Assembly: GCA_022792415.1 (NCBI GenBank)
Contig: JAAWAY010000212.1
Coordinates: 1-44,343 of the forward strand
Source: Eggerthellaceae bacterium
Lineage (GTDB): Bacteria; Actinomycetota; Coriobacteriia; Coriobacteriales; Eggerthellaceae
DNA: 44,343 nucleotides
Direction of reading: 5' to 3'
Shown: positions 1 through 44,343 of the stretch, one piece after another
How the letters are laid out: each line of letters starts with the position of its first letter
How positions within the stretch are numbered: the first letter of the stretch is position 1
Translations under genes and position numbers: made by a program
Notes under the pieces: model-generated
Databases searched by the model: none
What the model was told of the DNA's origin: nothing
Seen by the model: the letters and a program-made list of their open reading frames with translations, nothing else

Positions 1-1
1 G

Positions 2-805
2 CGCGAGAAGGAGAGCAACATCTCCATGCGCATCACCGAGCTGGAGGACAAGAGCGGCATCGAGGTGGCCGGCCGCGGCGTGCTGCACCTGTCGGTGCTG
101 ATGGAGACGATGCGCCGCGAGGGCTTCGAGTTCCAGGTGGGCCGCCCGCGCGTGGTGTACAAGACCGCCGAGGACGGCAGCAAGCTGGAGCCCATCGAGG
201 AGGCCACCGTCGACGTGCCCAACGAGTACGCCGGCAAGGCCATCGAGGTGATGGGCACGGCGGGCGGCATCATGGAGGACATGGCCCAGGACGAGACCAT
301 GACCCACCTGACGTTCCGCATCCCCTCGCGCGGCACGATGGGACTGAAGACGCGCATCCTCAACGCCACCCACGGCGAGGCGGTGCTGTTCCACCACTTC
401 AAGGAGTACGGCCCGTACTCGGGCGAGATGGCCGGGCGCAAGAACGGCGGCATGATCGCCATGTCCACCGGCAAGGCCGTGGCCTACGCGCTCGACACCC
501 TGCAGGAACGCGGCCGGCTGTTCGTCGAGCCGGGTGACGAGTGCTACGAGGGCATGATCGTGGGCGAGTCCGCCAAGGAAGGCGACATGGTGGTCAACGT
601 CGAGAAGACGAAGAACTTGGGCAACCAGCGCTCGTCCACCGCGGATAAGGCCATCCAGCTGACGCCGCCCATCACGTTCACCTTGGAAGAGGCGCTCGAG
701 TACATCGAGGACGACGAGCTGGTGGAGGTGACGCCGCAGTCCATCCGCCTGCGTAAGCGCCTGCTGTCCGCCACCGACCGCAAGAAGGCGGCCAAGCGCG
801 CGTAG
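2..805 (+). CDS. typA: Translational GTPase TypA/BipA, C-terminal part (5' end lies outside the window)
   Basis: Open frame runs in from the window edge (REKESNISMRITELEDKSG...). Typical TypA C-terminal motifs: GRGVLHLSVLMETMRREGFEFQVGRPRVVYK, EYGPYSGEMAGRKNGGMIAMSTGKAVAYALDTLQERGRLFVEPGDECYEGMIVGE, TLEEALEYIEDDELVEVTPQSIRLRKRLL. Confidence 0.96.
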   Translation, partial: REKESNISMRITELEDKSGIEVAGRGVLHLSVLMETMRREGFEFQVGRPRVVYKTAEDGSKLEPIEEATVDVPNEYAGKAIEVMGTAGGIMEDMAQDETMTHLTFRIPSRGTMGLKTRILNATHGEAVLFHHFKEYGPYSGEMAGRKNGGMIAMSTGKAVAYALDTLQERGRLFVEPGDECYEGMIVGESAKEGDMVVNVEKTKNLGNQRSSTADKAIQLTPPITFTLEEALEYIEDDELVEVTPQSIRLRKRLLSATDRKKAAKRA

Positions 806-815
806 CCGCACTGCG

Positions 816-930
816 GCGGGGCGACCGACCTGCGAAGGACGGGCGACCGACCCGCGGGGGAGGGGAACCCGACCTGAGGCTGCGGGGCGACCGACCTGCG
901 AAGGACGCGCGACCGACCCGCGGGGGACGG
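816..930 (+). repeat. Imperfect 66-bp-period direct repeat downstream of typA
   Basis: gcggggcgaccgacctgcgaaggacgNgcgaccgacccgcggggga occurs at 816 and again at 882. Confidence 0.8.
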
Positions 931-1058
931 GCGCCCGACCCGCGGCGGACGTCGCCGGGATCCGCCGTGGCGGGGCGCGCGGTTGACACGACCGGGCGGG
1001 CTGACATGATGAGACGAGCCGGGGGCCGGGCGGGATGACCGCCCGGCTCCCTGTGGGA

Positions 1059-1085
1059 GGGGGCTGCCGAGGAGCGGCCCCCTTT
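1059..1085 (+). terminator. Probable intrinsic terminator after typA
   Basis: GGGGGCTGC-cgagga-GCGGCCCCC-TTT, 9-bp stem with one G-U pair. A second hairpin GCCGGGCGG/CCGCCCGGC lies just upstream (1025-1047). Confidence 0.7.
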
Positions 1086-1328
1086 CGCGTTCTGCGCTCT
1101 TCAACTCTGCCCTTGGGGCAGCTTTCCCGGTCGCTTCGTCGCAGGTGAGCGGCGAATTCGGCGTCGGTCGGATCGATGTGTCCGTCGCCTGTGAAGCGAA
1201 AGTGGTCATATTGTGAGAGGCGCGACCGTCGCGGCGGCCGTGTGTGACAATACACGCGAATTGACCATGGGAGCCGATGCCCAAAAACGCGCATCAAAGA
1301 CCGGTGCCCATGATAGAGAAAGGCGATC

Positions 1329-2549
1329 ATGAAGAAGCTATCTGTCGCGAAATCCGTCTGCGCCGCCGGATTGGCCCTCGCCTGCGTTTGGGGCATCGCC
1401 GGCTGCTCGGGCGGGACCACCGTCAACGGCGTCAAGCTGACCGGGGGCACCGCCGCCACCGTCAACGGCACCGCCATCCCCGAGGACGACGTCACGCTGG
1501 AGGTGCAGGCCATCCGCGAGCGCATGGCGCTGACCGACGAGCAGGCGTGGGGCGAGTGGATGGCCCAGAACGACTTCACCCCCGAGACCGTGCGCGAGCA
1601 GGTCATCGAGACGCTGGTGAACCAGGAGCTGGTGCGTCAGCTGTCCAAGGACAGCGACATCGTGGTGGAGAAGGCCGAGATCGACTCGTACGTGGACGAC
1701 ATGCGCTCGCGCTACGACACGCAGGAGCAGTGGGAGGCCGCCCTGGAGGCCGCCGGCCTCACCGAGGACGAGTATCGTGAGAGCATCGAGCTGTCGCTGC
1801 TGTCCAACCGCCTGATGGAGACCATCGACACCGAGAGCGAGCCCGCCGCCGAGGACATGCTGAACTACGCGAAGATGTTCGCGTCCAGCTACGACGGGGC
1901 CAAGAAGTCGAGCCACATCCTGTTCTCGTCTGACGACGAGGCCACGGCCCAGGAGGTGCTGGACAAGATCAACTCCGGCGAGCTGGACTTCGCCGCCGCC
2001 GCGCAGCAGTACTCCAAGGACACCGGCTCGGCCGCCGCGGGTGGCGATGTGGGCTGGGATAAGCTGACCTCGTTCGTCACCGAGTACCAGACGGCGCTCG
2101 ACGGCCTGGATGAGGGCGCGGTCAGCGGGCTGGTGCCCAGCCAGTTCGGCATCCACATCATCAAGTGCACCGACGTGTTCGAGGCGCCCGAGGAGGTCAC
2201 GAGCACCGACCAGCTGCCCGAGGAGTTCGTCGAGTCCATCAGCACGATGCTCACCCAGAGCCAGAGCTCGCAGAACTACAGCACGTGGCTGAGCGAGCAG
2301 CGCGAGACGGCCGACGTGGTGATCAACCCGATGCCCGAGGGGCTGCCGTACTATGTGGACATGACCCAGTTCGAGACGGAGGACGAGACCGTCGACGAGA
2401 GCACCGTGGTGTCGCCGGATGACCTGATCGTGCCGGAGGGCTCCACCGACGGGTCGGCCGTGACGGCCGAGGGCTCTGACGCGGAGGGCACCGACGGCGC
2501 GACCGAGGGTGCGACCGAGGGCTCGACGGGGTCCGGCGCGGCCAACTAG
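1329..2549 (+). CDS. PpiC/parvulin-type (PrsA/SurA-like) peptidyl-prolyl isomerase lipoprotein, copy 1
   Basis: Lipoprotein signal MKKLSVAKSVCAAGLALACVWGIAGC; parvulin core SSHILFSSDDEATAQEVLDKINSGELDFAAAAQQYSKDTGSAAAGGDVGW...GIHIIKC; RBS-like gagaaagg upstream; Asp/Glu/Gly/Thr-rich C-terminal tail. Confidence 0.9.
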   Translation: MKKLSVAKSVCAAGLALACVWGIAGCSGGTTVNGVKLTGGTAATVNGTAIPEDDVTLEVQAIRERMALTDEQAWGEWMAQNDFTPETVREQVIETLVNQELVRQLSKDSDIVVEKAEIDSYVDDMRSRYDTQEQWEAALEAAGLTEDEYRESIELSLLSNRLMETIDTESEPAAEDMLNYAKMFASSYDGAKKSSHILFSSDDEATAQEVLDKINSGELDFAAAAQQYSKDTGSAAAGGDVGWDKLTSFVTEYQTALDGLDEGAVSGLVPSQFGIHIIKCTDVFEAPEEVTSTDQLPEEFVESISTMLTQSQSSQNYSTWLSEQRETADVVINPMPEGLPYYVDMTQFETEDETVDESTVVSPDDLIVPEGSTDGSAVTAEGSDAEGTDGATEGATEGSTGSGAAN

Positions 2550-2613
2550 CGGACGCGGCGGGCACGGCGCGCGGGCGCGCGGGCGCGCGACTGCGACCGA
2601 GTGAGCGAACAGG

Positions 2614-2645
2614 GGAGGCTTCCGCCGGTGGCGGGAGCCTCCTTT
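2614..2645 (+). terminator. Intrinsic terminator downstream of PPIase copy 1
   Basis: GGAGGCTTCCGCC-ggt-GGCGGGAGCCTCC-TTT, 13-bp stem with one G-U pair. Confidence 0.8.
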
Positions 2646-2696
2646 CACGTGGGGCGTGGGATGGAGGATGCGGAGCGTCGCGCCAGGCGTGTCGAA

Positions 2697-2712
2697 TGTT
2701 TCACGTGAAACA
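2697..2712. promoter_or_regulatory. parS centromere-like site 1
   Basis: Perfect 16-bp palindrome TGTTTCACGTGAAACA, matching the well-known ParB/Spo0J parS consensus. Confidence 0.93.
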
Positions 2713-2751
2713 TTTGTTTGGGCGATTCGACTGAGAAGAGGGGGCGACGAC

Positions 2752-3543
2752 ATGGCGGACGTGCCGTTTCTGGAGCTGCGCGACGCGGTGGTGCGCCGTG
2801 CGGGGCGAGACATCCTGGCCGTGGACGAGCTGATCGTCCCCGAGGGGCAGTCCCTGGCGCTGCTGGGGCCCAACGGCGCGGGGAAGTCCACGCTGGTGCG
2901 GCTGATCACCCGCGAGGTGCTGCCCCTCCACCGCGACGAGCCCCCGGTGCTGTTTCGCGGCGATCCGCGCGCCACGCTCGCTGACGTGAAGCGGGCGCTG
3001 GGCGTGGTGTCCTCGAGCATGCAGGACCAGATAGCCGTGCACCTCCCCGCGTGGGAGCTGGTGGCGGGCGGGCTGTTCGGCAGCGTGGGCGTGCCTCGGC
3101 GCGTGGATGCCTCGCCCGACCAGCGGCGCCGCGCGCTCGACGCGATGGACGAGCTGGGGATAGCGGATCTGGCAGAACGGGACATCATGACGTTGTCCAC
3201 GGGGCAGGCCCGGCGGGTGCTCATCGCCAAGGCACTGGTGGCTGACCCGCGCGCGTTGGTGTTCGACGAGCCGTGCACGGGGCTCGACCCCGAGGGCATG
3301 TACCACGTGCGGCGAGCGATGTCCGAGCTGGCACGGAGCGGGCGGGCGGTGGTGTTGGTCACCCACTATCCCGAGGACATCGTTCCCGAGATCGATCGTC
3401 TGCTGCTGATACGCGACGGCCGCGTGGTGGCCGATGGGCCCAAGTCCCAGCTGCTCACCGGCCCGGTGATGAGCGACCTGTTCGGCGTGCCCCTGCGGGT
3501 GATGGAGGAAGATGGGCACTATGCCCTGCGCGCCGCGGACTGA
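2752..3543 (+). CDS. ABC transporter ATP-binding protein (orphan ATPase, no permease adjacent)
   Basis: Walker A GPNGAGKST, signature-like LSTGQARRVLIAKALV, Walker B ALVFDEPCTGLDP, H-loop VLVTHYPEDI. Start chosen at MADVPFLELRD (preceded by gagaagaggggg) rather than the upstream ATG at 2656, because parS lies between them. Confidence 0.9.
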   Translation: MADVPFLELRDAVVRRAGRDILAVDELIVPEGQSLALLGPNGAGKSTLVRLITREVLPLHRDEPPVLFRGDPRATLADVKRALGVVSSSMQDQIAVHLPAWELVAGGLFGSVGVPRRVDASPDQRRRALDAMDELGIADLAERDIMTLSTGQARRVLIAKALVADPRALVFDEPCTGLDPEGMYHVRRAMSELARSGRAVVLVTHYPEDIVPEIDRLLLIRDGRVVADGPKSQLLTGPVMSDLFGVPLRVMEEDGHYALRAAD

Positions 3544-3610
3544 CCGGCGGCCTGCCGGTTGAATCGGCGCCCGCGGAGCGGTTCGCCTGTCGCGGGAAAA
3601 GGTCGCCGGG

Positions 3611-3637
3611 AAAAGAAAAAGCCCCGAGAAGGGGCTT
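3611..3637 (-). terminator. Intrinsic terminator for the minus-strand tRNA-Ser
   Basis: On the minus strand AAGCCCC-ttctc-GGGGCTT followed by TTTCTTTT. Confidence 0.8.
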
Positions 3638-3645
3638 CGAAAATC

Positions 3646-3738
3646 TGGCGGAGGAGGAGGGATTCGAACCCTCGTCACCGGGGTTACCGGTGAAACGGTT
3701 TTCGAGACCGCCGCATTCAACCACTCTGCCACCCCTCC
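3646..3738 (-). tRNA. tRNA-Ser(CGA)
   Basis: Reverse complement GGAGGGGTGGCAGAGTGGTTGAATGCGGCGGTCTCGAAAACCG...GAGGGTTCGAATCCCTCCTCCTCCGCCA: long variable arm, anticodon loop CTCGAAA, encoded CCA. Confidence 0.96.
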
Positions 3739-3868
3739 GCTGGGGTGTGGCGCCGAATGCCCTGTGGCGCTGGCGCCGCGTCGGGTGCCGCGTGATGCGA
3801 CCGACCCGGGTCTTCTTCCCGCAGGAGCGACTCGCGTGATCCAGGGGGAAGGGATTGGTAAGCGTTAG

Positions 3869-3960
3869 TGGCGGAGAGGCGGGGATTCGAACCCCGGATA
3901 CGCTTTTGGCGCATACACGATTTCCAATCGTGCTCCTTCGGCCAGCTCGGACACCTCTCC
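3869..3960 (-). tRNA. tRNA-Ser(GGA)
   Basis: Reverse complement GGAGAGGTGTCCGAGCTGGCCGAAGGAGCACGATTGGAAATCGTG...GGGGTTCGAATCCCCGCCTCTCCGCCA: long variable arm, anticodon GGA, encoded CCA. Confidence 0.96.
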
Positions 3961-4004
3961 GCTGCTTACAGGCGCACCGGCTCGCGCCGATGCAGCGAAT
4001 ATGT

Positions 4005-4033
4005 AGTATAGCGGAGCGGCCCCCCGCTCACAA
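4005..4033 (-). promoter_or_regulatory. Candidate sigma70-type promoter for the tRNA-Ser pair
   Basis: Minus strand TTGTGA-N17-TATACT, about 45 bp upstream of the tRNA-Ser(GGA) 5' end. Confidence 0.6.
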
Positions 4034-4433
4034 GCGTTCTTTTCGCCAGCGGGGAGTTACGAGTGGCTCGAGAATTCTGTATGCACTTTAGTTAGAAAGC
4101 CGTACAATGGCAACGTTGCGCTGCGACCCGGGCGAGCTCGTTCCGCCAGGGCCGCATGGGTTCCGCAGCGCGGCACATTCCATTCCCTGGGCGAGCGTTT
4201 TCTGCCCATCCTCGGAGTCGTCGCCCCGCTCCTCACGTCATCGCAATCCTGGGCGAACGCCGCGCCGATTCTGCGGTCGTTTCGGTAATTCGCGCATACA
4301 GGCCGTGCTCATTCGAAGAACCTGTGGAGACTTGCGGTTTTGCCCACGTCATCGGGCGTCTTTCAGCCTATTTTCAGGTTGATGTGACTAAAATGGGGCA
4401 GCTTTGAAACGTAACAGAAAGGTTACAGCACTC

Positions 4434-5657
4434 ATGATCAAACTCTCTAGCTTCAAGCGCGTTGGCGCCGTGGCGGTTTCCGCGGCCCTCATCGCTACGC
4501 TGGCCGGCTGCTCCGGCGGCGGCAGCGGCATCTCCGACACGTCGCAGGGCACCGCTGCCACGCTCAACGGCAAGCCCATCGGCGAGAAGGCCATCACCGA
4601 CTACATCGTGGACTTCCGCGAGTCGATGGACCTGACCGACGACGACGCGTGGGCCCAGTGGATGGTATCCAACGGTTACACGCCCGAGAGCGTCCGCACC
4701 GAGGTCATCAACTACTACGCCGACCAGATGCTCTACGAGCAGGCGGCCGAGGAGAACGACATCAAGGTCGAGCAGTCCGAGATCGACGAGGCTCTGGAGC
4801 AGGCCAAGGCCATGTTCGACTCCGACGAGGAGTGGAAAGAGGCCCTGGAGCAGAGCGGCATGACCGAGGAGGAGTACGTCAACGACATCCTCCGCATGAG
4901 CCTGCTCACGCAGAAGCTCGAGGAGGCCGTGGTCAGCGACTCCGGCGAGGGCACCAGCGACGCCGAGCTGCTGGCCTACCTGCAGGACAACGCCGCGCTG
5001 ATGGACGGCACCAAGCGCTCCAGCCACATCCTGTTCAACTCCGCCGATGCCGAGACCGCCGCTGACGTGCTCGATCGCATCAACTCCGGCGAGCTGGACT
5101 TCGCTGAGGCGGCCGAGCAGTATTCCACCGACGCTGCCAGCGCGGCCAGCGGCGGCGACGTGGGCTGGGATGCGACGGCCTCCTTCGTGACCGACTACCA
5201 GAACGCCCTGGACGGTCTGGAGGTCAACCAGGTGAGCGACCTGGTGGAGAGCACCTACGGCATCCACATCATCAAGTGCACGGACGTTTACAACGTGCCC
5301 GAGGAGGGCGTGACCTCCCTGGGCGAGGTGCCCGAGGAGATCGTCGAGACGGTGCGCACCAACATGTCCGCCAGCACCAGCGGCACCTCGTTCTACACCT
5401 GGTACACCGAGTACCGTGAGGCCGCCGAGCTCGAGATCAACCCGATGCCCTCCGGCCTGTCCTACGACGTGGATCTGTCCGAGTACGAGTCTGCTGCCAC
5501 GAACAACGTGCTGAGCTACGATGACGCGTACAGCAGCTACACCACGGATGACACCTACGTGGACGACAGTGCCGCCGCCGGCTCCTCCGACGCCGCGGGC
5601 TCCGCTGACGCCGCCGGCTCGTCCGACAGCGCTCAGGGCAGCACGACCAGCAACTAA
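4434..5657 (+). CDS. PpiC/parvulin-type peptidyl-prolyl isomerase lipoprotein, copy 2
   Basis: MIKLSSFKRVGAVAVSAALIATLAGC lipobox; SSHILFNSADAETAADVLDRINSGELDFAEAAEQYSTDAASAASGGDVGWD...GIHIIKCTDVYNVPEE closely parallels copy 1. Start at 4434 chosen because agaaagg lies ~10 nt upstream (ORF-track start 4404 overlaps this RBS). Confidence 0.9.
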   Translation: MIKLSSFKRVGAVAVSAALIATLAGCSGGGSGISDTSQGTAATLNGKPIGEKAITDYIVDFRESMDLTDDDAWAQWMVSNGYTPESVRTEVINYYADQMLYEQAAEENDIKVEQSEIDEALEQAKAMFDSDEEWKEALEQSGMTEEEYVNDILRMSLLTQKLEEAVVSDSGEGTSDAELLAYLQDNAALMDGTKRSSHILFNSADAETAADVLDRINSGELDFAEAAEQYSTDAASAASGGDVGWDATASFVTDYQNALDGLEVNQVSDLVESTYGIHIIKCTDVYNVPEEGVTSLGEVPEEIVETVRTNMSASTSGTSFYTWYTEYREAAELEINPMPSGLSYDVDLSEYESAATNNVLSYDDAYSSYTTDDTYVDDSAAAGSSDAAGSADAAGSSDSAQGSTTSN

Positions 5658-5704
5658 CCCGCAAGGGACTTGCGTCCCTCAGCGAAACAGTTTGAGATTC
5701 AAAG

Positions 5705-5740
5705 AAAATCCCGTCCCACCTGGGGCGGGATTTTTCTTTT
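5705..5740 (+). terminator. Intrinsic terminator after PPIase copy 2
   Basis: AAAATCCCGTCCC-acct-GGGGCGGGATTTT-TcTTTT, 13-bp stem with one T-G pair and T tract. Confidence 0.92.
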
Positions 5741-5990
5741 CCCACCAACGAAAACGAACCAACGAAAGTAAAACAACGAATACAGACGCAACCAAATTAG
5801 GGCCAACCAAAACGAAGTAGTCAAGCCGAGACAAACCAAGTCGAGACCAATTAAGACGACAAGACGAAGCCAACTAAGCCAAGACCAGCCAAAGTGAGGC
5901 CAACTAAAACGGGAGAAGTCAAACCAGGAGAGAAGAGAACGAGTCGCTCAGAGTCAAGCAGCTAAAACGAACCGACCGAAACGGAAGCGA
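5741..5990 (+). repeat. T-poor A/C-rich degenerate repeat region
   Basis: Recurrent accaacgaaa / ccaa(c/t)(t/c)aaaacg / caag(c/t)cgagac words; imperfect direct repeat ggccaaccaaaacgaagtagtcaa (5801) and ggccaactaaaacgggagaagtcaa (5898). Confidence 0.6.
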
Positions 5991-6086
5991 GTTATGGACG
6001 AAGGCCTAAAGTGCCACACCGGAGTAGCGCAAGGGACTTCGGCAAAGAGGAATGACAGAGCAAGGAGAACGAAGTGGGGCGTGGGA

Positions 6087-6102
6087 TGTTTCACGTGAAA
6101 CA
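6087..6102. promoter_or_regulatory. parS centromere-like site 2
   Basis: Perfect TGTTTCACGTGAAACA, embedded in the 42-bp near-perfect palindrome GTGGGGCGTGGGATGTTTCACGTGAAACATACCACGCCCCAC (6074-6115). Confidence 0.93.
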
Positions 6103-6129
6103 TACCACGCCCCACGTGCATATGGGGCA

Positions 6130-6425
6130 CAACGGATTGTCGAGGGGGAAGGCGGCAAGAGCAGGGGAAAGAAGGCACGCAGGAGAAGAGAGGGAAATCA
6201 GCGAGAAAAGAGGGAGAGAGACGGAGCAGATTCGAGTCGGAAGACTCGGTAGATGGAAAGCTCGGAGGGAGAAGGCGAAGAGAAATCGGGATGAGAGAGC
6301 GGGAGAAAAAGGGAGGGAAAGGAGAGAAAGGAGGGAAGGGAGGGAAAGGAGGGAAAGGAGGGAAAGGAGGCAGGAGAAAGGAGGGAAGGGAAGGGAGGGC
6401 GGAATCGGGGCGGAAAGGGGTTGGT
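6130..6425 (+). repeat. Polypurine (G/A) tract with a 9-bp tandem GGAGGGAAA core
   Basis: Predominantly purine on the + strand; ggagggaaa units repeat around 6330-6370. Confidence 0.8.
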
Positions 6426-6506
6426 AAAACAACGAATTACGGAATTTTTGTCATGAAAAACGAGGCGCGGATGAGATCGCGAAAATGCGCGAGATTTGGC
6501 GGATGC

Positions 6507-6533
6507 GGGGTGGGTGGGGGAGGGGTGAGTGGG
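6507..6533 (+). other. G-quadruplex-forming motif
   Basis: GGGG-T-GGG-T-GGGGG-A-GGGG-TGAGT-GGG: four G-runs with single-nucleotide loops plus a fifth run. Confidence 0.75.
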
Positions 6534-6647
6534 TGTCCCGAAATTGGTCAACTTGGAGGGCGCTCAAAATACGTCTCTGCAGGTCATGAATGGGATTTTG
6601 GCGGAGACAGTTAGAAAATCAACGGTTTCAGAAATACCTCGATTCGA

Positions 6648-6676
6648 TTGCATTATTGTAACGCCTTGTTTACAAT
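6648..6676 (+). promoter_or_regulatory. Candidate promoter/operator of the giant gene
   Basis: TTGCAT-N17-TACAAT; the inverted repeat ATTGTAA-N8-TTACAAT (6655-6676) covers the spacer and -10. Confidence 0.5.
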
Positions 6677-6678
6677 CA

Positions 6679-6799
6679 ATCTCGGAAGTTTGGCAAGACT
6701 TCCGGGTTTGAGCGTTGCCGAGGCACACCGGTGAAACAGCCTCGGAGTCAGAGTGGCGGAAGGCAGGCAAGACCTTCTGCGAAAACTGAATAGCGAGAT
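6679..6799 (+). promoter_or_regulatory. Structured 5' leader of the giant gene (three hairpins, possible closing stem)
   Basis: Hairpins 6683-6704 (CGGAAGT/ACTTCCG), 6718-6745 (CCGAGGC/GCCTCGG), 6756-6780 (GCGGAAGG/CCTTCTGC); ATCTCG (6679-6684) is complementary to CGAGAT (6794-6799). Confidence 0.5.
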
Positions 6800-6864
6800 C
6801 AGGCAATCCGTCCGCGCCTTGCGTGCGCGTGGCGGAATCCGTCGTCAAAGTATGGTGAGAGCGT

Positions 6865-9800
6865 ATGCATGACAATCGAAACTCCCACGATAATCGCGAC
6901 CTTGAAGCCGCGTATATACGCGCGCGCGAGGAATCGCACCCTGAGGCTCCGATAGGAGACGCGACGAGAGACGCGGCCTACGATGCGTACGTAGCCGCCC
7001 GCACCACGGAGTCCCGTGCGTCTCGTCGTGCCCTGGCCCGGGCGGAGCGCACGCGCGCCCGCGCGGCCGCACGCGCACGCGCGTATAAGGGGGGTTCCGA
7101 GGAGGCCGCCGCCGTGGATGCCGAGCCCCGCTCCTTCCGCACCCGGACGTGGGTGAAGGCCGTCTCCACCGTGATGGCCGTGCTGCTGGCCGTGACGATG
7201 TTCGACATCAGCGGCCTGCGCCCCGTGCTGTTCGACGCGGCCGAGGACGACGCCGCCGCCGAGACGGCCGAGCCCGTGGCTGCTGACGACGCGGCCGACG
7301 AGGGCGAGGAGCTGGCCGACACCGGCGACGCCACCGGCGACGACGCCACCGAGGACGACGCTGCAGCCGAGGGCCCCAACGAGCCGACGCCCGTGGCCGC
7401 CGACGACGGCGCCGAGCCCGCGGACGACGCCGACGCCACCGACGACGCCGAGGCCGCCGAGGAGCAGACCCTGCTGGAGGCCGTCGTCTCCGAGCCGCTG
7501 AGCGAGGACGCCCTGGCCGCCCTGCTGCCCGAGGGCCTGCAGGGCGCCGACACCGTGCTGCCCCAGCTCACCACCGACACCACCGATGCCGATGACCTGG
7601 CCGCCCGCGTCGACCCGCGCCTGGACGCGTGGGGCGCCCCGCTGGTGAACGGCTCGGCGTTCTACGTGCGCGACCGCCGCGTCTCCGCCCGCTTCGACCT
7701 GGGCAACCTGGGCGAGCTGCTGGAGGGCGGCTACGTGGCCGGCAGCGACGAGGGCGACGTGATGGTCCTGACGCTGGACCTGCCCTACCTGTACCGCACC
7801 GGCGAGGACACGCTGGACGCGACCTTCTCGCAGGAGGAGTGGCGCCTGCGCTCCGCCCTGTGGAACGAGGCCACCAAGGCCGGCAACGCCGACGCCTCCT
7901 ACGAGGACGTGGCCCTGGCCGCGGCCGCCCGCGCCGCCGACCCCGCCGACACGGCCCGCGCCCCGCGCGCCGCTCTGTACGCCGACGCCATCCCCGTTGG
8001 CTGGACGGTGTGGCAGGAGCACGCCGGCCAGTACGTGCAGCTGACGGACGACGACCTCAAGGCCGGCGCCTCGGGTCACCTCGTGCTGCGCTGGGAGGGC
8101 TCCGACGAGGATCGCCCCCATCAGTTGAGCGCCGCCGACGCCGCGTTCGCCCCCGCCTTCGAGCTGGGCTTCGCCGGCGTCGCGCCCGAGAACGCGGGCA
8201 CCACCGTCACGTACGGCTACGCGCTGAACAGCTACACCGCGCCGCTGAGCGAGCGCGCCCAGGCCATCGCCGCCACCGACCCCGACGCGCCCGAGGCCCA
8301 GCCCCAGGTGACCATCGCCAGCGTGTCGCGCTCGGCCGCCGGGTCTATCGCCATGGTCAACGCCTCGTCCAAGGCCAAGGCCACGCTGTCGGCGTCCTCG
8401 ATTGACGGTGCCAGCATGCCCCAGGCGGGCGGCCACGGCACCGGCTGGTGGGCGCTCATGGCCACCTACGCTGTGCCCCGCGACGTCATCGCCACCAACT
8501 CGGTGGCGCTTTCTGTGCAGTGGCGCGCCGACTGGCAGGGCAAGAACGGCATCCCCGCCGCCGGCGCCGCGCGCTTCCGCGTAGCAAAGGACGACGAGGA
8601 GACCGAGGACGGCTACGTCGATCAGCTGACCATCGAGGAGGGCGGCGTCGACGTCTCCCCCGAGGCGCTGGCCGACAACACCTACGTGGGCGTGCCCGGC
8701 AAGGGCGGCGTGGTGGTGCTGGACGTCACCGAGCTGTCCGACCGCCAGCGCGCCTCTATCGACCCGTCCGACGCGTCCACCATCGAGGCGCTCGGCCTGG
8801 AGCCCATCCCCTACACCGTCAACGCCGACGGCACCATCCTGGTGACGCGCGACCGCAGCCAGGGCCGCGTCGAGCCCGAGAAGGAGCGCGTGCTGTACGT
8901 GGCCGCTGCCTTCGACGAGAGCGCGCTCACCTGGGCCGACAAGCAGAATCCCGACGACCCCAACGAGCAGCCGGCCTACAACCCCGTCAGCGCCACCCTC
9001 GGTCTGCAGGCCGCCAGCGTCGACAACGGGAACCCGGTGTACCTGACCGAGATCATCGACCTGTCCACCACCTTCGCCCCCGTCGACGCCCCGGCCGTCT
9101 CGCAGCCCGGCGACGACGCCGACGCCGACGACCCCGCCACCGACGGAGACGACAGCGCCGACGACCCCGCTGTCGAGCCCGGCGACGACGTCGACGCCCC
9201 CGCGGCCGACGAGCCCCAGGGCGACGTCAACCTGCCCAACGGCCCCACCATCGAGTACGCCCCCACGCCGGGCAACCTGATGACCAACTTCGGCACGTTC
9301 TCCATGACGCGTCCGCTCATGGCCGCGGCCGCCCCGCGCGCCGGCGAGCCCGACTGGAACACCATCATGGACCCCTACTCCACGCTGCTCACCGAGAACG
9401 AGGCCCTGCCGGGCACGGTGAACACGTGGCTCATCAAGGGCGTGCAGGAGCCCACCCGCATCAACCTGACGGCCGACTTCAACTTCAACATCGGCTACCT
9501 GGGCGACATGCAGAACAAGACGAAGTTCACCGTGCAGATCCCGTACCTGTACTTCGACGACAAGAACTCGGTGTGGCAGGCCTACACCTACGAGGAGTAC
9601 CAGTCCAAGATCAAGCAGTACCTCAGCTACAACCAGAACAACGCCATGCGCCTGGCGCTCATCCCCGACACCAGCTTCTGGAAGCAGTGGGACGTGGTGG
9701 ACGACCGCAACCGCCCCATCACGGCGCAGACGTACAACGCCTACTACAAGGACGGCCTGACGGGCTCGTTCACGTTCTCGTACAAGGGCCTCAACGCTCG

Positions 9801-12800
9801 CGGCGAGCTGGACATCAACTTCAAGCGCCCGGAGTTCCAGGTGCAGTTCTTGGGCACCATCCCCGAGAACACGGGCGCCACGGTGCTCATCGGCGGCGAG
9901 GCGTCGCTGTACAACAACATGGTGAACAAGTACACGGGCCACTTCTTCCGTGACCCCGGCGAGATGCGCTCCGGCGACATCCACAACCGCACCATGACGT
10001 TCATCAAGACCAACCTGCAGTGGAACACCACGGTCACCAACATGTGGAGCCCCGCCATGTGGGACCAGTACAACTACATGGTGTACCGCATCGAGACGGT
10101 CAACACCTCCGAGGACCCGGAGACGATGATCGACTTCCTCAGCTACTCGTTCGACTGCACCGGTGACGGCACCGGGTCGGGCGGCATGCGCCAGGAAGAC
10201 CTGATGGCCTGGTGGTCGGACGGCACCAAGAACAACATCTTCACGCCCGACGCCAAGGGCCCCGGCGGCATCCAGACGCTCCTCGGCAAGCCCATGGAGG
10301 GCGGCGTGCTCATCTACGACGTCACCGACGTCGACGACTACATCTGGAAGGGCGAGAGCAACGGCGGCCTGGACCTGGACAAGTTCACCAACGTGGACGA
10401 GTTCCTGGCGGAGGATCCCACCACGGGACAGTCGCTCATCCGCCCCATCCAGTACACCACGGGCGGCATGGACCACCGCATCACGTTCGAGATCGCCGAG
10501 GAGGAGGGCGGCAAGCTCATCGCCCACTCCGACAAAGACCGCCGCGTCATCCTCATGGCGCTTCCCTACACTAATAACTTCACGTCGTTCACCATGAACG
10601 GCGTCAAGGTGTACCCCAACGTGTCGCTGGACACGGCGTCCGCCGTGTACTTCGGCGGCCGCGGTCGCGACGGCTACTCGTGGGCCAAGCGCCTGTACAA
10701 CTCCGACTCGTTCAAGGAGGCCAAGAACGGCTTCCAGCACACGAAGCTGGCCTACAACCGCCTGGGCGGCAACTGGACGGGCGACGCCCGCGACCGCTTG
10801 GGCTACCTGACGCGCTACCGCATCAGCAACCTGACCACCACGGGCAACATGCCGGTGTCGGGCAACGACCTGACCACGCCCTACGGCGCCGTCATCAGCG
10901 ACACATCGCCGAAGAACTACGAGCTCATCAACATCGAGTACCGCATGAAACGCGAGGCGGGCACGGCCCACGACGGGTCGCCTATCCTCAACGACCTGGA
11001 AGACTTCCTCTACATAGACGGGACGAAGGCCAATGGCATCCAGTTCGAGGTGCGCACGGGCAACGACACCGCGTCGTCGGCCGCGCCGCGCCATTGGGTG
11101 ACGCTGCCGCTGGACGCCACGGCCCAGCTGGTGGGCCCCGACCCGGAGAACCCGGCCTACGACCTGTACCGCCTGGGCGGCACCTCCACCAGCGACGGCA
11201 TCGCCAAGATGCTCGAGGACGTGGGCATCGCGGCCAAGCCCCGCAACAGCGCCATCACCATCACGGGCAACAAGCGCATGGAGTTCACGGGCAACATCCG
11301 CATCCTCATGGCGCAGACGCTGCCCAAGAACACCACGCTGCCCATCGAGATCACGTTCTCCGGCATCATGCGCTCGCCCGTCAGCAACGGCGCCGACGGC
11401 CGCTACACCAACACCATCCAGACCGACTACGGTCGCAAGCAGTGGGTCGTGCCCAATCAGCAGTACGACACGGCCAAGTACCACAACGACCCGACCTCCG
11501 CGTCGCTGCGCCCCGAGAGCGGCGTGCGCCCGTGGGTGGGAGGCGCCGGCTACGACAAGCCTTCCGGCGCGGCCAGCCCCAACTACAGCGCGTGGAACGG
11601 CACCATCAACGCGCCCATGAACGAGACGCGTTCCGGCTTCATCTTCCATCTGGGCAACGAGAGCACGTCCATGATCGAGCCGGGCACGTTCGTCACGAGC
11701 AACATGCGCATCGCCGACAAGAAGTTCACTGGAAGCTACAACGGGCGAAGCGGTATATATATGTATCGCGGCTTCGACACGACGAGCGTCGAGCTGTCGG
11801 CGGCACTGTGGGATAAGTCCAACATCACCAAGGTGCGCGTGTACTACCAGAACCCCAACCACCAGTTCAACCACGGCACGTCACTCTATCCCGACTACAA
11901 AGACTGGGATTACAAGGACTTCAGCCGCGCGCAGCTGCTCACCATGCGCCAGTCCAACGGCACGGTGGTCATCCCCAAGAGCAGTTGGGGCTCGCTGAGC
12001 GGCTGGGAGAACAACTACCTGCTGCGCATCGAGATCACGTTCGACACGTTCAACAGCGACGTGGCCAACGCGTCGGGCCCCAGCGCGTCGGGCACGCCCA
12101 CCGTCATCTACCGCGGCAAGACCAGCTACACCGGCAACTTCACCGTGAAGGGCACGTTCAACACCGCCTACGCGCTGGGCGGCACCCAGGTGAGCGCGTC
12201 GGGCACCGGCACGCTTAACATCAACCCGGCCCAGCCGCGTATCTACGCGTCAGCCTACGAGTCGGGCAAGGGCTGGAGCTACTCGTGGAACTACGAGCGT
12301 GCGTCGGCCCTGGGCCGCGCCAACTCGGGCTTCACGTTCCACTGGGGCAACTACAGCCCCACCAAGCTGGAGCCCGGCCGGTTCACGACCACGGCCATGC
12401 CCTACCAGTGGCACAACGGCAAGCGCCGCGGCTTCGACACGAAGACGGTGTACCTGTCGGCTGAGACGTTCACCGTCACGGACAACTCCATCAACGAGAT
12501 CATCATCACGGCGCTCGACGCCGATGACAACGAGGTCACCTACACCTTCAAGAAGGACGACACCGTTGACGAGATCACGCCGCTGCGCGCCGCCAACGGC
12601 AGCCTGACGCTGACCCCCGACAAGTGGGGCAACAACTACTTCAGCAAGGTCGAGGTGCGCTTCGACACCATGCGGGAGAACACCAGCGCGGCCCCGAACG
12701 GCATGGGGACCGGCCCCCGCGTGACCATCGAGGGCGTCACCACGTGGCTGGGCGCCGGCGGCACCAACGCGCGCCTGACCGTGCAGGGCGAGCTGCGCAG

Positions 12801-15800
12801 CTGGTACACCTACGTCGACGAGGACGGCGTGGAGCACCTGGACAACGAGATGAACGTCAGCTCCATCGGCACCGACATCAACGGCAACCGCTTCGGCGGC
12901 TATCCCTGCCAGGCCATCCTGGCCCCCTACAACGCCGACCCGGTCATCGACGCCTACGCGTTCGATCGCGGCAAGTCGTCCATGTTCAGCTCGGACGGCG
13001 GCACGCAGACGGCGCCGCTCAACAGCGAGCGCTCGGGCTGGTACTTCCGCGTGCGGAACAGGAACGACGCCATCGTCGACCCGGGCGTGTTCTCCACGTC
13101 CAACATGGCCTACCAGGTGATCAACGGTGACAAGCGCGGCTTCGAGACGTCGTCGGTGTACATCAGCCGCGGCATGCTCAACTGCTCCACCATCAACAAG
13201 GTGCGCCTGTACTGGTCGGACGCGGCCATGGCCGACAACTACGTCGAGATCCCGTGGGACGCCACCGCGCCGGTGAACCTGCAGCAGTACATCGTGAAGG
13301 CCGGCAGCCAGGAGGCCACCGACTACGGTGCTGCCACGGTGGGCAGCATCGTGCTGCCCTCCACCCTGTGGAATGACGGCTACTTCGCGCGCGTGGAGGT
13401 GTACTACGACCGCTACAACGCCAACGTGAACGCCGGAACCATCGGCACCGTCGACGACCCGTCCGTGGTCATCTTCGGCAAGCCCACCCAGATGGGCAAG
13501 CGATCCGTGACGGGCACCATCCGCACGCAGCACATGGGCAACCAGTCGGACGATGACACCAAGGACAAGTCGTTCGGCTACACGGCGACGCTGGACACCA
13601 CCACCATCGACCCGCAGATCAGCATGGCGGCGGGATGGTCGGCCGGCGGCACCGTCTACGACTCGGGCGTGTACAACAACACCGACCGCAACGGCAAGAA
13701 CGTGTCCGGATCGATGGTGCCGTACCGCTGGGGCGAGAACTCCGCCTACGAGAAGACGTGGTTCGAGTACAGCCTGCAGAACAACACGGAGTGCTCGGGC
13801 GACAACCTGTATTTCAACCTGAACATCAACGAGATCAGCGTTGACGGCGACAAGAACCGCGGCGAGTACCGCGGCTTCGTCGGGCGCGAGCTGGTCATAT
13901 CCGGCTTCAGCCAGAACGCCAAGGGCGAGTGGGTGCACACGTCGGGCATACTGTCGGGCATCGACCTGTACGACTATGCCGGCACGAAGGCCGTCAGCCT
14001 GACCATGGACGACCTGGTGCCCTACATCAGCGGCGGCACGCTCACGCTGCCGTTCAAGGTGACCGACCCGAACACCGGCGACGTGTCCAATTTGGCCGTC
14101 AAGACGGTGCAGCTGCGCTACAAGACCCTCAACGAGTGGGTGACCGTGGGCAACGGCAAGATCCTGCGCGCCCGCATCTACGGCATGATGGAGACGCACG
14201 GATCCGGCCTCAACCAGGCCGCCGGCTACTGGACGGGCACGGGCAGCAACCGCCACTATGTGCAGCCTGATCCGATGTATCGCTACCGTTACACCACGGG
14301 CAGCGCCTCATTCGGCCCGCTGGACAACAGCTACAACGACGCCAACGGCAAGCACACCATCGGCCGCTCCACCAGCTGGCGCAGCTACATCAACTACTTC
14401 AACTGGAACAGCAGCTCGTATGCCTACCGCAGCGCCTTCACGCCCGACGGCGCCACGAGCCCGCTGCTGACCGCCGCCACCGGCGACCCGGTGGAGGTGG
14501 CCCACTACCAGGACGGCTCGGGCTACCACTTCACGGTGAACAACGCCACCAACTCGAGGTCGGACTACAACACCATCACGTTCGACGTGACGTCGGTGGG
14601 CAACAAGCTGGCGGTGACCAATCCCGGCGAGGTGTACGGCTTCCTCACCAAGGAGGTGCGCCTGAGCGCGGCGCTGACGCAGCTCGGCCGCTACTGGGAT
14701 GAGCTGCCGGATGCGACCGGCGCGTCGCGCAAGGGGCAGTCCACCCTGCGCTCGGTGCGGTTCTACTTCGCCGACCCGGTGACGGGCGCGGTGCCCGGCA
14801 ACGCCAACCCCGACGTGGAGCTGAGCGTTGACGACCTGGCCGCCTACCTGCAGTCCAACGGCGACTACCTGTTCACGGTGCATACCGATGACGACCACAC
14901 GGCCGACGCCGCGTTCAAGGCGCACGAGTCGAAGTACCTGCGCCGCGTGGTGCTCAACTACGACGTCATCGACCCCATCTACGCCGAGACGGGCCGCAAC
15001 AAGACGCTTTCCGCCGACTTCAAGGGTGAGACCACCTGGTGGAACAACATGCACAACAGCCAGTACATGGACAACGTGATGACCGCCATCCAGACGGGCG
15101 CGGGCATCCCGGGCGACCTGTACGCCACCAAGTCCACCACGCGCGACCCCAGCCTGTCCACGCCGCGCCCCTTCCTGGACGTGCGCACCCACGGCTACTA
15201 CGTGGAGATGGGAGAGGGCGCCTACAACAACAACTGGTCGACGAGCGATAACAACACCTCGCGCATCGCCGTGCCCTACGACCGCGACTTCGTGCTGTAC
15301 GCCGAGTTCAAGAACACGGCGGCCTACAGCCGCATGGACAGCGTCGACGTGGACATCGCGCTGGGCCTGGGTCGCGAGAGCGGCATCGTCACGCCCGTGG
15401 GCACCACCACGGCCTGGACGGGCTTCCACACCACCAAGATGACCATCACCGCCGACTACCTGGCGCAGTGGGGCAAGCCGGGCAGCATCCAGCTGACGGG
15501 CGCCAAGACCGCCGAGACGGCGGCGTCGCTCAAGGCCACGCTCGACCCGCAGTTCGACGCGTCGGGTGCGCTCACCGGCTTCAAGAGCGGGGCCAAGACG
15601 TTCCCGCTGCAGGCCGACGGCAGCTTCGCGCTGACCGAGCAGGACATCATCGGCCTGGGCATCGACCAGCTCACCTTCGTGAAGCTGGTTGACTGGCGCG
15701 ACGGCGAGCGCGGGGCCTACGACAAGGGCTACGCTAACCAGCGCATCATCTTCAATGGCTTCAGCGACCGCAACCTGGGCGACACCTACACGGGCATCGA

Positions 15801-18800
15801 CGTGCACACGACGGTGTACCTGAACAACATCCGCACCAACGCCCTGCCCGATGAAAACTACTATTACCGCTGCGGCCGCAACGACCGCACCGAGGTGCGC
15901 ATGTCGAAGATGTTCTTCGACGCCAACACGCGCGTGGCCTACAACGACGGCTCGGGCAACGCCTACCAGGAGTGGTCGTATGCCTTCGACGAGGATCACG
16001 ACTACTGGAACAGCTACTATGGCTGGGGTGGCACCGAGATCGACCAGCAGCTGGAGGTGGGCTACAAGTCCCTGGGCTCCTACACCGTCGACTTCCGCCA
16101 GCTGCAAGGACGCAGCGGCGTGGAGAAGGCGTGCCACTACGACCAGTGGTGCGGCACCCACAACACCTACGCGAGCGACTATTGGTGCGCCGATGGCCGC
16201 GCCGGCGAGCACTACTGCACCATCGACGGCCGCACGTACAACACGGCCGCCGTGCTGGACTTCGAGCAGACCATCCCCTCCGACGCCTTCGATGCGTACT
16301 ATATCCGCGTGCGCGACGCGGCCGTGCCCTACCTCAACTCCATCACCGTGTACTACGGCGACGGCTCGTCGTTCAAGGTGGACAAGGCCGACATCCTGGC
16401 CAACCGCCGCAACGGCAACGCCTCCAGCGTGGACGGGCAGAAGTACTTCCGCCTGAACCTGCTGGCCAAGGACGCCAACGGCAACCACGTCGCCGACTTC
16501 AGCAGCGATGAGACCAAGTTCTTCAAGGACGCCTTCGACGGCTACTGGAACGCGTCTGACCCGGCGGCGGCCGACCGCGTGACGAAGATCGTCTACAACG
16601 TGTCCATCAACCAGAACCAGTACACCGACGCCAACAAGAACCGCGCCAACCAGGTGGACTTCGGCACGTGGTTCCAGTGGAACAACCCGAACTACGACGC
16701 CTTCGAGGTGACGGGCCGCTTCTACCAGGTGAAGGGCGAAGTCTACTCCACCACCAACGTGAAGATGCGCATCGGCGACGCCCAGGCCACTGACGCCGCG
16801 GGTTCGGGCAACGGCAACAGCGCCACGCGCACTGGCCACACGGCCCAGATCCGCTACGATGACGGCCTGCGCAACGCCGGGCAGAACTACCGCTCCAACT
16901 TCTCGTACCAGGACTACGTGCACACCGGGTTCCACAGCCACACGCCCTACAAGATGCGCCACCTGTACACGCGCGCCCGCGCCGTGGTGGTGGAGGCCGG
17001 CGCCTACACGCGCAAGGGCTACTGGAGCAACACCACCAACGGCCGCGACGGCATCGTCGACAGCGCGCACCCCTACGACATCCGCTTCGGCAGCGACCAG
17101 TATTTCAGCGTGTCGTTCCAGCGCCACTACGGCTGGGGGCAGTACAACCAGTGGAGCAACAAGCTGTCGTTCAGCGACCAGGCGGTGCTGCGCGACGTGA
17201 TGCCCGTGTGCCGGCCCGACGCCGAGCTGGACTACTACGGCTTCCTGTCCACCGGCATGCAGATCCTGGGCAAGAACACGGCCAACTACGAGAACATCCT
17301 GCCCCACGTGAAGGAGGTCATCTTCCGCCTGGAGCAGTACAACGCCGCGGGCGCCGTCATCGGCACGCGCACCGTCACCGTGTCGCGCGATGACCTGAAG
17401 ATCGACGCCGCCGTTGCCGCCGGCCAGGGCGTGTACATCTACTTCGACCGCCCGAAGGCCAACAACATCAAGGAGGACCCGCCGGAGGCCCCGAGCGACT
17501 TCGCGGCGGCCGTGGCCAACGGCACGGCGTACTCGCTGACGCTGGGCGACGAGGAGTTCGTCGACAGCTACGACATCGTGCTGGAGAAGTTCGGCGGCGC
17601 GGGTGACTACACCCAGGAGCTGGGTCGCAAGCGCTCGCCGCAGGCTAACGCCGATCGCGGCATCCCCGACGTGCGCGTGTACGGCCGCCCCTACGCCTAC
17701 GTCAACCAGACCCCCACGGTCAACAGCGACGTCAACAACACGTCCCAGACGTTCACGCGCCGCTACCTGACGCAGATGAACCCCGGCAACCAGGAGTACT
17801 GGTTCGGCACCGACGGCCTGAACACGTCCTCCACGTCGGACGACTTCGTCAACACCGACAACGCGTACCTGCTGGGCTACCTCATCCCGTACGGTTACCA
17901 CTACAGCATCCAGCGCATGGAGAACGGCTCGCAGAACCTGAGCAGCACCGGATCGATGTCGCACTTCGCGGCCAGCGACAACCTGTCGCCGGCCCACGGC
18001 ACGTTCGAGGCGCGCTTCTGGAACATCCGCGACCGCTGGCCGGACAACCCCGACAAAGACAACGCGGGCCGCGCGTCGCACATCAACCAGGCGACGCTGC
18101 GCACCACCACGTCGAGCGATTTCCGCATGCAGAAGGTGTACGTGCCCAAGGAGCTGGTGCCCACCGATGCCAGCTGCGCCAAGGATGCCGACGGCAACCC
18201 GACGTGGCTGGCCGTGCGCACGTTCACGTTCGTGTACAACGGCAAGACCATATCGGTGACGTGGCCCCAGCTGGAGGCCATGGGCATCGTGTCCAGCCAG
18301 CCCCTGGCCAGCGGCACCTACGCGGGCTGCTACGTGGTTGACCTGGAGCGCTACCTGCGCGAGCAGTTCAACCTGTGGTACAGCAGCAACGGCACGCAGG
18401 GCATCCGCCCGGCCACCTACACGGCCGTGCAGGCCACCAACCTCATCCCGGGCTTCGCGGCCGACCTGACCACCGTCAACCGCACCTACGTCAACAGCCG
18501 CATCAGCAGCCTGGCCATCGACTACTACTCGCCCACGGCCCACCGCAAGAAGCCCGAGACGATGCTCGACGCCAACCAGTACCTGGCCGGCGACCGCAAC
18601 GCCACGCGCGGCAGCGCCTACAACTACGCCTTCGCCTACGACGGCGTGTACGTCGACCGCACGCTCGACGACTTCCTGAGCGCCACGGAGACCACGTACT
18701 CCAACCTGGCCACGGGCAACTGGAACGAGTTCGCCACGCCCGCCGGCAACAAGCAGGGCATGGCCTACCCCGACGTCACGTGCCGCGAGACGCTCGACAT

Positions 18801-21800
18801 CACGAGCACGCAGACGCGCGACCCCAACCACTCCGTGGCCAACGAGTGGAGCTACGTGGGCGCCCACATCGGCCAGCCCACGGCCGACCGCTACGCGGAC
18901 AACGTGCTGTACCACCGCCTGGCCCAGATGGAGACGTCGAGCGTCCGCGGCAAGAGCGTCGACCTCAACGGCACCACCAAGACCATCTTCGCCTACGACT
19001 ACTCCAACAACGACATCGAGTCGCCGGTGTCGTACAGCCCCGAGTCCACGGCCAAGGACGCCAACATCCCCGACGGCGGGTTGTATGCCGGCGATTACGT
19101 TGAGTACGTCGTGCGCGTGGGCAACAAGTCCGCGGCCGCGGGCAGCCGCAACGACGTGCCCCTTGAGGCCGTGAGCGCCCGGTTCCAGGTGGAGGCCGGC
19201 CAGCGCATCGTCGGCTGGGAGGTGCAGAAGGTGCGCCAGTCCGACGGCACGTGGGTGGCTGACAACTCCACCGGCCTGCCCGTGACCGCCCAGATCGGCG
19301 ACACGAGCCTGAAGTCGCTGCGTGACGCGCCCCAGCAGGTGGACCTGTCCACCGGCAGCGTGACGCTGGCCGACGGATCCGTCGTCACCGGGGAGCAGTA
19401 CGCCCAGAACCGCGTGCTCATGTTCACCGTGGGCTCCGAGAAGTGGGAGAAGGTGGACACGGGTCGCGTCGACGAGAATGGCAACCCCGTCTACGAGGAC
19501 GTCATGACGCCGCAGTCCGACCGCCAGATCATGCCCGGCGAGTCGGTGGCCATCCGCATCATCACGCAGATGACCGGCGAGCGCGGCACCGACGCCTACC
19601 ACCAGTCCGAGAACACCACCGGCCGCTACAACACCGACAGCGACATGCCGTCGTACCGCGACCTGGCGCTGCGCGCCGACTTCTACGCGGCGTCCGCGCC
19701 CATGCACGGCTACCTGCAGTACACGGTGCCCGGCGGCGGTGACAACGACCACAACGTGTGGGGCTACTCCAACGACACCGGCCTGCGCACCATCAGCAAC
19801 GGCGCCTACAGCCCCACCTATTACACCACCGCCCACCAGCGCGGCAACTACGTGGTGGACGGCAAGCACAACCAGTTCGGATCGCGCGTGTACAACTACG
19901 TGCGGTTCTACAACCACCGCTATGACCGGGCGCGCAACGGCACGGATCATTACAACGACCCGCGCATCACGTTGGACTACACCGGCCAGGACCCGGCCAC
20001 GCTGCTGCACTCGCGCCCGCGCGCAGACGGCGACACGGCACAGTTAACTATATCTAACATCACGAACCCGACGTACCACACCAGCGATCTGACGGTGACG
20101 GTGAGCCTGCTCGACCAGTACGGCAGCGGCCGCCAGGTGTTCGAGCTGACGGACACGCCCAAGCTGGCCAACGGCACGTCGGCCGTCAAGCGCATCACCG
20201 ATGAGGGCCCCGACAAGGGCAAGATGATCAACCTGCGCTACCCGACCAACATCCCCAGCAGCCTGAACCTGAACAGCCGGGACAGCCTGCTCAAGGACGT
20301 GGTCAACTCCATCGGCAACGCCGGCGGCATCACCGGCGGCGACAAGGTGGACGAGGTGCCCTCCGACACGCCCACCTACACCATCACCTACCAGGCCGCC
20401 GCGGGCGGCGAGGTGGACCCGGATACCGATCCGGGCACCGATCCCGCCATGAAGGGCGAGCTGCCCGCCAACTCCTCCTACGCGGAAGGGGACATCGCGG
20501 GCTCCACGGCCACGGCCAAGCAGGGCTACGAGTTCGAGGGCTGGTACAAGCGCACGGTCAATGCCGACGGCACCTTCACGGACGTCAAGATCGACGGCGC
20601 CACGGCCGAGCTGTCCCCGGCCATCATCGCGGCCAACCTGAACACGCGCGTGTCCACCGACACCGAGAAGCCGTCCACGCCCGGCCCCGGCGCCGGCGAC
20701 GGCGACAGCTCGGGCGACGGCACGGATGACGGCACCGGCGATGGTGACGGGGAGGGTGACTCAGGCGAGGCCGGCGACGGCGACGGCTCGGGCGACGGCT
20801 CCGGCGACGGAGACGGATCGGGCGAGAGCGGCACCACCGGCGGGTCCGGCGATGCCGACGTGCCCAGCACCGGCTCGGCCACCCTGTACGACGACACGCT
20901 CTTCGTGGCCAAGTTCAAGCTGGACGAGAAGCGCAAGTACTCCGTGGAGTACCTCAGCTCCAACGTCGAGCACGGCAAGGTGTCCAACGACGGCGACCTG
21001 GCCATGCAGGCGCTGCTCACCAACGGCATCACCGGGTCCACGGCCACCCCGGCCGAGGGCTACATCTTCGACGGCTGGTACCTGCGCACCACCGCCGAGG
21101 GCAACGAGCCCCAGGACACCCTGGTGTCCGAGGACCTCGCCCTGGAGCCGGCCACCATCATCGAGATCCTCAACAAGCAGTTCCGCGACGAGTACGGCCT
21201 GTACTCCGACGCCACGTTCGTCGCCAAGTTCGTCGACGAGTCGCAGCGCAAGTACACCGTGACCTACGTGGCCGAGGGCGAGGGCCAGGTGCGCACCGCG
21301 GGCTACACCGTGGGCGAGGGCAACGAGGCTACCACCGTCGATCCCGGCGAGTGGGGCGCTACCGCGGTCAACCGCAAGGTGCCCATCGACGGCGGCACCA
21401 TCACAGGCGCCGAGGCCCAGGCCTCGGCCGGCTACGAGTGCACGGGCTGGTACCTGCGCACCACCGACGACGACGGCAACGTCACCGACACGCCCGTCGT
21501 CAGCACGGCGGTGCTGGCGCGCGAGAACGTGACGACCCTGTTCACCGAAGACGAGACCTGCGAGCTCACGGGCGACGTCACCCTGGTGGCCAAGTTCGAG
21601 CCCCGCACGTCGCAGCGCTACACCGTCACCTACGCCGCGGGCGCGCACGGCAAGGTCAGCGAGACGACCAACGCCGACATCGTGGCGCTCGTCACCACGG
21701 GCGTCACCGGATCCAAGGCCACGGCCGACCCGGGCTACGCCTTCGACGGCTGGTACGTCAACCTGAAGGACGCCGACGGCAACGTCACCGAGAAGCGCAT

Positions 21801-24800
21801 CTCCACCGACCCCGAGCTGACAGCCGACGTGGCCGCCGCATCGCTCAACAAGACCGGCTGGGTGGAGCGCATCACCCGCGAGGAGGAGCGCGTCGTCTAC
21901 GACGAGATCACGCGCCCCAAGACCGAGATCGTCACCCAGGTGAAGCAGATCCCCGTCATGCAGCAGGCCGTCGACGAGAACGGCGACCCGGTGGTGGACG
22001 AGAACGGAGACCCGGTGATGGAGCCGGCCGTCGACGAGGACGGCGAGCCCATCATGGAGCCGGCGCTCGACGACGAGGGCAACCCCATCATGGAGGACGT
22101 CGAGGTGCCCGTGACCGACAGCGAGGGCAACATCGTCATGGAGACGGTGAAGATCCCGCAGCTCAACGAGGACGGCACCGAGAAGACTGAGATCGTCACC
22201 GTGGTGGAGGACATCGTCCACGAGGGCGAGACCGTGTACGTGGACACCACCTTCACGGCCAAGTTCACGCCCAACACGACGCTCACCTACACCGTCAGCT
22301 ACCTGGTCACGCCGGGCGGCAAGGTGTCCGTGGCCGCCAACACCGACCAGGTGCTGTCCACCACGAACCTCACCGGATCGCAGGCCACGCCGCTGCCGGG
22401 CTACGAGTTCACCGGCTGGTACAAGCGCACCTACGGCCCCATCCCCGAGGACGGGTCCGATCGCACCTACACCGACGCGATGGTGAGCGACGTGGCGTTC
22501 CTGACGGCCGCCGACGCGGCCGCGGCGCTGGCCAAGGACGACGACGGCCTCAACGCCGACACGACGTTCGTGGCCAAGTTCCAGCCCTCTGGCAGCGACA
22601 CCTACACGGTCACCTACCAGCCGGGCGACAACGGCGACGTCGACACGCCCGAGAACGCCGACCTGCAGGCGCTCAGCACCGACGGCGTCACCGGCTCGAC
22701 CGCGCTGCCCGCCAGCGGCTACAAGTTCGCCGGCTGGTTCGTGCGCACCTACGTGACCGAGGAGCAGGTGGTCATGGAGCCCGTCATGGAGGAGACGTTC
22801 GAGACCATCCAGGTTCCCGTGCTGGACGAGGACGGCTACCAGACCTTCGACGACTTCGGCGACCCGGTGTACACCACCGAGACGCGCCAGGTGTTCGACG
22901 ATGACGGCAACCCGGTGTACTCCGCGGTGATGGTGCCGGTGCTGGACGAGGACGGCCAGCCCATGAAGGACGAGAACGGCAACCCCATCACCGAGCCCAA
23001 GATGCAGGAGAAGAAGGACGAGAACGGCAACGTGGTCACGGAGACGGTGACCTCGCCGAAGGACGAGCCCATATCCGCGGGCGCTACCATCACGCCCATG
23101 ATCGTCATCGCCCAGCTGGAGAAGAACAAGGACGCCAACGGCCTGTACCAGGACCTCACGCTGGTGTGCAAGTTCGCCGAGCGCACGGGCAACGAGCCTG
23201 ACATCGAGATCGACCCCTACACCGTCACCTACGTGGCGGAGCCCTACAACCCGGCCGTCGACGGCACCAACGTGGCCACGGTGACCCCGGCCAGCAACAT
23301 CAACCTGCCCGGCGACAGCGTGGACGACGTCACCGGCGCCGAGGCCACGCCCAAGGACGGCTACGAGTTCGTCGGCTGGTACGTGCGCACCTACCAGGAC
23401 GTGCCCGACACCAGCGGCAACGTCCAGAAGCAGCAGGTGGACGTCAAGATCGACGGCGCCGGCCTGCAGCTGAGCGCCTGGGAGGCCCAGGCGCAGGTGC
23501 AGCGCAACGCCGAGGGCCTGTGCGTGGACACCACGTTCGTGGCCAAGTTCCAGAAGGCCGCGGTGAAGGAGAACCTGAGCACCCAGTCCGTCAGCCAGCC
23601 CGAGAACCTGGGCGACCGCGATCCCATCCTCATCGAGTACTGGGACACCCGCGCCATCAACAACGGCGACGGCACCTACTCGGGCGCCTGGATCACCATC
23701 GACGAGCTCGATCGCCTGAACGCCCTGCCCGAGCGCGTGCCCACCGAGGCCGACGAGGGCTACTACAAGAACTCCAACAAGTTCCGCTACATCACCCAGG
23801 TGCGCTGGACGTACTACGACCTGCCCGCCACCATGAGCGACGACGGCACGACGGCCTACCGCCTGGATGACGTGGCCCTGGTGGGCGTGGCCCGCTACCA
23901 GGACCACCGCGACTCCACCGGCGAGCTGTACGAGAGCTGGACCGCGCAGAAGGTGCCGGTCGACCTGGGCTACACCCATCGCCACGCCGAGGACGCGCAG
24001 CTCGACTTCTACCAGGAGAAGGACGGCGAGAACCCCGGCGGCCTCATCCTGACCAACCCCATCAAGCACTTCGAGCAGGTGATTGAGGGCGAGGCCAAGA
24101 GCGTGCTGCAGACCAAGCAGGACAGCGGCAAGACCACCAACTTCACGGTGTACCGCCGCACGCCGGTCGTGCGCTTCCAGAACCAGGTGTTCCAGACCGA
24201 GGCCCAGGCCAAGGGCACGAGCGCCAAGAGCTGGAACGCCGCGCAGAAGACGGGCTACATCCCCGGCGAGCAGTTCTGGTACAAGGACACGCTGTGGAAC
24301 GTGCCGCGCGGCACCAACTCCTACATGAACATCGAGGGCGAGGTCTACAACCCCGTGTTCTACGAGCGCATCCCGCTCGACTACTTGAAGCAGGCCGACG
24401 GCAGCGACATCGACGCCGACTACCTGGCGGCCCGCCTGCAGAACAACATCCGCTGGATCGACATCTTCGGCAAGGACGTGAAGGCCCAGCGCCTCAACGG
24501 CATGAAGCTGAAGGTCACCCGCGTGGCCGAGGAGGATGCCCCCGAGGTCGCCAGGGACTACGGCGGCATGATGAACTACAACAACTCGGCCAAGGGGTAC
24601 TCGACCTATCGCAACGGCAAGCCGTTCAACGACCTGAACCCTGCGTCGGGCAACACCTCCGAGTACACGCGCTTCGCCCTGTTCCGCATCGAGTGGGTGC
24701 CCGACCCCGACGTGCCCAACCCCGGCTCGGTCATCCCGGACAACCGCGAGGAGATCTCGCCGGTCGACCTCATCCAGCCCGGCAACGTGTGCGTGGAGGT

Positions 24801-27800
24801 GGGCGACACCATCGAGCTGTGGTTCGACGTGACCGCCGCCATCGACGGCCTGCCCCAGGTGTACGGCAACATGGCCAACGCCTACGCGTCGACCACCAAG
24901 GGATCCGAGCCGGTGTACTTCCCGCGCATCGGCGAGTACTGGTCGTCCTACGGCGACTCCTACGTCGGCAACAACTACCAGACGGGCCGCATCAACGTCA
25001 ACCCGCTGGCCGGCAACAACTTCACCGCGTCCAACCCGGGTGTGGGGGCCTCGTACGTCAACAACGGGTCGGTCCTCATGGACATGGACTCGCTGCTGCA
25101 TGAGTCGGCGTTCACGGCCGACAAGCCCAAGAACACCGACCGCTGGGAGATGTGGGACGGCTCGCTCACCTTCATCCCCGGCGAGGCCAACAACCAGAAC
25201 GTCGACTACAACTACACCTATAACTGGAACTCGCGTCCCAACACGATGAACGGCACGGACGGCTTCCGCGGCACGTTCCTCGACACTGATTCCAAGACGT
25301 CCAACTACGTGCAGTGGGCGCGCTACACGCCCAAGCGCCCCTACAGCGCCGGGACGCAGGCCAACCTGTACAAGAACGCCTTGCCAAGCACCCGCTACCT
25401 GGTCAACGGCATGAGCTCAGGCTGGAACGAGGACGTGGTGCGCGTCAACGAGCGCGTCAACAGCACCTACGACTACCGTCGCAGCTACTGGCGCGACTAC
25501 GACAACTTCGTCACCATCCGCCGCACGTGGGCGGGCAACAAGGTGCACAAGGACGACGAGGGCAACACGGTGGGCCTGCCCACCCAGTGGGGCAGCACCA
25601 CGCCGCTTCTGTGGTCGCAGACGCGCGTCCACCTGCAGAAGGCGTGGCTGGCCACGTCGTCGCAGTTCATCCCGTCCACTGATGTGCAGGCGCCGCCGTC
25701 GGGCCCGCAGGGCACTACCTCGCCCTACGAGGCCGAGCGCCAGTACCTGAGCGGCCGTGACGCCAACGAGTGGTGGTACGAGCGCAACGACGCGTACGTG
25801 TGGTACCGCCAGACCCTGCGCGACCAGCGCGGCGTGCTGTACGGCCAGTACGACACCACCCTGCAGTACAACCAGAGCTACACCGCCCGCCTGCAGGCGC
25901 TCAACTACGGTGACCGCAACCTCGACGGTGTGGAGTTCACCTATATCTTCCCGCGTGGCGCCGAGCCCAACCTGAACGCCGACGGCGTCCCCATCCTGAC
26001 AGCCTATACGCTGAGCAGCGTGGGAGGTCCGTACGGCGCGGGTGGCACCACCGGCGTGAGCGAGTCGTGGGCGCCCATCGACTCGTCCTACGTGGACGTG
26101 GAGGTCGTCCAGACGCCCTACGGCGACTACCAGGGCTACGACGCTCCGTCCGACTCGCAGAACCCGGCGGACTACCGCAACGGCCTGGCGCTGCACTCCA
26201 CCGACCTGTCGGTCGACCCGGCGCTGTCCACCTACGAGGCCGTCGCCGGTGGCGATGCCTCGCGTCGTGGCGAGGACTACGTCACCAGCTCGCAGCCGTG
26301 GGTGGTCAAGATCACCGTGCGTAGCCCGCTGACCAAGTGGTTCGGCCGCGACATCGACACCAACGCCGCCAACACGGCTGATCGCGACAACGTCAGCGGC
26401 ATGCGCGGCTACAAGATGATCGTGGACATCAGCTCGCACGTGTTCAGCACCAACACGTCGGGCTACTGGTACGACCGCGTGCTGACGCGCCCCGTGGACA
26501 CCCGCGAGGTGACCGGCTCCGACACGTCCAAGGGCGAGCTGCCCTCCAAGTCGAGCGCCTACTACCAGGTGTACGACATCGACCACTTCGAGGGCCGCAC
26601 CGCCTGGGAGCCCGACGGCAACAAGAGCGACGGCGATACCAACAACAGCCAGCCCTACGGCATGGACTACATCTGGACGGCGCGATCCTGGTACGCCCAG
26701 AGCTACTGGAACCTGCCGACCGTCTATGATCAGTCCTACGGGTCGCCCAACATGCCCTCGGTCAACGGGCGCCTGGTGCAGAACAACACCGTCGTGCTCA
26801 CGCGGTGGGAATACGATGCCGACGCCAACGACGGCAAGGGCGAGTGGAAGGACACCGGCGAGGACGTCAAGGCCGGCGTGAAGGTGTCCAACACGGGCGC
26901 CCAGACCGACTGGCACAAGGCCTACAAGAACTCCGGCGTGGAGGGCACGCCCGAGCTGTACGCCCAGACGGGCACGCGCGCCCGCATGCGCAAGCCCGTC
27001 GTGCGCACGTGGAACACCCTGGGCACCGATGGCGTCACCGGCAGCCTGGCCGAGTACTACGTGGAGAGCGAGGGCGCGCGGCGCCAGCTCAACGTCCATG
27101 TGGAGAACCGCTACTGGTGGGATATGCTGGCCCAGAACACCACCGAGCGGAACGACACCCGCTGGAACATCTGGGGCGGCTGGTGGGAGCGCCTGTACCA
27201 CACCTATTCCGTGGACGGCGGCCAGATGGGCGATCTGGTGCTGCCCGTGGTGACCGTGGTGCTGCCCGAGAACATGGTGCCGCTGCGCGCCGACGGCCTG
27301 CCCTATGACAAGCTGCCCGACGTGGAGCAGGGCATGGCCGCAGGCGACTGGAGCGTCAACTACGCCACCGACGCCACCACCAACTCCAAGTACAAACTGG
27401 CCAACAACATGGATGCCAAGGAGCCTTGGCGTGACTTCAAGGCCACCGTCACCTACGAGAAGGTGGCCGACGAGGGCGTGGCCGGTACCGACACCATCCC
27501 GGCCAAGCCGGTGACGGAGTCGTACCGCTTCGTCATCCGCTTCGAGGCCCGCGGCGACGTGGACACCTCCGGCGAGACGGCGGCCGACTACGCGCTGGGC
27601 TACGACCCCTCCAAGGTGACCGTGACCGGCGCCGTCAACGGCGGCCGCAACAGCAACTACAACACCGGGCGCAACAACCGCTACGACTCCGCCGCCACCA
27701 AGAACGGCAACGGCGAGCAGCGCATCCGCGCCTACGACATGAACACGTTCAAGTTCAACATCATGACGGTGGGCGCGTCGCGTTCCGACGCGGACGAGAC

Positions 27801-30800
27801 CGCCTACTCCGAGACGTGGCGCAGCTACGAGAACATCCGCACCTACGTGTCGTCGAAGATGGACGGCTACCAGTTCCTGGCCGACTCCAACATATCCGGC
27901 AACCCCTACCAGGTGGGCAACACGCCGCAGTACCGCCGCATCTCGGGCGTCTACGATGACACGCGCCTCGACACGCGCCAGGCCGAGTACCGCACGAGCC
28001 GCAGCGACGGCATCGCCTACGACTACGACCGCACCGACTACCTGAACCACCCCACGACCACGGGCAACATGTACCCGTACCGCACCAGCGTGGTGGGCGT
28101 GCTGCCGAAGAACTCCATCTTCGACGGCAACTACACGCGCGCCAACGAGCCGGCCACCAACTACCTGCCCGGCTTCACCAAGCGCTACACCGAGAGCCAG
28201 AACGGCCTGGACAGCGTGACGCCCACGGGCAACCTGGGCATCATCGTGGAGGACTACCGGTTCCGCGAGAACCTGGCGCTGTCCGCCACGGCCACGTACC
28301 GCCTGAACGGCAACGAGGCCGTGCGCACGGCCGACAACTTCAAGCGCAACCGCACGGGCACGGCCGACACGCGCGACGACCAGGGCTTGATGACGGGCCT
28401 CAAGCTGCGCTGCTCGTATCCCACCGTCAAGGCGGAGTACGAGGTGGCGCGCGGCACCGGCACCAACGGCGCCACGCCCGAGGCCATGGGCAACGGCGCG
28501 TACTGGGACCAGAGCCAGTACTACAAGGATTCGTGGAGCACGGGGATGCCCCAGGGCTACTACCGCAACGACCGGTACTACTGGCTGGCGCGCAGCGCGT
28601 CCTACGACGGCAGCTACCATTCGCTCAACCCGTTCCGCCCCTATCGTCCCAACACCTCGCCGGGGTGGTCCAACCAGTTCATCAAGGACACGGGTCGCCA
28701 GATGGGCGGCATCTCCGACAGCGCGGCGTTCCAGTACGGCGACACGCTGTGGTACCAGGCCAAGTTCTCCAACCTGAACAACGGCTACGACCAGTCGGGC
28801 CGCCTCATGCACGCCAAGCTGGTGTTCGCGCTGCACCTGCCCAAGCAGGTGACGTTCTACACCGACAAGATGCTCACCGACGACCCGGCCGTCGTGGCCG
28901 CCGACAGCGGCTACAAGCTGATCAACGACTACGAGGGCGATGACTACCAGTTCCTGGTGGAGTACTACCACTGGGATCGCCACAAGCGCACGTGGGTGAC
29001 CGAGCACCTCACCCCCAAGCAGCTGGTGGAGAAGGGCTGGACGGTCAAGATCGTCGAGCAGCCCAACTACACGTCCAACAACTACGACGGCACCCAGGGA
29101 GGCATCGACTACGGCAAGGTCGACGCGGACAACCCCGACGACGAGGCCGCGCCCAACATCAAGACCTACGAGCACGACGCCGAGGTGGTTGTCTTCGAGC
29201 TGGCCCCGCCCGATGACGCCGACGACGAGGAGTTCGAGGAGTACGACAACCTGCTCCACGCCATGTGGGGCGGCGTGTACGCCGACGGCCACCTGGGCAT
29301 CGGCGACTACGTCACGCTCAAGGTGCGCACGCGCATCGACAACCTGGGCGACGCCGAGAGCGCGCTGACCGGCATGCACACCTCCTACGCCGACCAGCTC
29401 AAGGAGCTGCGCACGTGGGACGGCGGCAACTCCACCATGTACGCCACGGTGCACGATACCGACATGTCGTGGCTGGATGCCGCCAACGGTGGCACGGACT
29501 GGACGCACACCTACGCCAAGGACGTCTACGACAGCGACGGCGTCACCATCACCAAGCCGGCCGGCTCGACCGCCGTCAAGCCCACCAAGCCCGCCGTCAC
29601 CCAGGTGGGCCAGGAGGGCTACGGCTTCAACGAGCAGAAGATGGCCCGCTTCATCCGCTGGGGCCGCTACAACGGCTTCGTGCGCCTCATCTCCGACATG
29701 GTGTCCAAGATCGACCCGGTGACGGGCGAGGAGATCCCCGCGGTCGACTACGATTGCGACGGCGACCTGACGGACAGCTACATCTACGACCGCTCGGGCT
29801 TCTTCAAGATCCTGAAGCCCAGCGCCAGCGTGCGCGGCGACACGTTCGTCCAGCGCGCCCTCATGACCGACCAGGACTTCGACATCAACCTGGCCGACGA
29901 CTCGCACCAGGCCGGTGACAACGAGTTCCTGGTGACGCAGGCCATCAACACCGGCTCGGCCGTCAACAGCTTCATCGTGGACTGGCAGGTGCCCTACTAC
30001 GGCACGCTCAACGCCCTGTCCTACGACGCGCCCCTGGCTGACGTCAGCCAGCCCGTCGTGCGCACGCTGCCCTACGTGAGCTACGTGCAGACGGGCGTGT
30101 GGGAGGTTCCCGGATCCAGCTGGTCCAAGCGCACCGTGCAGCTGAACCAGACCAGCTCGGGCACCGACCAGGACGACGGCCTGACGCCCTACAAGGTGGA
30201 GTACTACCTGCAGAACATCGACGACGACAACTACAGCCTGAGCACCGACTCGTCCATCACGGCGCGCGCCAAGGCGGGCGACCCGGTGACGGCCGTGCCC
30301 CAGTCGCTGTCCGGCTTCACGTACAACCCGGATGTGGCGGGCACCGTCACGTCGGGCACCGTGGCCGAGGACGGCTCGCTCGTGCTGAAGCTGTACTACG
30401 ACCGCGACACCTACACGCTCACCTACGACTACGGCGAGGCGCCCCTCGGCGCCACCGACCTGCCGGCCGGCGGCACGTACAAGTACGACGAGACCGTCCA
30501 GGTGGCCGACGCGGCCACGGCCCCGGGCTACTCGTTCTCGGGCTGGGGCGTCACGGGCTACTTCAGCATGCCCGCGGGCGACCTGACGCTGTCGGGCACG
30601 TGGACGAAGAACGACATCACGTCCACGCCCACCGAGTACTCGGTGACCTACCGCACCAACAACAGCTTCGGCACCGTCAGCAAGACGGGCAACTTCAACA
30701 TCCTGCAGGGCCCCAACTTCGAGCTGGAGGACGGCACGCCCGGCATCACCGGCTCGGTGGCCTACCCGGCCAAGGACTGCGAGTTCATCGGCTGGACCGT

Positions 30801-33800
30801 CGTCGTCACCGACGACAAGGGCAACGAGATGGAGATGCCCATCACCACCACCATCAACGCCGACGGCTCGTCCGAGCTGACGGCCGAGCTGGTGAAGAAG
30901 AACCTCAACTTCACCACGGGCGAGGACGGCAACAAGTACTACCGCGCCACCAAGTTCGTGGCCAACTTCAAGCAGATCGCCTACAGCGTGTACTACCAGG
31001 CCGAGGCCAACGGCACCGTGGACACCGCCAGCAACCTGGAGATCCCGTATCGCCAGGACATGGGCGTGTCGGGCGCCAAGGCCATCCCCAACGAGGGCTA
31101 CCAGTTCGAGGGCTGGTACAAGCGCGTCGTGGCCGAGGACGGGACGAACGTCGACACCCGCATCACCGGCCTGCGCGACCCCGTCGACCTGTCGGGCACG
31201 CTGTCCACCGACATCGCCAAGCAGTGGCTGACCCGCGCCACCGAGGGCGAGAACGTGGGCTCCACCTTCGAGGACACGGTGTTCGTGGCCAAGTTCGAGG
31301 AGACCCCCAAGACCAAGGAGGTCTACGACAAGCCGCTCAACGCCGCCGCCCAGACGGAGTCCAAGCTGCGCGTGTTCGTGCTGGCGCGCATCGTCAACAC
31401 GTCCACCACCGAGGCTGACAAGGCCAGCGGCCTGTCGGTGTACGGCGAGCAGAACGGCCCCGAGCCCAACAGCCGTGAGAACTACGCGCTGCCCGGGTCG
31501 GACGCCGACCGCGACTACCTGTACGGCGAGGATGACGCCGCTGGCACGCCGGGCTCCCCCGACGGCAACACGGCCAACGGCACCATGTCCGGCACGTGGG
31601 GCGGCACCAGCTCGGGCACGTGGGTCATCCTGGGCAACCAGGACGGCTACGCCATCCGCGACAAGGAGAACGTCCGCATCGACACCACCCAGTTCAACGC
31701 CGCGGGCGGCTACGACATCCGCCAGATCCGCTGGGTCATCAAGGCCGTGGACCAGGATGCCGACGGCAAGATCCTGTCCGACAAGCACGGCTGGGATCTC
31801 ATCATGGACGATGAGACGGCCCAGCGCACGCCCGTCCCGCGCGGCTTCCGCCTGGACGTGGACGCCGTGCCCGACGTCACCGGCGCCGCCGACGACGGCA
31901 AGAACGACTACCGCGACACCATCGGCAAGCAGGAGGCCGACTACCTCGACCCGCAGCGCCTGAACGTGGGCTGGACGTGGGAGCGCGACGCCGCCACCGG
32001 CAAGTACGTCATGACCAGCGACGGCAAGCGCAAGAAGCTGCAGACGAAGGCGCAGATCCCGCAGTCGGTGTACTCCAACGCGGCCAGCATCATGTGCCAC
32101 ACGTTCGTGCTGGAGGACTTCACCATCACCACCATGGGCCTGCGCACGCTGGCCGACGGCCCGGTGACCGGCGATGACGATGGCAGCGGCGGCATCTCGG
32201 CCCTGTCCGACGACGGCATCGCGACCCTGGCCGACGGCGACGCCACGGGCGGCACCGGCGACGGGTCCGGCGATGGCACGGGCGATGGCTCGGGCGACGG
32301 CAGCACCACCCAGGTGTCCAAGGAGGCCCACCTGAACCACTACGTGTCGGTGGCCCTGCGCTACGACGACACGAAGTACGCCCTGCCCGAGCGCGACCGC
32401 GTGGGCTTCTACCGCGTGGCCGAGTACCCCACGCTCAAGCTGGACATGGAGCAGGCCTACTACAACGGCAACGCATCCGAGCAGTACGAGTGGGTCACCG
32501 GACGCCCGTCCATCGACCCGGCCGCATCGCTCATGATGCGCTACAAGGTGGTGCTCACCAACCTGAGCACCGACCAGCTCAAGACGCTGGGCATCGTGGG
32601 CCAGCAGGGCGACTTCTGCTCGAACCCCGACCTGTCCATGGTGCTGCCCTTCATCGAGGGCTTCGGCGCCGCGTCCACCATGTCGCCCAGCTCGTTCCAG
32701 TACGTGCCCTACGACCAGTCGCAGAAGAGCGACTGCCCGCTCAACCTCAACTACAAGTCGGTGGCCAAGTACCACGAGGTGCCGCTGCTCGACGGCGACG
32801 GCAACCCGCTGGTCAACCCCGACACGGGCGAGCCCTTCATGGAGATCGTCTATGACGAGTACGCCCAGAACCTGGACGGCGCCACGCCGCTGTGGACGTG
32901 GCACGTCGAGAAGCTGGACGAGGCGTTCAACAAGGTCGAGGACGTGACCAACCCCAACATCACGTTGATCAACCCGTTCATCGGCACCAACAGCTCTGGC
33001 GTGAAGGGCAGCGTCACCGCGGCCGACAAGCTGGGCTCGGTCAACTCCGGCTACAACCGCAAGTTCATGAACTGGCGCTTCACGTCTGCGGCAGGCGGCA
33101 ACATCCGCGGCACGCTGCAGCAGGGCCAGGCGGTCGTCGTCGAGCTGATGATGCCCATCCGCGCCGACGCCAACGCGTCCATCAGCTCCGACCTGATGAC
33201 CACCACCGGCTACGCCTACAAGTCGGGTAACTACAACCCCTACATCCCCACGCAGCAGGGCAGCAACAAGACGGGCTTCATCCTGGATACCCGTGATGCC
33301 AACCTGGACGACAACACCAACGAGATGCTGCTGTCGCTGCAGCTGGAGGGCGCCGGCTTCGTGGCCAACACGGCCCAGGGCCAGTCCAAGTTCTCTAGCT
33401 CCGATCTGGGCACGCTGTACACGCAGGTGGTCAACGGCCCGGTCATGGTGGGCGAGGGCGGCAACTACAACTACCTGTCGCGCGCCGAGAACCTGGGCTC
33501 CAGCGAGTCCATCGCCAAGAACTACGTCCACGCCGTGCTGCTGGACATCCTGCCCTACGAGGATGACTACAAGGTGCTCGACGGCTCCTACGCGGCCGAC
33601 GACGAGACGGGCGAGGTGTACCGCGTGCCCGTCAGCCGCGGCTCCAACTGGCACGGCTGGATCGAGGACCTGGACACCATCCACGTGCGCAGCTACAGCC
33701 CCAAGACGGCCAACGACTACCCCGAGGGCGTCGAGCTGAACTTCGACCCGGCCAACGGCCGCAAGGACGTGTCGGTGTGGGTGGGCCCGTTCCAGTCCAC

Positions 33801-36800
33801 CAAGAACGCCCAGGGTGCCGTCACCAACATCAAGGCGCTCAACTTCGACTCGCTGCCCGAGGTGTGGAAGCAGGGCTCGAGCGCCCTGCAGCTGCAGTTC
33901 CTCAACGAGCTGCGCTCCGACACCACCGGCGTGCGCCTGCGCGAGCAGGGCTTCGTGCCGCTGGAGGAGCTGAAGGCCTATGTGGAGGCCAACCCCGACA
34001 GCAAGCTCAACCTGCTCCACGCCATCCGCGCGTTCTGGGTGCAGGCCGAGCATGACAACGTCGTCCTGCCTCCCACGGGCTACATCTCGCTGACCTACGA
34101 CATGCACGCGCCGCTCAACCTGCCCAAGTACCTGGGCTCGACCACCGGCGACGCGCTGTTCGACCTGAACCTGGACATCACCAACCCCAACCTCAACCCC
34201 AACGGCGCCAAGCGCCTGGGCCAGGTGGTGCAGTGGAACAGCTTCGCCCAGCGCGTCAACGTGACGAGCGCCGACGCCCAGGGTGACGCCAGCGCCCGCC
34301 TGGTGGAGAACCGCCTGGCCGGTGCCCTGGTGGCCGCCCCCGACGAGCGCGGCTACGTGGGCGACTACGTGTGGCTCGACCTCAACTGGGATACCTACAA
34401 GAACGACACGAAGGACGGCCTGCCCGTGTCCACCGACCCGCAGGGCCGCCCGACCACCTACCACAAGGGCAGCAACGGCCGCGCCATGCTGGCAACCGAC
34501 TCGGTGTACAACTCTGCCACCGGCACGTGGGAGGGCACCTATGAGGGCACCGACGCGGACGGCAACCCCGCCACGCTCAAGTCGGCGGACATGCTCACCG
34601 ACCTGAACTTCGACGGCCAGCCCGACGACCCCGGCATCAACGGCGTCGTGGTTGAGCTGCTCAACGAGTACGGCCTGCCCGTCAACCGCGACGGCCAGGT
34701 GTCGGTGTGGATGGACGGCGTGGCCGGCGACGGCTCCGGCCGCTGGGTGCAGTGCGACCAGCAGACGGGCGAGCCCCTGCTCAACGCCGGCGGCGGCTAC
34801 ATCAACGCCGACGCGGGCGCGCCCTACACCTACACCACCGAGAGCGACTACCACGGCAACCAGGGCTACTGGATCATGTCGAACATCGTTCCCGGCAACT
34901 ATAAGCTGCGCTTCACGTTCCCCAAGAAGTACTCGGGCTACACGCTGACCACGCTGTCCATCGGTCCCGACAAGGACGGCGACGGCAAGCCTGACTACGT
35001 CATGGACATCGAGCACCGCGAGGACGACCCCGACACCCCCGACGTGGACGAGACGGCCCTCGTGGCCACCACGGCCGAGGCGTTCGAGATCCGCCCGGTG
35101 GAGTACGACAAGGACTACTTCCTGAACCTCGACAACACCGACGTGTTCGAGAACCCCGAGCGCATCCACCGCGCCTACGACGCCGAGATGACCAGCTACC
35201 AGGTGGGCATCAGCGCGCCGGTGACGGTGGAGGGCGTGACGTTCCGCGACGACATGTACGACGGCGGCATCCCGATGGACGATCCCGAGGATCCCAGCGA
35301 TGACAACATCGACCTCATCGACGGCTACCTGGATCACCAGAAGGATCAGAACGACCCCGATTCCGCCGAGCAGTACCAGAAGGAGCAGCGCCTGGCCAAC
35401 ATGCAGGTGTCGCTCTACGAATACAACCCCGACACCGGCGAGGTGTCCACCGACCCGGCGCTCGACGCCGAGGGTCGCCCCGCCGTGCAGCTGACCGGCG
35501 AAGACGGCCTGTTCAACTTCATCATGAAGCCGGGCCGCTACTACCTGCTGCGCTCCGAGGACGCCCTGGGCACGCGCCTCATCAAGCCGACGCCCTACCT
35601 GTACACCAAGGACCCGCTGGAGGCCCCGGCCCACAACAGCCTGCTCGACTTCATCATCGCGCACTACGCCGAGCTGGGCCTGGCCAAGGCGCCGCTGCAC
35701 CTGAGCGACCTGACGGACGCCCAGCTGGCCACGGCCAAGGACCGCTACCCCAAGGACTCGTGCGCCATCTGGGACAACGACCTGTACCTGAAGACGTACG
35801 TCGAGCCCAACCCCGACTTCGACTCGCGCTACCCCGAGTCGGAGGAGAACAGCCGCACCAAGAAGGTCGTCAAGGGCGAGTGCTATCCCATCCACGCGGT
35901 GATCCCCACCGACGACGACGGCCACGCGGTGTACGAGGACAACGAGGAGTGGAAGGGCTTCAAGGTCTACCGCAAGTTCGGCCTGGGCTACGTTGACGCC
36001 ACCAAGGGCTACCTGGGCAACTACGTGTGGAACGACCTCAACTACAACGGCGTGCAGGACCTGCTGGAGCCGGGCGTGCCCAACGTCAAGGTGACGCTGG
36101 AGCAGTACTGGTGGAACCCCAACGCCCGCGGCACGGGCCGTGGCGCCTGGCAGCTGGTTGAGCGCACCCGCAAGTTCAACGAGATCACCCAGGAATGGGA
36201 GTGGGCGCCCAAGCAGCACATGACCCGCATCACCAACAAGGCGGGCCAGTACGTGTTCGCCGGCCTGCCCACCTACGTCCCCGACCCGTTGGACGACGAC
36301 CTGGACAAGATGGATGACGACAAGGAGAAGTACCTGGCCGGCTACCGCCTGCGCATCGACCGCGGCAACCTGCTGACGCTGGGCACCAACTGGGGCTTCA
36401 CCTACCGCAACCAGACCGATGCCATCACCGACCCGGCCGACGAGCAGGATTCCGACCTGCTGAGCACCGTCATGAACGGCCCGCTGGACGGCTCGTCGAC
36501 CGATCCGACCACCGGCGCTTTGCTCACGGTGCCCGTGTACTACATGAACGCGCCCACCGACGGGCTGCGCCCCAACACCGAGATGGGCATCGGCACGGAC
36601 TCCATGATCGTCCTGGCCGGCGCGCCCACCGAGGAGACCATGGCCGAGAACACGGTGATGGTGAAGCTGACCAACGGCACGAGCTACCTGTACGACCTGA
36701 CCAACGCCCAGCGCTTCGAGAACTGGGACACGGGCCTGGTGGCGGTGCCCGAGGGCGCCATCTCCGGCGTGCTGTGGGAGGACGCCGACTACGACGGCAT

Positions 36801-39800
36801 CCGCGACATCAAGGACGACCCGGCCGACGGCTCCGGCGCGGGCGACGGTTCCGGCGACGCCACCGACCCCGATGCCGGCGACGGCGAGGGCGACGGCGAC
36901 GACGAGACGTTCGACCCGGACAACCCGGGCGAGGTGGAGAAGCCCGAGCAGCCCGAGGAGGTCAAGTACGACAAGCCCATGCCGGGCGAGAAGGTCGTCC
37001 TGACCCAGTGGTACTGGGATCCGGCGGCCGTGGACGAGAACGGCCGCGTGGGCGCCTGGGTGCAGAACCTGACGTTCGGGTCCGACCTGCGCACGTCGCA
37101 CGTGGCCGGCACGGTGCCCGTCACCGTGGACAACCCGGACTACCCGGGCACCGGCAGCGAGGCCGTGGCCCCCGAGGAGAAGATCACCGTCAACCTTGAG
37201 ATGCGCGTGCCCAACGTGACGGGCGGCGTGTCCAAGGCCGTGACCGAGTGGAAGGCCGGCCTGGACGGCACCGTGGACGTGGACAAGCTCCGCGCCCTGA
37301 TCGAGGCCGCCCTCAACCCGGCCGACTGGGACGCCCTCACCGATGGCGCCTTCGACGCCGACGCCTGGGCCAACCTGGGTGACGGCGAGGTGGGCGTGTA
37401 CACCGACGAGAACGGCGAGTACCTGTTCGACAACCTGCCCACTGCCTACACCGACGCCTCCGGCGCCCACTACCTGGCCTCCTACCGCGTCAAGCTGTAC
37501 GAGACCCACGTGGACTGGAACGGCACGGGCGAGGGCGGCACGGGCAACCCCGATGACGACAACTACTGGCTGCTGACCAAGAGTCACATCGGCGACGACC
37601 TGACCATCGACTCCGACGTCCTGTCGACCGACACGCTGGCCATCGAGGACCGCGACGACGTGGACGCGACCGACCGTGACAAGTACACCCGCATCAACGA
37701 CGGCCAGATCATCCTGGCGGACACCGTCAGCACGATCGACCGTACCCACGAGGCGCACGTCAACGTGCCCGGCTACGGCCTGTCCAGCGGCACGGCCGCC
37801 ATCTACGACTGGCTCACCATCCGCAAGGACGGCGACGACGTCGAGCTGCGCCAGGTGGAGGATGAGGACGGCACCACGTCCGAGCTCATCGTCTTCCGCG
37901 GCGGCGACGCCGGCCAGCTGCCCGCCCCGCGCCGCGACATCTCGGGCGTGGTGTGGAACGACGTCAACTCCAACGGCATCCAGGACGCGGGCGAGCCCGG
38001 CTACGCCAGCACGCTCGTCCAGCTGGAGCTGCTGCGCTACGTGCCCGACGAGGACGCCGCCGACGGCTGGAGCCCCGACCCCAGCTGGACGCCGCGTCTG
38101 GAGTACCCGGGCAAGGGCGGCTGGTTCTGCTTCGAGGACCTGCCCTCCCAGCGTCGCGAGGAGGACGGCACCACCACGGTGTTCGCCTACCGCGTGTGGG
38201 TGAAGGCCGCGCCGGACGTGCGCTACACGCTGTTCATCGCCAAGTACCAGCAGGGCGATGACTACATGGTGGACTCCGACCTGCGCTACGAGGACTCCTA
38301 CCTCATGAACCTGGACGTGGACGAGTACGACGTGCTGCTCGACCGCCGCGTGCCCGACTCCTTCGCGGACAACGTGGTGGCGGCCGCCCCGTCCAACAAC
38401 CCCAACCAGGGCGACGGCGTGGGTTCGCGCGTGGCCAACACGGTGCGCCGCGCCATGCGCTCGGCGCGTGCCGCCAGCCCGTTCAGCTACAACTACGACC
38501 TGGCCATGTCGTCGAGCCGCGAGGACAACGACGCGGGCCTGGAGATTCCGCCGTCCGCCGACATCGCCGGCTACGTGTGGAACGACCAGGACTACGACGG
38601 CATGCTCGGCGATGACGAGGAGCGCTTCGAGGGCAAGACCGTCATCCTGCACCGCTGGTACTACGATCCCGACGACGGCACGTGGAAGTCGCCGGGCGAG
38701 GACGCGGTGCGCACGGTGGAGACCGACGCCGACGGCCACTTCCTGTTCGCCCAGATGCCCGTGTCCATGCGCATGGAGCAGGACAGCGAGCGCTGGTACC
38801 TGCAGGGTTACACGCTGGAGATCGACGGCCGCGAGAACGAGCCCACGGGTGTGGGTGGCCGCCCCGTCACGCTGTGGCAGCAGACGAGCGACCCCGACGA
38901 CCCGAGCATCGACGACGAGGTCAACTCCAAGGCGGTGCGCCCGGTGAACGTGCCGGCGTCTGACGCGGCCCTGTACGACCTGGACGACAACTACCCGATC
39001 ACCTACAACCTGTCCGTGGACGCCAACGCGCCCGTCATCGACGGCCGCCTGGTGCTGTGCAACCCCGCCGTGCCCGACAGCGGCACCGAGGAGGAGTACA
39101 TCGTCCGCGGCTACGACATCACGGCCCCGGCCGACCGCACCACCATGAACGCCGGCTTCGGCAACTTCCAGACCACCACCCTGCGCGGCGTGGTGTGGAA
39201 CGACGTCAACTACAACGGCATCCGCGAGTACTGGGCGGATCGCGTGGACGGCGACTACGACGAGGACTTCGACGACGAGGACATCGACACCCCCATCGTG
39301 GTGGGCGAGGCCGGCCTGGCCGGCATCGAGATGCGCCTGACGCGCTGGCTGATGATCAACGGCACGTGGCAGCAGGACGACAACTTCGCCGACTCCTTCG
39401 CCGACGAGATGGCCAACAGCGTGGGCACGGACGCCGAGATGTACGCCAAGCCCGGCGACCCGGCGGTGTACGCCAAGACCGGCGCCGACGGCGTGTACGA
39501 GTTCAACGACCTGCCCGGCTTCGTGCCCAAGGGCACCGGCGCCGACAAGGACGAGTTCTACCTGGCGGCCTACCATATGGAGGTGGTGCGCGACGCCACC
39601 ACGTCGGCGAGCGTGGTCACGCGCTTCCACGTGGAGGACGCCACCATCCGCACCGACTCCGACCTGCACACGGCCGATGACGACATCGTCACGGGCAGCT
39701 CGACCAACTACCACCTGTTCGAGACGTATCCCATCGTCCAGCCTGACGGCACCGAGACCGGCTACCGCAGCGAGGGCCTGATCATCGTGGCCAAGCCGCG

Positions 39801-42800
39801 CAGCGACCAGCGCGCCTCGCAGTACAAGGTGGAGGCCAACGGCGGCGAGTACGACCCGCTCGACCCGATGCTGGAGTACCGCGGCGGCGACGCCGGCTTC
39901 AAGGTGCCCTCGCCCGTGGAGATCGCCGGCACGGTGTGGATCGATGCCAACGGCGACGGCGAGTACGATCCGTCGGCCGGTCCTGACGGCAGCCCCATCG
40001 TCAAACCCGACGGCACCGTGGTGTACCCCGAGAAGGGCATGCCCGGCGTCAAGGTGGAGCTGCGCCGCTACTGGTACGACGTGGAGAACCGCGTGTGGGT
40101 GTTCGACGAGCGCCTGGCGCCCGCCACCGGCGGCGTGGCCACTACGGTCACCGACGAGTGGGGCGACTGGATCTTCGAGAACCTGCCGGCCTTCGAGGTG
40201 CTCAACGCCGAGAGCGGCCTGCTGCCCGACGGCGAGGACTCCCGTCCCGTGGTGTTCGGCTACCGCGTGAACATCCCGTCCATCCCCGACGGCTACGCGG
40301 TCACCGACCTCAACGCCATCGACGACGACACCTACGATTCCGACCTCGATGAGAACACCACCCGCATCCTGCCCGACGACCCGCAGAACGGCCTGTTCGT
40401 TCCCATGCGCGAGGCCGAGCCCGACGAGGACCTGGCCACGCTCATCAAGGGCCCCGAGGACAGCGAGTGGGAGAACCCCGACCATGTGGGCCTGTGGTCC
40501 CAGGCTAACGTGGACAGCAGCTACAACAACGACGCCGGCCTGGTGCCCTACTCGGGTGCGGTCATCGCCGGCCGCGTGTGGGACGACGCCAACCTGGACG
40601 GCATCCAGGGCGACGACGAGGTGCCCCTGCCCATCGGCACGGTGTACCTGGAGCGCATGCTGGTGCCCGAGGACGAGTCGCCCATCTCGCCTGAGAACAT
40701 GGCCCTGCTGGGCTGGACCATCACCGACGGCGCCGCCGGATCCAACCTGGACGGCGTGACGGGCGAGCCGCTCGTCAAGGCCGACCGCGTGCCCCCGACG
40801 GGCCGCAGCGGCCGCATGTCCGTGGCGGCGCTGCTGAGCGCGGTGGCCGCGCTGGCCGACGAGGGCGGCGAGGGCGAGACGGGCACGGAGCCGGTGGAGC
40901 CGGGTACGGATCCGACCGAGCCGACGGATCCGACCGAGCCGACCGAGCCTGGCACCGACCCGACGGATCCGGACAACCCGGGCACCGATCCGGTCGACCC
41001 GGACAACCCGGGTACCGATCCCGAGGATCCGGACAATCCCGGCACCGACCCGGACGACCCGGATAATCCCGGCACCGACCCGGACAACCCGGGTACTGAT
41101 CCGGACGATCCCACCGTGCCCGATACCCCGGGCACCGAGCAGGGCGTGCGCCCGTACGACCCGACCACCGACGACTACGACGGCGACAAGGGCGACTGGG
41201 TCACCATCGCCCAGCACGCCGTGGCAGCCGATGGCCGCTACGAGTTCGCCAACCTGGCGCTGGTGGACGACGAGGGTCACTCCTATCGTTACCGCCTGCG
41301 CTACGAGAAGCCCGACGGCACGTTCTACGCGCCGCTGGACCTGGGCGGCAACGACGACGTGGACAACGACTGGTTCCCCATCGAGGAGCGCGAGAACCCG
41401 ACGGTCGACCTGTCGCCGCTGTGGGGTGCCACGCAGGCCTACGACGTGGTGAAGCCGCTGTTCGGCAACACCGTCAACGCCTATGGCCAGCTGTGGCAGG
41501 CGCACCGTCCCATCAACCACCGTGACGAGGTGGACGAGGACGGCAACCCGGTGGGCAGCTCGGTCGACATGGGCTTCACCTACCCGCCGACGGTGACCAT
41601 CGCCGGCGTGGTGTGGAACGACGCCAACCACGACGACCTGCGCAACTACGAGCTCAAGGAGATCCCCGCCGGCCCCGACGCCGCCGAGGACGCCGAGCCC
41701 GCGTACGAGCGCGCCTACACCGAGGACGGCATCGAGGACGTGTACGTCGAGCTGCGGCGCTACTACTTCCTGCCTGACGAGTTCACCGAGTTCGAGGCTG
41801 ACGAGCCTGAGCAGCCCGATACCCCGGAGAACCCGGACGACCCCGACCACCCCGAGAACCCGGACGACCCGACCGACCCCGACGAGGGCGACGACGGCTC
41901 CGGCGACGAGGGCGAGGGCGGCGAGCCGACCGATCCCACGGATCCGACTGACCCGACCGACCCGACCGACCCCGACGAGGGCGACGGCGGCGAGGAAGGC
42001 ACCGATCCGACCGATCCGGATGCCGGCGAGGATGCTGGCGACGAGGGCGACGATTCGGCGACCGACCCCGACCAGGGCGACGACCCGGCAGAGCCCGCGA
42101 TGATCCAGCTGCTGTCGCTGGAGATGGCGGTCGAGGCCGTGGCGTCCACCGTGGACGGATCCGCCGGCGTGACCGACGACGACGCCGTGGTGACCGCGGA
42201 CGTCGATCCGAACCTGGACAACTACGATATGAGCAAGGGCCGCTGGGTGTACGACGAGGGCTTCAACGTCACGGGCCCGCAGTCCGGCGTGCCGTGCGAC
42301 TACACCGATGAGAACGGCGACTGGGCGTTCGAGGGGCTGCCCACCACGGGCGTCGTCACCATCGACGGCGAGGCCCATCGCGTGGTCTACGGCTACCGCG
42401 TCAACGTGCCGGTGCTGCCCGAGGACTACGAGGTGGCCATGCTCCGCGTCGGCAGCGACCGCACGGTCGACTCCAGCCTGGACGAGTCAAACACCCGCCT
42501 TGTGCCCGACATGGCCGAGGGCGGCGCCTGCGGGCTGATCGTCCCCTCTCAGGGGTCCAACGGCACCGAGGACAAGCTCTCGCTGGTCAAGGACGGCCCC
42601 GGCGGCGTGCCCCGCTCGCTGGCCGTGGGCTACGACAGCCTGCGCAACGACACGGGCCTCGTGCCCTACCAGAACGCCGTCATCGCCGGCGTGGTGTGGA
42701 ACGACGCCGACCGCGACGGCCTGCGCCAGGAGGGCGATGAGGTGCTGCCCGGCATGACCGTCCGCCTGGAGCGCAAGCTGGTGGACGACGAGCCGGCCGA

Positions 42801-44181
42801 CGTGGCCGACGGCCGCGGCCAGTACCTGACCGACGGCGCGGCGGGCAGCGACCTGACCACCCCCGGCGCCCCGATGAAGGCGGCGGAGCGCGGCCAGGTG
42901 CGCGTCCCGGTGAAGGGCTACCAGCCCACCCCGTCGGTGCCCGAGGAGCCGGATACGCCGGATACGCCGGATACGCCGGACGTGCCCGACACGCCGACCG
43001 ACCCGACCGACCCGACGGATCCGACCGACCCGACCGACCCGACCGACCCGACGGATCCCGCGGATCCGACCGACCCGACTGACCCCGGCACGGGCGAGGA
43101 TCCCGACCCCGAGAACCCGGTTGACCCGGACGAGGGCGAGGGCACCGACCCGACCGATCCCGATGAGGGCGACGACCCCGCCCTGGCCAGCCTCGATCCG
43201 GCTGACCAGGTGATGGCCCTGGCCGACCTCACCGTCCAGGCCGCGGCCCAGACGGTGGCCGATGCCGTGACGTCGCCGCTGTCCGCCCTGGCCGCCTCCG
43301 CGGCCACGGCCGGCCAGACGGTGGCCAACGGCGCGGCGTCGGTGGATTCCGCCGTCGACGACGCGACCAAGGGCGACGAGGACGAGGCGGACAAGGACGA
43401 CGCCACGCCGTCCAAGCCCGTCAAGCCCGAGGCCAAGCCCTACGAGACCTACGGCCTGAGCGCCTCCGAGCTGGCCAACGCGGCCATGCCCAAGCGCAAC
43501 GAGTGGGCCCAGGTGGCCAGCAAGCAGACCGACGCCAACGGCGCCTACCGCTTCGCCGACCTGCCGATGGAGGACGAGTACGGCCGCGCCTACATCTACC
43601 GCGTGGTCATGGACAAGCCGGCCGATGCCGACTACGTGCCCCTGCACGTGGGCACCGACGACAACGTCGACAACGACTGGGGTCCGTCGTCCGACAACGA
43701 GGCCAAGGGCGTCACCGATGCGCTCAAGGTGTCCAGCCTGCGCGAGGTGGCCAAGTACGTCGCCGGCACGGTGAACCGTCCCGAGGCGTCGGCCGTGGTG
43801 TCGACCGAGCCGACCGTCGAGAGCGCGGAAGGCGACGTCGTCGCCCTGGCGGATGCCCTGCCGGCCGCCGGTGCCACCCAGGGCTCCGCGGCGGCCACCG
43901 GTTCCGGAGCCACCGCCGCGGCCGCGGCCCACGTGAACGCCTACGGCCAGTCGTGGCGCATGCACGAGCCCGAGAACTGGACCGACGAGGAGCTGCGCTC
44001 CGTCGACCTGGGCCTGGCCTACGACAACGGCGACCCGCTGCGCCCGTGGCGCCTGGGCCTGCCCCAGACCGGCGACAGCTTCCTGCTGCTGGCTCTGCTG
44101 GCCCTGGCCCTGTTGGCGCTCGACGTGGCCCTCATGAGCCGCCGTCGCCGCCGCGAGGCCGAGCTGGCCGAGCTCGACTAA
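6865..44181 (+). CDS. Giant (12,438 aa) multidomain LPXTG-anchored surface protein / putative adhesin
   Basis: Single uninterrupted frame of 37.3 kb; internal hydrophobic segment near the N-terminus; InlB-type, MucBP-like and SdrD_B-like repeats; acidic low-complexity linkers; C-terminal LPQTGD + hydrophobic stretch + SRRRRR tail. Confidence 0.95.
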   Translation: MHDNRNSHDNRDLEAAYIRAREESHPEAPIGDATRDAAYDAYVAARTTESRASRRALARAERTRARAAARARAYKGGSEEAAAVDAEPRSFRTRTWVKAVSTVMAVLLAVTMFDISGLRPVLFDAAEDDAAAETAEPVAADDAADEGEELADTGDATGDDATEDDAAAEGPNEPTPVAADDGAEPADDADATDDAEAAEEQTLLEAVVSEPLSEDALAALLPEGLQGADTVLPQLTTDTTDADDLAARVDPRLDAWGAPLVNGSAFYVRDRRVSARFDLGNLGELLEGGYVAGSDEGDVMVLTLDLPYLYRTGEDTLDATFSQEEWRLRSALWNEATKAGNADASYEDVALAAAARAADPADTARAPRAALYADAIPVGWTVWQEHAGQYVQLTDDDLKAGASGHLVLRWEGSDEDRPHQLSAADAAFAPAFELGFAGVAPENAGTTVTYGYALNSYTAPLSERAQAIAATDPDAPEAQPQVTIASVSRSAAGSIAMVNASSKAKATLSASSIDGASMPQAGGHGTGWWALMATYAVPRDVIATNSVALSVQWRADWQGKNGIPAAGAARFRVAKDDEETEDGYVDQLTIEEGGVDVSPEALADNTYVGVPGKGGVVVLDVTELSDRQRASIDPSDASTIEALGLEPIPYTVNADGTILVTRDRSQGRVEPEKERVLYVAAAFDESALTWADKQNPDDPNEQPAYNPVSATLGLQAASVDNGNPVYLTEIIDLSTTFAPVDAPAVSQPGDDADADDPATDGDDSADDPAVEPGDDVDAPAADEPQGDVNLPNGPTIEYAPTPGNLMTNFGTFSMTRPLMAAAAPRAGEPDWNTIMDPYSTLLTENEALPGTVNTWLIKGVQEPTRINLTADFNFNIGYLGDMQNKTKFTVQIPYLYFDDKNSVWQAYTYEEYQSKIKQYLSYNQNNAMRLALIPDTSFWKQWDVVDDRNRPITAQTYNAYYKDGLTGSFTFSYKGLNARGELDINFKRPEFQVQFLGTIPENTGATVLIGGEASLYNNMVNKYTGHFFRDPGEMRSGDIHNRTMTFIKTNLQWNTTVTNMWSPAMWDQYNYMVYRIETVNTSEDPETMIDFLSYSFDCTGDGTGSGGMRQEDLMAWWSDGTKNNIFTPDAKGPGGIQTLLGKPMEGGVLIYDVTDVDDYIWKGESNGGLDLDKFTNVDEFLAEDPTTGQSLIRPIQYTTGGMDHRITFEIAEEEGGKLIAHSDKDRRVILMALPYTNNFTSFTMNGVKVYPNVSLDTASAVYFGGRGRDGYSWAKRLYNSDSFKEAKNGFQHTKLAYNRLGGNWTGDARDRLGYLTRYRISNLTTTGNMPVSGNDLTTPYGAVISDTSPKNYELINIEYRMKREAGTAHDGSPILNDLEDFLYIDGTKANGIQFEVRTGNDTASSAAPRHWVTLPLDATAQLVGPDPENPAYDLYRLGGTSTSDGIAKMLEDVGIAAKPRNSAITITGNKRMEFTGNIRILMAQTLPKNTTLPIEITFSGIMRSPVSNGADGRYTNTIQTDYGRKQWVVPNQQYDTAKYHNDPTSASLRPESGVRPWVGGAGYDKPSGAASPNYSAWNGTINAPMNETRSGFIFHLGNESTSMIEPGTFVTSNMRIADKKFTGSYNGRSGIYMYRGFDTTSVELSAALWDKSNITKVRVYYQNPNHQFNHGTSLYPDYKDWDYKDFSRAQLLTMRQSNGTVVIPKSSWGSLSGWENNYLLRIEITFDTFNSDVANASGPSASGTPTVIYRGKTSYTGNFTVKGTFNTAYALGGTQVSASGTGTLNINPAQPRIYASAYESGKGWSYSWNYERASALGRANSGFTFHWGNYSPTKLEPGRFTTTAMPYQWHNGKRRGFDTKTVYLSAETFTVTDNSINEIIITALDADDNEVTYTFKKDDTVDEITPLRAANGSLTLTPDKWGNNYFSKVEVRFDTMRENTSAAPNGMGTGPRVTIEGVTTWLGAGGTNARLTVQGELRSWYTYVDEDGVEHLDNEMNVSSIGTDINGNRFGGYPCQAILAPYNADPVIDAYAFDRGKSSMFSSDGGTQTAPLNSERSGWYFRVRNRNDAIVDPGVFSTSNMAYQVINGDKRGFETSSVYISRGMLNCSTINKVRLYWSDAAMADNYVEIPWDATAPVNLQQYIVKAGSQEATDYGAATVGSIVLPSTLWNDGYFARVEVYYDRYNANVNAGTIGTVDDPSVVIFGKPTQMGKRSVTGTIRTQHMGNQSDDDTKDKSFGYTATLDTTTIDPQISMAAGWSAGGTVYDSGVYNNTDRNGKNVSGSMVPYRWGENSAYEKTWFEYSLQNNTECSGDNLYFNLNINEISVDGDKNRGEYRGFVGRELVISGFSQNAKGEWVHTSGILSGIDLYDYAGTKAVSLTMDDLVPYISGGTLTLPFKVTDPNTGDVSNLAVKTVQLRYKTLNEWVTVGNGKILRARIYGMMETHGSGLNQAAGYWTGTGSNRHYVQPDPMYRYRYTTGSASFGPLDNSYNDANGKHTIGRSTSWRSYINYFNWNSSSYAYRSAFTPDGATSPLLTAATGDPVEVAHYQDGSGYHFTVNNATNSRSDYNTITFDVTSVGNKLAVTNPGEVYGFLTKEVRLSAALTQLGRYWDELPDATGASRKGQSTLRSVRFYFADPVTGAVPGNANPDVELSVDDLAAYLQSNGDYLFTVHTDDDHTADAAFKAHESKYLRRVVLNYDVIDPIYAETGRNKTLSADFKGETTWWNNMHNSQYMDNVMTAIQTGAGIPGDLYATKSTTRDPSLSTPRPFLDVRTHGYYVEMGEGAYNNNWSTSDNNTSRIAVPYDRDFVLYAEFKNTAAYSRMDSVDVDIALGLGRESGIVTPVGTTTAWTGFHTTKMTITADYLAQWGKPGSIQLTGAKTAETAASLKATLDPQFDASGALTGFKSGAKTFPLQADGSFALTEQDIIGLGIDQLTFVKLVDWRDGERGAYDKGYANQRIIFNGFSDRNLGDTYTGIDVHTTVYLNNIRTNALPDENYYYRCGRNDRTEVRMSKMFFDANTRVAYNDGSGNAYQEWSYAFDEDHDYWNSYYGWGGTEIDQQLEVGYKSLGSYTVDFRQLQGRSGVEKACHYDQWCGTHNTYASDYWCADGRAGEHYCTIDGRTYNTAAVLDFEQTIPSDAFDAYYIRVRDAAVPYLNSITVYYGDGSSFKVDKADILANRRNGNASSVDGQKYFRLNLLAKDANGNHVADFSSDETKFFKDAFDGYWNASDPAAADRVTKIVYNVSINQNQYTDANKNRANQVDFGTWFQWNNPNYDAFEVTGRFYQVKGEVYSTTNVKMRIGDAQATDAAGSGNGNSATRTGHTAQIRYDDGLRNAGQNYRSNFSYQDYVHTGFHSHTPYKMRHLYTRARAVVVEAGAYTRKGYWSNTTNGRDGIVDSAHPYDIRFGSDQYFSVSFQRHYGWGQYNQWSNKLSFSDQAVLRDVMPVCRPDAELDYYGFLSTGMQILGKNTANYENILPHVKEVIFRLEQYNAAGAVIGTRTVTVSRDDLKIDAAVAAGQGVYIYFDRPKANNIKEDPPEAPSDFAAAVANGTAYSLTLGDEEFVDSYDIVLEKFGGAGDYTQELGRKRSPQANADRGIPDVRVYGRPYAYVNQTPTVNSDVNNTSQTFTRRYLTQMNPGNQEYWFGTDGLNTSSTSDDFVNTDNAYLLGYLIPYGYHYSIQRMENGSQNLSSTGSMSHFAASDNLSPAHGTFEARFWNIRDRWPDNPDKDNAGRASHINQATLRTTTSSDFRMQKVYVPKELVPTDASCAKDADGNPTWLAVRTFTFVYNGKTISVTWPQLEAMGIVSSQPLASGTYAGCYVVDLERYLREQFNLWYSSNGTQGIRPATYTAVQATNLIPGFAADLTTVNRTYVNSRISSLAIDYYSPTAHRKKPETMLDANQYLAGDRNATRGSAYNYAFAYDGVYVDRTLDDFLSATETTYSNLATGNWNEFATPAGNKQGMAYPDVTCRETLDITSTQTRDPNHSVANEWSYVGAHIGQPTADRYADNVLYHRLAQMETSSVRGKSVDLNGTTKTIFAYDYSNNDIESPVSYSPESTAKDANIPDGGLYAGDYVEYVVRVGNKSAAAGSRNDVPLEAVSARFQVEAGQRIVGWEVQKVRQSDGTWVADNSTGLPVTAQIGDTSLKSLRDAPQQVDLSTGSVTLADGSVVTGEQYAQNRVLMFTVGSEKWEKVDTGRVDENGNPVYEDVMTPQSDRQIMPGESVAIRIITQMTGERGTDAYHQSENTTGRYNTDSDMPSYRDLALRADFYAASAPMHGYLQYTVPGGGDNDHNVWGYSNDTGLRTISNGAYSPTYYTTAHQRGNYVVDGKHNQFGSRVYNYVRFYNHRYDRARNGTDHYNDPRITLDYTGQDPATLLHSRPRADGDTAQLTISNITNPTYHTSDLTVTVSLLDQYGSGRQVFELTDTPKLANGTSAVKRITDEGPDKGKMINLRYPTNIPSSLNLNSRDSLLKDVVNSIGNAGGITGGDKVDEVPSDTPTYTITYQAAAGGEVDPDTDPGTDPAMKGELPANSSYAEGDIAGSTATAKQGYEFEGWYKRTVNADGTFTDVKIDGATAELSPAIIAANLNTRVSTDTEKPSTPGPGAGDGDSSGDGTDDGTGDGDGEGDSGEAGDGDGSGDGSGDGDGSGESGTTGGSGDADVPSTGSATLYDDTLFVAKFKLDEKRKYSVEYLSSNVEHGKVSNDGDLAMQALLTNGITGSTATPAEGYIFDGWYLRTTAEGNEPQDTLVSEDLALEPATIIEILNKQFRDEYGLYSDATFVAKFVDESQRKYTVTYVAEGEGQVRTAGYTVGEGNEATTVDPGEWGATAVNRKVPIDGGTITGAEAQASAGYECTGWYLRTTDDDGNVTDTPVVSTAVLARENVTTLFTEDETCELTGDVTLVAKFEPRTSQRYTVTYAAGAHGKVSETTNADIVALVTTGVTGSKATADPGYAFDGWYVNLKDADGNVTEKRISTDPELTADVAAASLNKTGWVERITREEERVVYDEITRPKTEIVTQVKQIPVMQQAVDENGDPVVDENGDPVMEPAVDEDGEPIMEPALDDEGNPIMEDVEVPVTDSEGNIVMETVKIPQLNEDGTEKTEIVTVVEDIVHEGETVYVDTTFTAKFTPNTTLTYTVSYLVTPGGKVSVAANTDQVLSTTNLTGSQATPLPGYEFTGWYKRTYGPIPEDGSDRTYTDAMVSDVAFLTAADAAAALAKDDDGLNADTTFVAKFQPSGSDTYTVTYQPGDNGDVDTPENADLQALSTDGVTGSTALPASGYKFAGWFVRTYVTEEQVVMEPVMEETFETIQVPVLDEDGYQTFDDFGDPVYTTETRQVFDDDGNPVYSAVMVPVLDEDGQPMKDENGNPITEPKMQEKKDENGNVVTETVTSPKDEPISAGATITPMIVIAQLEKNKDANGLYQDLTLVCKFAERTGNEPDIEIDPYTVTYVAEPYNPAVDGTNVATVTPASNINLPGDSVDDVTGAEATPKDGYEFVGWYVRTYQDVPDTSGNVQKQQVDVKIDGAGLQLSAWEAQAQVQRNAEGLCVDTTFVAKFQKAAVKENLSTQSVSQPENLGDRDPILIEYWDTRAINNGDGTYSGAWITIDELDRLNALPERVPTEADEGYYKNSNKFRYITQVRWTYYDLPATMSDDGTTAYRLDDVALVGVARYQDHRDSTGELYESWTAQKVPVDLGYTHRHAEDAQLDFYQEKDGENPGGLILTNPIKHFEQVIEGEAKSVLQTKQDSGKTTNFTVYRRTPVVRFQNQVFQTEAQAKGTSAKSWNAAQKTGYIPGEQFWYKDTLWNVPRGTNSYMNIEGEVYNPVFYERIPLDYLKQADGSDIDADYLAARLQNNIRWIDIFGKDVKAQRLNGMKLKVTRVAEEDAPEVARDYGGMMNYNNSAKGYSTYRNGKPFNDLNPASGNTSEYTRFALFRIEWVPDPDVPNPGSVIPDNREEISPVDLIQPGNVCVEVGDTIELWFDVTAAIDGLPQVYGNMANAYASTTKGSEPVYFPRIGEYWSSYGDSYVGNNYQTGRINVNPLAGNNFTASNPGVGASYVNNGSVLMDMDSLLHESAFTADKPKNTDRWEMWDGSLTFIPGEANNQNVDYNYTYNWNSRPNTMNGTDGFRGTFLDTDSKTSNYVQWARYTPKRPYSAGTQANLYKNALPSTRYLVNGMSSGWNEDVVRVNERVNSTYDYRRSYWRDYDNFVTIRRTWAGNKVHKDDEGNTVGLPTQWGSTTPLLWSQTRVHLQKAWLATSSQFIPSTDVQAPPSGPQGTTSPYEAERQYLSGRDANEWWYERNDAYVWYRQTLRDQRGVLYGQYDTTLQYNQSYTARLQALNYGDRNLDGVEFTYIFPRGAEPNLNADGVPILTAYTLSSVGGPYGAGGTTGVSESWAPIDSSYVDVEVVQTPYGDYQGYDAPSDSQNPADYRNGLALHSTDLSVDPALSTYEAVAGGDASRRGEDYVTSSQPWVVKITVRSPLTKWFGRDIDTNAANTADRDNVSGMRGYKMIVDISSHVFSTNTSGYWYDRVLTRPVDTREVTGSDTSKGELPSKSSAYYQVYDIDHFEGRTAWEPDGNKSDGDTNNSQPYGMDYIWTARSWYAQSYWNLPTVYDQSYGSPNMPSVNGRLVQNNTVVLTRWEYDADANDGKGEWKDTGEDVKAGVKVSNTGAQTDWHKAYKNSGVEGTPELYAQTGTRARMRKPVVRTWNTLGTDGVTGSLAEYYVESEGARRQLNVHVENRYWWDMLAQNTTERNDTRWNIWGGWWERLYHTYSVDGGQMGDLVLPVVTVVLPENMVPLRADGLPYDKLPDVEQGMAAGDWSVNYATDATTNSKYKLANNMDAKEPWRDFKATVTYEKVADEGVAGTDTIPAKPVTESYRFVIRFEARGDVDTSGETAADYALGYDPSKVTVTGAVNGGRNSNYNTGRNNRYDSAATKNGNGEQRIRAYDMNTFKFNIMTVGASRSDADETAYSETWRSYENIRTYVSSKMDGYQFLADSNISGNPYQVGNTPQYRRISGVYDDTRLDTRQAEYRTSRSDGIAYDYDRTDYLNHPTTTGNMYPYRTSVVGVLPKNSIFDGNYTRANEPATNYLPGFTKRYTESQNGLDSVTPTGNLGIIVEDYRFRENLALSATATYRLNGNEAVRTADNFKRNRTGTADTRDDQGLMTGLKLRCSYPTVKAEYEVARGTGTNGATPEAMGNGAYWDQSQYYKDSWSTGMPQGYYRNDRYYWLARSASYDGSYHSLNPFRPYRPNTSPGWSNQFIKDTGRQMGGISDSAAFQYGDTLWYQAKFSNLNNGYDQSGRLMHAKLVFALHLPKQVTFYTDKMLTDDPAVVAADSGYKLINDYEGDDYQFLVEYYHWDRHKRTWVTEHLTPKQLVEKGWTVKIVEQPNYTSNNYDGTQGGIDYGKVDADNPDDEAAPNIKTYEHDAEVVVFELAPPDDADDEEFEEYDNLLHAMWGGVYADGHLGIGDYVTLKVRTRIDNLGDAESALTGMHTSYADQLKELRTWDGGNSTMYATVHDTDMSWLDAANGGTDWTHTYAKDVYDSDGVTITKPAGSTAVKPTKPAVTQVGQEGYGFNEQKMARFIRWGRYNGFVRLISDMVSKIDPVTGEEIPAVDYDCDGDLTDSYIYDRSGFFKILKPSASVRGDTFVQRALMTDQDFDINLADDSHQAGDNEFLVTQAINTGSAVNSFIVDWQVPYYGTLNALSYDAPLADVSQPVVRTLPYVSYVQTGVWEVPGSSWSKRTVQLNQTSSGTDQDDGLTPYKVEYYLQNIDDDNYSLSTDSSITARAKAGDPVTAVPQSLSGFTYNPDVAGTVTSGTVAEDGSLVLKLYYDRDTYTLTYDYGEAPLGATDLPAGGTYKYDETVQVADAATAPGYSFSGWGVTGYFSMPAGDLTLSGTWTKNDITSTPTEYSVTYRTNNSFGTVSKTGNFNILQGPNFELEDGTPGITGSVAYPAKDCEFIGWTVVVTDDKGNEMEMPITTTINADGSSELTAELVKKNLNFTTGEDGNKYYRATKFVANFKQIAYSVYYQAEANGTVDTASNLEIPYRQDMGVSGAKAIPNEGYQFEGWYKRVVAEDGTNVDTRITGLRDPVDLSGTLSTDIAKQWLTRATEGENVGSTFEDTVFVAKFEETPKTKEVYDKPLNAAAQTESKLRVFVLARIVNTSTTEADKASGLSVYGEQNGPEPNSRENYALPGSDADRDYLYGEDDAAGTPGSPDGNTANGTMSGTWGGTSSGTWVILGNQDGYAIRDKENVRIDTTQFNAAGGYDIRQIRWVIKAVDQDADGKILSDKHGWDLIMDDETAQRTPVPRGFRLDVDAVPDVTGAADDGKNDYRDTIGKQEADYLDPQRLNVGWTWERDAATGKYVMTSDGKRKKLQTKAQIPQSVYSNAASIMCHTFVLEDFTITTMGLRTLADGPVTGDDDGSGGISALSDDGIATLADGDATGGTGDGSGDGTGDGSGDGSTTQVSKEAHLNHYVSVALRYDDTKYALPERDRVGFYRVAEYPTLKLDMEQAYYNGNASEQYEWVTGRPSIDPAASLMMRYKVVLTNLSTDQLKTLGIVGQQGDFCSNPDLSMVLPFIEGFGAASTMSPSSFQYVPYDQSQKSDCPLNLNYKSVAKYHEVPLLDGDGNPLVNPDTGEPFMEIVYDEYAQNLDGATPLWTWHVEKLDEAFNKVEDVTNPNITLINPFIGTNSSGVKGSVTAADKLGSVNSGYNRKFMNWRFTSAAGGNIRGTLQQGQAVVVELMMPIRADANASISSDLMTTTGYAYKSGNYNPYIPTQQGSNKTGFILDTRDANLDDNTNEMLLSLQLEGAGFVANTAQGQSKFSSSDLGTLYTQVVNGPVMVGEGGNYNYLSRAENLGSSESIAKNYVHAVLLDILPYEDDYKVLDGSYAADDETGEVYRVPVSRGSNWHGWIEDLDTIHVRSYSPKTANDYPEGVELNFDPANGRKDVSVWVGPFQSTKNAQGAVTNIKALNFDSLPEVWKQGSSALQLQFLNELRSDTTGVRLREQGFVPLEELKAYVEANPDSKLNLLHAIRAFWVQAEHDNVVLPPTGYISLTYDMHAPLNLPKYLGSTTGDALFDLNLDITNPNLNPNGAKRLGQVVQWNSFAQRVNVTSADAQGDASARLVENRLAGALVAAPDERGYVGDYVWLDLNWDTYKNDTKDGLPVSTDPQGRPTTYHKGSNGRAMLATDSVYNSATGTWEGTYEGTDADGNPATLKSADMLTDLNFDGQPDDPGINGVVVELLNEYGLPVNRDGQVSVWMDGVAGDGSGRWVQCDQQTGEPLLNAGGGYINADAGAPYTYTTESDYHGNQGYWIMSNIVPGNYKLRFTFPKKYSGYTLTTLSIGPDKDGDGKPDYVMDIEHREDDPDTPDVDETALVATTAEAFEIRPVEYDKDYFLNLDNTDVFENPERIHRAYDAEMTSYQVGISAPVTVEGVTFRDDMYDGGIPMDDPEDPSDDNIDLIDGYLDHQKDQNDPDSAEQYQKEQRLANMQVSLYEYNPDTGEVSTDPALDAEGRPAVQLTGEDGLFNFIMKPGRYYLLRSEDALGTRLIKPTPYLYTKDPLEAPAHNSLLDFIIAHYAELGLAKAPLHLSDLTDAQLATAKDRYPKDSCAIWDNDLYLKTYVEPNPDFDSRYPESEENSRTKKVVKGECYPIHAVIPTDDDGHAVYEDNEEWKGFKVYRKFGLGYVDATKGYLGNYVWNDLNYNGVQDLLEPGVPNVKVTLEQYWWNPNARGTGRGAWQLVERTRKFNEITQEWEWAPKQHMTRITNKAGQYVFAGLPTYVPDPLDDDLDKMDDDKEKYLAGYRLRIDRGNLLTLGTNWGFTYRNQTDAITDPADEQDSDLLSTVMNGPLDGSSTDPTTGALLTVPVYYMNAPTDGLRPNTEMGIGTDSMIVLAGAPTEETMAENTVMVKLTNGTSYLYDLTNAQRFENWDTGLVAVPEGAISGVLWEDADYDGIRDIKDDPADGSGAGDGSGDATDPDAGDGEGDGDDETFDPDNPGEVEKPEQPEEVKYDKPMPGEKVVLTQWYWDPAAVDENGRVGAWVQNLTFGSDLRTSHVAGTVPVTVDNPDYPGTGSEAVAPEEKITVNLEMRVPNVTGGVSKAVTEWKAGLDGTVDVDKLRALIEAALNPADWDALTDGAFDADAWANLGDGEVGVYTDENGEYLFDNLPTAYTDASGAHYLASYRVKLYETHVDWNGTGEGGTGNPDDDNYWLLTKSHIGDDLTIDSDVLSTDTLAIEDRDDVDATDRDKYTRINDGQIILADTVSTIDRTHEAHVNVPGYGLSSGTAAIYDWLTIRKDGDDVELRQVEDEDGTTSELIVFRGGDAGQLPAPRRDISGVVWNDVNSNGIQDAGEPGYASTLVQLELLRYVPDEDAADGWSPDPSWTPRLEYPGKGGWFCFEDLPSQRREEDGTTTVFAYRVWVKAAPDVRYTLFIAKYQQGDDYMVDSDLRYEDSYLMNLDVDEYDVLLDRRVPDSFADNVVAAAPSNNPNQGDGVGSRVANTVRRAMRSARAASPFSYNYDLAMSSSREDNDAGLEIPPSADIAGYVWNDQDYDGMLGDDEERFEGKTVILHRWYYDPDDGTWKSPGEDAVRTVETDADGHFLFAQMPVSMRMEQDSERWYLQGYTLEIDGRENEPTGVGGRPVTLWQQTSDPDDPSIDDEVNSKAVRPVNVPASDAALYDLDDNYPITYNLSVDANAPVIDGRLVLCNPAVPDSGTEEEYIVRGYDITAPADRTTMNAGFGNFQTTTLRGVVWNDVNYNGIREYWADRVDGDYDEDFDDEDIDTPIVVGEAGLAGIEMRLTRWLMINGTWQQDDNFADSFADEMANSVGTDAEMYAKPGDPAVYAKTGADGVYEFNDLPGFVPKGTGADKDEFYLAAYHMEVVRDATTSASVVTRFHVEDATIRTDSDLHTADDDIVTGSSTNYHLFETYPIVQPDGTETGYRSEGLIIVAKPRSDQRASQYKVEANGGEYDPLDPMLEYRGGDAGFKVPSPVEIAGTVWIDANGDGEYDPSAGPDGSPIVKPDGTVVYPEKGMPGVKVELRRYWYDVENRVWVFDERLAPATGGVATTVTDEWGDWIFENLPAFEVLNAESGLLPDGEDSRPVVFGYRVNIPSIPDGYAVTDLNAIDDDTYDSDLDENTTRILPDDPQNGLFVPMREAEPDEDLATLIKGPEDSEWENPDHVGLWSQANVDSSYNNDAGLVPYSGAVIAGRVWDDANLDGIQGDDEVPLPIGTVYLERMLVPEDESPISPENMALLGWTITDGAAGSNLDGVTGEPLVKADRVPPTGRSGRMSVAALLSAVAALADEGGEGETGTEPVEPGTDPTEPTDPTEPTEPGTDPTDPDNPGTDPVDPDNPGTDPEDPDNPGTDPDDPDNPGTDPDNPGTDPDDPTVPDTPGTEQGVRPYDPTTDDYDGDKGDWVTIAQHAVAADGRYEFANLALVDDEGHSYRYRLRYEKPDGTFYAPLDLGGNDDVDNDWFPIEERENPTVDLSPLWGATQAYDVVKPLFGNTVNAYGQLWQAHRPINHRDEVDEDGNPVGSSVDMGFTYPPTVTIAGVVWNDANHDDLRNYELKEIPAGPDAAEDAEPAYERAYTEDGIEDVYVELRRYYFLPDEFTEFEADEPEQPDTPENPDDPDHPENPDDPTDPDEGDDGSGDEGEGGEPTDPTDPTDPTDPTDPDEGDGGEEGTDPTDPDAGEDAGDEGDDSATDPDQGDDPAEPAMIQLLSLEMAVEAVASTVDGSAGVTDDDAVVTADVDPNLDNYDMSKGRWVYDEGFNVTGPQSGVPCDYTDENGDWAFEGLPTTGVVTIDGEAHRVVYGYRVNVPVLPEDYEVAMLRVGSDRTVDSSLDESNTRLVPDMAEGGACGLIVPSQGSNGTEDKLSLVKDGPGGVPRSLAVGYDSLRNDTGLVPYQNAVIAGVVWNDADRDGLRQEGDEVLPGMTVRLERKLVDDEPADVADGRGQYLTDGAAGSDLTTPGAPMKAAERGQVRVPVKGYQPTPSVPEEPDTPDTPDTPDVPDTPTDPTDPTDPTDPTDPTDPTDPADPTDPTDPGTGEDPDPENPVDPDEGEGTDPTDPDEGDDPALASLDPADQVMALADLTVQAAAQTVADAVTSPLSALAASAATAGQTVANGAASVDSAVDDATKGDEDEADKDDATPSKPVKPEAKPYETYGLSASELANAAMPKRNEWAQVASKQTDANGAYRFADLPMEDEYGRAYIYRVVMDKPADADYVPLHVGTDDNVDNDWGPSSDNEAKGVTDALKVSSLREVAKYVAGTVNRPEASAVVSTEPTVESAEGDVVALADALPAAGATQGSAAATGSGATAAAAAHVNAYGQSWRMHEPENWTDEELRSVDLGLAYDNGDPLRPWRLGLPQTGDSFLLLALLALALLALDVALMSRRRRREAELAELD
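7150..7233 (+). other. Membrane/signal-like segment of the giant protein (aa ~96-123), preceded by an Arg/Ala-rich N-terminal extension
   Basis: WVKAVSTVMAVLLAVTMFDISGLRPVLF, following RASRRALARAERTRARAAARARAYKGG and followed by a D/E/A-rich linker. Confidence 0.7.
11611..17700 (+). repeat. Series of divergent ~150-270 aa modules in the giant protein (family unassigned)
   Basis: Recurring pattern sGf.F...N....PG.F.T..M....RGF.T..V.LS......I..V......W....F.RVE..YD......P.V.I.G.....; clearest copies start near 11611, 12301, 13009, 13744 and 14506, weaker ones to ~17700. Confidence 0.65.
16132..16218 (+). other. Cys/His cluster C-x5-C-x11-C-x9-C in the giant protein
   Basis: CHYDQWCGTHNTYASDYWCADGRAGEHYC: 4 Cys and 3 His in 29 residues of a Cys-poor protein. 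Confidence 0.9.
20377..23565 (+). repeat. About seven InlB/Listeria-Bacteroides-type (Flg_new-like) repeats
   Basis: Repeated YTVTY.....G.V......GvTGS.AT...GY.F.GWY.RT...(D/E)G...(T/L)(F/L)VAKF. Confidence 0.88.
20695..20868 (+). repeat. Gly/Asp/Ser low-complexity insertion inside InlB-type repeat 1
   Basis: GDGDSSGDGTDDGTGDGDGEGDSGEAGDGDGSGDGSGDGDGSGESG lies between the repeat body and its terminal FVAKF strand. Confidence 0.85.
30193..30411 (+). other. MucBP-like segment in the giant protein
   Basis: KVEYYLQNIDDDNYSLSTDSSITARAKAGDPVTAVPQSLSGFTYNPDVAGTVTSGTVAEDGSLVLKLYYDRD resembles MucBP-type modules. Confidence 0.55.
30412..31305 (+). repeat. Second cluster of about three InlB-type repeats
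   Basis: YTLTYDYG...GYSFSGWGV; YSVTYRTNNSFGTVSK...CEFIGWTV...FVANF; YSVYYQAEANGTVDT...GYQFEGWYKR...FVAKF. Confidence 0.8.
40882..41140 (+). repeat. Low-complexity (TDP/NPG/EPT)n linker 1
   Basis: TEPVEPGTDPTEPTDPTEPTEPGTDPTDPDNPGTDPVDPDNPGTDPEDPDNPGTDPDDPDNPGTDPDNPGTDP. Confidence 0.95.
41800..42080 (+). repeat. Low-complexity D/P/E/G linker 2
   Basis: DEPEQPDTPENPDDPDHPENPDDPTDPDEGDDGSGDEGEGGEPTDPTDPTDPTDPTDPDEGDGGEEG... Confidence 0.95.
42940..43175 (+). repeat. Low-complexity (DTP)n/(TDP)n linker 3
   Basis: PDTPDTPDTPDVPDTPTDPTDPTDPTDPTDPTDPTDPADPTDPTDPGTGEDPDPENP; 9-bp DNA units such as gatacgccg and ccgaccgac. Confidence 0.95.
44059..44178 (+). other. C-terminal sortase cell-wall sorting signal
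   Basis: LPQTGDSFLLLALLALALLALDVALMSRRRRREAELAELD: LPXTG motif, hydrophobic span, basic tail. Confidence 0.96.
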
Positions 44182-44187
44182 CCGCAC

Positions 44188-44215
44188 GGGCCCGCTGCCT
44201 TTTGGCGGCGGGCCC
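44188..44215 (+). terminator. GC-rich hairpin immediately after the giant gene
   Basis: GGGCCCGCTGCC-tttt-GGCGGCGGGCCC, 12-bp stem; no strong U tract. Confidence 0.6.
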
Positions 44216-44233
44216 GCCCGTTACCACACCCTC

Positions 44234-44265
44234 AGGGGCCGGGTTATCACCCGGCCCCTTTCTTT
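44234..44265 (+). terminator. Intrinsic terminator downstream of the giant gene
   Basis: GGGGCCGGGT-tatc-ACCCGGCCCC-TTTCTTT, perfect 10-bp stem. Confidence 0.88.
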
Positions 44266-44268
44266 CGA

Positions 44269-44343
44269 CCCCCCGTTCCCCCCGTTCCCCCCGTTCCCCC
44301 CGTTCCCCCCGTTCCCCCCGTTCCCCCCGTTCCCCCCGTTCCC
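44269..44343 (+). repeat. 9-bp tandem repeat (CCCCCCGTT)n running off the window end
   Basis: Eight GTT spacers at exact 9-nt spacing separated by C6 runs. Confidence 0.98.

Follow-up and report, generated by a model that had tools for sequence, protein, structure and literature searches.

What is the repeated segment in the N-terminal part of a 12,438-residue Eggerthellaceae protein, and what might it do there? The window, the whole 44,343-nucleotide stretch of DNA analysed here, carries a giant gene in which a first-pass annotation had described divergent copies of an unnamed repeat module at positions 11611 to 17700. We propose, with a probability of roughly 55%, that these modules form an undescribed family of beta-rich domains and make up the membrane-distal portion of giant, sortase-anchored surface proteins in Eggerthellaceae, arranged in the order A(n)-B-C-D with A alone amplified, as a collar plus an extendable run of A domains that most likely serves adhesion. 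The proposal starts from the repeat itself, its four classes and their order rule, a predicted beta-rich fold for class A, an LPXTG motif, and a restriction to one bacterial family in the searched genomes; the function is the conditional part.

The repeat stretches quoted in the first-pass annotation lie in frame at the positions it gave. A strict motif, [RG]GF.T..V.[LIV]S, is found at three places only in the protein (aa 1635, 1855 and 2091) and not once in 300 shuffles, and copies 1-3 share 28-31% pairwise identity (blastp, E 1e-16 to 1e-21). The later copies were expected to emerge from a profile of these three. Alone, that profile gave a weak extra match in copy 5 only (E 0.0012 / 0.085) and did not find copy 4; because it missed class B and was too weak for classes C and D, relatives were added, and the iterated profile then recovered all six copies, the later three included, each at E 1e-24 or better, with reversed or shuffled decoys not below 0.2. 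A profile-profile scan of 94 overlapping tiles covering the whole protein places the family in the 11599-15915 block only, save for a 61-column overlap with SdrD_B. This hhalign match of class A (aa 9691-9950, 88%, about 61 columns, inside SdrD_B) we judged to be chance or convergence. The repeat block thus spans nt 11599-15915 (aa 1579-3017) and holds six copies, three related and three more divergent, each about 200 aa long with a period of about 235-250 aa. The originally annotated end at 17700 lies about 1.8 kb beyond the true one, since 15916-17700 holds just one marginal trace.

11599-12246, plus strand: module copy 1, class A (aa 1579-1794); profile match 4e-66, blastp matches to copies 2 and 3.
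12292-12897, plus strand: module copy 2, class A (aa 1810-2011); profile match 1e-56.
13000-13623, plus strand: module copy 3, class A (aa 2046-2253); profile match 3e-68, AlphaFold2 pLDDT 89.8 and pTM 0.88.
13735-14343, plus strand: module copy 4, class B (aa 2291-2493); profile match 2e-65, leave-B-out profile 9e-7.
14485-15147, plus strand: module copy 5, class C (aa 2541-2761); profile match 7e-77, leave-C-out profile 1e-14.
15253-15915, plus strand: module copy 6, class D, the most remote class (aa 2797-3017); profile match 7e-90, leave-D-out profile ranking 13 of the 14 D copies higher than any control.
17233-17793, plus strand: marginal trace of a seventh copy, not claimed (aa 3457-3643); E 0.003, hhalign probability 20%.

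The protein that carries this block has the layout of a cell-wall-anchored surface protein, in which the following features frame the array.

6865-44181, plus strand: giant ORF, LPXTG-type cell-wall-anchored surface protein of 12,438 aa; a single stop-free frame with an N-terminal export region and a C-terminal LPQTG, hydrophobic stretch and RRRRR.
20362-23544, plus strand: InlB B-repeat block (Flg_new / Flg_new_2; Pfam PF18998 and PF09479), a length-variable spacer that is missing from the G030 relative.
34315-44034, plus strand: SdrD_B repeat shaft near the wall anchor (Pfam PF17210).
44059-44073, plus strand: LPQTG sortase motif, read from the sequence, followed by a hydrophobic stretch and an Arg-rich tail.

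The export region includes a hydrophobic stretch near aa 100-125, and the C-terminal LPQTG, hydrophobic stretch and RRRRR make up the three elements by which a sortase-anchored surface protein is recognized (LPXTG, hydrophobic stretch, basic tail). Because of these two ends, we read the protein as very probably joined to the cell wall through its C-terminus. The SdrD_B and InlB-B repeats identified by Pfam lie nearer the C-terminus than the module array, while about 1,580 residues, including a region without assignment, stand N-terminal to it, so the array is not at the very tip. Sortase matches (PF04203) in the source draft genome, which is 77% complete, number two, one above and one below the cut-off. 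The match above the cut-off, L065 (G000:C30:1416-1736), is the sole one of its kind in that draft and contains an internal TAG, which could be an assembly error or mark a pseudogene.

A comparison with the 9,591-aa G030 relative gives 36-46% identity for the modules and 52-57% for the neighbouring shaft regions; the faster divergence of the modules is as expected for an exposed outer part. The whole InlB-B block is missing from the G030 protein. Both InlB B-repeat blocks of the window (20362-23544 and 30142-31344) are absent or nearly so in that relative, and therefore behave as removable spacers. Two large Pfam-free regions, 15916-20362 and 23545-30000, are 55-57% identical to G030, against the 36-46% of the modules, and are possibly further undescribed domains.

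Directly upstream of the giant gene are two genes for PrsA/SurA-type peptidyl-prolyl isomerases with lipoprotein-like starts (1329-2549 and 4404-5657, plus strand), which may assist folding of the exported giant protein. Among relative loci, both are kept in L032 and one in L053 (G084), and none was seen in L033 or L034. A purine-rich non-coding stretch of about 1.2 kb (5658-6864) separates the PrsA-like gene from the giant gene; a search for Rfam matches in it returned none. Long antisense ORFs face the giant gene, among them one of 5,653 aa at 25417-42378 on the minus strand, and are most likely high-GC mirror frames.

Comparison across genera reveals how the array is ordered. In a tree of 56 copies, those from different genera group by position, which yields four orthologous classes, A, B, C and D. 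Class profiles and tree agree that the source protein reads A-A-A-B-C-D (copies 1-3 class A, then copies 4, 5 and 6 as B, C and D), and proteins with four copies read A-B-C-D. We labelled copies by class profiles in the N-terminal portions of 39 giant proteins encoded in same-family genomes and excluded G089_94, which shows A copies only and ends at a contig end, leaving 38 untruncated proteins. The array ends in C-D in all 38, with B directly before C in 35. For the 27 proteins that lay outside class-profile building, the corresponding counts are 27 of 27 and 24 of 27. Class A alone varies in copy number, from 1 to about 13, counts that are approximate for long arrays, where a weak copy may escape the search or be scored as two matches. 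Two long arrays each have one middle copy that scores best, though weakly, as C (5e-4 and 5e-5), and we read these as diverged A. The first A is the best-scoring A copy against the class profile in the 16 long arrays. This is most simply read as a fixed first A and a fixed B-C-D block, between which further A copies multiply. We give even odds to the fuller version of this reading: an Eggerthellaceae-restricted domain family with a strict positional grammar (a fixed first A, a freely amplified middle A and a fixed B-C-D collar), amounting to a rule for the modular assembly of an extendable contact array, in which B, C and D would have distinct, non-interchangeable roles.

The order rule bears directly on the main rival, according to which the modules serve purely as structural spacers, as interchangeable rods raising an N-terminal binding head (aa 800-1560) off the wall. 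The 1 to about 13 A copies found in different proteins resemble length-tuned stalks, another region without assignment lies N-terminal to the array, and class A conserves few residues, mostly G, F, N, P and V. Spacer repeats, however, are usually near-identical and freely shuffled, whereas the copies here are highly diverged and the positions of B, C and D are fixed across genera; class D also conserves many residues, including several polar ones (38 columns at 85% conservation or more among 11 sequences). We regard a pure spacer role as less likely. With so few conserved polar residues in class A, no binding site can be indicated there.

The first-pass annotation could not map the module to a named family, and broader searches bear this out. 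Pfam (24,736 models), run against single copies, 24 aligned copies and the consensus sequences of classes A, C and D, gave nothing above cut-off; no NCBIfam or PHROGs family passed the cut-off in the module region. Among PDB sequences, the three-copy profile matched DsbD only (E 0.02), a match lost with the 20-row profile, and a viral structure library gave no meaningful match. Plasmids yielded no module, and phages a single chance-level match (E 0.8). SdrD_B and InlB B-repeat (Flg_new) domains, which are repeated in the same protein and in other Gram-positive surface proteins, form other parts of this one and do not match the module in HMM scans, the 61-column hhalign overlap being the one exception. 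We found no description of the module or of the order rule in the literature searched, which consisted largely of open-access journal papers.

Predicting the structure of one copy, as the first-pass annotation had suggested, gave a confident model: AlphaFold2 folds copy 3, from a 20-row alignment, into a single beta-rich domain with short helices (mean pLDDT 89.8, pTM 0.88). The nearest PDB structures in Foldseek are beta-sandwich modules of surface adhesins, including PrgB Ig-like domains, ACE19/CNA, the C-terminal domains of antigen I/II (AspA-C) and a Gemella ester-bond domain, with probabilities of 0.9-0.99. An adhesin-like beta-sandwich is therefore a likely fold class of the module, as far as the model goes. 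The same list could mean that the module belongs, as a distant member overlooked by HMM scans, to a known beta-sandwich family such as the Ig-like/Big, Cna-type collagen-binding or antigen I/II C-terminal domains. We consider this less likely, given that the fits are loose (TM-score at most 0.34 by query, rmsd at least 10 Å) and that Pfam is without a match even for class consensus sequences. The best values, 0.34 by query (7wwn) and 0.47 by target, fall below the TM-score of 0.5 used for membership of the Ig-like / adhesin beta-sandwich superfamily, and because the scores to the nearest folds reach at most 0.34 we file the module in no family. Nor does the class A alignment contain a conserved Lys/Asn/Glu set for an isopeptide bond, a Thr/Gln pair for an ester bond, or the CnaA/CnaB or antigen I/II triad (Lys, Asn/Asp, Glu/Asp). 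Class B conserves E5, N15 and K122. The PrgB Ig-like domains (8beg), beta-sandwich modules of an enterococcal LPXTG adhesin, reach a Foldseek probability of 0.99 but share 12% identity and a TM-score of 0.29 by query with the module and no sequence-profile match, and ACE19 (probability 0.97), which like CNA is a beta-sandwich adhesin domain of a collagen-binding MSCRAMM, differs in its TM-score of 0.27, the lack of a Pfam match and the isopeptide residue set that class A does not have.

A further question is whether all four classes belong together. A class A profile finds C at 8e-10 and the iterated profile finds B and D, which answers the first-pass annotation's question of whether a profile recovers the later copies; with leave-one-class-out profiles C is still found at 1e-14 and B at 9e-7. 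It could be argued that D, possibly along with B, is a beta domain of other descent that stands beside the A repeats and was pulled in by profile iteration: hhalign ties D to A alone (74%; B-D and C-D under 1%) and gives an unrelated SdrD_B tile 88%. We find this improbable, since the leave-B-out profile recovers B and a profile built without any D copy gives 13 of the 14 D copies better scores than any control, be it a reversed sequence or a segment from another part of the protein. An AlphaFold2 model of the C-D tandem from a four-row alignment was poor (pLDDT 46) and was kept out of fold matching; its predicted order in class D (GFHTTK strand, helix, IQL strand, "G.F.LT" strand and helix, "L..VKL" strand, "RIIF.G" strand) parallels that of class A, which at this model confidence is suggestive only. 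Overall, class D is a probable member of the module family and its most remote class. Finally, an enzymatic or carbohydrate-active domain, in place of an adhesive or structural one, is very improbable: some Foldseek matches are glycoside hydrolase and arginine deiminase chains, but these are far longer than the module and fit it poorly (TM-score at most 0.29 by query), so that the matches are probably to ancillary beta regions, while class A has no conserved catalytic-type constellation and the modules form a tandem array in a wall-anchored protein.

Searched with the 20-row profile, the module is present in 20 of 140 genomes of the family Eggerthellaceae (6 of 48 genera), in 19 of 401 genomes of the class and in 5 of 399 of the phylum, and every positive genome is an Eggerthellaceae. 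Named carriers are Enterorhabdus sp. P55, Adlercreutzia agrestimuris and Bacterium D16-34. Module-bearing frames are nearly always very large, at 6,000-34,927 codons. Fragmented assemblies account for the small number of shorter frames (2,486, 3,000 and 4,173 aa), two of which lie on short contigs; the third is in G783. The 34,927-codon stop-free frame, in a same-family genome (G342:C39:9969-114750; L067:9969 onward, ending in L069), closes with LPQTS, a hydrophobic stretch and RRRR, and is among the larger bacterial reading frames. Other very large frames measure 30,463 and 30,639 aa.

Giant LPXTG surface proteins of Adlercreutzia equolifaciens were reported in 2013 (AEQU_0093, 74,766 nt; AEQU_1251, 74,247 nt; PMC3778203), and resemble the source protein in bacterial family, giant size and LPXTG anchor. 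The passages of that account on these proteins give size, composition and anchor only, with no domain or module (PMC3778203). The G007 ORF in our set, which equals AEQU_0093 in length (24,922 codons) and may be the same gene, reads A(n)-C-D with B not detected. Giant-gene homologues of different length were described in another subspecies in 2021 (PMC8142583), and a related swine isolate was reported to be without giant genes (PMC4599084). What we describe is a domain family that is new but of a general kind already known, whose order rule is unusual and can be tested, in a clade whose giant LPXTG genes were already known.

Returning to the adhesion reading, we envisage a fibre whose C-terminus would be linked to the wall, with the SdrD_B and InlB-B parts acting as the shaft and the fixed B-C-D block as a collar connecting that shaft to the run of A domains. 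The A run would extend the fibre or multiply binding sites, possibly as a multivalent contact surface. On this analysis the array probably contacts host or microbial surfaces, the most likely targets being mucus, a host surface or other bacteria. Location, likely exposure and fold analogues make adhesion our best guess, and the fold analogy is itself weak, as TM-scores to known adhesin domains reach at most 0.34 by query.

In Eggerthellaceae, a family of gut bacteria, giant proteins with 9,000 to 35,000 residues turn up repeatedly, and their N-terminal halves for the most part lack annotation. Class-specific profiles and the order rule offer a handle for annotating them and for picking fragments for structural and binding work, and the order rule lets one ask how giant proteins lengthen without losing function. 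If it holds, the positional grammar would govern the modular assembly of some of the largest known bacterial proteins.
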